From: Corythucha ciliata
Lineage: Eukaryota; Arthropoda; Insecta; Hemiptera; Tingidae
Reading direction: 5' to 3'
Assembly (NCBI GenBank): GCA_038030265.1
Contig: CM075939.1
Location: 34,329,253-34,393,252, forward strand
DNA length: 64,000 nucleotides
How positions within the stretch are numbered: position 1 is the first letter of the stretch; every line of letters starts with the position of its first letter. Made by a program: the position numbers and the translations under genes. Below are positions 1 through 64,000 of the stretch, piece after piece. The notes under the pieces were generated by a model. The model was not told where the DNA came from. It made no database searches and saw only the letters and a program-made list of their open reading frames with translations.

Positions 1-2943
1 CCCTTTTATTCGTTTTATCTGACATTGTAACTAACAGAATTTATTTTATGACAGTTATTAACAGTCGTTGGGACAAGAATACCCATCGTTTTACAGAACT
101 TTTGTGACGATCAAACGGTGTTTCGGTGGTGGTTGTACTAATTTACGGAATGAACAAAAGCTTACGGGACGGGCATAAAAACAGGCCGCAGTGTCCCCAA
201 AATGCACGACTAGCATCCTTTTGCCATACGAATAGCTTGAGAAATTCAATTTACAAAATTCGTCACGGACAGAAAATTGCAATTTTGAGCAAAAACGGAA
301 TACACATTATCATCATCTAGAAATATTTTCAACTCAAAATGGTACGATCCAATTAGGAATATTATGCTGATATTGTCTATCTACATATTCCGAAAGAGCT
401 TTGTTGACGAGCTACTGGAAGGAAACCCGAGTAATATTGCTTGTTATTACGGAAAAAGAGCTTTGACAAATTTTGACTTTTAGTTTGAGGTTCGTCCTCT
501 ACGGACCATTTTTTTTTCTCAGATTACACCATAAACGCATGAAAACAATGAGGATCTGGATTAAATAAGAATCCTCACACAAATAGGAAAAAAATCTCAA
601 CCTGTTCCATGGCTTCTCCGCAGATTCGGGGATGTTCCCGGACTCCCCGGGGACATTATTCACGAAGCAGAGATATTATTGCAACCCGACGAATCACCTT
701 AGACTTGCTCAACAATTATTTATCGGGCTGAAGCAAGTTTTGTCAGGTGGAAGTGGTAGTTTCTGCACTTGGAAAGAGCAGCTTTTGCTGTATATTTGCG
801 GAAGTGGTGAGTCATACACTGAGCTGGCGTCACATTATAGAATTTTTCAACGCGTCCATGAATCCTCCTTAGATAAATGATGAAGGGGTGTTGTTTTCTG
901 AGCGTAACGTGGCCAATTAATATCGCTTCATGCTTATAAATTGTAAGACTGATCCCACAAGTTCTTGAATACCCCCTCCCCACAACTACCGGAAGCTTTC
1001 ACTAATCGTACCCAATCAACCAACCCAAAACCGATTTGCTGCTTATACAGTCTTGGCCCCAAAGGATACTTGCAAAGTGTTTACTGATAATAAAGCCGAC
1101 GCTCACATAGTATAAGCAATGGTTTCCTTTGGACAGAAAAGGTTTTCACTCTACCGTTTGGCTTCTTTTCCATTTATTTTTAATCCTCCTCTTCACCCCC
1201 GCTGCACTAACGACCAGTCGAATTTGAGGTTTTATAATCGTCAGCTTGATGTGGTAGCCTAAGATTTGTTTCTTCGAATATAAATGTCGGACCTTTTATT
1301 GCTGTATTTATTTTAAAATGTTAAACTTTTGTTACATTTTTTCACATATACTTGTAAATATATTATACTTTGTTAATCTTGAACTATAACATTAAAACTT
1401 CCCTCGAAATGTTTCTCTTGTTATATTTATGTACAAAGGTAAGCCCTACTTTACTTCATAAACATTTTGTTTCTCTTTTAGATTGTACAGAATAACCCAA
1501 ACCCCCCAGGTTTTTATGAAGATATGAATTCTAACAGACACAATGTACAATATACAATCCTTTTAAATATTTAGCTATTTTTAATTTTTGTCGAGGTAAT
1601 ATTTAAAAATAAATCACATTGTACTTAATTAATAATGTTTTAAAAAACTGACCTATGGTGATATTGTTCGTTAAGGAATTATTTTAACGACATAACAATA
1701 ATAATTGTATATAAAAGGGGGACAATTGTCTGAATCTTTTTTTTTTTTTTTTGCAATGAATGAACAAGAGTGTTGTTCTGAAATAAATAATTTCGCTTAA
1801 TTCTCATTAATTCATTGCGAATGATAATTTGTAGTAAATACGTCTCACAATCAGTTCACTTTATACTGGAGTACATTCACTCAATTCTCGCCTATTATAA
1901 CGCAACGAGTAAAGAGCAAAAGCTCAACAGGTAAGAACATTTTGCACCCCAGTAAAAAAAAAAAAAAAAAATTAAAGTAATGCAAATGAATCTTATCTGC
2001 CTTTAATATTTCGTTGGAAGAAGGGTGGTAACTTTTAAATATAAACCGCCGCGACCGAAAACAAACTTTTTTTCAAGAATTGGCCCCTACTTAGAAACAG
2101 CAATTATAAATTTTTATACTATATTCGAATATTTCGCTCTATGTACACAAAATTTCATGAGTCCCAAGCCTATACCCCATTTCGAGTTTCTGCGAAAGAG
2201 ACAAAAAGTTCAAGATGAACAGAAACAACAAGAAGGGGGTAAAAAGTAATTAGGCACTGAAAAATTGTACTTATTAAAAAACCTTGACGATTTTAAATAA
2301 GGCGGGGGCACCAAATTCCTCGTCTACGAGAGACAGGCATGTTCAAGCGGAAATTTCCAAGGATCACCACATTTTACCGTTGACCCAAAACTTCCTTAAT
2401 TTAAGAAATTTAGATTTTGTCAATTCCTCTTTGAATGTTATTTTGCAACCAATTTTATGCACAATTTGACACTGAACTACGTTTGTTTTTTTTTGAAAAT
2501 GTTATGTCTATTTATTTTTATAAACTGGTTCATCTAACCCACCCATACCGCAATTAAAAAATGAGCTTTTTCTCGCCAATACATTTATTGAGGTTAATAG
2601 TGATGCGCTATTCTTGAGAGAATATTGCACTAAATTCGATAGAATCTACATTAAGTAATCAATTGTTTTTTTTTTTAAGGGAATCAAAACGTACAAAGCG
2701 AGATTTTTTCAAAGCAACCAGTTTCAAAATTGCTTTCTAAAAACATGAAACGAAATAAGAATAACATTCAAGCTCGCTCCATTTACTCGATTGTAATAAG
2801 TTTAGTTTCTCTGAAAGGAGGAAACCTGCATCACAGATGTAACTCAAAATTTATACATTATTTTTGTATGCACCATATTGCGTTTATTTATATAAATACA
2901 ATTGTTTAATTTGTGCATAGCTACTTAAATAAATAGGCCATAT
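1..2943. other. DNA downstream of CASK, no gene recognised
   Basis: AT-rich sequence beyond the CASK 3' end. Short ORFs exist on both strands, but none shows a recognisable domain or splice-consistent extension. It contains homopolymer tracts (T-run near 1738, A-run near 1955). I see no repeat array of the type found in the introns here. Confidence 0.6.
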
Positions 2944-2949
2944 TTTATT
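2944..2949 (-). other. Candidate CASK polyadenylation signal
   Basis: This is the first AATAAA on the minus strand after the CASK stop, about 335 nt downstream; another lies at 2883-2888. No transcript evidence is available, and AATAAA is frequent by chance in AT-rich DNA, so the assignment is tentative. Confidence 0.3.
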
Positions 2950-3284
2950 AAAATTTAATGTGAAAAATGTATCTCCATCATCTTCTGAAAAATTTCCATT
3001 TTTTAATTTTTGAATAGATATTTAACAATTAACAGTTTTGAATACATTGTATTACAATTTATAGTTTGTTTTTATCACATTCACGTTAAAAATGTCCACA
3101 AAAAACTTCCCTTTATCCTTTAAGCTGGGTCAATCAACAGCGAAAAAAAACTACCTTCCTTTCGGTAAAATATTGAGCCATCAAAATTTGGAAGACGTGA
3201 AAATAAAAAATCCCAAAAGGAAAACAAGCGCGGAGTACAAATAAAGAGAGATAAAAACAATTAAACGTGGTCGAAACCTTCGTG

Positions 3285-3464
3285 TCAGTAGACCCACGAA
3301 ACGGGGATCCATTGTGGCGTCGAGTGAACGCGCTCTATGGCTCGCTCGAGGTTGGCTATAGTCTCGTCGATGTCATTGTTGACAATCGTCAGGTCGAAAA
3401 AATGACCGTAGGCCTGGCGAAGGAGCTCGGACTCTTTGGCGAGTCGCTCAAGGCTTCCGTCGAA
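3285..3464 (-). CDS. CASK: CASK terminal exon with stop codon
   Basis: The exon is 59 codons plus TGA (stop at 3285-3287). It begins [20 protein letters not shown], passes through [20 protein letters not shown] and ends [12 protein letters not shown], the canonical CASK C terminus. The acceptor is CTTAAATAG before TTCGAC. This exon is GC-richer than the surrounding intron. The 6.3-kb intron before it is filled by the hAT-type element and repeat arrays. Confidence 0.97.
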
Positions 3465-3739
3465 CTATTTAAGGAAAAAGATAATCACATCAAAAAGGAA
3501 TGTACACGAAAAACAAATTCTGTCAACTGAAAAATTTAATCAAGTGAAGTCAAATCAAAGCCGGACTGCGCAAGTTGAAGTATGTGCTGAGTTATAGGGC
3601 TAAATTGCTCGTTTTCGTAATGGATGGCTGTAGATTTAGAGTGGAGATAAAACGGAGATAGAATTTCAGCCCAACCAGGGGCGGATACACAGATTTGGCC
3701 GGCCCGGGGTACTGGAAAAATACCGGCCCAATAGCCATA

Positions 3740-4285
3740 TTCAGGGTGTAGGGTGTAAAAAAAACGACTGGACAGAGATAACCCAGTGAAGGGGCATCTC
3801 ATTTCTGATCAAAATGATCATTTGCACGTTTTCGAAATTCCTCTTTGTTTCCGAGATATCCGCTTTTTTTATGCTTTTTTAAAATCAGAAACAGCTTGTT
3901 GCGCACGCAATAATTGTTGCAATAGCAAAAACGATGAGCCCACGAAAAAACCAATTCTTCCGGAATTATGTTTCCTGGCTAATAAGCTCAAAAACGTAGT
4001 GGATGTCGTCTGATCTGTATTAAAATAGCCTCTTTAAATAGAAAAATTTTGTGTTCTTTCCAATGGGCTCATCATTTTTACTATTGCAACAATTATAGCG
4101 TGTGCAACAAGCTATTTGGGGGGGGGGGAACCACAGAAAACGGCCGATATCTCGGAAACAAAGCGGAATTTCGGAGAAGTACAAATGTACCCCTGAGTTA
4201 CCCCCGCAAATGTAACCATGAGCTATGGTTTTTCTCTGTCCGGTCGCTTTTTGTACACCTTGCATACAGAGTAATTCAGGAGGAA
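3740..4285. repeat. Long imperfect inverted repeat (foldback) inside the hAT element
   Basis: Left arm about 3740-3960 and right arm about 4045-4285 are imperfect reverse complements. Shared blocks include CGAYYGGACAGAGA, a TTTCCGAGATATC block and an AATTGTTGCAATAG block preceding GATGAGCCCA. The spacer is about 85 nt. The two arms translate alike in opposite strands (FEIPLCFRDI on plus, SEIPLCFRDI on minus), which explains the paired ORFs here; they are not genes. Probably an older foldback or MITE nested in the hAT element. Confidence 0.7.
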
Positions 4286-5194
4286 TGTGACAAACTTGCA
4301 CTGGTGATTGTGGTGATAGGCGAAGTATCCATTTTAGCCGCAAATTCACGATTTTTCTCAATTTTTGCCGTGAGTTAGCGATTTTTCTCAATTTTACTTC
4401 ATGTTCCCGTAAGGAAGGAAGTTTGGTAATGGCACCACAACAAAATTCCCCATCGATGAACTGGCCATTTTTTCGAAATTCAATTTGGTTATTTTTAAAT
4501 TAATTTTTTAAACAAATTGACGAGGATGAATTCGAAGATTCGTTTCTCTTCGATTGTTTTGAGTTTTAGCTAGTGAACTTATTGATCAAATTGTGTCCAT
4601 TATTTCATTCATTGATCGTGTTGAACATTTTAAATTGATAGTTACCGTTAAAGAGAACTATATTAGGCTAAAAAATTCATTATTCGTCACGTCGTTAGAA
4701 TTTGTGTGTTCATGTTTTTTTTGGTGTTATTATTGCATCAATCGTTGACATGGGATGAATATTGAGAGACATAGAGATCTTTCCAGCAAATTTTAGAACT
4801 TTGGCATTTATATGAGAACAGAACTTCAGGACAGGCTAGGGCAAATTAATTAATTTTGATGGGTGAGTTTTAATGATTGATCACTCGTGTCGGAATTGTT
4901 TCATGTGAAAGGCATGTTGTAAGCGAACGACGGGAACACGGAAGTATCGTGGGGTCCTCCACACAAACTTGATTTAAATTTCAGTCATCAAAACTTTAGG
5001 TGTCGTCTACAGGGCAGGGGGGTCGCGAAGGACATGCTTGAGTTCAAACAAATCTAACCACAAGAAACTCTAACCACAAAATTAGTGAGTGAAATCCGAG
5101 AAATTGGTTTCTTCGTGAGCGTGGGGTTCTTCGTGTTTTGAATTATTGAACTTCTTTTGAAAGGATTTTGGGGTGAGGAACACGAATCATTATT

Positions 5195-5745
5195 TACCAT
5201 AAATTAGCGCTTTTTGCTAGTTGGCTACAAATTTTCTCAATTTAACCCCCAATTAGCTTTCGGCTATTTATCATGATTATAACCACTCATTAGTGTTTTT
5301 CCTCATTTTAGCCGGTAAAATTGTAGATTTTTGTACATTTCACCCATGAACTAGAGTTTTTCCCCAATTTTTGTCGCGAATTACGTAAAGCTTTTGGCTT
5401 TGGATTAAGTAATTTTTTCTGGCACAACGCTACCTTTAGAAGCCGCGAATTTGAGGTTTTGTCCATTCAAATCGCAAATTAGCGTTTTTCCCCACTTCAG
5501 CGCTTTTCAATTTTATCGGTGAATTAGCCACGGATTAACGATTTTTCGCCATTTTAGCTGTGAATTAGCGTTTTGTCTGAATTTTTGCGGTGATTTCGTA
5601 TTTTTCTTGATTTTAACCGCTACTGAGCCATTTTTCTCAATTTCATTCATGAATTAGCGCTTTTTCTGTACTTTATCCGCGGAAGCTTTAAGGAAACTTG
5701 AGCCGCGAAGTAGCGCTTTTTCTCACTTCTGTCCGTGAATTAGTA
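5195..5745. repeat. Degenerate tandem array, family 1, forward orientation
   Basis: Units of about 30 bp read roughly GAATTAGCG, TTTTTCTCAATTTTAGCCG and repeat with heavy divergence. The same family recurs at 4315-4400, 13285-13775, 18115-18340, 37030-37250 and 43490-44040 in this orientation. It is reversed at 6360-7370 and elsewhere. No coding potential. Confidence 0.8.
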
Positions 5746-6009
5746 GCGTACCGAGACCGAGAGATAGTGGCGAGGGGGCCCCCCGGGCTGATATGCCCGT
5801 CCCCGCCGGGCTGATGGGGCCCTAAAAATTATACATGTAATAGGCATATATATGTGGGCCTAAAAATGTGGATATTAAGGATCTATGTTCATGTTTGTAG
5901 TTTGTGAGTACGTGAAAACAAGTTTTTGGCATGCAGTTTGACAGCAATATTGGCTTTTTGCGACGATTTTTAATCTATCCGACCCGGGATGAAGTGCTTG
6001 CAGGTGATC

Positions 6010-7370
6010 AGCAAAGAGTATTACTGAATAATCGATTTAGCCCACAAAAGCGCTATTCTGAAGGCTCAATTTGAGAGAAAACGTAGCCTTCTACGGGTAA
6101 CTTCAAGACTAAAATAGAGAGAATGCGCTACTCCCCAGTATTTTTTAGGTCCGTATGCGGATAAAGATGAGAAGGCGTACTAATATGCTATTCTTGCAGG
6201 AAAGTACCAACGCAGCAAAAAGTTGGGAAAAATCGATAGTATTTGTGGACAAAACTGTTCAAAAGCCTTCATTCGCGGTATCCCGATGAAACATCCAGAC
6301 CGAATTGAGAAAAAATCACTGATTCTCGGTGTATAGGTGCCGCCTTATGTCTGAAATGAAGAAAAAACGCTAATTTGCTGTTGGTAAGATTGAGACGTGG
6401 TCCAGTTTTTGCTTTTCTGCAAGCGCTAAAAGGCAAGAGAACCCGCTAAGGCTGTACAATAGAAAAAAAAAACACACTAATTTGGGGCTAAAATTGAGAA
6501 CCCAACTGAAATTGCAAAAAATTGCCCATTCGCGGATAAAAAGTGAAAAGCCACTAATTCACAGCTAATTTTCGAAAAATGCTAATTCACGACTGAAATT
6601 GAGAAGAATGGCTAATTAGCTGCTAAAATTGGGACATGCGCTAATCCACGGCAAAAATTGAGAAAAATATCTAATTCGCTAATGAAATTGACAAAAAGCG
6701 CTATTTATTAGCGGCTAAACTTGGAACAATCCTATTTCACGGATTTAATTGAAAAGACTAGATAATTAATTCGCAGCTAAAATTGTAAAAAATCCGATAA
6801 TTTGCGGATAAAGTATAGAAAAAACGTTCATTTGCGGATTCAAATGAACGAAATCGGTTAATTCACGGCTATATTAGAGAAAACGCCAATTCACGACTAA
6901 AATTTAGTAAAAATGCTGACTCGGGGCTAAAATTCAGCAAAAGACAATAATCTGTTGCTTCTGAAGGGAACTTCGTGCCTAAACCTGAAAAAACGCGCTA
7001 GTCCATAGCTAAAAGTTAAAAACAAAATTGTATATGCGGGACAAAAATAGTTCGTACACCGCTAATTTGCGGCCAATTTTGAGAAAAATCGCTAATTAAT
7101 TAGCGCTGCTGAAATCCACGAAAAACTCTATACTTGCAGCCCAAAGTGCTAATTCACTGCTGAAAAGGTTCAAAAAAGCTAATTTGCTGCAAAAATCGAG
7201 GAAAACTTCAATTCATGGCAAAAATTGAGAAAAATCGCTAACATGGAATAAAAACGCTAATTCACAGCTAAAATCGAGGAAAATCACCTATTTGCGGACA
7301 AATCGTAGATGAAAAGCTCTGTAATTCACGGCTAAAATTGAAACTTCAATTTTCGGCTATTTTATAGTTT
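6010..7370. repeat. Degenerate tandem array, family 1, reverse orientation
   Basis: Units are the reverse complement of the array at 5195-5745: AAAATTGAGAAAAACGCTAA then TTCGCGGCT, about 30 bp each and strongly diverged. The centre between the two orientations (about 5750-6300) holds GC-rich sequence and a block around 6165-6240 (GATGAGAAGGCG..., GCAAAAAGTT) that recurs near 37270-37335. The array is followed by a transposon-like terminus ending near 7507. Confidence 0.8.
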
Positions 7371-7439
7371 TGAAATATATCAAATGCGATTCTTAGGTCA
7401 TTTTTTTCGCCCACCTTCCCCCCCCCCATCATTTTGCTA

Positions 7440-7507
7440 GACGCGGCCCTAAGGACACGGCGCCCCAGGGCGGTTGCCCGGCTCGCCCCTCCTTAAAGCC
7501 GGCACTG
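7440..7507. mobile_element. Transposon terminus, CAGTGCCGGC type (right end)
   Basis: Read on the minus strand, this end starts CAGTGCCGGCTTTAAGGAGG and continues GC-rich (GGGGCGCCGTGTCC). The same first 14 bases, as CAGTGCCGGCYTTA, begin another element at 36957 on the plus strand. It bounds the reverse-orientation family 1 array. I could not find its left partner or a target duplication, so the nested element's extent is undefined. Confidence 0.55.
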
Positions 7508-8214
7508 ATGGTTGATCTCAACCAAGTCGGAGAGAATTACTACATACAAAGATCACAATCTGCTTTGCTGGGCTGAATCTAACGAGGTAGAACGCCTAAG
7601 TTCCCGATCAAGTCCTAACGCCCAGTGCCCTGAAGGTTGCAACGAGACCATAAAATCGGTATCGGTGCAGATTAAGACAGCAACGTAGGGAAAAAATGTA
7701 TGCAGCTTGAGGGTTGAGGCACAAAATACTGCGGCAGGCCATTAGAGTACGTGTATTCTGGGCGTTCTCAATGTAAATTTTGAACCAACTGCTAAGCTAT
7801 ACGCTATAAAACAGCCTTGTGTCTTGAGTCATGGGTTAAAGGGTGTCCCGGTTTTAAGAAAACCCTACTTGATAGGCGTTCTCATTTGTCTCATTGTACC
7901 TATGCTATAATAGGCCAGTTCCGGGATTCTGTAGGCTTACCTTAGGGACCATTACCGAGAAAAATTAATCTGCAGTTACCAGATTTGTCAGGAGGGCTGG
8001 GAATCCGTCAAAGAGTTGATGGGGGGGGGGAGCAGGCATCGGTCCTCCGGCCCTTCGGGCTCAGCCCGATCGCCCACCCCTGCATCCGCCCCTGAGCCCA
8101 ACCAAACTTTAGGTCCCACTTAACACGAAGTTATCAACTCAACCATGGCACACAGAATGTCCCTAAGTCTGGACGTAAAATCGGCCCAGCGGAATTTGAG
8201 CAAAAAAAAAAAAA

Positions 8215-9585
8215 AAAATCGCCCTCAACATGCGGATAAAATATAGCTATGTGCTTATCTTTGGCCAAAAACGCGGCAAAAAGTTTGGAAAAAGCGCTAA
8301 TATTCGTAGTAATTGAGAAAACGCGATGATTCGCGACTACATAAATTATAAAGTGCGCTAATTCACGGCTAGCACCTATAAGATACGCTAATTAACTAAT
8401 CTATTTGAGAAACCCTGCTAATACGCTACTGAAACTAAGAAATTCAGCTGCAACTGAGATAAAGTGCTCATTCGCAGCGAAAATGGAGTAAAAAGCCAAT
8501 TCGCAGGTCGATTCCAGAAAATCCGCGAATCAGCGGTTGAATTTCGTGTAAAAACCGCTAATTGGCGGCAAAAATGGAGAAAAAGCGTTATTATGTTTGG
8601 CTAAGAAGTGAAAGAAAAGGCTAATTCACGGCTGAAATTGACAAAAAGCGCAAACTGACAGCCAAAACTTAGCAAATACGCTAATTAACGGATTTTGAGA
8701 AAACCCCCTAATTCGCGGCAATGATAAAAAAGTACGTAATTTGCGACTAAGAAAATGCGCTCATTCGCAGCTAACATAGAAAAAACGCCAAATCGAGGAT
8801 AGTGAAAATCCAAAGGTACCTAAAATTGATTCAAAGCGGTAATTCACGACAAAAATTGAAGAAAAGCCACGATTCGTGGCTAAAATGGAGAAACAACACT
8901 AATTTGCGGGTTTGGTACATGAAAACCTGTTAATACGTGGCTAAAACTGATAAAAACCGCATATTTTAAGTTGAAATTCGCTGCTAAAATGGAGATAAAT
9001 GTTAATTCGCAGAAAAGTTTTGAAAATTTGCAGCTAAAATTGATTAAAAGTGGTAATTTTTAATTTGCACGGCTAAGGAGTTAATGAAAACGCGAAACTG
9101 AGAAAACCCGCTAATTTCCAGCTAATAATTGAGCTAATACTCGCTCATTCTCACCTAAAATAAAGAAAAACGCTAATTCGCAAATCAATTCAAGAAAATC
9201 CGCGAGTTTGAGGATAAATTCGAGTAAAAACCGCTAGTTTGCGACCAAAATTGACAAAAAGCGCTCATTTACGGCCAAAATGTATGAAAATACGTCAATT
9301 CTCGGATCAATTTGAGAAAATCCGCTGATTCGCCAGGAGTAAAATAGATACTACTCTGATAAAATTAAGAAGTATTTCGCGCCTAAAACTGATGAAAACC
9401 GTTAATTCAATTGCGATAGAAGCGTTAATGCATGGCAAAACTTGAGAAACAGCGCTCGTTTGCATGACTATAAGGAGTGAAATAAAACGCTAATTCGTGG
9501 CTAAAAACAGCTAAAAAGAGAAAAAACGCGAAATAGAGTAAAATAGGCAATTCGCGGCTAAAATTGTTAAATTATTCGCCTCTTT
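8215..9585. repeat. Degenerate tandem array, family 1, reverse orientation (second block)
   Basis: About 1.4 kb of diverged units of the AAAATTGAGAAAAACGCTAA type, lying just outside the hAT element. It ends at a GC-rich stretch near 9610 (CCCCCGGCCCGGCGG), possibly another element end. It lies within the last CASK intron, 185 nt from the exon at 9770. Confidence 0.75.
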
Positions 9586-9769
9586 TGGGTCTTCAATAAA
9601 GAGATTTTCGCCCCCGGCCCGGCGGTCTGCTATAATTCTTAACGAGAAATCTATGATGGACACAGCCATATAAGAAGTCTTGTGCTGTCACGAGACCGTT
9701 TCCTTCACTCAGCCCACCAATATTCTAGCAATCACACTCCCCGAGAACACAAATCAAAGTGAAACTTAC

Positions 9770-9945
9770 ATCCGCCAAATTATTCAAATGAGGGGCGGCG
9801 ATGAACACAACATACGGCGCGAATTCAGCTATCCGAAGCATTTTCAAAGCTTGAGGCTCGACGTCGAGTATCGCCACTCGACCTTCAGCGTGGATTCTGC
9901 GAATGGTCTCCAATTTTGTCCCATACATGGCCTCTTCGTGACTCC
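9770..9945 (-). CDS. CASK: CASK exon: guanylate-kinase-like domain, central to C-terminal part
   Basis: The exon is 2 + 174 bases (58 full codons). It encodes [34 protein letters not shown] and [18 protein letters not shown]. Features are the [10 protein letters not shown] strand-helix, the conserved LDVEPQALK motif and the [11 protein letters not shown] core strand. The acceptor is CTGACATTTAG; the donor is GCGGAT then GTAAGT. It splices to FDGSLERL in the last exon, giving NNLADFDGSL, close to the Drosophila wording as I recall it. Confidence 0.97.
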
Positions 9946-10018
9946 CTAAATGTCAGATGGACAGGGGAAGAGATTAATTGAGTTTAGGTTCTGTGATGAA
10001 ATTCGGGCTCCTTATTAC

Positions 10019-10126
10019 CATATTCTAAATACTCGTTTGCAGCGATATCGGCCATCATTTCATCATTCGAAACAAAATAATAAGTTCGACCGTTTTCTTC
10101 ATCCGCTCGTGGAGGCCTCGTTGTGT
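10019..10126 (-). CDS. CASK: CASK exon: GMP-binding-type region of guanylate-kinase-like domain
   Basis: The exon is 2 + 105 + 1 bases. It encodes [20 protein letters not shown] and [22 protein letters not shown]...[10 protein letters not shown] is the guanylate-kinase fold segment that in active enzymes contacts GMP. NEYLEYG is the following helix. The acceptor is ATGGTGACAG and the donor is TATG then GTAATAAG. The neighbouring introns are only 69 and 73 nt. Confidence 0.96.
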
Positions 10127-10195
10127 CTGTCACCATAAAAAAAAAAACAGGTGAGAGAGGTGTTATTGCGGTTGAGGGCAAAATAATAATTTTAC

Positions 10196-10306
10196 GAGGA
10201 ATAGGGTAGGCGTATTTATCCGGATGTCTAGCTATTAACGTATTTTTTATATGCCTTCGTCCAACGCCGTGTGCCCCAAGTAGCACTAATGTTTTCCTGA
10301 CGAATG
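10196..10306 (-). CDS. CASK: CASK exon: pseudo P-loop of guanylate-kinase-like domain
   Basis: The exon is 2 + 108 + 1 bases and encodes [20 protein letters not shown], then [29 protein letters not shown] stands where true guanylate kinases have the Walker A lysine (GxxGxGKS). The lysine is absent, as is usual for CASK, so this domain is a protein-binding module rather than an active kinase. The acceptor is a T-rich tract ending TTTTTAG; the donor is CCTC then GTAAAA. The codon split C/AC gives the His of PIPHTTRPP. Confidence 0.95.
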
Positions 10307-10373
10307 CTAAAAAAAAAAAAAAAATTCATTACGTCCAGTGACACAACAGGATTTAAATTTCAAATTCACTTAC

Positions 10374-10493
10374 ATGGAAGCTTGACCACTTCTTCGTAAG
10401 TGACCAAATCCAGTTGATCGAATACGGCATTATTTTTAGCTAGATATTTATCCTTGTGCGCCTTCTTTTTTCGGCCAAAAATTGAGCAATTAA
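10374..10493 (-). CDS. CASK: CASK exon: HOOK region and start of guanylate-kinase-like domain
   Basis: The exon is 2 + 117 + 1 bases. With the split codons it encodes [21 protein letters not shown] and then [17 protein letters not shown]. The basic [12 protein letters not shown] stretch is the HOOK segment that in MAGUKs binds protein 4.1 (family knowledge). YEEVVKLP leads into the kinase-like fold. The acceptor is GTTTTTCCAG; the donor is CCAT then GTAAGT. It is the first of four exons packed between 10493 and 9770 with introns of 67-73 nt. Confidence 0.95.
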
Positions 10494-12479
10494 CTGGAAA
10501 AACGCAACAATATTAATAAATTTGAATGCATTTGAAAAGTACGTTGAAGAAAAACAGATAAAATTCCTGAAAGCAGTGCAAAACAGATAGTAGCTCGATT
10601 TTAAACGCAGACCATCGGTAGCATTCCATGGCTGGGTTCGGAACCCTGCATCCATCACGAACAGGCCAAATAAAGGCACGTAGCACAGACTTCGTGTGAT
10701 TTATGCATTGTTGCCGTACAAGAGTGAAGGAGGGGGAGGGGGCTCTTGATAACTACAGCCCTTCATCGAGAAATTTATACTGGGCAAATAGGTTCTTGGT
10801 GATATCAACCAACCAATTGTTTGAGCTTCCTTTATGAAAGGAGTAATTACAAACGGCTCCCCCTTCCCGCAGCTAGTGAGTTTAAATGAGTCATTACAGG
10901 ATAATTACACATCTTCCCGATACCTACATCAAAATTAAGCTAACGATGTACGTTACCAGGTCGTTTGCATAGCAAAAGCCCAGAGGGGAATTTCAAATTT
11001 TACCCTTTACAATCATTTTTGCCTCATTGGCACGAAGGGGCGGGCAGGGGAGAGTTAATTTAACTGCGGAGGCCGGCTGCACGAAAATCGAGTTACCCTG
11101 TTTGAATAATGAAAATATACATTCCAGAAGAAGACATAACCGTTTCATTTTTATATAAATCCCCTCTTCGCTTACAACTGAAATCTTAAATTAGGAACTC
11201 ATCAAAGCTACAATATTTACAGCATTCTTTGAGTCACCCTTGGCTTTAAATTTTCTTCTCTAGTAAATTAAAATTAACGATTTAGAATTTTTATCTTTAG
11301 ATTCAGATATTAAGAAGATCGTTGCGGTAGCTTAAGAATAGTGCGTGTGCTTCAACTACAAGACGATTTTTAAAAATTAGAAGCATACAAAAAGCCCCCC
11401 GTAAAGCCTTTTCCATGCAAATTTTGAATTAGCTTATCCCATTACCATTGTCTATCATTATAAGGTATTATAAAGCGAATGAACCAGTATATGCAGCTAT
11501 ATTAAAGCATTGTACTTGGACCTTAAAAGTGCTCAATTTTTTTTAAAATTAAAAAACGAAACAAAATGAAGTTGTGTCATTTGATTATTAAGTAACTACA
11601 GCTTTAGCACTGTCTACAGTTATAAAAATTCTTCGACCGGTCACCCCTACTTTTATCTGCATCTTAACAGAATTTTATAATACGAAACTCTGCGATATAA
11701 AACCTACAGTTCCAGTAAAATACAAAAATAAAATCATGCTGATATGCATTCTTTTGGGCGAGCGGGACCTGTTAAATTTTTACCTGTAGAACCGTCACAG
11801 CCTTCAGTATGTGACGAACACCCAGGAACTGAGTCACCTTAAGAGACAATAATAGGGGAAAAATAGTTTTTCTAGCAAACAACCAACATTTTCGTCTAAA
11901 GTACACATTGTGCGAAGAAAATAATGATCTGAGCATTGCCAGGGAGGAATCGTTTTTTTTGCTTACAGCCTTGTTAGTTTGAGAACAGAGAGAAGAATAT
12001 TCACTCACACCACGACTATAACGCCTACCCAGACTGTGGGGGACGTTTCAGTGGTCCTACAGAGCGGACGCGCCAATTCTATTGTTGGCTGCACTGGTGC
12101 AATTATGTTGCACGGTCCTTGGACACATAAAACGATCACAAGAAACGTTTTACGCCCATGTGTTGGGTCTAGAGCCAGAGCCTTGACTTTGAGGCGAGGG
12201 CAAACAACTTAAAAAACAAGGAGAAACGGCCAAAAATTAAGGTAATAATTTTTGAATGAAAAAAACCTAAAAAATGGAATGATTTCATATACTTCCTTTC
12301 AAATATCCTCAGACGTCTAGTAAGCCACATGTATCTTACGCTTACATGTACGTGTGTATCTGTGTGTGCTGTGTAGCTTATGTGTGTATCCAAAGTCACA
12401 AGCAATTTATTGCTAATTTATTGTAAATAAATACTTATCTACTTGCTTTCAAATAACATGAATTTAAAACCTTTGTCTT
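10494..12479. other. Intronic DNA, nothing recognised
   Basis: The first 2 kb of the 9.7-kb CASK intron (numerically lowest part). AT-rich, no repeat array and no recognisable ORF; small G-rich runs near 10730. I find no splice-flanked exon candidate. Confidence 0.5.
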
Positions 12480-12910
12480 TTTGAAACCCCTACTTGCGAA
12501 TTTCTATCCTTTAAAAAATTCGTTTTGGGGGTTGCTTCTCCAAATTGCCAAATTCGAGAGTTTGGTTCTTCCAGAAAACCAAATTTCGTTAGTTAGGCAC
12601 TTCATAAAGGCCAATTTCACAAATTTGGCGCCAAAAATCATTTGCATGCCTGTAGCTCTTTCAAGCCCCACTTTGGCTGATTTCCCTAAAATAAAAAATA
12701 ATTTCGCAAAAACCAAACTTCATGGATTTGGTTCTTTCATGAATACATTTCACGGTTTTGGCGCTTCAAAAAATATATTTCACGCCCTCGGCATCTTGAA
12801 ATCGCTAATTTCGCGGGTGTAGCTCCTTCAGAAAACCCTTTTCCAGATTTGGCTGTTATAAGAGACCAATCACGCTTCCGAACTTCAAATTTCCCTCCTT
12901 TGCCAACTTT
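12480..12910. repeat. Degenerate array, family 2, forward orientation
   Basis: Units of about 35 bp with the theme AAATTTCACGGTTTTGGC-GCTTC, TTCAGAAAACC recur. This is the reverse complement of the family at 26150-27500 (theme GAAATTTGGTTTTGAAAGAG followed by CCAAAACCCGC). ORFs on both strands (113 and 70 residues) arise from the repeated units and are not genes. Confidence 0.65.
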
Positions 12911-12967
12911 AAACCCCAACTCGGGCAATTTTGCTGCTTCTAAACAGTTCCACCACCTATACTTTGT

Positions 12968-13090
12968 CACCTATAGTCGTCCTACTTTCCCCGGACATGT
13001 CCTACTTTTTTTAAAGAGCGTTTGGGCTCAATTTTCAGGCGCCTGTTGGGCAGGCCAAAATTGTTGACCTATTTTTTGTCCTACTTTTCA
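12968..13090 (+). mobile_element. Transposon terminus-like sequence, GTCCTACTTTCCCCGGAC type
   Basis: Contains GTCGTCCTACTTTCCCCGGA followed by a second GTCCTACTTTTT and a region GGCCAAAATTGTTGACC. The same order of motifs, reverse complemented, occurs at about 27985-28092, where the outer end is CAGGGTGACCAGACGTCC. Interpreted as ends of the same DNA-transposon family. No target duplication identified. Confidence 0.45.
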
Positions 13091-13284
13091 GTTAATCTTT
13101 AAAAAAAACTCTGCGGGGCTTAGCTGCAAATATTTCCATCCCATAGTCAGCGTTTCACCTCCACGGGGGTTCTACATCAACCCAGGCGAGCCGAATCTTC
13201 TACTAATGCCAGCCTTGTAGACATTTGGCGCCCCCCTCTTCCACTTCACACCCACCGCCGACTAAACCCATAAGAACCAAATCT

Positions 13285-13775
13285 TCTTGATTTTAGCCCG
13301 CGAATTAGCGTTTTTCCTCATTTCAGCCGCTAATTACCGAATTTATACATTTGCAGTTTCCCCAATTTTCACCGAAATCAGCGGTTTTCCTGAATCGTAC
13401 ACACGCGAATCAGCGCTCTTTACTCATGAGCATTTCATTTTTCATTTTCGACCACGAAGTTGCCTAGGGGAAACCACGAATTGGCGTTTCATTCATTTTA
13501 ACCGTGATTTAGCGCTTTTTCCACACTTCAGCGCTTCAGCTCAATTTCATCAGGTAATTAGCGATTTTCTTACTTGTTAATTTGTGTTTTTCCTGATTTT
13601 AGCCGTTGTAACGAACAATTTTTGACTTAATTTTACACACTTTGTCTTAATTTTAGCCGCGGATTCGTGATTTTTTTCACTCTTAGCTATGAACTGGAAT
13701 TTGTTCTCATTTGAGCTCTCCAAGCCGCGAATTAGTGTTTTCGTAATTTTAGCAGCGAATTAGCGCTAAAATTAT
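13285..13775. repeat. Family 1 array, forward orientation, interrupted by a LINE
   Basis: Units such as GCGAATTAGCGTTTTTCC. The array breaks at about 13780, where LINE coding sequence starts, and resumes in the same orientation at about 18115. The LINE therefore inserted into an existing array. About 90 bp upstream (13189-13225) is a diverged copy of the CAGTGCCGGC-type terminus (GCCAGCCTTGTAGACATTTG). Confidence 0.7.
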
Positions 13776-13789
13776 TGATTGTGTCGGAT

Positions 13790-14807
13790 TGACTTCCTCA
13801 CGGAGCACGGGGTCTTGATCCCCTATCGGACGCGTCCCTCGAGTGGCGCCTCGCCTCAGCGTGGACGGCGCGACCCACCCAGGCTGAGAGGTGGTTCGGA
13901 ATAAAATACGGACTCGTGGACCAATCAAGGGTAAGGAGGCGTCCTGAGACCGGGACGAAAGATGGTGTGGCCTACCAGAACCTCAGCAGATTGTTGCGAC
14001 CTCGGCGTACTTCCCTGGAGATAGCGATCAGGGCCCGCCACCGAGGGAGGTGATCAACCTGATCGACGCCTGCAGGCGCAATGGCGAACAACTGCTTATC
14101 GGTGCGGATGCTAACGCCCATCACTTGGCATGGGGCAGCACCAACACAAACTCTAGAGGTGAGTCCTTAATTATTTGAGTACCTGGCAACTAGTGATTTA
14201 TCCGTGTTGTACAGGGGCAATAAGCCCACCTTTGTAACATCAAGTAGGAGGGAGGTCCTCGACCTCACCCTCACTACTTCCTTACTGGCCGGTAGGGTCA
14301 GGAACTGGAGTGTGTCCGAGGCGCCATCGTTCTCGGACCACAGGTATGTCATCGTGGTGATCAGGGGGGTGGAGAGGATTCGCGAGACATACTACAACCC
14401 TCGTAAGACGGATTGGGGCGGTTTCGGAGATCAAGTAAATGGTAGGCTTAGCTTCGGGGGCGGGCTGGACCTACGAGATGGTGATGATATTGAGAGAGCA
14501 GCACAGGAGTTGCAGGAGGTGCTGGTAACCTCGTATCAAGCAAATACTCCCTTGAGCTTGCGCTCATCGACCAGGAATGTTCCCTGGTGGAATGAGGAGC
14601 TCGAGGGGTTGAGAAAAGCATCGCGGAGGCTATTTAATCGAGCAGTCCACGACGGGCAGTGGGAGGCCTATAGAGCCAAGCTGGCGGAGTATCGGCGGGG
14701 GCTGAGGAGTTCGAAGAGGGCGTCATGGAGGGGATTCTGTCAGGAGGCTGAAAATGCCTCCTCGGTGGCTCGCCTTCAGCGCCTTCTCTCCAAGGACCCG
14801 CTGAATC
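13790..14807 (+). pseudogene. LINE endonuclease domain, C-terminal part, and linker
   Basis: The frame at 14101 reads GADANAHHLAWGS, an EN catalytic-core motif. After a frameshift near 14175 the frame from 14204 reads YRGNKPTFV, then PSFSDHRYV, the SDH motif near the end of EN. The linker follows (VPWWNEELEGLRKASRRLFN), ending KDPLN, where the Mutator-like element is inserted. The longest open stretch is 257 codons. The N-terminal EN residues are absent, so it is a dead copy. Confidence 0.8.
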
Positions 14808-15699
14808 GGGTGACTACGCGAAGCTCCCGGTCTGAAGTGAAAGTAATTTGCAATGTACTCGATGCTCCCCGGCAAGTTCTATCAGGCATACGCGATGATC
14901 CCCGTCAACTCTCTTCCCCTTCCAAGGCGTTTCAAGCCTTATCAGTGATTCGGACGGACTGGCTTTCACTGATCTAGTAATTACCTTGATCAGAGCGCGA
15001 TAGCATACTATTTGTATCAACAACACAATGGATCCGGCCACGTTTGTAGCAACCGGTACTCGCCGCGATCGCGATGTGCTATTGGTGGACGGTTTTAAAT
15101 TTTATTACCAAAAACCGTTGGCAAATAAAATGAGTAGGTGGGTGTGTAGTGTGAGGAAGAGTAAATGCGCCGTAAAAACAATAGGAAGGCAGATTGTGGA
15201 TGTAGTCGGTAGTCACGACCACGACCATTCCCCAGCTGTAGAAAGCGACGTGGAGAAAAGGGTGCTCCAAAATAATGTGAAACGGAAGGCTTTGCAAGAC
15301 ATCTCGTCCCGACCGTCAAAGGTTAGTTCAGTTAGTTATTTTTTCTCAATTTTTCTCAGTTTACGCTGGCCTTCTTTAAATCTTTTGTAGATGTTCAAAG
15401 TGCGCCTAATTCAAAGAAAGATAGAAAGAAGACTGCATGAACGTGATTGTTTCGTACTTTTTTTGCAGGTAGTTAGAGCCGCAATTAGAGCTGCGTTGGT
15501 CCTTTGGTTTACCTATGGTCAACCCCACTGAAGTCCCGGCTAATATACGATAATTTATTCATGCATTCTTTGTTCACAAAGCTTCCTTATCATTGGTGAC
15601 GGGGAGCTCCGCGTACATGGCGAGAAAGGAAGCGGGGAGCTTCACGTATATGGAGAGAAAGGAAGCGGGGAGTCTATGGGGAGCTTCGCGTATGCGCCC
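14808..15699. mobile_element. Mutator-like (Phantom-type) DNA transposon fragment inserted in the LINE
   Basis: The sequence GCTGAATC flanks the segment on both sides (14800-14807 and 15700-15707; identity extends to 11 bp as CCCGCTGAATC). Removing 14808-15699 restores the LINE reading (KDPLNPVGTL). The ends are inverted repeats with shared core ACGCGAAGCTCCC, starting GGG at both ends. Near the right end the terminal motif is repeated about three times (GGGGAGCTCCGCGTACATGG and variants). An 8-9-bp duplication together with a FLYWCH zinc-finger exon points to the Mutator superfamily, whose insect Phantom branch carries FLYWCH domains; hAT is the alternative. No transposase core is present. 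Confidence 0.7.
15028..15321 (+). CDS. FLYWCH zinc-finger exon inside the Mutator-like element
   Basis: There are 98 codons from ATG to a canonical donor (AAG then GTTAGT). Residues 16-30 read DVLLVDGFKFYYQKP, followed by RWVCSVRKSKCAVKT and VVGSHDHDH. Trp38, Cys40, Cys47 and His63/His65 fit the FLYWCH zinc finger, a DNA-binding fold found in Mutator-like transposases and in host proteins such as Drosophila mod(mdg4). The following Lys/Arg-rich stretch ends RPSK. Downstream exons encoding a DDE transposase are missing, so it is probably a leftover first exon. The frame is intact with no stop, which suggests youth or constraint. The alternative is a captured host exon. Confidence 0.7.
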
Positions 15700-17165
15700 G
15701 CTGAATCCCGTTGGCACACTGATGAAAGTTGGCGACCCTGATGGGGGTGCACTTTCTGGGGGCCGTGGGGGTGGTGTCGTCCATTCCGCCCTTGGAACCC
15801 TCACGAAGGAGAGCGACAAGAGTGGACTGGCATGTGGCTAGGGAGGTGGTCACAATGGGAAGGGTACAATGGGCCATTGGCTCGTTTTTCCCCTTCAAAG
15901 CTTCTGGACCGGACGGCATAATCCCCAAACACCTGCAGGAGGGGGGGCCGGAGGTTGCCAGACGACTGTGTTGCATCTTCAGGGCTTGCCTGGCAATGGG
16001 CAGAATCCCGGAGGTGTGGCGGAGAGCACGGGTTTTTATTATTCCTAAGCCGGGGCGCCCGTCATATGCACTGGCTAAGGCGTGTCGACCCATATGTATC
16101 ACCTTTCGTTTTGAAGACGTTGGAAAAACTGGTGGATAGGCATATCTAGGAAAGCTGCCTCCCACCAAGGCCACTACACCAAGGTCAATTTGCCTACCAG
16201 CAGGGTAAGTCCTGCGAAACGGCACTACACCAGCTGGTTGCTAGGCTGGAGGATACTCTAGAGCACAAGGAACTAGCGGTGGGAATCTTCCTGGACATAG
16301 AGGGTGCCTTTGACAAGACCTCTATATCCTCGGTTATTGAAGCTGCAGGACGGCATGGCATCTGCGACACCATTGGTAGGTGGTTGAGGGTGCTGCTTGA
16401 AAGCAGAACAGTTACCGCCACGCTCCTTGGGGAATCCCTGGAGGTGGCTGTAAAAAAGGGGTGCCCACAGGGGGGGGGGGGTTGTCACCCCGAAAGTGGG
16501 GCATGGTGGCCAATTCCTTATTGGTGCGGTAGACTGATAACGGGTTCTGTGTCCAGGGATACGCAGACGACATTGTCGTCGTCATTAGAGGGCGACATGT
16601 CGGGATGGTGTCGGACTTGACTCAATCAGCATTGAGTATAGTGAAGGACTGGTGTGGGAAGGAAGGGCTGAATGTAAACCCTGACAAGACCAACCTGGTG
16701 GCCCTCACTAGAAAGAGGAATTTGGGGGACTTTAAAGAACCCCGGTTCTACGATCCCAGGATATCTCTTCGGAGGGAAGTGAAGTATCTGGGTGTAACCC
16801 TGGACTCCAAGCTCACCTGGAACAAGCACCTGGGCGGAGTTGCCAACAGGGGTAAAATGCTGCTTATGAGGACGAAAAATGCCTGCGGCAAAACGTGGGG
16901 ACTGAGGCCACATATGGTCCTATGGCTATATACGGCGATAGTCAGACCCACCTGACATATTGCGCCGTGGTCTGGTGGCACAAAGCGGAACAAGTGGGGG
17001 CCAAAAATACCCTCACTAGTGTTCAGAGACTGGCGTGCCTGAGGGTCACTGGGGCTATGCACTCCACTCCTACTGCAGCGATGGAGATACTGACGGGACT
17101 CCCTCCCGTCGATATCTTCATCAAAGGGGCGGCGGCGGCAATGTCGGCCCTAAGGCATAAATGGG
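15700..17165 (+). pseudogene. LINE reverse transcriptase domain, frameshifted
   Basis: Readable motifs in order are FKASGPDGIIPKHLQ (about 15890), KTLEKLVDRHI (about 16110, a different frame), FLDIEGAFDKT (motif A, about 16285), GCPQGG (motif B, about 16458), YADD (motif C, 16560-16571) and GLNVNPDKTNL (motif D, about 16666), then the thumb region ending in LPPVDIFIKGAAAAMSALR. The catalytic aspartates are still encoded. The break between motifs A/B and C coincides with a 12-nt G-run at 16470-16481, suggesting homopolymer expansion caused that frameshift. Confidence 0.85.
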
Positions 17166-18008
17166 GTGGTTGATGGAGGGGTGGGGGGCCTTAATTCCAG
17201 GAGGACCCACACTGGGATCCTGGACACGGTTCGGGACCCAGTGCTGGGCATGATGCCGCACATCATGCCCAGAACCCTCGGTGAACGCTGTCCCTTTTCC
17301 GTTCGCCTTGTGTACGGGAAGGGGCAGGCGGTGAAAAGAAATCACAAGGAGAGGTTGTGGTTTACAGACGGCTCTAAAACGAATAACGGGACTGGCGTGG
17401 GGGTGTACGGGGTGGAACCCGAATGGAGGCTGTATACACCTCTGGGGGTACACACCTCGGTCTTCCAAGCCGAAGTCTACGCAATCAAGGCCTGTGCTGC
17501 TGAGAATATACGTAGGGACGAGCAAAATGCCCATATACGTATTCTTACGGATAGCCAGGCTGCCATTAAAGCACTAACGGCTCCGATATTGAGCTCCGGG
17601 CTTGTATGGGACTGCCGCCAAAGCCCACACACTGGCCCAGGACCATCGACCTTCAGGATGGCGATAGCCAAGTGGGTTAATGCCCAGGCGGCTATACGCT
17701 GGCTGAGAGTAAGCGCATGGTCGAAGGACCGTGCAGGAGGCTTACGAGCAAACTGCTCTGACTTAGCCGGAGAGACCTTAGAACGGTTATAGGCCTTATC
17801 ACAGGATTCTGCCAGCTCCGTTATCTCACATAAGCCGCATTGGGGTAACCACGGAGTCCCCGATGTGCAGATCGTGTTCGAATGTGAGGCGCTCGCGGGC
17901 CGCCGGCTCAGCATCTTCGGGGCCGACCTACTCGAGGGTGCTCCGACCGGCGAAACTCTAGCCGAGGAACTCCTAAACCTTTTCAGAGGGAAGGGGATCC
18001 TGGACTAG
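17166..18008 (+). pseudogene. LINE ribonuclease H domain and C terminus
   Basis: The open frame 17166-17792 contains LWFTDGSKTNNGTGVGVYG, VFQAEVYAIKACA and RILTDSQAAIKAL, which carry the Asp-Glu-Asp catalytic set of RNase H1-type domains. After a break, the C-terminal tail reads VFECEALAGRRLSIFG and ends NLFRGKGILD at the stop 18006-18008. RNase H in LINEs degrades the RNA strand during target-primed synthesis. The zinc-knuckle-like part expected before FECEALA is damaged. Confidence 0.8.
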
Positions 18009-18114
18009 ATCCACAGACCCAGGGGGGGGGGGGCAAAATAATTCACCAAGGATTCCGTGTCGGGGGGGGGGGGGCAACTTTCCTACCCTTGGGTGTTGTT
18101 TTAAAAAAAAAAAG

Positions 18115-18340
18115 TGTATCTGCGAACTACTGCATTATTTTTCAACTTCATCCACGAATTTAGCTGTTTTCCTCACAATTTTAGGCGCGAAGTATCGTTT
18201 AACCTGAGAGATGAATCAGCCATTTTCATCCTCAAGTTCAGCCCCGATTTTAGCGTTTTTCTCAATTTAGGTTCAGAAAGTTAAATCTAGAAACCTAAAA
18301 TTAGCGCTTTTTCATAATTTTGGCCACGAATATTACCACT
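18115..18340. repeat. Family 1 array resumes after the LINE
   Basis: Units such as TTTTCCTCACAATTTTAGGC in the same orientation as 13285-13775. It marks the right-hand side of the array that received the LINE insertion. Confidence 0.65.
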
Positions 18341-20196
18341 TCGGTCACAACAATCAAGAAACACCCGCTGAGAGGACATCCATTATTTATTGTTATTATT
18401 TCTAGGCCAGTGAACATGCACTGCAAGTAACACCGAATTCTCATCATAATCGGATGGGTATTTAGGAGTTTCGATCGATGTAATGGATTCGTTAGAAGCG
18501 CAGTCACGCAGCGACACTTATAGAGAGACTCGGTAGCTCAGCGGTCGCCTCACGGGAGTCAGTAGCAGCTTTATTCCGAGCCATTACAGGACATTAATGA
18601 ATCATTAACGCACATCCTGCAATACCTGCACGGGATTCGTGTAAAAGAATATCAACACCCCCCCCCCTCTCATGATCCTTTGTTGTAGAAATGAGCCGAT
18701 TCCAATAATTTACCATCTTATGACTGCCTGCGACTTGAGGGAACACCTCGAAACTTTTCACCAGGCGAAATATTCCGAACACAATTAGGCTACAACAGGT
18801 CTATTGGTGGAAGATAGAGAGAAAAAAACGCGACGCACTCCGTTACACCGCCATTGAAATCAGAAATCCTGTGATAGGTACAGCTGAAGATTGAGACTTT
18901 TTTGTATGCAGGATGCAGGAGAGAAGATATTAAAAAGTTGGAAGAGACAGAAACCGCTTTGCACACAAGTGCTCCAAGGTAATTCAGATCAGATCAAAAG
19001 GGTGGATAAATCTGTCTCCCCTTTCAACCCTTTTCACTAATTATTGGATTATAAGCCGTCAAGCTTGCATTAAAAAATAATTTGCGATCCAGTGTAGTTT
19101 GCATCCCATAATCGAGAAGCACACTTAGAACTTAAGTGGGGGGGGGGGGGATATCCAATATCCCCAACCCTCTTCAACACGTTTTTTTATATTTTTTTTT
19201 CTTTATCTCTCTCTTCTCACTTTCGACGTCGTGACCTAAACTATTAGGGCCACCCTGCCACCGCCCTCAAGATTGCCAGGGAATTTTCGATAGTGGCCAG
19301 AAGATCCTTCTCTCATTGTTCTGTTCCACCGCCAACGTCGTTGTTTATAGCCTATACAATCAGACAATGGGGTTAAGTTTACACGCTTTACTCTCCCTAA
19401 ACCGTTTGTATAGTTTCAGAAACTTGATAGAATGCAAAAGGATGTCAACTTGATTGCGTCTTCGAATACGTCTGAAGTTTTAAAGAATATCCAATAATAG
19501 GTCCTTGAGCCCGCTTAAATAAGAAAGTCGTGCCAGCATTAAGAGCTGATTGAATGAATCTGTAATTTATTCGAAAAGTAAAGAAACCCCAAAGTGGGGG
19601 TATTTCTCATTCTTTCTGATTAATAAGTGCACTTTGTGAATGAAATATGACTCGTTCAATCCAATTCACTTACATAAAAATCCAGCCAAAGCGAGCTTGG
19701 CTTCCCTGCCAATTTGTCAAGAGCAGTCAAGCGAAATAAATTACGTTCGTTCCCTCTACTTACCCTACCTCAAAAAATGGAATACAACCAGAGTGACTCT
19801 CAGTTAACCCGAAAAAATCTCATAATCAGTGGGAGAGGAACAGAGCAGGGTAGTATACAATTTGTGATTGAACCGCACAAATTCTTGATTTTAATGCTCC
19901 TCTCCCTTCGAATAGAATGTAAAACGAGAAAAGGGGGCAGAGGTTTAAATGGAAAGGCCGTGTTTTAAAAAGCTCAAGTGCTCGATCCATACGAGAAATG
20001 CCGTTTGAAGAGTGGGGGATTTGAGCGAGTGTTGGCTCAGAAGGGAAATCCCTTGAGCGCAATTAAATGAGCTACTTTCTGGATTCTTCCTAGGGAGTTT
20101 TGTTGAATATACAATAGCTTTTCAAGAGAAGTGGAGAGACCTTAGTGTCTGAAGTCATTTATATCTAAACACCGTAAAAAACAACAGTGAAATTAC
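18341..20196. other. Intronic DNA with one tRNA A-box-like match
   Basis: Mostly unremarkable AT-rich intron with C- and G-runs (18658-18667, 19138-19150). TAGCTCAGCGG at 18534-18544 matches a tRNA A-box, but no matching B-box follows, so a truncated SINE head is possible but unproven. No supported exon. Confidence 0.4.
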
Positions 20197-20335
20197 CTTG
20201 TTCTTGTTTACTTTTTTCTAACGCTACGCAGGCTGTCCGCCACTCTTGGAGTTCCGGCGAAGGGATCAGACCAGCTGAGCCGCCCGCGTTATCCTTTCGC
20301 GCTTGCCACCAATTGTGGTCATCTTTACTAATTAT
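20197..20335 (-). CDS. CASK: CASK exon: SH3 domain, second half, start of HOOK
   Basis: This exon is 46 codons plus one base. It reads [20 protein letters not shown], then [12 protein letters not shown], the MAGUK-type SH3 core with the conserved WW pair and the [10 protein letters not shown] segment. It ends in an alpha-helical stretch ([10 protein letters not shown]) that begins the HOOK region between SH3 and the guanylate-kinase-like domain. The acceptor is CTTCTCCAG and the donor is CAAG then GTAATT. The split codon G/TT (Val) is completed in the next exon, 9.7 kb away. Confidence 0.96.
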
Positions 20336-20421
20336 CTGGAGAAGCGAAAGATACAAAAATGAACATTAAATAAGACGCTTCATGCGTCAAGGGTGAAAAT
20401 AAACAAGACACGAGTTTTAAC

Positions 20422-20520
20422 CTGTAAAATATCGCCAGTTTTGAACGCGATGCCGGCTTGAGCACATGGGATGAGATCATCTTCTAAGGGGTCGTAGTCG
20501 AACTGCGCTCGCACGAAAAT
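20422..20520 (-). CDS. CASK: CASK exon: SH3 domain, first half
   Basis: This exon is 33 codons, phase 0 to 0. It starts [20 protein letters not shown] and ends [11 protein letters not shown]. The FDYDP segment is the ALYDY-like start of SH3, and the [11 protein letters not shown] segment is the strand before the distal loop. It joins the preceding exon as PPPCE-IFVRA, matching the arrangement I recall from insects. Acceptor TTTCAACAG; donor CAG then GTTAAAAC, a non-optimal donor. Confidence 0.96.
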
Positions 20521-22149
20521 CTGTTGAAAGGAAATTAAAAAGAAACCAGTTCTAATTTGGAAAGTAAAGACATTGGAGAAAATACAAAAACAATTTGAAT
20601 GGAAACGAAAACAATTTAAATTACGTCGTTGCATTGTCTTCCGATTATTCCCCAGCCCCAAACTTCCCTATGAATAGAATTCGACAAAATGGACCCAGGT
20701 GTTTCCAGGTGAAAAATCGAAGATATAATTGCATGCCCAAGCCCACAGACGTGCAACAAGCTCATGCCAATGCCACTTTTCTCTTGCAAAAACGCCGTAA
20801 AATCGAAATAACAACAAGGAGACAACATAATGTACACGAAATGTCACCATTTTCATACACGGTATACTTACTAGAACTGGAGGCGGTTTTATCCTGAACA
20901 ACTGAATAAAATTAAGGATCTGTTTTAAAAAATGTCGAGGAAAAATCTCGTAATTTATTTTTGGTTTTTAAAGGCCAAAATAACCAAGAAAATCGGCGTG
21001 TGTAAAGATTGAATAGATTGAACAAGCTCTAAAATCAAAAACGCTAGCCCTAAAAAACAAAAAAAGTTGCGTTGCGGACTACAAAGCCTTAATAATTTGG
21101 AAATAAATGTTTATAGTTTTAATGTCATTTCCGGGTAGACATGATTTACTTTTTTTCGATGTTGTAATGTGCAAGTGCAAGTATAGTCAGAATGGATGTC
21201 ATGTTTTCGACTCAAAGGCGCAACCCGTTCAGAAATAAAAATCTTGTCACACGGATGCCACCAGTGTAATTTCACTTTATACCCCTTCCAATACTCATCC
21301 AGCACATAATGGTGTATCACGACAGAAACCTCATCTGATATTTTTCACGGATAAGTTATTCCATTCGCTATTAGAAGTGCTGATAACTAGTTCTCCCTGA
21401 GCCATAGTCATAAATTATGGATTCATAGCGAACTCCTATCTCGCTGTATCTTCATTTACATTTCTAGCTACTATATGAATTTCTAGTGAGCTCACTGCTG
21501 TTTATAATACGAATCATCCAACGTCTACCTGAAGAAATATACGTCCTTCATTATAATGGGGGAGGGGAGGGGAGAATGTCAACTGCTATCGATTGAATTT
21601 TTACGTGAGAATAGGAAAAACACGCGTGTGACATACAATACATTTTTTATTTTAAACCAAAAATTATACAAATGTAGGTCAGAATATTAGCCCGAAAAAA
21701 TTGACTCGCCTGTTTCTTCACGCCACCACCGGCTTACACCATGTAATGTAACCCACCGCAATACGTTTTTCTTGCATGCCGTAGAGTGAACACAGAAAGA
21801 AGGAAACATGGAAGAAGAGTTTGACCGGTGAGGCGGGGGGGGGGGACAACAAAAAACAATGGGGAACTTGCATGAATCTCAGATTGGGTAGAAAAGCATA
21901 CCGGTGATTTGACCCGTGAACTGAAGGATAACAACGGAAGTTGCAACCCGATTGGTGCGTTTTAAGATTTTTAAAAAAGGTTCAAAGTTCTTCAGAAGAG
22001 GATTGATGGTGCGCGGGGAAATGACGGAAATACTTACTTGTGAAGCATTTGAGGGAACTCTAAAATTGTTTGTTTACAAATAAAATGAAAAATGTCCCCC
22101 CATTAAACTCGTCTAACCCCTTCTTCGCCGCATCATCCATTTCAATAAG
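20521..22149. other. Intronic DNA, nothing recognised
   Basis: The SH3-proximal end of the 27.6-kb CASK intron. Small ORFs on both strands show no domain. A G-run lies at 21835-21845. No array or hairpin element was noticed. Confidence 0.45.
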
Positions 22150-22342
22150 TAAGTTTTTACGTAATCGAACCCCCACTCAAAATTTCGCCAAAATCTCGCC
22201 TCGTTGGCACCCAAACTAGCAAATTCAAGTATATTTAGCTCGGAATGAAGTCATTTTATGGTTATTCATCAAGCTTTGGGCGTTCTCGAGGCCAACTGGA
22301 CCGGAGTCCGCGGTGACTAAAAAAATGATTCCAAAATTTGCA
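22150..22342. repeat. Family 3 repeat fragment
   Basis: Contains the theme AATTCAAGTATATTTAGCTC followed by a GC-rich block (GGCCAACTGGACCGG). It resembles units of the larger array at 24280-25440, with the TRIM-like element lying beside it. Confidence 0.5.
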
Positions 22343-23425
22343 ATTATAGAGGAAATTTGGTACCTCTATAATAAAAGATATGATTTAGATGAAATTTTGC
22401 ATTTTAGTTTTGTCCGAATGAAGAATTGAAAATTGTTTTTTGTCATGTGGCGAATAATAAAAGTGGAGTCGCCACATCAGCCCCCTGCGAAGACTGGAAG
22501 TCCAGGAAGTCTTGAGAGGCCGCGGAACAATGATGATGCACGTGCTGCTGTGGCTGAATGGACGCGTGAAGATTGGCACCGTGGTATAGATTCGTTCGAA
22601 ACCGTGAGACGATACGATAGGGTTGTTGGCGAAGACAGGCGGCTGGCGAGTGACGACGGTTGAATAAATGATGAAGCAAGAGCGATTGCTTACAAAGTGT
22701 AGCCATGAAGCGTGACGACGGTGGCTGGTGATTGTGGCTCAGCGTACAACAGGGCCAGGAACTTGTGCGAGATACCCTCGAGCAAACAAGTCCTGAAGCC
22801 GTGGAGCTGAAAGCCGGTGGTGTCTGGTGCCGGGTGAGTTCGGCAAGACTTGAAAGTTTTGTTGAGAACTTCGTGGAGTTGAGCTTGGCTGCCGTGAGTT
22901 AGGCAAAGATAGTTGCAGACGAAGTCGAAGAAGTAGAACTGTCGTCGAAAATATCGCCGAAAAGATGATGGTCGCCAGACCACGATTGTTCGTAAAGCGA
23001 GGCAGGGGAATTGAATTAAATTTGAATTGAATGTGTTTGCGTTGTAGTCGGGGTCACCAATTATAGAGGAAATTTGGTACCTCTATTGACATCTTTCATA
23101 AATACATCAGCGCACATGTGACGACTAAGTGAAACGACCTCCTGCGGTATCTTTCAATTTTCAATTGGATTTACTTCAGTAATTCTTTCTATTCTGATTC
23201 CCACGACCACAATAAACAAAACAAAGCAAGTGACACCGGTCAGATGTTACCCCAGATGGTTAGTTCATCTTAGCTCGGTAAGAGCGCTGCTGTATTTATG
23301 AAAGATGTCAATAATAAAAGATATGATTTAGATGAAATGAAATTTTGTATTTTAGTTTTGTCCGAATGAAGAATTGAAAATTGTTTTTTTGTTATGTGGC
23401 GAATAATAAAAGTGGAGTCGCCACA
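22343..23425 (-). mobile_element. Miniature LTR retrotransposon (TRIM-like), minus strand
   Basis: Two direct repeats of about 134-138 bp (22343-22476 and 23060-23425, the latter containing a MITE) are the LTRs. On the minus strand each begins TGTGGCGACTCC. Immediately inside the upstream LTR lies a primer-binding-type sequence TGGTGACCCCGACTACAAC (23041-23059). Immediately before the downstream LTR lies a purine-rich tract, GCAGGGGGCTGA. The internal part is under 600 bp and encodes no gag or pol, so this is a terminal-repeat retrotransposon in miniature relying on enzymes from elsewhere. No clear 4-6-bp target duplication was seen. Confidence 0.75.
23086..23311. mobile_element. Tc1/mariner-type MITE inserted in the LTR
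   Basis: This 226-bp segment has inverted ends TTGACATCTTTCATAAATAC and is flanked by TA on both sides. The intact LTR copy at 22343-22476 shows the empty site (CCTCTAATAAAA type, one TA). A TA duplication is diagnostic of the Tc1/mariner superfamily. No transposase. The interior contains TTAGCTCGGTAAGAGCGC, reminiscent of a tRNA D-arm. Confidence 0.8.
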
Positions 23426-24279
23426 CGTAAGTTCTTCCACTCATCAAGATCGCTATGGTAACGGTGGTCATTTATAAAATTTGAAATTTTGATCCCGTCA
23501 GAGCGCACTTACAACATTTGGTCTCAACTTTTTCTTTAATGAAGTGTCTGCTTCACAAACTACATGTGAAGCAAATAAAATTACAGCTGGATTTTGGACA
23601 TTTTTCATTTTCACTGATAGATTTTTTTATTATTTCGATTCCTTTCGATCCATTTTCCTTATAAAATAATTTAGTTTCAACTTCAAATTCCGTCGTGATT
23701 CGTGCCCCCGTGTAAAACCCAGCTCAGCCAGAGAAACTGTAGATTGATGTCCGCCGTTTGTAAGTCGAAGGTAGAGCGCAAATTTTCAAGGCAAAAGTTC
23801 AAGGTGGGTTTGAAGTTATTTTGAGGACAAAATTTGGAAAATGTATACAAAGCATTTTATGTACAATTTTCTGTAGATTGGAATGAGTACTTGAAATCCG
23901 TGCAGCACAAATAAGGCGTGAAAAATTATGCCATGTACTTGACGAAGGCTGTTTGGAGGGGGCGAGGTATACTATCTGCGTGAAACTCGCCCTCAACGTT
24001 CGGTCTGCAGATGGGATGGAAGAAACACCATGCTCACCTGACTCTTGAGAATGCCCAGGATCTCGCTGCACTTGACAGAACATCGTAAAACAACAACATT
24101 TCAATGATATACAATAAACTTTTTTTAACTCAACGGAAATCTTCTTCAGTTTTAGTCTGCTTGAACCATTCATCCACTATTCATTACTATTATGTCGTGA
24201 TAGACCCGATATTCATAGTTTTCATTTGGTTTAATAAACTATTATTTTTTTATTTGTTCATAAGCTTTTTCCGAACCGC
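23426..24279. other. Intronic DNA, nothing recognised
   Basis: AT-rich intron. A 124-residue minus-strand ORF (23799-24173) shows no recognisable domain and no splice-consistent context. Left unannotated. Confidence 0.4.
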
Positions 24280-25440
24280 CAAATTTTGAGACCAAATGTC
24301 GTGTGGCACTCTGGCGGGAGCAATTTTCCCTCTAGCTTTAGTGACCACGCGTTATCAGAAGAGAAATGACTTGGTATCTATACGACTTTGGTTGCAATGC
24401 TGTGGATGTTCAGTCAGGAAACTTCCGAAATCGTTATTCGTCATGCTTTAAACGCTTTTGGTTTGGGGCCGACTACCCAGAGTTACACCGCCACAAAAAA
24501 CGCCACGAAACAAGTAGGTCATTAGTAATTACACTGCCATTAGAACCTCGAAACTGTGGATTTGGAGAATACTCAGCCAGAAATCCGGCTGCGAAAAATT
24601 CGGACCAAAATTTGCAAACACACAAATATCCTGAACTGAAGCATGCAATTTTGCAAATAATTATTCTATGTACACCCGAAACTTGTAATTTCACAGATTT
24701 TTAGCTCTCAGTGATGTACTTTGCCAGGCTTTGGGTGCTGTGAGGGCCGGTTAACCAGCGGGGCCCCACGGTCAATAACAAAAGTGCCCCGAAATTTCGC
24801 AAAAATAAAGACCAGTAACTTGTACTTTCACGAAAATAATGAGTACAAGACTAGAGGAACTAGCGATTTTGCGAGTGTTCAGCCATCAGGGAACTTCAAA
24901 TTTCGCTGATATTAAAGCTCGAAAATGTTGCTATTCCGCGGATATTCATCAGACTTTGAGCGCTGACGTGGCCGGCTTCACGCCCGGGGTTCAAAGGTAG
25001 CTTAAGAAAGCATTGAAACAGGGGATTTCGTGAAAATTTCGCAAACTCGCAATTTTGCGAATATTCGTACCAGAAACTTACAAGTTCACAGGTCTTTAAC
25101 TCACATTGATGAAATTTTGCGGCAATATTTGCTAGGATTTTTGGGTGCTGTCAGGGCCGGTTAACCACCCGGGCCGGGTCGCTCGCTAAAAACATGCCAC
25201 GAAACTTACAATTTTGCTGTAATTAAGACAAGAAACTTGAAACCTGAAAATAAAGACCGTCAAGTTGCAGTTCCGCGAAAATAACAACTGTTGAGCGACT
25301 GTTGAGCCAGAGAACTTTAAATTTCACGGATATTTAGTACCAAAATGTGGCAATTTTATATTTAACTCCGAATGATTGATTTTTTGGCTATTCATCAATC
25401 TTAGGGAGCTATCGGGACCGCGACTGGACTAGACTGGACT
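24280..25440. repeat. Family 3 array, about 200-bp units with GC-rich centres
   Basis: GC-rich blocks recur at about 24742 (GGGCCGGTTAACCAGCGGGG), 24971, 25149 (GGGCCGGTTAACCACCCGGG) and 25410, separated by roughly 180-260 bp of AT-rich subunits such as GAAACTTCAAATTTCGC. It also contains short-period structure of about 30 bp. Related sequence in opposite orientation lies at 50430-51370 and 61660-62200. Confidence 0.6.
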
Positions 25441-25489
25441 CCATGACCACTATAAACCAAAAGGAACTTTGTGGTCGTCCCGAGCCTAA

Positions 25490-25605
25490 GGCCTCAACAA
25501 TCTCAAAGCTCCCTCAAAAACTGGAGAAATGATAAATGTGATTCTGCAGTTTGTGAGGAAGGTCGGAGTCGAGGAAATTTCAAGGAACGACTTGGCATAC
25601 GGGCC
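25490..25605 (-). mobile_element. Truncated copy of the GGCCCGTATGCC MITE
   Basis: Matches the reverse complement of the MITE at 43305-43452, including AACGACTTGGCATACGGGCC at its right end. The left end lacks the terminal inverted repeat, starting instead at GGCCTCAACAATCTC. Both copies translate to a similar peptide (PTFLANCRIT / PTFLTNCRIT), which is a repeat artefact, not a gene. Confidence 0.65.
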
Positions 25606-25623
25606 TTTCAAATGACACGTATA

Positions 25624-25847
25624 AAGTAAAGTAAAGTAATCGTCGGTAAACCAACGGGGCTTTACGTCCAACTACCTTTAAGGTGTCGTGGACGAGGGCG
25701 AGAGCACTCACTTTACTTTTTAACTTTTTTACACATAATTTGACCTTTGCTCAAATAATCCAGCCTGTAGTGGGAATCGAATCCACTCAGCGGACGATAC
25801 CTGGACATGAGAGTCGACGCCCTAGTGACCTCGGCCACTCTGTTGGG
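25624..25847 (-). mobile_element. tRNA-derived SINE, minus strand, with 15-bp target duplication
   Basis: Flanked by identical CAAATGACACGTATA (25609-25623 and 25848-25862). On the minus strand the head resembles a tRNA of the Leu/Ser type: A-box TGGCCGAGGTC (25827-25837) and B-box-like GATTCGATTCC (25773-25783), with a longer variable region between. The 3' end is an (ACTTT)n-type simple tail. RNA polymerase III promoter, tail and duplication together identify a SINE. Confidence 0.8.
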
Positions 25848-26029
25848 CAAATGACACGTATATTCACGTTCAAAAGCAAAATTCCCTGAAATAGTGATTT
25901 CGCGGCAGCTGTTTACAGTCGACACCATGTAGTTTTGCGACTATTTAGTCCCATACACCATACTTGCATTTTACTAATTTTTAGGACCGTGTATAAATGT
26001 TTGTAACCAGATGTAAAAGGGGTTTCCGA

Positions 26030-26110
26030 GGACGCCTGGTAGGGAAAGTAGGACAATAGTTGGTTGCTCTCAACGGAAAGTAGGGCACAAAAATAGCACG
26101 CCTAAATACA
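26030..26110. mobile_element. Transposon-end-like sequence next to a family 2 array
   Basis: GGGAAAGTAGGACAATAGTT and GGAAAGTAGGGCAC resemble the reverse complement of GTCCTACTTTCCC at 12968 and 28040-28090. Probably the left boundary of the element that spans the family 2 array to about 28092, though no target duplication was found. Confidence 0.4.
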
Positions 26111-26149
26111 AGATGATAACGACTAATCGTCGATCAGTTAGGAGGTCCA

Positions 26150-27500
26150 CCCACACGACCACTTTCGCGTTTCAAGTTGGAAATTAGCTTTTGAGAGAAT
26201 GAATACCTCGAAACTTAGGTTTGAAAGAGCCAAAACTATTAAATTAAGGTTTTTGAATGAGCCAAATCCGCCGAATAAGGTTTTTGAAAGAGCGAAAGCC
26301 CGCGAAACTTGAGTTTGTGAGAGCCAAAATGACGAAATTTGGGGTTTGATCCAAGCCAAATCCGAAAATTGTCTTTTTGAAAGAGCTACGTTTGATTCTC
26401 GCACTAGCGAAATCTGTAAAACTGATGCTAGAAAGAGCTAATGCCAAGTAATTTGGGTTTGAAATATCAAGAAGTAGCAAATCCTCGATATTGGTTATGA
26501 AAGAGCGAAAATCCTCGGTAAGCCGCAAAAATCACGAAATTTGTTTTTTCTGTGTTAGTTTTTCTAATTGGACAACGCCATGCAACTGTGGACTCCATAA
26601 AGAGCCGAACCCACGTTCGGGGTACTAAATAACAAAAACCCGTGAAATTTGGTTTTGAAGGTGCCAAATTTGAAAAAAATTCGTTATTGACAGCAAACTT
26701 GAAGATTAGGAAACCCAAAATCACGAAATTTGTCTTTTCGTCGTTAGTTTTTCACCTATTCAAGTTTTTGAATTCACCGAACCCGTAATACGCAAGAGGT
26801 AAAGCCACGAAATTTTACTTTTGATCAGGCGAAAATCCTCCAACATCGGGTTTTAAAGGAGCAAAATCCGCGAAAAGTTGCTTAAAAATTGTTTGTTCAA
26901 AGAGCAAACCCCACGAAATTTGGGTTTTAAAAGCGAGAAAATCAGCCGAATTGGTGAACGAAATAACAGAAATTGAGGCTTTAAGGTGCCAAATTTGAAA
27001 CGTTTGTTTATGGAAGAGTAAAAATCTTCAGCAAAGTTTTCAAAATTTTGTCGTTCGTTTTTAGTCAAATAATTTTTTTAAATTAACTAAACCTGAGAAA
27101 CTGATTTTATAAATAGCAAAAGCGAAGAACTTTGGTTTTGAACAGGCAAAATACCCGGAAATTTGATTCCACGAATTTGGGTCCTGAAGGGGCGAAAATC
27201 GGTAAAATTGGTTTTGAAAGAGCAAAACCCAAGAAATTTGGTTTTGAAAGAACGAATTCCACACATTTTGGTTTTTGAACAGGCGAAAATCCCTGAAGGT
27301 TTTAAAGAAGCCAAGTTTACAAAATTGGTTCTGAAAGAGCGAAAGTCCGTAAAATTGGTTTTTGAACGGGCAAAACCCTCGAAATTCGGTTTTTGAATGA
27401 GAAAACCCCAGAAATTGGAATTTGAACGAGACGAATCCACCAAATTCAGTTTTTAATGAGCGAAATTGGCGTCTGTAAGAGTCAAAATGACATTTAGTTT
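26150..27500. repeat. Degenerate array, family 2, reverse orientation
   Basis: About 1.35 kb of diverged units of about 33-36 bp, theme GAAATTTGGTTTTGAAAGAG followed by CCAAAACCCGC. Other blocks are 38640-39880 and 45355-45860; 12480-12910 and parts of 62560-63100 are in the other orientation. ORFs of 77-118 residues on both strands here consist of this repeated unit (for example repeated FKTNFTDFRSF) and are not genes. Confidence 0.8.
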
Positions 27501-27705
27501 TTGAAAGTTTTTAAATCAGACTGTGAGTCAAATTTTCTGGTTCGTCGGTCTGATTTTCTCATAGGCTGTGGGATTAATTTCAGATTTTTGAGTGAAATGG
27601 AGGCATGTTGGTGTGTGGGTGAAATCACTGTATTGTTTTCTCTGGGTGGACTTTGTGCTACGATCCCTGCCCCTAACGCTCAACCTGACCTGGGTAAATC
27701 GAGTG

Positions 27706-27795
27706 AAATTTAGCGCCGGCGCTGTCCACCCGTCATCTCCGTTAATGACCATATGTTTTTAGACAAGACGGGTGGATAGCGCTGGCGCTAAATTT
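27706..27795. mobile_element. Small hairpin MITE with CCACCCGTC core
   Basis: Arms of 29 bp: AAATTTAGCGCCGGCGCTGT then CCACCCGTC on the left (27706-27734), and its near-perfect reverse complement at 27767-27795. The inner motif CCACCCGTC is shared with the larger hairpin at 61482-61617 and with 31810. Target duplication not resolved. Confidence 0.65.
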
Positions 27796-27984
27796 TACTG
27801 AATAAAGCCCCAGGCCCAACAAAATGTTATTTTGTTGAAGAATGAAGATACTCAAGGCAAAACTGGAAATGGGGTCGTTGGCAGCTAAGCGCCGCAGCTT
27901 TGTTTATAGATGAACTTCAAAGATGTGGTTTGCAAGTACAGTAGAGTACTTAAAGTAAAGTAAGTAAAGTAGACACCGAAAAAG

Positions 27985-28092
27985 TAGTACAAAAAAAGAG
28001 GACAATTTTGACCTCTCCCCACTCCCCGGGCGTCCCCGCAAGCCTTAAAAAGCAGGACTTGTCCGGGGAAAGTAGGACGTCTGGTCACCCTG
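27985..28092 (-). mobile_element. Transposon terminus, CAGGGTGACCAGACGTCC type
   Basis: On the minus strand it begins CAGGGTGACCAGACGTCCTA, continues CTTTCCCCGGACAAGTCC and contains GGTCAAAATTGTCCTC. The same motif series is seen at 12968-13090. Just inside lies a simple repeat of AGTAAAGT type (27944-27970). Confidence 0.55.
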
Positions 28093-28458
28093 GGGGAGAG
28101 GGCATTGTCAGTTTCCAAGTGACTTTGCCACAGTTTCTTGGCAAAAAAATGACTGCACCTCCATGGAAAATTGCCCATTTTGCTGTCGAAATTATATTTT
28201 TCTGGCGAAATATTACATTTTATTTTAGCTTTTTTTTAAAAGGGAAAAATGTTCAGTTTTAATTATAATTAGCCAGTTTTAAGGGGTAAATGGGCGAGAT
28301 TGCCCCGTCCCGTGAATGTACCTATATTAGTGAAGAAATCACCTCATATTTATGTTAGAAACAAACGTGTGTTTTGGTCATTTTTTTTCTTTCATTTTCA
28401 TGAGGAATCGCCCTAAAAGTACAGCAATTTTTTCGAAAGTGGTATCTTTTAGGATACC

Positions 28459-28582
28459 ATCACCCTGGTTAACTAATTGAATGTTTCCCGAAAAAAAAAA
28501 AAAGTACCGTAGAAGAGAGAAATTGTTCTGGTGGACGGGGGTTTTACAGCGCTTACCCTTCAGATAATTCCTGGGTGCGTAA
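28459..28582 (+). repeat. Duplicated 120-bp segment, copy 1
   Basis: Begins CCATCACCCTGGTTAACTAA and runs through GTACCGTAGAAGAGAGAAAT to CAGATAATTCCTGGGTGCGT. A direct copy with few differences lies 1.18 kb away at 29636-29756. They could be LTRs or TIR-less remnants of one element; no PBS or purine tract was recognised between them. Confidence 0.7.
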
Positions 28583-29635
28583 TCCTTTTAAGGACCCCAA
28601 AGGACTGTAGGACCGCATGCCAAAATATAAAGTAGTACCGTCCGCGTCCGTCCTAAAGAAGACCTCTGGTCACTGTAAATACATATGTATAGGCACACCT
28701 CTGAACTGACTTTTTCGTCCGGCTAACTGCCTTTTTTACCATGAAATTTGAAATGTTGCATCCATAAACTCACTATTCGAGGAAACAGTCAGTTTCCAGC
28801 CAGGAAACCGCCCCCAGTCTATTCCAAAATGTATATCCAATTCTTTATAAACTCGTCTTTTTACGACGAATTGGGTTGTCTTTACATCGAAAAACAAAAT
28901 CAGGAAAAACTATGCATAATCTGCTGAGGACAGTCATAGTCAAACGAGCACCTGATCCTTGAAAACGACTCCTCAATAGTTGATTATTCATACCTACTCA
29001 AGACATATACCATCGATGGTGCCTTCTGGCTTGCTCAGAGCGAAACCTAACTAGGTGGGATTTTTATACCACTTTCCGTCAGTCGGTCCCAGGCCATTTT
29101 GTCAGAAACGCATTGATGCCATGATTCACAGCGTAGAAACCACCAGGCTCATATTAAACGTCAATTGATTCTTTCATTGACAGTATAGCATGCATTACTA
29201 AAGCACAGTATGGAGAGAGGGGTATAGAGGGAGGACGCGGAGATGTTATCAGTGTTATCCATCCACTAATTTTTAAAATTTATTTTGGAAGGAGGGGGGA
29301 GGTAGGTGAACGTTGGAGTGATATTTTGGTGCAATATTGAAGGTACAGTGCTCACAGGCGAGAGAAAAATTGAGTTAGGGTGTTTTTCCTATCGTTCTGT
29401 TCACTAGCGTCTCTTTTCATTTGAGAGGACGGATAGGAAGACCTTCTTCATGTCAAATTGTTGTGCAAATGTTACTCGAAATAGTATCAACCAGTGAAAT
29501 AAGCGATGGAGTCATAATATGGAATTCAAAAAATCTAATCAATACTTTTAATTGTGCCCAAGTTGGCTCTTATCAAATCGAAAAACTGAAATTTCTATAT
29601 AGCAGAGATTTCAGACATAGATAGATTTCTATACG

Positions 29636-29756
29636 ATCACCCTGACTAACTAATTGAATGTTTCCCGAAAAAAAAAAGTACCGTAGAAGAGAGAAATTGT
29701 TCTGATGGACGAGGGTTTTACAGCGCTTACCCGTCAGATAATTCCTGGGTACGTAA
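29636..29756 (+). repeat. Duplicated 120-bp segment, copy 2
   Basis: Begins GATCACCCTGACTAACTAAT and ends TTCCTGGGTACGTAA. Main differences from copy 1 are A-run length and scattered substitutions. The 1.05 kb between copies shows no domain. Confidence 0.7.
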
Positions 29757-30840
29757 CCCGGAGGGGCAGAGCTATGCGGATATATTGACTTATCCCTCGG
29801 GTTTTGTTATTCTGAGTTAGTCGCTTCGATTGAAAAACTATGTATTTAATAACGCTGCACTATTTGTTTATATATCACATTGCGCAACCCTTTCATTAGA
29901 CTTAACATATCGAGGGAAATAAGTAAGCAAACGCTCTTTTTTTATTGAAAATTCATTAAGGCATTGATGTGACTCGTAAACAGTACTCCTCTGTCTCACA
30001 CAGCCCGGCCATCATCAGTGTAATTGAATCAGTTAAAACTTCGTGAAGCTTGTTTGTGAAATTTTTGTTAGGAGGTGATAACGAAGATTGAAGCAAACAT
30101 AATTTAAATGGGAAAAGTTTTGTAATCGAATTGTAAAAAAAAAAAAAAAAAATTAAGGTGTCCAATGATTATCAGATTGTGGCTTTGTGAGAAAATTGGA
30201 TCATTCAAATTACGGGATAGATCATTAAGCGAGCACCACCTTTGAGCTTTGATTTGCCATGTTCGTTTTAAAAGCGAAATTTAATTGGTTCTTGGATGCG
30301 GTGAATGAAGGATGATGAAAGGGCACGATAGCGGCTTACATTGAGGGATGGAGGAAGGAGGAAGGACTGTCTCAATATTAGGGGTGAGTGCGGGGCTCTC
30401 TGCTCCCGTTCTCTTTCGATACTCAATTCCTGTACAGTCACCATCACGTCCAATATCTGCTTACGGCAAAATTAATGAAGCTTTCACAATTGAATTATTA
30501 TCAAAAGGACAGAGCCCTCGTGTATCGAGGTTGAAATAGAGGATTGGAATTTCAAGGAAACCAGTAGCTCATTGTTATCTTTCCTGTCTGCGAGTACAAG
30601 AATTTCGTCCAGGTAGAGGTAATAAGTCGGGTAGTACTCCTCGTATTTGAATTGATTTTAACGAACGAGCATCGTCCAATGTTTCAAGCCACAGAGAAAT
30701 AATTTAATAAATTTTTGCTGTGTAATGAGATGAGGGGGGAAGGTGCTGAACACAAACAAGATGTGGGCTTCAATATTTCGTGTACTGTGCTGTGTGTGTT
30801 GTGGTGATGTTTACCAACCTCTTCACATTAGGGCTGCTCA
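29757..30840. other. Intronic DNA, nothing recognised
   Basis: AT-rich intron with an A-run near 30135 and short ORFs without domains. No array, hairpin or exon candidate. Confidence 0.4.
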
Positions 30841-30844
30841 TTAG

Positions 30845-32440
30845 TAGTTTTATGCGAAATTCACAGTTGCAGTACCTATACTAGAATCGCCATTTTTGTC
30901 CTCAAATCGCAATTTTCGTGCTAAAACCGCTATTTTTGTGCTAAAGTCGCAGTTTCGATGTAAAATTTTAAGTTTTGAGGTATAACCACTAATTTCATTT
31001 TTAGGGTTAAATCGCCAGTTTTTAGTAAATATTTCAGTTTTCTGGCAGCAGTTTTAGGGTGCAAACTTAAATTTTTTGTTAAAAAACGTCAGTTTTAGGA
31101 AAAAGTGGCCAGTTTTGTGGTAAAATCACAAGTTTTGGGTGAATGGTTTTTTAGTGCATTTCATTTAAAAATGCACTAATGGTCTTGCCCTGATGGTCGC
31201 ACATATGGGTCATGATACATTTTTTGGAAACCTGTCAAATTTAGTTCAGGGCTAAAATCACTATAGTATTGTCTTGAAAATCTTCCGATGTCAGCTTTGG
31301 TGTGAAATCTTCAGTTCTAGAGGTTTCCATATCAACAAAGAGACGATTTTAGTCCAATAATAAGGATTTCACGCCAAAGCTGACGTGTTATATAAAAAAC
31401 TGAAGATTTCGCTACAATAATGGTAATTTTACCCTTAAAATAAAGTCATTTTTTTCTCAAAATGAAAATATTACCCTGAAACTGGAGATTTTACAACAAA
31501 ACAAAAGTTTTTTTTTTGCCCAAAATTAAAGTTTTTACCCTAGAACAATCACCAGAAAACTTAAGTGTTCACTAAGAAACTGCCGATTTCACTCTCTAAA
31601 AAAAAAATAGGGGTTTTACCTCAAAACAAAAAATTTCGTCAGTTTTAACGTCAGTTTTGGAGTAAAATATCTAGATTTGTGGTAAAATAATCACATTCGT
31701 GGTGGTATAACCACGAGTTGTGGGCAAAAACGTCAGTTTAGGATGTAACGTGAGTTTTTTTTTTGTTGAAATCACCATTTACGCACAATTTTGCAACAGA
31801 GCAATTCATTCCCACCCGTCAGATGAAAATGAATTATGCCTATTAACATATAATTTAATTCAGAGTGGGCGGGTTAAAATTAACTGCCCAAATGCCGAAT
31901 TTTTCGCAAATAGGAAACGTAATTAGTAATCTTATTTTTTGGTATAACACTAACACGTCAATTTTGGCGAGAAATCGTTTGTTATTTTGAGTAAAATCAC
32001 CATCTTAGGGATAAACTCGTAGGTTTCAAGGCAGAGTTGTCAGTTTTGACGTAAAGTCATTCGTTTGAGTTCAACGCACCCGTTTTAGGGTAATATCATC
32101 AGTTTTAGAGTATACCTTGAGTAGGGGGGGGGATGGGGGTAAAATCGCCGTTGTGTTGGGAAATTGCGATGTCTGTTTCGAAATATGTCTTTAGTTTTGG
32201 GTTAAAAAATATCAGTTTTTTTTACGTCTCTCGGGCAAGTCGGACGCCCTGTACTGGAGGGTTAAGCCCCTCCTACAAGTATCAATATTTCTGGGGGAAA
32301 CAATGTCAATTTTTGGACAAAAAATCCTGAATAGAAGGCTACAACGATGGTTTCACAACAGAAATGTTAGTTTTTGACGGATTCTGAACATTTTTGTGAA
32401 AATTCAGTTTCTGGGAAACAATGACGATTTAAAGCACCTA
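30845..32440. repeat. Degenerate array, family 5, with internal strand switch
   Basis: Units of about 22-26 bp with theme GGTAAAATCGCCAGTTTTAGG. From about 30845 to 31320 and again from about 31640 they read in this orientation; between about 31330 and 31620 they read as the complement (AAAACTGAAGATTTTACC). A clear hairpin sits at the first switch: TGTCAGCTTTGGTGTGAAAT (31289) against GGATTTCACGCCAAAGCTGA (31363). The block 31800-31920 contains a MITE-like insertion with CCCACCCGTC. Confidence 0.75.
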
Positions 32441-32559
32441 AATCTGAGTAGACAAACTTCCAGTTATCTTGCTGGGGTCTCTTTTGCATCTGACATCTTC
32501 AGCCTAACCTTAGAGCAAGGGCTGGCTACGCCCTTAGCTGTGACATGACATGAATGACC

Positions 32560-33535
32560 CGAGTGCCTATAAGGCTGAAAAAAAAGATCCTGCGTGTTTT
32601 GTCCTCGTTCAAAACTAAGCGATTTGCTAAGCACCAAGATTGCACAAGCGAGGAGGCGGATTCCAGTACATCAGTGATAAGCTCAGCCTCAGAGTGACCA
32701 GAGGAAAGAACTGTCGATTCGTCGGCATAGGTGAAATATGATGAGAAGATGAGAAGTATAGGTCGTTAATATAGCGCAGAGGCCCAAAATGATCCCTGAT
32801 TTGCTCCAAGATGCCGCACAAAAGCGAGCTCAGACCTGGATCCTCCAAACAACGCGCACTGCGTCCAACTCACAAGATGCAGCAACAACAAAAAATTCGT
32901 AGAAGTGTTCGGTAGAGAGCCAAAGGACCCAGAAGCTGAATTAATGAAAAAAAAAGCATTAAAGATAGCGGCATCAAGATCGGAGGAGAGGTCAAAGACC
33001 TAGACGGGCAGACAGTAACTGCTCCTTCCTGAGCCGCCTGTGTATTTGATACATTCAGCTGATTGATACATACGGGCTGCTATGTATTTGATACCATTCA
33101 GAAAGGAGTCAAAGTAAGTCAAAATGGAGAAGTATCGCTTCCTCCTCACGAAACCGTATGAAGATCCTCATCACTTAGCTTCGATCCTCAGTAAACCAAC
33201 GAATACGCTGCCACGAAATTCTCACCTTCCTTGTCGGGAGCACACATGCAGTCCATGAAGCTGAGGAAGGTAACCAGGAAAATTGCGGCCTCAAGTCTTA
33301 AGTATTTGTCGGCATACACGCCAAACCATAGACCCGCAGTCGAAGAGAGACAGTGTCTGAGCAGGAAGATCCTGACTGAAGTCACCGTACGAACTATCTT
33401 ATAGCGGGGCGCCGCCACTCGGACGCGGGGTAATCGGATGGTTAGCTCCAAGGCACTGTGATCTGAGAGGCAGAGGGAACTATGACGAAAAAAATAAGAC
33501 AAGCATGACGTAAAGGCATGACTGCTTCCCACTAC
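32560..33535 (-). pseudogene. Second, heavily decayed LINE (EN and RT remnants), minus strand
   Basis: On the minus strand the order is SDHSALELTIRLP (end of endonuclease, about 33430-33475), LEAAIFLVTFLSFMD (linker), FGPLRYINDLYF (RT motif B to C region, about 32780) and LANRLVLNEDKT (RT motif D, about 32600). Frameshifts separate them. The wording resembles CR1/Jockey-type LINEs lacking RNase H, thus a different family from the copy at 13780. Motif A and YADD were not located. Confidence 0.65.
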
Positions 33536-33624
33536 AGTGCGTCCTCGTGGAACCAGTTAAGGCCAGAGACAAGCCGAACGGATTGATGATGTCCGTAAAC
33601 GTTTGAGTGATGCTTTAAATCAGC

Positions 33625-34030
33625 GACAAGGTTGACATAGAGAAGCTCCAACCACAGAAAGGCTCCAAAGCTACAACCTCAGAAAAGTTTCAACCGCAGA
33701 AAGGCCCAAACCACAGTTAAGCTATACAACCGGAGAAGTGTTCAAACCACAGAAAAGCTCCAGGCACAAGTCCCGACCGAAAAAGCTCTAACCACCAAAA
33801 CCTCTTGTCACAAAAAGGTTGAATGATGAAAAGCCTCGGTCACAGAATGGTACTACCACAAAAAGTTTGAACCCCGAAAATCTCGAACAACAAATGCTCC
33901 AAGCACAAAACGCCCTGACCATAAGAAGCGCTAACCATAAAAAAACCTTGCCCGCAGAAAATTCTAACCCCAAAAATGATCCAACTCACAAAAAGATCGG
34001 ACCAAAAAAAGCACTAACCACAAACAAAAT
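33625..34030. repeat. Degenerate array, family 4 (AACCACAGAAAAGCTC)
   Basis: About 20-22-bp units such as CAAACCACAGAAAAGCTCCA repeat for about 400 bp. Related units occur singly at about 5045-5095 and, reversed, at 62370-62440 (TGTGGTTAGAGCTTTGCTGT). The 112-residue plus-strand ORF at 33819 is repeat-derived. Confidence 0.7.
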
Positions 34031-36746
34031 GCGGTTGAACAATTTATACAAACAAACGAATATTTTTGCCTCGTCAAATGTAAACAAAGTTTGGTCCAAT
34101 ATAATCGCTGATCGTGGTGGATGCGCTCCGTCTCAAAATGTGTATTTGCTGGCATAGTTGCAAACAGGTTGACAGATGTTTTTGTGTCACTGAACACCAC
34201 CAATTCACTGAAGTATAATTATTACGCGAATATTTTTTTCAAATTCCTAGAAAATCCAAGACTGCCGTACAGAATTCGCCAAATTATTTTCATTGCTGGC
34301 GTGGATTAGTGCTTGGAAATCTGGGGTACACGTTTAATATAATATTGAGTGTACATATAAGTAATAACATAAGTCAAGAAAAATCTCCCTCCCGCCAATT
34401 ACTCTTTAAACGCACAACCGAATCAGAACTTGACGCTCTAAAATTAATGAAATAAGCAAGCTTTCGTTAGTTGATAACGCTTCAAAGTAATTCGCGAAAA
34501 ACATAGTAAAGTCTCCGATTCACGTTTTGCGCCCGTCAAAAGTTTTCTCCGGGCTAAATTGGGCGTGTAAAACGCATAATTAATACACGAGCAGGAAACG
34601 TTTCTAACTTGCAAGCACTCTGTCTTCTAATTCTCTCCACCCTTCGCAAATCAAAATCCTTTATACTAAATAATAGGGCGCAGGGAATTATTATTTTCCG
34701 ACCGACTATTGCGAAGTTCTTCTCAACGCTCTTCAGCGTTTGTCATTAGAAGCACTCTAGGTAACTACTATCAAATGATGGACTTCTGTGAAGTCTGGGG
34801 GCCACATTCCGAAACCGTGTGAAAATGCCGCAAAAAGCGTGTTGCTATGGCGTGATAATGTTATTCGTTATTTGGCGTCCTTGGATCCTCCTTGCGGCAT
34901 TTTTTCCCGACCGATCAGAATAAGGCCCCTGGAGTACGATAAATTTAAGCGAGAAGAGTGCCAGGAAGTGCGTTTTATTTCTATTTTTTAAAGGTTTTAC
35001 GCTTTTCATAATATTATAAGGCGGTGAACACATTACGGCTGTGAAGCTGCTAATTTTTTCGACCCGTTTTTGGCAAGAAAAGGATAGTGAAAGTTATTTT
35101 TCTTAGAAATGTAATTTCCTTCATGCTGTCTACGAATTGAAGCCAAGTGTAGCTTGTTTAAGTGAAACACAAGATAGTTACGCCATGGCCATATTAATCT
35201 TATGCTCCAAATAAAGAACGTCAATTGTTTTGTATTTTGGCAGGTGCATTGCTTTCGATCTTGTTTTTATGCTCAATGGTCCATTTGTTTTTTACCAGAA
35301 ACGAAGGGAGGAAAATGATTTCAAAGTCATGTGAGTGTAAATGATCAGTCCTATATAGAAAAAGAGCTAGCAGCAAAGAATGCAAAACTCGGATGACGTA
35401 CCCGAGATCACAGAGCCGCCGCTCTCAAATTTAAACAGAAACACTGTTAATGCTTCATGAAATGAGTATTGTAAGCCATGTCGGCGGAGATGAATACATG
35501 AAAAGCTGCAAACAATAAAGCGATAAATCAAACGAAAAACAACAGAATAAAACAAAAATAAGAAAACAGTAAAGCGGTAAGCCTATCAATCCTATAATAC
35601 CCGTTTCAAGGATGAAGAGATGAGATAGTTCTGGGATTCCCATTATACGAATCTAGTAAAAACGAGAAACAAACCCAACACTAGGGAAAATCAATTTTGA
35701 ACACCCTTCCCCTCCCATCAACCAGTAAAATCAAAACACTTTCCAGGCAGCCATCTCTTTGCAATGCCTTTAAAATAGGAGTTTCCCATTCCATCTTAGG
35801 TCAAGTCCCATCAATATTCAAAAAGAAGAATGGGAAAACGAGAATGAAAAAAATAAAAATTTCTCCAACTTTTTTGTAGTTATTGTGTTTCATGAAATTG
35901 TATATTAACAAGATGACTGCGAAATTGTTGATTGATGAGAGCGAACTGAACAGGCCTCACAATTCGCTTTCACGGCGAGCTAATTCACGTTTCAGGAAAA
36001 GTTTAAACAAACATGCGTCTATATTGAGAAAATAATATCCCCCCCGCTTATTTTCTATGTTGTTTGTATTCATTGATTTATTGCGAGGCTTAATTTACGA
36101 AGCTAGAAAGAGAAAAATACTACCTGATGCCATAAACATGCAATTAAGCATTAATCTAAAAATCATTTTTTATTTGTGACAAACCAAACCTTGATATTTC
36201 GACGAAGATACTGTCCACGCCTTTTATTGGTTTGTTGAGGCGTCAACATTTATCTGAACGTTTCGAACAAATTAGTAGTGAAATTTAAGCGAATGGAAAA
36301 ATCAGAATAATTTGATAAGACGCCTAAGGGTGAAGATACATTATTTTAATCAACGTCCTATACTCACAAAAGTTTTATGTGCGGAGTTTGTTGTGCACCC
36401 TTTTTAAGATAGAACACAGACAAATCGGCCCAGTAGTGAAAGTTTCTTTGATGTTTAGTTTATTCATAGGCCATCAAATTGTACGTGTGTTAGGTAAGAT
36501 AAATACGTATTTTAAAGGGCTCGTGTGGGCTTCGGAACTTCCTAGATACCAAAAGGCCGAAGGCCCTAGCCCTCCTGGCCCCCTATCCTAGCACTGGTGG
36601 TGGGCCTAGGTTCTCGTTCACGAAGACACGTCCTCGCTTTAGGTCATTTTTGTTGTCCTCGTTAGAATACTGTCCTTGAAACATTTCCTGTTTTTTCTTA
36701 CATAATTTTTTAGACTGCCCCTATACATCCGAGGAAAATAATTGAT

Positions 36747-36786
<40 letters not shown>

Positions 36787-36956
36787 GCCCGGTAAAGGCC
36801 ATATTGCAAAAATTAAAATTGGTCCTTCACTGATCTGGGGAAACTACACGATATGAGGATATCTATGAGTCACTCGTAAATCTGAAAAATTGGCCGTCCG
36901 GTTGCCTGATAGCGCCTTCGAGGGTGTTTAGCCCGTCCATTACGATTAGTGATGGT
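34031..36956. other. Intronic DNA with an (AAT)n microsatellite
   Basis: Mostly unremarkable. A perfect (AAT)n run of about 38 bp lies at 36749-36786. No exon, hairpin element or array was recognised in the remaining 2.9 kb. Confidence 0.5.
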
Positions 36957-37930
36957 CAGTGCCGGCCTTAGACATTTGGCGCCCCCGGGCGACTCATTCA
37001 ACAGCGCCCCCATGAAGTCATCATTCATAATAAGCCGCAATTTGTGCGTTTTCTCAATTTTCACCAATAATTGGCGTTTTTTCTGCACTTCAGGCCCTTC
37101 TTCTCAATTACATCGGTGAATTAGCAATTTATTGTCTCCATTTTAGCCGTGAATAAACGATGTGTCTCCATTTTAGCTGCGGGTAAGCGATTTTTCTCAA
37201 TTTTTGCCGTAACTTACCGCTTTCTAATTGGTTACGAATAAGTTGCCTCCGGAAACCGCTCTTTAAGAGGATGTATATGAGAAGGCGGACTTGTATGCTT
37301 TTCTTGGGGAAATTACGTAGCAAAAAGTTTGCAAAAGCGCTAATATTCGTGACTAAAGCAGTGAAAATGCGTTATTCGCGGTATCTGCACGAAACAAATA
37401 AGAAACCATAAATTGATAAATAATCAGTGATTCGCGGTGTAACTATAGATATGCCTCTTTACGCTACTAAGAAACGCTAATTCAAGACTATAAAAGTGAG
37501 ACAAAAATCGTGGCTAAAATTAAAAATACTGATTCGGGTCTAAAATTGAGAAAAATGACATATTCGCAACTGAAATTGCAAGAAATCGCCCATTAGCGGA
37601 TACAACAGAGAAAATCCGCTAATTCGCGGCTAAATTTGCAAAAAAACGCTAATTCACGACTGAAATTTGGAAGAATGGCTAATTAGCGCAGCTAAAATTG
37701 GGGCAAACGTTGATCCACGGCAAAAGTTATTGAGAAAATCGCTAGTTAAATAACTGCTAAAATTGAGAAAAATCTCTAATTCATGGACAAATAGGAATAA
37801 ACTAACTCGCGGATAGAAAAAAGTTCCTAAAAAATGTTAATACTCGGATGCAAATGATAAAAATCGGCTAAAATTTAGTAAAACGCTGGTTCGTGGCTAA
37901 AATACACGAAAACACAAATCCGTGGCTTCT
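36957..37930. mobile_element. CAGTGCCGGC-type element carrying a two-way family 1 array
   Basis: The left end is CAGTGCCGGCCTTAGACATT followed by TGGCGCCCCCGGGCG. It is followed by forward family 1 units (37030-37250), a central block (GATGTATATGAGAAGGCG, GCAAAAAGTT at about 37270-37335), then reverse units (37335-37930). The same order (forward array, central block, reverse array, CAGTGCCGGC end) occurs at 5195-7507. The right terminus is missing here, replaced by LINE-like sequence at 37933. Confidence 0.6.
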
Positions 37931-37932
37931 GA

Positions 37933-38100
37933 ATGCAACTAAAACTATTGCTGGGCATGTCGGTGAAAATTAATGAAATTAACGTGTTCCTACATCATCG
38001 GGAGGACATTCTGGCGTTCGGCGTGACTGAGCATTGGCGGCGTCGGGACTCGCCTTTATGGCTCTCCTGGTGGTTTTTCATGTATATCGAGCTTTGGGGG
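37933..38100 (+). pseudogene. Short LINE endonuclease fragment
   Basis: The plus frame reads INEINVFLHHREDILAFGVTEHW. This resembles the N-terminal part of CR1/RTE-like endonucleases, where a helix is followed by a D-I/L-x-x-x-TEHW motif. The ORF continues as low-similarity sequence to 38205. Too short to assign to a clade. Confidence 0.45.
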
Positions 38101-38639
38101 GGGGGGATAGTAGATCGAACGGAGGGTCGGCAAAGTTCAACTGTGGTGATGTGTGATTGTGTGCGAAGCACCCGCGCTTTGAAAGATTCTCCCGGGAGAA
38201 TGTAATCGAAATTTCGGCGTAGTTTGGTTCACACGCCTTGATTTACTAGTTTGCGTCATAGAGCAACCACCCGGATTTAATTAATTTGCGACAAGACCCT
38301 GTCTGGCTCACGACCAGAGAACAAGTCCACAAATTCGAGGCGTAAGGCTTTGTAAGCACTTCCCGAACATGTGCGATCCTTGAATTGGCCTCTTCAGGTG
38401 GCGCCTCAAAAAACAGTGCAACGTCTAGCCAACATTCGTTTATGACGTTGGACGTTGACTTACAAGTGTATCATTCGTATTATCAACGAAATGTTTAATT
38501 TGATTGTTGATTAGGTACGTCTAAAAGCGTGCATTACACTGCGAAATTTGATTTTCTGTGTCCCCCCCCCCATTGGGTGAGAAACCTCGCAGAACGATTT
38601 TTAAAGGGACAATATTGGCCGGGTTGGTGTTTGAAGATG

Positions 38640-39880
38640 CCAAAGGAGCGGAAGTTGGGAGTTTGAAGGCACCAAAACCTACGAAATTGGTTTTGGTACT
38701 GTAAAATCTGCGAATTTGAGTTTTTGAAAGAGCTGAACCCGCGAAATTAGCCGTTTGAAGAAGTCAAGGGTGCGTAATTTAGTTTTGTAACCGCAAAAGC
38801 CACGAAATTGATTCATAAAACAACCAATACCACGAAGTTTGGTTTTAGAAAAATATTAATCCCAAGAAACGATTATTTGTAGCACGGAAAACAGCCAATT
38901 GGGTATCGAAATGTATTTTCGGAGAGACAAACCCATTTAATTTTCTTTTTTTTTAAGAGATAAATTTGCAAATTTTGGTTTTTCAAGATCCAACCCACGA
39001 AATTGGTTCGCACTCGAGTCAGTTCCACTTTTCTGGTTCCTCCACGCCAGACGTTAGCTCTAGGACCCGCTGAATTGGTTTTGAATGATTCAGTATTCCA
39101 CGAAATTTCATTTTTGAGGAAACCGAAACTGCAAAAATTGTTCTATGTGTTGGCCGAAACGACGAAATTGCTTGGGCGGGGGAGCGGGGGGGGGGGGCGA
39201 AATATTTGTTTAACAAAGGAGCCAGACCCGAGACATGGTTCTTCGAAATGGGCAAACACTGTGAAGTTATAACTTTGAAAAATGTGAAATCCGGGAAGAT
39301 GGCCTTCTTATTAAGGAGCCAATCCCACAAAATTGGCTTCCAATGTGCCAGAAACACAAAATTTGGTTTTTGCAAGAGCCAATCCTGCAAGATTGCTTTT
39401 TAAAAAGGAAATTAAGGCGAAATTTGTTCTCAAAACAGCAACATTTGGCCGTGTGTATGCAGGATGTAAGTTCCAAATACACGAAATTTGAACTACAAAA
39501 TAAAAAAACCGGCGGAATTTCTTTTATTAAGGCCTCAAAGGCGTAAAATATGTTTCTTGAACGACGTGTAATTAATTCTTTTCAACAGGCCATCCCCACA
39601 AAATTGGCCTTTTAGGGAGTTAATCCTGCAAAATGGATTTTGGAATGTGCAAACCCCACGAAATAGTTTTCTGTAAGTTCCAAAACCACAAAATTTTGAT
39701 GCTGAAAGGACTACACCCGCGAAATTGATTTTTTTGGGTTAATGCCTGAAACAGCAAATTCTAGCCACAGATGTAAACAATACCTCGCAGAAGAGGAAGG
39801 TGACCCAGGAATCAGCTGTTTCACCTCCTCGGTTGGCGTCTCGAATAACGAAAACCCGCAAAATTTTGCTTCAAAGTGTG
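38640..39880. repeat. Degenerate array, family 2 (second large block)
   Basis: Diverged units with theme CGAAATTTGGTTTTTGAA, interspersed with CACGAAATTG. A 12-nt G-run at 39186-39197 lies inside. Includes the 123-residue minus ORF (39019-39390), which is made of repeats. Confidence 0.75.
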
Positions 39881-41813
39881 AGAAAGGGCATTCCAGTGCT
39901 TATATACTTTTGATATTCCAATGCTATGATTGGTGGGCAGCTCAAAAGGGTGATCGCTATTGCGGAAGAAGTATAAATTGATTCCATTTTTTGATATTGT
40001 CTCATTAATTACGTCCTCGTTTTTTGTCCTTGCCTGGAAGTCGAGGCTCTGGCAACCCTACCAAGAGGTAACCTTGCTTTTCTGTCTTCGAAGGCAAGAA
40101 GAAGCCGGAATCTAAATAACGGAGTTCACGTGGGAAAATAACCCCACCATCAAGAGAAATCCAATCAACAAAAATGTAAATAAAGATGAAACCCACTTCT
40201 CTCTCCAACCTTTCTAACCATCTTGTGCAACAATTGAAGGGCTGACACGCGAGATGATAACATAGAGATTTCTGAGTTCATGCCTTTAGAAGGGCTCACT
40301 GGAAAGGCCTGGGTCGTTTAGTTAGCATAACCAAATAGCATTTTCGGGGTGCGGGTTGAAAATTCTCACTCCTTCGTTTCTTCCAAAGGAAATAGGAAAC
40401 AGGGAAATACGTATATAAAATAGAAATGTTGTATGAATAGGATAGTAACGATTGTGCGTTAGAAAACCGGCGGGGGTAGCTTTTGACAAAGGCACGTCAA
40501 AAAATCTGTGATTCTCATGTAATAGGGTCAGGTTGCTATGGAAGGACAAGGATTATGTTTTCTTTTTCTTTCACTGCCTGGAATCTTTGTATAATGCAGG
40601 AATGTAGATGAAAATAAATAAAACTATACTTTCTTAATAATATGACCGAACTTTCAAAACTGGGTTGTTTTTTCCTACTTGGCTTTCAAAACAGGTCTCT
40701 TGATTAATTTAAATTAAGTGCGTGAGAGTAGGTGGGTTGAAAAAAAAAAAAAAAAGGCGTTCCTCACGACGCAAAATAATAATAAATTAAGGAGGTATAA
40801 GAAAAGGGATTTTAGAGGCTTTCGAGCAGAAGGGATGATTAGACTGGGCGGGGACCTAACATAAATATTACTTTAGTACTCGAGGCAGGAAGAAATTTTG
40901 CAGCAAAAAAAAACTAAAAATAAATAGCCCCGTCCCCAATTCACTTTCTTCTAAAACCTGGATAGGGATTGGGAGCGCGGCGGGGAAAGGGTGGTTTAAA
41001 TACACTTTGTGCACCTCTTTCCATCAATCCTTGTCTTTACAGAAGAAACACCTATGAAATCTATCCTCATCACCCTTCCTATTTTTCTTTATTGAATGGT
41101 GAAAAAATGAAGGCAACGCTTATATCCATGCCAATTTGGAGTTTAGAGGGACAGGGACAAATGACCGGTCGTAAAAGAAGACGCATTTTGTTAAGTCACC
41201 GATCTTCGCTGAAAACGTAAAAGGCAAGTTGAGTGGGCTTGATGGAAGACCAATTAGAAGAGATAAATGGAAAAGAACGTGTCTGTAGAAAAGGAATCGG
41301 TTCAAAAAGGTGTGGGAGCGTTACCTATCGTATCTGGCTAACTGTATCACGCACCCACTCACACGCCACACATAAAAAAGGGAGCTTTGGCTCTAAAAAT
41401 TCAGGGGGTCTAACAATCCGAAGAAAAAATCATCGATCACATAATTCTAACCAATCGTTCTCTTACACGGGTCTTTCTTCACGTGTTTACAGGCAACGCG
41501 CTAGGCCGTTTGTTTCAAATTGGCCATTGTCCAAACCCATTTAACATCGCAGAACATGTCGAACAACCCTATACCGGGGTGATTTTAAGTTTGTTCCGCT
41601 TCAATCTGAAATGTTTGAGAAAAGTAGAGACGGGGGAGGGGTTGAATCCCAGCCTGATTTTGAAGGTGTTTTGTCGCGTGAAGCCAATCTTGGAACTTTT
41701 GTCCGAAACTTCGTCGTTTAGGAAATCTTCCCCACCAAACATCAAAGAAGGGGAGGGGCTAGCGTAATCATAGTGATGCCAATCTTTCATCCCCGGTCCA
41801 CAGCATTATATTA
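39881..41813. other. Intronic DNA, nothing recognised
   Basis: No array and no domain-bearing ORF. A poly(A) tract near 40740 might mark an old retrotransposed tail but nothing upstream supports it. Confidence 0.4.
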
Positions 41814-41950
41814 GAGAGATTTTGCAAACCGCTCCGCTAACGCTAACGTTAACGCTATTCCCGTTTCAACCAACGAAATTTTTACTACCCTTAGCAACGC
41901 GTACACAAAAATTAACTTTAGCGTTAACGGGACTGGTTGCAAAATCTCTC
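41814..41950. mobile_element. MITE with GAGAGATTTTGCAA ends
   Basis: Terminal inverted repeats GAGAGATTTTGCAAACC / GAGAGATTTTGCAACC, extending imperfectly through CGTTAACGCTA-type inner sequence. TA flanks both ends (possibly a TA duplication). About 137 bp, no coding capacity. Confidence 0.7.
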
Positions 41951-43181
41951 TATTAAAGAACACACAAGAACAAGTCTGGTCTACAATTAAATGAACAAAC
42001 CAATCGAAAATGCTTGCGCATACGTTTTTTCCCCCAACAGCCCATTTTTAAGTTATACAAGGTAAGGGCTGTAGTATAGCGCGCAAATAAAATAAAATTC
42101 AGGTTGTATATGGGCGTAAAGGGGAAAAATTACGATCGCGTTCTTTAAATTACCTCTAAAGAAATTGAAAATTCCTCATTTATGACATCGTGTTATAGAC
42201 AATTTTTTCTTCTATTTCAGACAGCTTTATGAGCTCATATTTTGCTGCATTAAACCGCCAAAGCGCGTACTAAACCGTTAAGTTAGTCACAACATAAACC
42301 TTTCCATTCCTTCAAACGAGAACGGGCACCTTTTTGTTTGGCACCCAACTTTTCTCGAACATGATTGATGGTTTCTTGGTTGCCACGTGCGATTTGATAA
42401 AGCTGCGGAGGTGGGATTTCGAGGACAGTGTTGCCATTTTAAGACCGCGCCCGTTCGAGATTAATCTTATAGCTTTGGGATATATTGGCGATTGTAGCTA
42501 AGCGAGGCGATCTCTGGTGACTTCACTGAGAAGTTACGAAAGCGGAACTTTTTTCTCATAAAAGTAGGTATGGCAGAGTGGGACTATTCGCACGCACATC
42601 CACAGCCAAAAGTGATGATAGTACCGGCTTCATTATCAAATAAACCCGAAACCAGTGATACATAAAATAAACTAGATTTCTCATCACCGAAAGCGAGCCA
42701 TCAGAAACTGGATGAGAGGGGTGGGGTTCAAACTTAGGTACCAGTTATGTAGGTATTGTCATATAATCAGTGGGGTATTACACCTATCGGGGCCCCGGGC
42801 GGAAATCTTTATGAGCCCCCTTAGAGCCGTCTCTGAAGCTCTGAAACTAAGTATTTGCTTAAAAGGCGTCAAATCGGTCATTCTAATTAGTATGGGTATT
42901 CGTGTTTAACATTTATATTATCGACGTAAACCCTGTTATTTCGTATTTTTTTGTGTCCAGTTTCTTCGTTTCTATGGTCTTACCCATCTGTTCGGAATTT
43001 ACCGGAATTTACCATGTAACAAATACAAGGGTTAACATTTTTCTTGAATAGCCCTAGTGACTCACCGGTTTCGAATCGAAATAAGCAAATACTCAATTTG
43101 AGTGACGGCCTGAGGGGTACGCATCCCATTCTCAACTGGTTTTCAATTTTAGCCGTGAACTAGCAGTTTTTTTCACCTTTA

Positions 43182-43301
43182 GGCCCGCAGCAAATTGAGC
43201 CCACGCGTCACCCAAGCTCAAAAAACGGTTAAAAGACGATCCATTTTCAACTGTTTTTTGAGCTTGGGTGACCCACGCGTGGGCTCAATTTGCGGCGGGC
43301 C
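43182..43301. mobile_element. TTA-target hairpin MITE (GGCCCGC ends)
   Basis: A 120-bp near-perfect hairpin: GGCCCGCAGCAAATTGAGCC then CACGCGT...CACCCAAGCTCAAAAAAC on the left, mirrored on the right. Flanked by TTA at 43179-43181 and 43302-43304. A 3-bp TTA/TAA duplication with GG-starting ends is typical of the PIF/Harbinger superfamily. Confidence 0.8.
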
Positions 43302-43304
43302 TTA

Positions 43305-43452
43305 GACCCGTATGCTAAGCCGTTCCTCGAAATTTCCTCGTCTCCAACCTTCCTCGCAAACTGTAGGATCACACGTTATTTTATAATTTTTCCAGTTTGG
43401 GAGGGAGGTTTGAGGTTGAGGAAAATTCGAGGAACGACTTGGCATACGGGCC
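43305..43452. mobile_element. TTA-target MITE (GGCCCGTATGCC ends), directly abutting another
   Basis: 148 bp with inverted ends GRCCCGTATGCYAAG and CGTTCCTCGAA. Flanked by TTA at 43302-43304 and 43453-43455, sharing the first TTA with the neighbouring MITE. A truncated relative lies at 25490-25605. The ORFs here (43290-43559 and its complement) are MITE plus array sequence. Confidence 0.8.
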
Positions 43453-43489
43453 TTAGTCATGAATATATGAGTTCCAAAAATCTTAGCGG

Positions 43490-44040
43490 CGAGTTGACAC
43501 ATTTTTCCCCTTTTAGCAGCGAATCACCGTCTTTCAAATTTTCAGCCGGGAGTTTGTAATTTTCCTCAGTTAAAAAAAGTTTGAGCTTGTTCCATATTTC
43601 AGCCGCCATTTAATGTTACCCTTAATTTTAGCTACGAATGAACGTTTTTTTACGATGCCACAAATTATCGTGTTTCTCAGATTTAGCCGCGAATAACTGC
43701 AATTAGTCTCAATTTTAGCGTATTTTTTCAATTTTAGCAGGGAGTCACCGTTCATCTAATTTTTAGTCACGAATTAGCAGTTTTTTCAGTTTCAGCCACT
43801 TAGAAACAGCAGATTTTCTCACATTCAGCCTCGAATTAACGTATTTCTGGTTTGTAGCTTTGAATTAGCGTTTTTTCAATTTTTAGATTAAGAGGGTTTT
43901 CTCTTATTTCAGCAGAGAATTACTACTGTTTTTCTAATTTTTAGCCTCGATATTAATAGTTCTTTTACTTTAGCCATTAATTAGCACCTTTTCTCACTTT
44001 TAGCCGCGAGTTAACGCGTGTTTTCCGAATTGCCCTCATG
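43490..44040. repeat. Family 1 array, forward orientation
   Basis: Diverged units such as GAATTAGCGTTTTTTCAATT and TTTAGCCGCGA. The two MITEs at 43182-43452 sit within this array, whose first units are at about 43140-43178. Confidence 0.7.
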
Positions 44041-44637
44041 AAAAGTGTAACTAAGCCCGAGACCAAGTCCGGAAGCTCTGTCTGAAACCGATCCCGGGCT
44101 TCAGGCCAGGTCCTTCACTTGGTGTGGGGCGGGGGCGGTCCGGGCTGAGCTTTGAAGAAAATCCGAACGTGCGCGGCGACACCACAACAAATGTTGTGCA
44201 TAAAAGGTTTCTTTCTTCAAATATTCAAATTTAAAATGCACTACTCACTTGGCCTACGCCTTTTCCACGGGCGGAAATCTCCCTCCTCCTTGAATTATTT
44301 ATGCATACGGGGGGGGGGGGAGCTGATTGTGATTACAGGAGAAAGAAAATAGGAGGGGGAGTCCCTCTAATTGCGATTAGAGAGAGGAAAATATTACATA
44401 CTCCAGGCAATCCGCATCCGGAGGGCAGTTGTAATTTTTTGCAGCCGTTTTAGATGGCTACTTATACCTTTCAATAAAATTAATTAAAGCGTATCGATCA
44501 ACCTAAATAATTCAAGAAAAAAAAAGTCATTCTAACACAGGCAAACACATTCACGGAATATTTACTTTCTCTTTATTAAAGGGCCCGTAGTAATTGGGTC
44601 AGTGCTCCCTCCTCTTACCAACAACCGAACCCTATCA

Positions 44638-45039
44638 TCAGTAATATTTCCTCATGAATGCTTTTTGTCCCTTCGATAATGCCATACAAGCGCCTATCAC
44701 GCTTAGGCAAGGAACGTTTGCAGCCCGCGTGGATCCCCGCGGCCTGAGCTTGCCACGGGCCACGGGAACTGGACGACATTCAAGCTGACCAGCAGTTTTC
44801 TTTCCCGTCCATTTTACTGCATGCTGAAACCATTGCCCGAAAATACTGTAGTAAAATGGGTCCCCTCTAGATTGGCTTAGCACGACCGCTCCCGGCGAGG
44901 GGAGGTCCATCGGCTGAGACCAGGACCGAGTAGATCTGGTAGCTAAAGGTCTGAGGTTGAAACGGAGACTGGACATTTCGTGATTGTCTGGTGGGTCCAA
45001 CCCCAAACGTACATCCCGTTCATCTTTGATAACCTTCAC
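44638..45039 (-). other. Unassigned 133-codon ORF
   Basis: One of the longest ORFs outside the LINE. It is comparatively GC-rich and Arg/Ser-rich (NLRPLATRSTRSW, VPVARGKLRPRGS). I recognise no domain and no splice or promoter context. It may be a fragment of an unknown transposon or chance. Confidence 0.2.
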
Positions 45040-45354
45040 ACGTTGAAATACAAAATGAACTTCGAGGATTCGAGGAAACCTGTCAGGAGCGGTGGGTGGG
45101 TTAGGGGGATGTGCATGGGCGTAAGTAGCTCACGTTAGAAGAGTGAGCAGCTTTGGCAAATTGGCTTGAGCCTGCGAGTGTATTCGCCTTAACAATTAAC
45201 GAACGGGGAGGAATGGATCGAGTCGCGGCAACGTGGTCGCCAATCAGTGGCGGCGGAGCAGCGCTCCCGCAATCCGATGTGTGATGAATCGAGAAAAAAA
45301 TGGCTTCGTGTTGAATTTTCCTCCTACAAATTATCGTTCGCACCTCCCACAACT

Positions 45355-45860
45355 TGATTCAGGTTCCACGAGATTGGTTTCTAACGAGCTTAATCTGCAA
45401 ACTTTGGGCTTTGAAAGAGCCAAACCACCGGAATTGCTTGTTCTTATGTAGCCAAACGTGGAATTGGTTCTCGAATTTACCAAAATTGCAAAAATGGGTT
45501 CCGTTGGTGCCGAATCCACGAAATTGTTTCTATGAAGGCCACAAATGTGTGAAATTCCTTTCTTAAACCCCGATAAATATGACTTTTTAATGAGTCGACC
45601 CCGCTTTGGGTTCTGAGCGAGTCAATCCTTCTGAATTGATTTTTCAAAGGGCCAAATCTCTGAAATTTAGGCTTAAAGGGGTGAAAACAAGACAATTTCG
45701 GTCAAGACCATAAAAAAGAGAAATATGACTCTGGAATCAACTGTTTCGTCCTCCAGGTTGGCCTTTTTGAGTGATTAAAACCCGAGAAGATTGGTTCTTT
45801 TGGGATCCAAATCCACGAAATTCAGGCTTTGAAAGGCTTAACCTCACGAAAATCGTATTT
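45355..45860. repeat. Family 2 array fragment
   Basis: Units such as AACTTTGGGCTTTGAAAGAG and CCACGAAATTG; diverged and about 500 bp long. Confidence 0.65.
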
Positions 45861-46229
45861 TGATGTCCTCGATGGGCATTTTGGTTCTGAGGGGAAAGAA
45901 CATTTCGTGGCATACTCTTGCTGGCCTCAAAAATTGTATTTTTTGACATGTAGGCATAACAATATTTTCTCGGGTGGGGGGGTGGGGGATCTGAACTGCT
46001 CAAATTCTTGGTCCTCCAATGCTGGCTGACTTCCCCCGCCCATGTCGCCGATGTCCGGACTCTTCTCTGGGTACCTGGGGATACCAACCCAGTATCCTGG
46101 GGGAGCTAGTCAAGCCATTTTATAGGGCGAGACCAGTCAGTGCATCAACACGGAGAAGTATTAGAGAAACATATCGGGTGGTTGCGGGGGGATTGATCAA
46201 TTGGTAACGTGGAGACCACCCTGTTAAGT

Positions 46230-46700
46230 GCGAGAACGAATGCTCGGTTTATCGTTTATAGGCCGCGGAATAGTAAGTTGATCCATTAAAGGCGCGAATA
46301 GCGAGTTAATTGGAGTCCGAGCAGCCATTTTCCATTATACTCTTGAGCCATTACTCTCCCATCTTGACGGTGTGAATGGACATTTTTGAGAGCGTCAATT
46401 GACAGTTCACTATTTTCATGGCGTTTTGGCTATTAGTAAACATATCGTTAATTAAGTCATTTTTTAAGAGCGAATGGCTAGTTTGGCAAATTTTTAAGGG
46501 CTCGTTAAGTCAGATTTGCCGATTTCAGAGCGTGAATAGCCAGTTTGGCCATTTTTAAGGCAGAAAAAAATGGGCGCGAACCATCGTTTAGGGACAAGTG
46601 AGTTAGATTTGCTTATTTGGGGCATGAATTTGACAGTATTTCAATTTTCAAGGAGGGAATGGAATGGTGAGTTTGGCCATTTTTAGAGCGCGTCTAAATC
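46230..46700. repeat. Degenerate array, family 6 (GAATAGCCAGTTTGGCCA)
   Basis: Units of about 30 bp with theme AGAGCGTGAATAGCCAGTTT then GGCCATTTTTAAGG. Not seen elsewhere in the window. Confidence 0.65.
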
Positions 46701-48106
46701 ACCAAAGCGCGTGAAAATCATTATGCGAGTGGGAGACAAAGTTACAGCTAGTTGAATAAAGGAGCTTTGTCGGGGGGGGGGGGGCAGTGAAATTTTAAAA
46801 AGGCTTTGGAAAGATGTCAACGAATCGATCAATCGGATTCAAAACTACCACTCGAGATCCATCAGAGTCTGGCTGGACTATAATAAATTGAATCAACCCA
46901 CTAAACAAGGGAATTTTTATTTTATACTGTTGATCACGCGCGAGTTGCTCGATCCCTCTTCCAGTTAGTACATCAATACCGGATAACTATCACGACAGAG
47001 TAGGTACTACGGCGAATCCTTCACTCTTTTTTTTTTTGTGTGTGGAATACTTCTTTTTTGCTGCGTTCAAGAGACTTTGTGTGTGTTTTGTTGTTGATGT
47101 GTTTTATGTTATTGATGTTACTTGGGAGAAAAGGTGCCCAAGGAGAGCACCAACCGTTCACGATCGTTCTTTTCTTAATCATTGCTGCCTTATAACAAAC
47201 CATTTATTTAAACTCAGAATGTTCTCGATCAGCAGTCGAGAGTATCACTCAGTATTTAAATGTCAAATTTACCCAATTTTTCATGCGAACTGGAGAATAG
47301 CAACAAAACTACGAACTAATCACTCAGTTTGTGAATGCAATGAAATGTTACCTGCTTTTCTTGAAGAGACTGCAATGTAAAATATAATTTAAACGAATAG
47401 TTAATTAATTTCCTCTTTTTAATAGACACATGCTATACATACAAAAAACACAAGCTCACAAAACGAAAGCTACTAAAAAAGAGAAGCAAGCATTAAAAAA
47501 AGTATCATTCTTTCATTCATCGAGCACATGAAAAACACGTACACACATTATAATGACATGATTATAACAAGCTCTCCCGCTTAAAATGGAGCTCATTCAA
47601 GTCCAAACTACTTCATATCAATGTTCTACAATTACCTACTTTGAATAAGAACTAAATGCATAAAAAGTGAAAGAGAGATACACTTGGAAAGAGGAAACCT
47701 GTTCATCCTAAGTTCTATTGTTTTGGCGTAGGCCCAGTTGAACAAACAAAGAACTCCATACAAACATCTTGAAACAAATCGAGGTTGTTTATTCATACTT
47801 CGTTTTGAAAAAAAAAAAAAAAAATGTGCCCTACGTCGCTGGAAACACCTGGACCATTGTCATTCTAAAAAGTAGTTTTTTTATTCTTTACTCTGCTATT
47901 AACGTCATTATTCGAAACATCATTTTGTTTCTAAAAAAAAAGGCAGGCCTGTGTGTGTTGAAGAAAGAACTGCCACACGTCTTTTAAAAGACGAGTTGAA
48001 AATTTAAAAAGAGAGAGAAACCGAAAAGAACTCTCCTTCAGTCGAGAGGGTCTTTGTTTTTAAATTGACTAATGCACGGATATAAAATACTAGGTCTTAC
48101 TTGTAC
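46701..48106. other. Intronic DNA next to the PDZ exons
   Basis: Low-complexity T-, A- and G-runs (46772-46784, 47027-47037). The 114-residue plus ORF at 47036 has no domain. No exon recognised. Confidence 0.4.
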
Positions 48107-48175
48107 CTCACAAGGTGGTGGAGCACTTCGATACGACGGCACTATTTTAAAGGTGACGGATCCTCTCGCCTCGCG
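48107..48175 (-). CDS. CASK: CASK exon: last PDZ strand and PDZ-SH3 linker
   Basis: This is a small 23-codon exon, phase 0 to 0. It reads [20 protein letters not shown] and then [13 protein letters not shown] is the final PDZ beta strand. The short proline-rich linker runs straight into the SH3 domain, unlike vertebrate CASK, whose longer serine-rich linker is alternatively spliced. Acceptor TTTTATAG; donor GAG then GTACAAGT. It was too short for ordinary ORF calling and was found by looking for the expected PDZ strand. It is only 105 nt downstream of the previous exon but 27.6 kb from the next. Confidence 0.95.
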
Positions 48176-48280
48176 CTATAAAAACAAAAATAGACAGAGA
48201 GAGAGAGAGAGACAGAATGATTGAAACGCAGAGGAGTTTGGGTTAGAATATAGGAGCCACATGGAAAGTTGAAAACAAAC

Positions 48281-48445
48281 CAGGATTTTTTGAAGAGCCG
48301 ACACCGATTGATTGGCTACTGGAATGCCGTTAATTTCCCTAATTTCGTCGCCAACGTGCAGGGTTGCCTGGCGATGAATCATGCCGCCGTGCATAATTCG
48401 CGCGACGATGCATTTTCCCTCTTCATTCATTTTTAAAGTGATTCC
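48281..48445 (-). CDS. CASK: CASK exon: PDZ domain core
   Basis: This exon is 55 codons, phase 0 to 0. It begins [20 protein letters not shown]. The preceding exon ends in M, so the carboxylate-binding loop reads PMGITLK, split by the intron. It continues through [19 protein letters not shown] and the helix that contacts ligand side chains ([13 protein letters not shown]). CASK PDZ binds C-terminal tails such as those of neurexin and syndecan; that is family knowledge. Acceptor TTTCCAG; donor CTG then GTTTGT, a weaker donor than its neighbours. Confidence 0.97.
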
Positions 48446-49864
48446 CTGGAAATCGAACGTAAATGCTCAATGAATGATATAATTATGAAGACGTATTACA
48501 ATTTCAACACAGGACATTATTGGTAAACGAAAAAGTTGCAAAATGGTAAGAAAACAACAATCGGTTTCACAAATTAATTAATTAAAATGACTAATTTTAG
48601 GTTATTTGCTTATACATTGTATTGTGCATAGCACAGAACGAAGCTTGAGGATGAAGGATTGTCTTCACCTAAGTTTCCGCTTAATCAAACCATCGAACAA
48701 CCAATAAATCTCCCCCCCCCCTCATCTCATACCATTCTCATTACAAAAATAATCAAGAACCCAACTTCAATCCCTATAAAAACTAAGAACCAACGGGCAC
48801 GTTGAATTCATTGGGATTCCTCTGAAGTAAAATAATGTTAACACTTAATTCTTCTCCTGAACTACGCTTCCGCCGCCGCCACGCCAGGTAAGTAGTATTT
48901 CCTTGTGACCAAAATTTTTTAAAAATTGTTAGTGATGGGTGGTAGGACGTTATTGAAGTTCGAAAGAAGGTTTAAAAGGACATTGAGCTAACTTCTACAG
49001 ATTCGGATAACATTTTTACATCAGCCAGGAACAACCAAGGACGCGAATACGGGATTGAGTTGCTAAATAATAATTCAACAAAATGAACGAAATAATTATG
49101 AGAATATAAAAATGACCGAAATTTGGGGAAGAAGAAGCTAAACAATAAACAACAAGGTCTGCCATTTATAATTGTTTGCCATTCATGAAAAAAATATAGC
49201 GAAGCTTCGCTAAGTCAGTGGGTGACACCTTTTCCTATACGCGAGAAGAAGAGTTTAGGAATTCACGTCATTCGTCAAGACGATGGCGATTAATTAATCT
49301 GGATTATGACTCCCCCCGTCCACTAAACCATCCTTACATATCCCCCTGCACCTTCTAGAAAATACTATAATCATTGTCATCCCCCTTCCAGGGATGACAC
49401 ATTTTCACGATTTGCGAGAGAGGGATGAGGAAATGGGAGCACAACAATCCTGAGGTGAATGAGTGTCTCAGCCTGAATTGTGACTCAGCCTACAGCCATT
49501 AGTTAAGCTTACTTTGTCAGTATTAGGTCAAAAGACAGAAGAAAGGAAATAACTGTGTCCTGGAATTAAAATCACCTACTCTCTGCCTTCACGAAGTTTC
49601 CATCTTGTTAATAATTTAAGTTAGACTAATGTTTATGAGCCAAGGAGTGTAGTGTTCACTAATTATAGTCATGAGTAGAATAGGTAAACTTCAAATCCAG
49701 TGTAAATGGTCAAGCGGGGGGGGGGGAGAGGCCTGAAATCTTCCTAGAAAAAACAAACTCGAAGCCCGACCCACACACACCAGCTTGAATATACGACGCG
49801 GCATAACCGGGTACGGCCTATGGAATCCTCCCAAGAACATCGTTACTTGTATGCCAAGACATAA
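48446..49864. other. Intronic DNA, nothing recognised
   Basis: The PDZ-proximal part of the 4.5-kb intron. C-run 48712-48721 and G-run 49716-49726 only. No array or exon candidate. Confidence 0.4.
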
Positions 49865-50051
49865 AGCCTCGCTTACACGGGGCTAGCTTACAAGCTAAAA
49901 GCCAGCGAGTGGCTATGTAAATTAGCCCGCCTTTCTATTTTTGCTGCTATTTACACTGGGATAGTGAACAAAGACGATGATACGGGGCGAGTTTACACGC
50001 TGCTAGCGATCTCGCTTTTAGCTAGTAAACTAGCCCCGTGTAATCGAGGCT
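49865..50051. mobile_element. TAA-target MITE (AGCCTCG ends)
   Basis: 187 bp with inverted ends AGCCTCGMTTACACGGGGCT extending through AGYTTAC, flanked by TAA at 49862-49864 and 50052-50054. PIF/Harbinger-like by target duplication. Arms of about 50 bp. Confidence 0.8.
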
Positions 50052-50149
50052 TAAGGTTCAACGAACAACACGAGGAATTCTAAGGGGAAAAATGTAATTC
50101 AACCTACGTGGTGTTAAAAAGACAACGAAGAAATCGAGAAGCAAAGGAA

Positions 50150-50420
50150 CGCTCGAGGAAGAAAAAAACCCCAATTCGCAGCAAAAGTGGAGACAACGCC
50201 AACTCGAGGTTAAAATTTAGAAAACGACAATTCGCTATTTCTGGAAGCAACTTGTGGCTAACGTGAGAAACAAGCGGCTGCGGCTAATTCGTGACTAAAA
50301 GTGGAAAGAATCGCTAGTTCGTGGCTAAAATTGTGGAAATGCGTGAATTCACAGCTTGAGGAAAAACGCTTATTCGATCTGCTGAAATTGAGAGAAATCA
50401 TTCGGAGCTAAATATCTGTG
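50150..50420. repeat. Family 1 array fragment, reverse orientation
   Basis: Units such as GTGGCTAAAATTGTGGAAAT. About 270 bp, strongly diverged. Confidence 0.6.
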
Positions 50421-50429
50421 ACATAGTAG

Positions 50430-51370
50430 GTTTTGGGTCCCAAAAATATCCTGCAAATTGGAAGTTTATAATCTTAAGGGTCTTTTTCTTATAGAGCCCG
50501 TGGATTCAGGGCTAGTCAGCCCCGACAGAACCCCAAGCTTAAATTTAACGAAATAGGAAGTTTCGGGGAAATTTCATCGAAATGACAAAAATTTTGTGTA
50601 CTTTTTTTGTGAAATTGCGAGATTCGGTAACTGTTTTACGCGTGGCCGCTTCCCCCTCGGTCCAGCCGGCCCCGAGATAGAGATCTCCCAAACGAATTCC
50701 TGGTCGATTATACATTGAATGGACATTTCAAGTGAATTTGCCAGTTCAGGGTCTTAATTCAAGCAAAATTGGCAGTTTCTGAGCCTGTATTGTGGGGGAT
50801 AAACCCAGGCTAGCCGGTACCATGAAACATCCCCAAACGCTTGACGAATACCTAAGAAATTGGAAGTTTCCTGGCTGGAATATCCACGCGATTGCAAGTT
50901 TCGGGTCTTAATTACGGAAATATGGCAAGTTTTGCGTCTTAATTTCAGAGAATTTGCAAGTTTTGGAGCCTATTTTTCTAGAGGCCGATAATCGCCTGAG
51001 CTTGATGAAACTAGTGAACCCCTCCCACCGACTTTCATTATCCGACGCGTTCATTTTTGAGACGAATACACTCGAGGTCTCAGGGGAATGCGAAAAACCG
51101 TCCTGCCGTCCTGCCAAAGTTGGTATTATTACAGGGCCTTCAGGCGAGACCCAAATAGAAAATAAATATCTCTAACATCGGCCGACCATTGAAATGAATA
51201 AACTCAAGCTCGGCAGGTGCAATCCGCTTGCAATGCGGTTGTACTCAAGCTAGGCGGCCCCAACAGCACTCAAAGCCAGACGAATATTGAATGTTTTCTG
51301 TGTGAATATACATGTACACGAAATGGACACTTTCGGGCCGTAATTTAAGGGAAGTTGCAAGTATAGGGTT
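50430..51370. repeat. Family 3 array, opposite orientation
   Basis: AT-rich subunits with GCAAGTTTTGGAGCC / GGGTCTTAATT alternate with GC-rich blocks at about 50515, 50645, 50815 and 51245 (for example CAGCCGGCCCCGAGAT). Complementary in theme to 24280-25440. Confidence 0.6.
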
Positions 51371-51613
51371 AGACTCCGAGAGCGCCCCATGCTACGCTTG
51401 ATGCAAGCCGTGATCCATCCCCCCCCCACCTGCCAGTTGCAGGCTCAGTCGTAACGATTTAACGACAGACAAGGAATGAGCGAAGTTTTATTACTATGAT
51501 TATAATTTCCTCCAAGCTGTTAATTCTCCTTCAAATTTCTACGAGCAAGAAATTTTGCTCTGGAACTGCTCTTCAGCCTGTGGCAATTGGATAGCTCACT
51601 AAACTTTGCTCCT

Positions 51614-51887
51614 GCGCGCCTCGATGGTGTAATGGATACAATGCTCGCTTCGCAACTTAGCGGGCCTGGGTTCGAATCCAGCCATTGTCCATTACAATAT
51701 AAGGCCGCGGGCTTGCTGTGACACGGCGCACTCGGCTTCGTGTGGGCGTTCCCGGCGGTGTGCGTTCAACAAACCGCGCACCGACCGAAGTGCACAGTTA
51801 GATCTGCGTATGGCGTAGGAGCCCAATGGAGGCTTAGGCGCCAGCCGGGTTCAAAGCCCGGCGCGCCACCAAAAAAAAAAAAAAAAA
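51614..51887 (+). mobile_element. tRNA-derived SINE with poly(A) tail and 13-bp target duplication
   Basis: Flanked by perfect AAACTTTGCTCCT (51601-51613 and 51888-51900). A-box TGGTGTAATGG (51625-51635) and B-box GGTTCGAATCC (51669-51679) both match consensus exactly, so an RNA polymerase III promoter is intact. The 3' end has a second T-arm-like hairpin, CCGGGTTCAAAGCCCGG, followed by CGCGCCACC and a run of about 20 A (the last few may belong to the duplication). The element begins GCGCGCC and ends with GGCGCGCC, suggesting a head and tail both of tRNA origin. Looks recently inserted. Confidence 0.88.
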
Positions 51888-51900
51888 AAACTTTGCTCCT

Positions 51901-52987
51901 AGGCGGCCCTAGTGGCAAACGGATCGCCTAAAATTTTATCAGGGCAGCGCTGGAGCCGGCCTAAAGCAGATTTTCGTGAAAGTGGAAAACGCCATAAAAA
52001 ACTGTTCGACTTAATCGAGAGCAGCACAGATGATTCCTCGACCCTCCTCAATTATTCCCTCGTCTGCACCTCGGCATTCATTTTCTCGCCTTATTTCGGC
52101 AGCTATCATGGATTTTAAGGTCTCGTTTCAACCTCCAGGAAATAATGCATATTATGCATCAGTATCCTTTTCCAAATTTCTTCTCCTACATAAATTGAAA
52201 ACTCCTTTGAAGTTTCACTTTCCAGTTTCACGCTCTTCTTTCGACTTACTCAAAAAAGCGGATACTACTACATTTGCAGTATTACCTGGAAATTTAAACG
52301 ATACTTAAAATACAGGATTGGATCAGAATAATACGAGATACCACGTGTTGACGATGGGCTCCACCTTAGTGGGGGGGGGGGGCGGATTTTGTGATTATGA
52401 ACTCACATACTAGCTGTATTATTTAGAAGTCTTTGATTACCATTGGAACCCCTAAAGTTGCCGCTTTGTTCACAATATAAAACATGGATCCCAATAATGA
52501 GAGCGCCACCATTTTAAAACGGATTATACAATTGAACCCAACGCAGAAGTCGAGGAATCAAAGGTTATTCGTTTCCCTTGTTATTTTCGATTTATTTCAG
52601 TGCAGCGTACTGCGAAAAAGAACTATCTTTACGACCTTACTCGTCGTTCGGAAAATCTGTTTTTTTTTTACTCCGGGAAACAAAAAGAAGAGAATGGGAA
52701 GGAGGTGAAGTTTCAATCATTAAAGTTTTTCATTTAAATTCGCCGGAATTATTGTCCTAACCGCTCCTCCCCCCTCCCCATCGTATAGAATGTGCAATCT
52801 ATAAAATATCAGGGAACAGAAACCCCCTGGTAATGAAATCGCCGGGTTGAACCTCCGGGTGAACTCCGGAGGTTGATTCTTTTGTTTTCGGTATTTCGCT
52901 GCTCATTTGTTTTCATTGCTTGCCTGTCAATTAATGGAATTTGACAGGGCTCTTTCTCTGTCACCTCCTCTAATCGTCAATTCTCAC
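51901..52987. other. Intronic DNA, nothing recognised
   Basis: Between the SINE and the L27/PDZ-linker exon. G-run at 52371-52382. Short ORFs lack domains. Confidence 0.4.
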
Positions 52988-53179
52988 CATGGGCTCATCC
53001 GTGTTCTTTTGAAATTGAACGAGTCGCACTCTGGTGACATTTTCCAATTCGAGGTCGCCGTTCGGCGCGTCGAAATCGTCATCTTCTCCATTTAAATAAG
53101 GCAGTGGCGGTGGAGTGACTCGAATAGCGTCTTCGCCGTATATTTCGTGTGCGACCACGTCGTGTGTTTGAAGGAGAGC
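52988..53179 (-). CDS. CASK: CASK exon: end of second L27 and linker into PDZ
   Basis: This exon is 64 codons, phase 0 at both ends. It opens [20 protein letters not shown], the last helix of the second L27 domain, which pairs with L27 partners. A short acidic linker follows ([14 protein letters not shown]). It closes with [18 protein letters not shown], the first strand of the PDZ domain. The acceptor is a T-rich tract ending TTTACAG; the donor after the ATG of DEPM is GTGAGAATT. The linker is shorter and more acidic than the vertebrate one as I recall it. The preceding L27 exon was not found in the 10.8 kb upstream of it. Confidence 0.96.
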
Positions 53180-55914
53180 CTGTAAACATACGCACACACA
53201 CAAAAAAAACATACGTTAATTTACTCTGTTCAGCACGTCAATACCATTTGAAAGAGGGTACGGGGGGGGGGCGGTGGATAAAATGGTATCAGGTATTTTA
53301 TAAAGTTTTCTCAACAGCCTTTTTTCGTGTGGAATGAATGGGCTTCGCTGTTCGCAAAAGAAGAAAAGGAGAAATAATACTTGCACTTAACGTAGGACTC
53401 GGATAAAGAAAAACAAAGTTATAGGGCTTTTGTAGAACGTTCCCCCCACTGTAGAGGCAAAAGGCAAAACAAAAAGTAGAAAAAAAACTACATGTACGGA
53501 AGTTTTAGTGCATATTAGAAGCTCAACAAAGGAGGCAGACTTGACTTGCTCTCTTTTTGGAACGAAGAGGTGAGAAGTTTGTCCAATATTTTTCTTTCCA
53601 TTTGGAATTATTTTCTGTGGTATAACACAAGAACGGAGGAATATATGCAGAGCTACCCACACCGGTCAATTCTGCGGTGCAGCTGGGCGAAGGGGAGAAA
53701 GATTAAATCACAGGTTATGGAAACCCCATCCAACACACCTGGCGGCTTTGCGTGTTTCAGCCTACATCCCTTCTGTGCAAACGTTAATAATCAATATTCC
53801 TTCAGGAAATTGGCCACAGATCGTTTATTTGTAAAGCGCTGAAAGCTCGGGTTTTTTAGTCCTTCACCCTTTCACCGCGTCTCTCTCGCGTCTTGTGAGA
53901 TGAGTCGAAGCAATTCAATGGAACCCTCACGATCTCACCTCACACATGAATGCCCAACAATAGATTTAATTAAAAAAGGGTATGACCTGGCAGCTTGATG
54001 GAATACTGTCATTCATATTTCAGCAAAAAAATGAGAAACATGTAACGCATCCCAACAAGTAAGGGAAGACAAGAAAAAGAGGCGACATGAACAAAAACAT
54101 CAACTGGAGCCATAATTTTGTTTTATCATTTACGCAATCTAATTTTTCTCTCGATAAGTAGATAAACTAAAATTGAATTTTTCACACAATTTTCCCCTAG
54201 AAAGAGCGTTATTGAACAGTACACAGTGACACGCTTGCAATTTAGATACGAAAGAGTGGTTTGGAAGAGCGTAAAAAGCTCGAGAAAATTACAGGAGACA
54301 CAGGGCAGGTGACATTTACGACGTCTGCAAGTAAAAGCGTCGGGTTGCTGAAGGAAAACTTTCTTCCTTTAAGACCTCTGACTACCCATTAAAACTCTTC
54401 GCGAGAAAATCCTACATCGAGGCGAAGGAAACAGTTATATGCTTTGAAAATACAGCTCTTCCCTGTCATCAACTACAATATCAGAATTAGAACTGAAAAC
54501 GTCAGGTTTAACAATCTCCGGGACCTAGCTTCGGGCTTAACAGCACTTCACGGGCGTCAAAACCACGCTTGCAATATTATGAGCTACCCACATCTCAGTC
54601 GCGACTGCCATGAACGACATATTTTGTGATTTAGATTTCATCCATTTTAGAACCACGTGGGTAGATAGAGTTTACATAAGATAGGTCAAAAATGTTGCTT
54701 ATCGCCGTTGAACTTGACTATAGTCTTTTTTTTTTACGCCAAGGAATCTAGAGATAGAAAGTTTACGTTCAACTTGACTTTTTAACGCCAGAATGTAAAC
54801 AGTATCAAACAAACAAAAACAAGCATCGCATAACGCCATGTTTGCGTTATAAGCCTCCTACCACTGGAGACACTTAATTTCACTATTCAGAATGATTAAA
54901 CTTAATTAAATGTAACTAAAAGGCAATAGAACGTTCAATTACTTGATTAAATTAGCTCATAACGTGAAGCCGTATTTTGGAAGATAAGCAGTAACGACAA
55001 GAGACGGATGGGAAGGAGGAGAAACAAGAAAAGGAACATTACCCCAGAGGAGATGGCGAAGCAAACGCCTTTATTAATGGTCTAATTTACGGGATTTAAC
55101 CATCCGGATTTAGAGGGGGCACTTTCCAAGACCCATCAAGCCGTGAGAATCAAATGGGATAAGGGGGTTTCCTTTGTTTTTTGTCTCTCATCAAGACACA
55201 CCATCATTGATTGCTTTACGCAGAGGAAACGCTCGTTTCTTTTCCAAAGAAATTGTGTACATCAGAGCTCTCTGCCAAATTACATCGTAAGTTACGTATT
55301 TACGTGGGTTGAATTACAGGATATTCAACTAATAATGGGTACCTATGAACCTATTAAAAGTAATTATTTGTAAATAACCCTGTCAAATGCCAGCTCCGTT
55401 GGTTTTGAGTTTATGAATATGTGGGGCCAATAGCGACGCAAGACTCACAGAGGGGGAAAAGTGGACACCTCCATATCACATCACCAGGACGCAGCCATGC
55501 CAACAAATACTTAGTTTTCCTCGTCAAGTTAAGCTCAAAATACGTCAAAATGTATTCCATCCCGTTAAAAACACCATAAAAAATAATAATAATTAAGTAT
55601 AATTATCTTACAATTATATTGCTTTATACACAAGTGTAGACTATTCATGGACGAGTTTAGTATAGAATTTTCAACGAGGAATTAAGAGAGATCACCTAGA
55701 TCCGATTTTTCTTCAGTATACCAATGTGCTAAGGTCGATATGAAACCCCATTTGTGTACAAGCAAGTGTGGCTATTGCGGTCCCAAAATCAACCCATAAA
55801 CAAAATTAAATAGGCGGTCCGAGAATTTTCAAGTATGAATCCGGAGAAACCACAATACCCCTGAAGCGATCCTCAGTAGCATACCAAATGAAGAGTGGGA
55901 TGGGGGTGGGTGAA
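53180..55914. other. Upstream CASK intron, no exon found
   Basis: I searched the minus strand for the expected preceding L27 exon (ending before ALLQTHD) and did not recognise one. No array or transposon end noted; G-run 53262-53271. Confidence 0.45.
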
Positions 55915-57017
55915 CCGCCCCAGCCAAAAATACGCGGCTACAATTGATAAAAATCAATATAAGGGTAATTCACCGTTTCTCATGGCAATTGTCATTGATC
56001 AAATTCCTAATTCACCGCTAAAAATCGAGAAAAAGCGCAAATTTATGGACCAAAGTGAAAAACCAATAACTATAGTTCTAGAATACACGGAGGAAAATCG
56101 ATAATTCAGGGCAAAAATTGGAAAAAGCGCCCGTTCGCGGCAAAAATTGAGAAAAAGCGCCGCTATTCGCGATCTCCTTGACGAATTCTGCTAAAATCGT
56201 GAAAACCCGCTAATTCACGGCTATGCAAAAGAGAAAACCATTCGTGAAAAAATTGAGAAAAATCGCTAACTTGCGGCTAAAATTAAGAAAAACATTAATT
56301 CGCGACTAAAATAGGAAATTCGCCCAATTAATGAATGGAAGGAGAAAAATTGCTAGTTCACCACTAAAATTGAGAAAAAACGTTAATTCATGACTGAAAA
56401 AAAAAAAAAATCAAAATTGGAGAAACACAGTAATACACGGCTAAATTTGATTAAAAAAAAAAAAAAAAAAATGAGTGAAAGCAGAAATTAGAGGCCAAAA
56501 ATGAGAAAAATCGCGGTTTCTGGGGACAAATTCGGCTATAGTCGCTGAAAAAGCATTGATTTATAGCTATAAAAGTGAAAAAAAGAAACTGGTTCTCGGA
56601 TAAAATTAATAAAACATTAATTAGCAGCTAAAAAAGGAAAATGTCACTTCACGGTGTCTGGCGGCAACTACATCTAAAATTGAGAAAAGCTAGTTCGCTG
56701 CTAAAGCTGAGAAAAGCGGTACTTCGCGGCTAAAATGATGAAAAGCACGAATCCGAGGTTTGTGGAGACAAATTCGGCCAAACTCGAAAAAAGGCGCTAT
56801 AAATTCATAGCTGAAAGTTAACACAACTGCTAATTCGTGGCTAAAACTGAGAAGAACGTAAATTAGCTGCTGAAATAAAGATAAACCAATAATTTAACGC
56901 TACGTGAAAGTTATATTATTTTATTAATAAGAGACCGAGAGGGCGACATAATAAGAAGAGATTAATAAGTAATAGAGATTTCTGCCCCGCGCCCAGATAT
57001 GTGTGGGTCCGCCTCTG
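55915..57017. repeat. Family 1 array, reverse orientation, with hAT-like right end
   Basis: About 1 kb of diverged AAAATTGAGAAAAACGCTAA-type units. The region ends at TGTGGGTCCGCCTCTG (57002-57017), which on the minus strand is CAGAGGCGGACCCACA, similar to the hAT end CAGGGGCGGATRCA at 3676/8094. No left end or target duplication was confirmed. Confidence 0.6.
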
Positions 57018-57459
57018 AGGCGATCATCGCAGGGGCCACTGCAGCGGTAAAATGTGGAAACGTCAATTACGCCTAATTTACACCCTCAAATAAATTGAAG
57101 AAATGATAATAGGCGATCCAAGATTTTTTATCGAGGAATCCACAGAGACCACAAAATTCGCTGCTCGATCACTGCTGGGGTTGTCATCGCTAAGTAAAGC
57201 CGACTCTAATCCTTCTTAAGATAATTAAGTAAGTAGCCAACAGTCAAGACACCTCTGCCTCCTCAGAGGAACACCTCTGCCCCTTGAAAAGTCAATTTTT
57301 ATCGTATTGGTATTATTGATGCCCATCAGGTTCTGGACGCTTATGCCATTAAAATGGTAGATTGACTACATTTACAGGTAGACAGGTTGTATAATCGATA
57401 TGCTATACAATTGAAGTGAGAAGAAGACGGTAAATGTTGACTGTCTGATAAATATACAC

Positions 57460-57532
57460 ATTCACCTGTGAAAATGTGCATATTTACCAGTGAAAATGTG
57501 TAGTTTTACCGGTAAATGTGTACATTTGAAGG
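57460..57532 (+). repeat. Short tandem repeat of GTGAAAATGTG units
   Basis: About three units: CCTGTGAAAATGTGCATATT, CCAGTGAAAATGTGTAGTTT and CCGGTAAATGTGTACATTTG. Period near 26-28 bp. Separate from the larger families. Confidence 0.55.
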
Positions 57533-60500
57533 TGTACGCTCTTTAACCGTAGGTAACAGATATTTTTTGGCTGCCTGTTTCACTTTCTTCAAGTGTGAAA
57601 GCCCCGAATGACGGGAAGTATTATTACCCGCGGGAGTCAAAAGATGAAAAAACAAAGACGGTGAGTGAGTGTTTTCCCATGCCTTCTTACACTTTTTCCT
57701 GTTCAATTGCGTTAAAAAAATATAAAGATGGCTAAAATAATAAAAATAAAAATCATTGAGCGATCCCGAAATTCCGTTTAAAAAATCCATCATCCGTTAC
57801 CCGTTAGACAGAATTTTTCCCCGCCAGCCTTTCTCAAAATCCGTTAGATCTGACGAGAAATACGTCAAATTGCCAATGCAACCAGGGCGGGGCAACAAGA
57901 TTCGAAAAATATTCGAATTCTACCACAGAACGAGGCACCCAGCTCAAAACACGCCGGTGGGAATTGTCAAACAGATCCATTTCCTCTCATCCCTTTCATA
58001 CTTCCTTGCCGCTGTACATTCCCTCGCAGCTACGTTCATTCCACTTAGCTATTACACCCTCGACACCCCTTTCCACAACGTCACATAGCGTTGAAAAGAG
58101 ATTTATTCCTCTACACCCCTTCAACCCCCGAAGGGCGCGCACATTTCGTATTCCTCCTGTATTATTCCCAGGGTCTCCACTATTCCACGCATGCAGCAAC
58201 GGCGCCATCGTCAATTTTCGCAATCGGAGACACGAAATGTGGACGTGGGCGAGGGTATAGAGGGCAAATACTTTTAAAAATAACACGAATCAGAATAGAA
58301 GAGAGAGAGACACTTTGATGCGAAATTAAAAATTATGGGTCATTCGTTTGTCGCTTGGAACTGCATAAACTGCTCTGAATGTGTTTTTTCTGGTTTTCAT
58401 TGTTAATTAAAACGATAAGCCTCGCGAGTTTGCAAAAACTCGTGCAATCCAAGACTTCAAACGAATGGACCTGTGTTATTTTATGGTCGTATTTTCAACT
58501 TTACCATTATGTATAGTTATCTCGTGATAAGGAAAGCCCGTAACACCTTGCACAATTATTTATAAGGTCAGAGAGTGAATAAGGCTGAGGGTGGATTCAT
58601 GAGAGATCTGTAGGACTTGGGCTAGTAATCCAGTTTTCTTCACCCAGCACGTGGGTCGGATCCCACGCTCTACGCGATTAATGCTGTGAAAATAAGGCAA
58701 AGAGGTAATAGAGAATGTTGTTTACTTCCTTCAATTTGCGTCTTTCTTTGTAACATAAACGTAGCGCCCATTTACACTGACCCTCGGTATAAATATTAAT
58801 ACCGAACGATTCTATAACGCAATAATTTTATCCATATATACACGCAATTCCTTCCTAAAAGGAAACTGCTAGGCCGAAGTGAAAATCTGGAACAGTAATG
58901 ATGACAATTAGGAAGAATGGAGGACTGGGGTAACAAGGGGTGGTTTGCTTAATTGCCAAGCTTAACTTGACTGACAGATTTGGAATTTCCAAGAGCGGGT
59001 AAACTAATGACCTCTCTCTTGTTGGTTATTCGACCTGTCCCACCATAAGTGTTAGACTTTAATGACTGAATATTCCATCACTTAACCGTAGTTACTACCG
59101 CGGTTTTTAATCACCGTTCTGTCTGAAAAACGGCAGTTACTTGCGGAGTGAGCCGGGGTAAAGGAAATTATTGCAAGGTTGAAAGAAAAAACGGTTACGG
59201 GGAAATGTCAGAGGAGGCGTTGTCAATAAAAGTGATCAAACTTCACAAAAAAAGTTCGTTCCGAAGTTGAAAACAGAAAGAACCCCTCACCACGAAGAAA
59301 ATTTTACCAATAACTCACCTAAAATACTGAAATCTGAACTCATTCAGTAAAAGTGCTGAGACACAACACTTTTTATACATCTTTCTCTCTCAATCGTTCT
59401 CACACTCTCCTTCACTCAGTGATCCATTTGAATAAAAAGAACGTAAGTTAGTAGGCTTAGCCAACAAGGAGTTTCCCTGGGGGGACGTATCATTTTTCCC
59501 CCTTTCGTAGAACCTGCTTTGAATAGGGGAAGTGTAATGGTTCTTTGAAGATCTACATAAAATATGAGAACGAAAAATGAAGTTGACTTTTATAAGTTTC
59601 GCGATGGGAGGGGGAGGGGTTCAAAGTGAAAAATAATTGCAATCAACAGCGATCCATAAGCTAGTGAAGACTACGGCGGTGACTAGATGTTGTGATTAAT
59701 ATTTTTTTCAATCTAACAATAAGACGCTCCCACCACCGCTCATTGCTCCCGACCAAACTGCCGATTTATTTCGCAAGTCTTCCTCCCCCAGAAAATCCAA
59801 AAATACTCCTCGAATAAGAAAAATAAGAAGACAATCTATTCCTAGTGATCCCTCGGATTCATCCTACTGTAACAAACATTGATACCACACTAAAAGAAAA
59901 CTGTCTCCACAGGTATTGACTTTCGATTTCAAGAACGTATTTTTTATTGTTATTTTTATCTTCTTTCGCAGTTGCTTAAGTTTTCGATCGAAAGACTTAC
60001 AAAAGATCAGACTGTCATAACAATCTCATTCTCATCACCTATAATATGCTAGTTCAACTAAATTAACGTCAGAACATAATAGCTAAAAGCGGCGCTCATC
60101 CACGCATATGCTAGCAATTAATGATTCCCTCTATAGTTTCCGTCCACTACATACCTACCGACCCAATCATCCGAACCCAATCTCGAATCGTTAACACCCT
60201 CGAAAGGTTCAGAAAGTAAGTTAGCAAACTCGCTAGAGCCAGTGTGAAATAAGAAGAGCACACACGGAGAATGGCCATTTTCTTCAGGTGCTTCAGAGGC
60301 AACTCGTCCAAGCATTGCTTGTTGAAGGATAAGGAGGAATACATAGCACTGCTGATGACAGCAGAAGTAAAAGCCAAGCGATGAAAACCAGGGCAGAGAC
60401 AAATCCTTTAAATTGAGTTACACCAAACAAAAACGAAGAAAGAATACGATTCTAGATGGGTGATTATGTAACTTTGAGGTATCGGATTTAGTGTCGTGAG

Positions 60501-60582
60501 TCCCCCGACTTCATTTACCTATTTCTTGAACAAATGCAATGAAATCAAGGCATTAATAATAGGAAATTCGATGGGAACCTAA
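57533..60582. other. Intronic DNA, nothing firmly recognised
   Basis: Contains several 90-110-residue ORFs on both strands without domains. A B-box-like GGGTCGGATCCCAC near 58652 lacks a convincing A-box. No supported exon. Confidence 0.4.
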
Positions 60583-60717
60583 AGCCACCTTCACATGCAA
60601 GGTTAAAAAGCTGAGCTGTGGACTTCAGCCAGAATGCTCCGCGCTGTGCACTCGGAGCGCTCTGATTGGTTGAAGGCCACAAGCTCAGTTTTTCAAAGCT
60701 TGCATGTGAAGGCGTCT
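60583..60717. mobile_element. TAA-target MITE (CCTTCACATGCAAG ends)
   Basis: 135 bp with inverted ends AGMCRCCTTCACATGCAAG, extending through CTGAGCT. Flanked by TAA at 60580-60582 and 60718-60720. PIF/Harbinger-like. No coding capacity. Confidence 0.8.
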
Positions 60718-61139
60718 TAAGAGTTACCGAATCATTTCAGCTATATAGAATGTATAGGGTCATCGTTAGCCGCAATGTACGTCTATTTGTGTAAATTTTC
60801 ACGAAAAATTTGAAGTTGACAACGAATCCTCAATTATTGCACACGATTTAGATTCCCTATAGCCCTTCAAGAACGAAGTGTCGCCCTTATGGAAAAACGC
60901 AGGCCACGTTCAGCACTTCAGCCTCAAAGCTTCCATCCAAGCAGGGCCGTTTCCCACAAGGGCGTTGACTCGGGAGGGGGCAAGAGCGGGCAGCTGTCCA
61001 CCCCTCTTCAAGTTGTCTTTGCTAGAAACCCAGCATCAGTTCGAAACCGTCAATTTGTCACTTCAAAAAATCGTAATTATCTTGTTCCTCCCAAAGAACT
61101 GATTTCCACAGGCAGTATGGTCATTTCTCGCGTAGTCGT

Positions 61140-61420
61140 TTCACGACTGGAACTGAGAAAAACGCTAATTCGCGGTAAACATTGAGAGAAATCGCTCATT
61201 CACTGCTAAAATTGAGAAGTCACCAATTCAAGGTTGAAATTAAGAAAAGGCTACTTCGTGCTTATTGAAGGTAACTTCAGGCCTACGCAAAAAAAAAAAC
61301 GCTAATTCAGAGCTAAAAGTTGGAAGAAATCGCTAATTCAACGCTAAAAGTGAAAAAACACTGATTTGCAGATAAAATTGTGGAAATCGCTAATTCACGA
61401 ATAAACAGTGATAACTAAAA
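61140..61420. repeat. Family 1 array fragment, reverse orientation
   Basis: Units such as ACTGAGAAAAACGCTAATTC and GCTAAAATTGAGAAG; about 280 bp. Confidence 0.65.
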
Positions 61421-61481
61421 TGCATATCACAGAATCATAAAGTTTTAAATTTTGCCGGCAATTTGCAGGTAAAATTGATAT

Positions 61482-61617
61482 CGTTTTCTATTTGCATAAA
61501 ATTCAGCTCTGGAGCCGAGCATTTCCACCCGTCTTCTCTGAATTATATCATATGGTAACGGAAAAGACGGGTGGAAATACTTGCCTCCAGAGCTGAGTTT
61601 CATGCAAATAGAAAACG
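61482..61617. mobile_element. Long-arm hairpin MITE with CCACCCGTC core
   Basis: Arms of about 55 bp, CGTTTTCTATTTGCATRAAA then CTCAGCTCTGGAG and TTTCCACCCGTCTT, around a spacer of about 26 nt. The inner CCACCCGTC is shared with 27706-27795 and 31800-31920, defining a family. Target duplication not clear. Confidence 0.7.
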
Positions 61618-61659
61618 CCATGAGAGCAATGGCCGCAGAATGACCTAATTCGGAGCATA

Positions 61660-62200
61660 TAGATCTGCGAAATTTCAAGTTTCTGGGATTTGAACCCAGC
61701 CAGCTCGCCACGGCATTGCCCAAAGTCTTCTAACGAATTGTCGCAAAATTGCGACATTTTGAAATCAAATATCCACGAAATAGGAATTTTCCTGGCTGAA
61801 TAATCGCGATATTGCGAGTATCTCGTCTTAATTCCAGCGAAATTAAAAATTTCAGGTTTTTTTTTTACTTCCGAATGTTCCCGTGGGGAAAGGAAGTATG
61901 TTGTTCGTGAAAAAAAAGGTTTTAGAGGTCGTTGAACCCATCCACCCCAGGCAGTACTCAAAGCCTGACGAATAGACGCAAAATTGCACAATTTTGAAGG
62001 AAAACATCAATGATATTGAAATTGGTTGTTTACTGGCGGAGTATTCGCGATATTCCAAGATTCTGGTCTCAATTACAGCGAAACTCCAAGTTTCAAGGTC
62101 TTTTATTCGGATATGAATACCCGCGAAATTGCATAGTTTCCGGTATCCATCCATGAGGCAAGACACCTGAGCTGCCCAGCGAGTTCCATGTGCATCAGGA
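61660..62200. repeat. Family 3 array fragment, opposite orientation
   Basis: Units such as GAATAATCGCGATATTGCGA and GCGAAACTCCAAGTTTC with GC-rich joints. ORFs on the minus strand (104 and 147 residues) are repeat-derived. Confidence 0.55.
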
Positions 62201-62559
62201 CTCTTTTCTGGACTTCAGCGCTGTCCGCGGGAAAGTTCGTGCGCTACTTTAAAACAAAGGCATCAAAGTGAGAGCCCTTTCATTGAATCTTCCTATCCAA
62301 AATTCGTCTCAATTTTTGGATTCCCCCTGTGGAGAATCCCAAAATATTGGTAAGGTTGGAGCTTCACAGTGGTTTGAGCTTTCTGTGGTTAGAGCTTTGC
62401 TGTGGTTCGACCTTTTTTTTTGTGGTTGGCAGGGGTAGTCAGTTCCCCTACCTCAGACTTTGAAGCGCAGACTTAGTGGGGCAGCTGACCACTCCCGGAT
62501 ACCTCCAATAAGTAAGAATCCATCAGGATCGCCACATTTTGTATAGCAAAAATGTTTGC

Positions 62560-63100
62560 AGGTACGGCTCAGCAATAAGCCAATTTTCTCGATTTCGACC
62601 AATTTCCGGCACCAATTTTGTGCTGACTCCACAAATTTCGTGGAGAGAACTTATTTAAAAGCCGCATTCGTGGTTTTGGTAAATTTTTCATTCGACAAAT
62701 TTGCCGAAAAATTAGCTATTTTTCTCTATCTGGCTCACTGAAAAACACGTTTCACCAACATATTTGAACGTAGCTGACAAACCAATTTCGCGTGGTAGCT
62801 CAATTCAGAGACCGTATTTGCTGATTTTGTCGCCCTTTAAAAGCATTTTCACAGGATTGACAAACCAAAAATCAATTTCTTGAATTTCGTTCTCGAAAAT
62901 GCCAAATTTCGAGCAACTTTCTCGCAAAATAAAAATATTTCCCGAATACGGTGCACTGTAAAATAAATTTATAGGAATTTGCTCACTAAAAGCGAATTTC
63001 GGGGATTTTTTGAACCAGTAAACCAATTTCGCAGGGTGGCCCAAATCAGATTGGTCTCTACGTATATTGGGCCACCCAGTGAAATATTGGTTTGCCGGCA
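62560..63100. repeat. Degenerate array related to family 2
   Basis: Units with CCAATTTCGC and GACAAACCAATTTCGCG. A small inverted pair, AAACCAATTTCGCAGGGTGGCCCAA (63019 on, first 20 bases AAACCAATTTCGCAGGGTGG) against TTGGGCCACCCAGTGAAATA (63067), suggests a hairpin insertion. Confidence 0.5.
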
Positions 63101-63109
63101 ATGAAAATC

Positions 63110-63800
63110 CCCCAAAATTACTTTTTCAGTGAGCGAAATCCGAGAAATTTAGCGCGAAATGCCATGCCAAGGTCACAATTTACGCGAAACGTCACATATG
63201 GGTGAGAGAAAAACTGTTTCGAAACGGCTGTGGCACCCCGAGGGAAAAGTTTGCGCTAGATGCCCCCATTTTGTAGGCAAAATGCAACATCGAGGGAAAC
63301 ACTCAAGTTCAAGTCGCAAATTGTATGAGGGATTGTCTATTTCACAAAAATTAACATGGAAAATTGTGTTGTTATTATGAGGAAATTGTCCACTTGAAGC
63401 CGAAAATGCGAAATAATTCACGGGAAACTCAACAATGGAGGCGAAATTTATTTGTAAATAGCGAACGAAACGTCACACCCGGGCCAATATTTAAGCGTAA
63501 GGCCTCATAACAGAGCAAAACTGCACATGTTAAGCATTATTTACGCGAATTGTCGCATTCAAACCGAAATTCACACACCACACAATGCCTCACTGTTGTG
63601 GCAAAATACAACATTCGGGGAATCGCTCTCACGTGAATCGTCAATTTCAAGACAAAATCCATGCGAATGCCTCACCAAGGAAAATGTTATTGTGAAATTG
63701 TCTATTTCATGAAAAAACTTGTCAGTTTCACGAAGAAATTGTCGATTTCATAAGGAAACGGTTGGTTTTTATGAGCAAACTTGCAATTTTATGCGCTGCG
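63110..63800. repeat. Degenerate array, family 7 (GAAATTGTCGATTTCA)
   Basis: Units of about 27-35 bp, for example ACGAAGAAATTGTCGATTTC and GGAAATTGTCCACTTGAAG, to about 63800. Not seen elsewhere in the window. The array appears to taper off by 63900. Confidence 0.6.
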
Positions 63801-64000
63801 GTGCGGTCATAGGGACGCATAGCCGAAAATGCTTTGGTTACAAGATATGAGCATTTTCCTGTTGTTTCCCAGTTTCAAAAGTTTTTACGGTAATTGTCGG
63901 GTTCACGGCTCACCGTTAGTGGTTAGACAAAAAATTACGGTGGATTCGGAAAGAAGACAAAATCCTGTTCCTGAAACCACCATGAAAATAAAAATAAAAA

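What the first reader, a model, noticed from the sequence alone, without database searches (positions are those of the whole stretch)
5195..7507. Two-way repeat array with CAGTGCCGGCYTTA termini: candidate undescribed element architecture
Forward family 1 units, a unique centre with GAGAAGGCG, then reverse family 1 units, then a CAGTGCCGGC end. The same order from a CAGTGCCGGC left end occurs at 36957-37930, with the same centre. This looks like a non-autonomous element whose body is nothing but diverged about 30-bp units in opposite orientations, effectively a giant degenerate foldback.
Basis: inference. Interest (0 to 1): 0.75.

Follow-up and report, generated by a model that had tools for sequence, protein, structure and literature searches.

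The report
Jumping element of back-to-back repeat arms
This is one of many old copies of a small jumping DNA element without an evident gene, in an insect-like genome, whose body is largely short repeats pointing one way in its left half and the other way in its right half; the kind is known, this member looks new.

Summary
5187-7507 is a near-complete copy, and 36957-37940 a right-truncated copy, of one dispersed element: a 14-bp terminus (CAGTGCCGGCYTTA), a left arm of diverged ~30-bp units on the minus strand, a non-repetitive centre, a right arm on the plus strand, and the inverted terminus. The window's 400.9-Mb genome holds 663 exact termini (reversed-pattern control 4). Of 65 termini sampled, 56 have at least 3 units within 700 bp; in 47 of these the first three point as in the window. 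Arrays flank the centre on both sides in 15 of 20 loci read, copy B included. Two-ended copies (0.8-2.6 kb) carry 8-bp target-site duplications, some perfect. Unit order is conserved between most copies tested, so the array spread inside the element. Best reading: an old non-autonomous hAT-type element with hypertrophied, oppositely oriented repeat arms. 'Nothing but units' is overstated: units cover 36-62% of eleven copies. 'Foldback' fits loosely: terminal repeats are 14 bp and the arms are mostly not in-register inverted copies. No transposase partner was found. A cod hAT MITE with tandem-repeat arms is published, so this is a new variant of a known kind.

The parts
5187..7507 (+). Element copy A: near-complete two-way array element, lacking about 200-250 bp at the left end
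   Evidence: aligns with two-ended genome copies L062 (5188-7503, 82%) and L065 (5187-7507, 81%), scores 1311 and 1121 against 414 and 467 on the opposite strand
5229..5745 (-). Copy A left arm, 12 scored ~30-bp units
   Evidence: unit profile
5746..6153 (.). Copy A inner stretch with a GC-rich patch (5745-5825) and extra stretches relative to L062 (63 and 76 bp); origin not resolved
6154..6370 (+). Copy A centre with GAGAAGGCG
   Evidence: homologous to 37264-37475; 40 scored relatives in the genome, copy B included, when copy B's centre is the query
6380..7349 (+). Copy A right arm (25 scored units counted from 6097)
7350..7493 (-). Copy A right subterminal GC-rich, unit-free stretch
   Evidence: resembles the R-type end, the type of 26 of 57 sampled genomic ends
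7494..7507 (-). Copy A right terminus CAGTGCCGGCTTTA
36957..37940 (+). Element copy B, right end lost
36957..36970 (+). Copy B left terminus CAGTGCCGGCCTTA (L-type end)
37047..37220 (-). Copy B left arm, 5 units
37264..37475 (+). Copy B centre
37476..37914 (+). Copy B right arm, 13 units
8210..9575 (+). Copy C: part of the centre plus an arm of 28 units (read as a right arm; L062 agrees, L065 aligns better the other way round)
   Evidence: centre hit 8210-8345, E 4e-4; unit order shared with copy A right arm, z 5.9; for the orientation doubt
13204..13767 (-). Copy D: degenerate left end plus left arm of 9 units
   Evidence: end matches 36960-37012 with score 47 against shuffle maximum 23, but only E 0.2-0.6 by nhmmer; order shared with A left arm, z 4.3
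43100..44016 (-). Copy E: possible left end with 3 mismatches (43100) plus arm; apparent nested insertion about 43190-43460
55926..56887 (+). Copy F: arm of 20 units, order shared with A right arm, z 3.9; arm identity doubtful; bounded at right by a different hAT-like end (57017)
61135..61417 (+). Copy G: arm fragment, 8 units
50170..50341 (+). Copy H: arm fragment, 4 units
18135..18335 (-). Copy I: arm fragment, 4 units, beyond a non-LTR insertion
4321..4379 (-). Copy J: 2-unit fragment

Best explanation
It is an old family of non-autonomous cut-and-paste DNA transposons of hAT type. Shown: a 14-bp terminal inverted repeat CAGTGCCGGCYTTA with distinguishable left and right subterminal regions; arms of diverged ~30-bp units that in most sampled copies run in opposite directions from the two ends; a unique centre; 8-bp target-site duplications in many two-ended copies; no long ORF in copies A and B; unit order conserved among most copies tested. 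Inferred: a hAT transposase supplied in trans cut and inserted it; the arms grew by tandem duplication of a subterminal motif of the kind hAT transposases use as accessory sites; the units had diverged to roughly 70% identity before or while the element spread; internal deletions later produced shorter and one-way copies.
For: 663 exact termini against 4 for the reversed pattern. 56 of 65 sampled termini have >=3 units within 700 bp; first three units '---' in 47 of 56, against 360 and 145 of 2000 random 700-bp stretches of this array-rich window. Centre loci: both arms in 15 of 20 read, at least 3 units on one side in all 20 (the best 20 of 40 scored, 608 candidates, copy B among them). TSD: one search lists 17 two-ended copies (8/8 in 5, 7/8 in 7, 6/8 in 3, 5/8 in 2); flanks shifted 20 bp match 0-5 of 8. 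Two end types: position 11 is C in 29 of 31 left and T in 24 of 26 right ends. Unit order: A against L062, L065, L052, L003 and L006 clearly beats all 60 within-arm permutations each; in the window 10 of 66 arm pairs beat all 100 permutations. A/B divergence is even across the unit (57 of 281 core, 50 of 255 periphery), as for neutral decay after insertion. hAT dimerisation domain: 150 hits scored of 655 candidates. No ORF >=130 aa, stop to stop, in A or B.
Against: No hAT transposase was found between such ends: by eye, none of the 79 strict left and 54 strict right sites lies within 6 kb of the 150 listed hAT hits (nearest about 48 kb); 505 further hAT candidates were not listed. One hAT locus read (L089) showed no such ends. 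One search kept pairs with TSD >=6 of 8 unless both ends were exact; pairs chosen by exact ends alone gave 7,7,5,7,7,8,3, 5 (L065) and 7 (L090). L001, L004, L005 and L014 share flanks, i.e. one insertion later duplicated; L087/L088 likewise. 6 of 56 arrays start '+++' and 3 are mixed; 9 of 65 termini lack an array. Unit order is not conserved in L090 (225 against permutation maximum 225) and barely in L001 (333 against 328). A conserved core in the unit is not robust: core/periphery diversity 0.35/0.49 by the full profile, but 0.53/0.53 to 0.47/0.52 when each part is anchored by the other at score cut-offs 4 to 8, and 0.40/0.51 only for the best 40.
Confidence: 0.82

Rival explanations
1. A foldback element of the Mutator (MULE) type, like Muta1 or FB, with tandem subterminal repeats in long terminal inverted repeats.
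For: Insect MULEs carry subterminal tandem repeats and 8-9 bp duplications (Muta1). Arms here pair when folded: 146 of 309 pairs in copy B and 305 of 763 in copy A join the two arms, and flipping one arm costs 31 and 52 kcal/mol (shuffle control for B only).
Against: Terminal repeat only 14 bp, ends differ beyond it; arms not in-register inverted copies in 8 of 10 copies; the CAG...CGG end is hAT-like (recalled). 9-bp duplications and MULE transposases were not searched for.
Confidence: 0.1
2. Independent minisatellites that happen to be captured next to, or spread apart from, a common transposon end.
For: Units also occur in fragments without ends (copies G, H, I, J); L090 shows no conserved order; some copies have long one-way arrays.
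Against: Order of diverged units is conserved between copies; ends, arms and centre co-occur; in the two-ended copies listed the array lies inside the duplicated target site.
Confidence: 0.05
3. It is the same transposon, but the arms are not binding sites: they are a passive by-product of slippage in an old element, or were kept as a long hairpin (for example as a source of small RNA). This concerns the role of the arms only, so it does not compete with the element reading.
For: Unit core not robustly more conserved than the rest; unit number varies widely, from 7 in 810 bp to 35 in 2360 bp.
Against: Orientation of units relative to the terminus is strongly consistent (47 of 56), which slippage alone does not demand.
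Confidence: 0.35

Closest known systems
gadMor-hAT-1784, a hAT-derived MITE of Atlantic cod (PMC12368964; outline and search passages seen)
   Same: non-autonomous, hAT-assigned, two arms made of tandem repeats in opposite orientation, short internal sequence; a sister subfamily keeps only one arm
   Different: 167-169 bp units in two ~600-bp terminal inverted repeats in cod; here ~30-bp strongly diverged units, 14-bp terminal repeat, two different subterminal ends, unit order conserved among most copies tested
Muta1 and other Aedes MULEs, 'type2 Foldback' (PMC5225508; search passages seen)
   Same: insect element, subterminal tandem repeats inside inverted ends, 8-9 bp duplications
   Different: 9 copies of a 12-bp repeat in 145-bp terminal repeats around a transposase gene; Mutator superfamily
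Tetris foldback of Drosophila virilis (PMC4079207; outline and search passages seen)
   Same: non-autonomous, tandem-repeat arms in inverted orientation around a variable middle, 8-10 bp duplications
   Different: ~220-bp units within long terminal repeats; unit arrays expand into satellites; its authors suggest Mutator
Kat1 hAT transposon ends, Kluyveromyces lactis (PMC4763223; search passages seen)
   Same: hAT; subterminal hexamer AATTCA/TGAATT repeated, with differing polarity at the two ends; the unit here often reads AATTCA or AATTCG
   Different: six hexamers only; the shared hexamer may be chance
Drosophila FB and sea-urchin TU foldback elements (recalled, not read)
   Same: short tandem subrepeats making up inverted arms
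   Different: long inverted arms; other superfamilies or unassigned

Membership tests
hAT superfamily | 8-bp target-site duplication (named as a distinguishing feature in a PMC4763223 passage) | tested here: met
   8/8 in L006, L030, L046, L052, L062 and L087/L088 (one insertion); 7/8 in 7 more and L090; exact-ended pairs with 5/8 (L003, L065) and 3/8 (L007, ends 5177 bp apart) also seen
hAT superfamily | short terminal inverted repeat of the CAG... type | tested here: met
   CAGTGCCGGCYTTA at both ends; that this is hAT-like is recalled
hAT superfamily | transposase with hAT dimerisation domain in an autonomous partner with the same ends | tested here: inconclusive
   hAT domains abundant but no listed one within 6 kb of strict ends (compared by eye; 150 of 655 candidates listed)
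MITE | no coding capacity | tested here: met
   no ORF >=130 aa in A or B; for genome copies only the 45 longest ORFs of L001-L080 were looked at by eye, no family search
MITE | small size, about 400 bp in a PMC9659126 passage | tested here: not met
   two-ended copies 810-2598 bp
Foldback element | long terminal inverted repeats built of tandem subrepeats | tested here: not met
   terminal repeat 14 bp and different subterminal ends; arms not in-register inverted copies in 8 of 10 copies; in the window A_R/B_L did beat 100 permutations, z 3.3
Foldback element | tandem subrepeats in opposite orientation on the two sides of a middle domain | tested here: met
   not in the one-way copies
Satellite/minisatellite locus | array exists independently of a mobile element | tested here: not met

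The most novel reading that the evidence does not exclude
The arms are the working part: transposase recognition is spread over dozens of degenerate 30-bp sites that point in opposite directions from the two ends, a 'multi-site' end architecture, and other array families in the same genome (family 2) independently use the same plan.
Probability: 0.15. Interest if true: 0.62.

Novelty: new variant of a known kind. Interest (0 to 1): 0.45.

Why it matters
It shows that much of what looks like scattered degenerate minisatellite DNA in this window is the remains of one transposon family, with a unit order that lets copies be aligned and dated. It gives a countable case of a hAT-type element whose subterminal repeats have grown to dominate the element, useful for testing whether such arms are transposase-binding arrays or passive growth, and how elements seed tandem repeats.

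Tried and rejected
Scans of viral contigs and genome contigs with unit and terminus patterns found nothing; the tool says records near the window's genome may be left out there. A text search for terminus and unit letters found 32 papers, 20 listed, none about transposons by title. Rfam: none. Relation between family 1 and family 2 units: not above chance (16 and 29 of 200 permutations as high). CpG decay: window CpG o/e 1.01, not pursued. A conserved unit core: apparent but not robust under independent anchoring, so not claimed. DNA curvature by phased A-tracts: AA signal near 9.8-10.2 in some arms, no control run, not claimed. No array-free short copy was found: 61 single-end loci checked for a partner at 54-334 bp with TSD of at least 6, none. 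ORFs of L001-L080: 45 longest viewed by eye, no hAT transposase recognised, no family search. One hAT locus (L089) read for ends: none found in the stretch scanned. The arms as inverted copies of each other: two of ten copies reach 1 of 100 permutations, the rest not.

Selection to keep in mind: pairs L001-L006 were chosen because the two ends lie close together; the 57-site sample is every exact site listed on contig 1 from 1.2 to 39.9 Mb; 8 further contig-1 sites beyond 49.8 Mb were added; 20 single sites at 41.3-49.3 Mb were asked for and not obtained. Some sampled sites are duplicates. L007 (exact ends 5177 bp apart, TSD 3/8) was outside the 4-kb limit. The unit profile was trained on this window.

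Full report
Where it lies. The window is eukaryotic, G000:C3:34329253-34393252 of a 400.9-Mb genome in 57 contigs.

Checking the observation. A profile of the ~30-bp unit, trained on the window, finds 168 hits above 9 bits; ten Markov shuffles gave 8-14 positions each. Grouped at 10 bits, the larger blocks are purely one strand: minus at 4321-4379, 5229-5744, 13281-13764, 18135-18335, 37047-37218, 43136-43164 and 43470-44015, plus at 6097-7348, 8265-9574, 37476-37913, 50170-50341, 55926-56886 and 61135-61417. At the finding, a minus block, a centre and a plus block lie in this order and end in CAGTGCCGGCTTTA at 7507; at 36957 the same order follows CAGTGCCGGCCTTA. The centres and right arms of the two copies align over 6154-6972 and 37264-37940 with a score of 440 (shuffle maximum 51), 519 of 643 aligned bases identical.

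Fixed order, not independent satellites. For 12 arms of the window (66 pairs) I compared alignment scores with those after permuting unit order 100 times. Ten pairs beat every permutation, the strongest being A right/B right (z 7.1), A right/C (5.9), G/E (4.5), A left/D left (4.3), G/I (4.2), B right/H (4.0), A right/F (3.9); the other 56 did not. So arms of different copies share unit order. Left and right arms of one copy are another matter: A right/A left reached z 2.0 (4 of 100), though A right/B left beat all permutations (z 3.3). In ten copies tested directly, left against reverse-complemented right arm was no better than permuted units in eight (6 to 66 of 100 as high); L006 and L044 reached 1 of 100. 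For blocks C, E and F the two reference copies L062 and L065 prefer opposite orientations, so which arm they are is open. Folding as single-stranded DNA, copy B gives -123 kcal/mol against -106 (sd 6, minimum -117) for 20 shuffles and -92 with the left arm flipped; 146 of 309 pairs join the arms.

Copies in the genome. The exact terminus occurs 663 times (341 + 322), the reversed pattern 4 times. I read all 57 sites listed on contig 1 from 1.2 to 39.9 Mb and 8 sites beyond 49.8 Mb. Of these 65, 56 have at least three units in the first 700 bp inside the end; the first three are all minus (as in the window, read inward) in 47, all plus in 6, mixed in 3. Nine lack this, two of them (L057, L060) without any unit in 3 kb. 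Some sites are not independent: L001 and L002 each give two ends, and L008/L009, L012/L013/L046 and L087/L088 are close duplicates with shared flanks. Random 700-bp stretches of the window reach three units in 360 of 2000 cases and start with three minus units in 145. A letter rule splits the 57 ends into 31 left-type (position 11 C in 29) and 26 right-type (T in 24).

The centre. Copy B's centre has 40 scored relatives, itself included, from 608 candidates; I read the best 20. Fifteen, copy B included, have at least three minus units on the left and three plus units on the right; all 20 have at least three units on one side. The query's 3' part resembles units, which may favour array neighbours.

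Duplications. Among L001-L080, 17 two-ended copies of 810-2598 bp were listed with ends of up to 3 mismatches and either TSD of at least 6 of 8 or both ends exact: 8/8 in five (L006 TTCGCGAT, L030 CTAACCGC, L046 GCGATTGC, L052 GTCGGATG, L062 AGTATGAG), 7/8 in seven, 6/8 in three, 5/8 in two; flanks shifted by 20 bp matched 0-5 of 8. L087/L088 add one 8/8 insertion and L090 a 7/8 one. Four of the 7/8 copies (L001, L004, L005, L014) share flanks and are one duplicated insertion. Pairs chosen only by exact ends gave 7,7,5,7,7,8,3, 5 (L065) and 7 (L090). An 8-bp duplication is thus well supported, not universal.

Full length and decay. Copy A (5188-7503) matches L062 bases 204-2356 at 82%, score 1311 against 414 for the other strand, so A is full length but for its left ~200 bp. 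With unit order permuted within arms, L062, L065, L052, L003 and L006 clearly beat all 60 permutations; L001 barely (333 against 328) and L090 not (225 against 225), so there seem to be subfamilies with different arrays. Among 114 locus pairs aligning over at least 500 bp, duplicates included, the median identity was 78%: the family is old. Between A and B, substitutions are even across the unit (57 of 281 core, 50 of 255 periphery), while units within A differ by 36% (core) and 47% (periphery); correcting for decay by hand I infer about 30% difference between units in the mobile ancestor. The lower core value is not robust. Units cover 36-62% of eleven copies against 1.3% of the window outside arrays.

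How it works. hAT ends carry short terminal repeats plus subterminal repeats that affect transposase activity, and in Kat1 the subterminal hexamer differs in polarity between the two ends (passages). The simplest account is a non-autonomous hAT-type element whose subterminal repeats expanded into arms. Past mobility is shown by ends plus duplications; the hAT label rests on the 8-bp duplication and the end motif; the role of the arms is inference. Copies with one-way arrays but perfect duplications (L030, L046) mean either that one arm suffices or that deletions came after insertion. No transposase was found between such ends.

Against what is known. A cod hAT MITE with two ~600-bp arms of 167-169 bp tandem repeats is published (PMC12368964), as are Mutator-type elements with tandem subterminal repeats (PMC5225508) and Tetris (PMC4079207). 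So the plan is known; the 30-bp units, the strong divergence with conserved order, and the short true terminal repeat are what differ. My paper searches did not show this family; I saw listings and the passages named. The library lacks most subscription papers, and Repbase and Dfam were not available.

Changes after re-checking.

Noticed in passing
12247-12917 (-), 26186-27446, 38626-39865, 45375-45853: A second family of ~30-bp unit arrays (about GGTTTTTGAAAGAGCCAAATCCGCGAAATT) whose order is also shared between blocks (12 kb/38 kb and 38 kb/45 kb strongest); likely a second dispersed array element; ends not studied.
   Followed up: partly
13900-18040: Broken non-LTR retrotransposon (endonuclease, reverse transcriptase and weak RNase H matches) lying between two minus-strand unit stretches, perhaps inserted into one element copy.
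   Followed up: partly
3676, 8094, 42835, 57017, 28092: Other hAT-like ends: CAGGGGCGGAT, CAGAGACGGCT, CAGAGGCGGAC and CAGGGTGACCAGACGTCC; the one at 57017 bounds array F.
   Followed up: no
L002, L030, L046 (L012 and L013 are near-duplicates of L046): Two-ended copies with one-way arrays; L030 and L046 have perfect 8-bp duplications.
   Followed up: partly
L008, L009, L035, L040, L043, L048, L053: Copies sharing a left-end variant and showing minus-strand units only (5 to 44 of them) in the 3 kb read; L015 has a similar end but a two-way array.
   Followed up: no
3819-4187, 61482-61617, 49859-50057: Small hairpin-forming inverted repeats (84-91% complementary arms), MITE-like in look.
   Followed up: no
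9725-9952 (-): ORF with an exon resembling the CASK guanylate-kinase region (recognised from memory).
   Followed up: no
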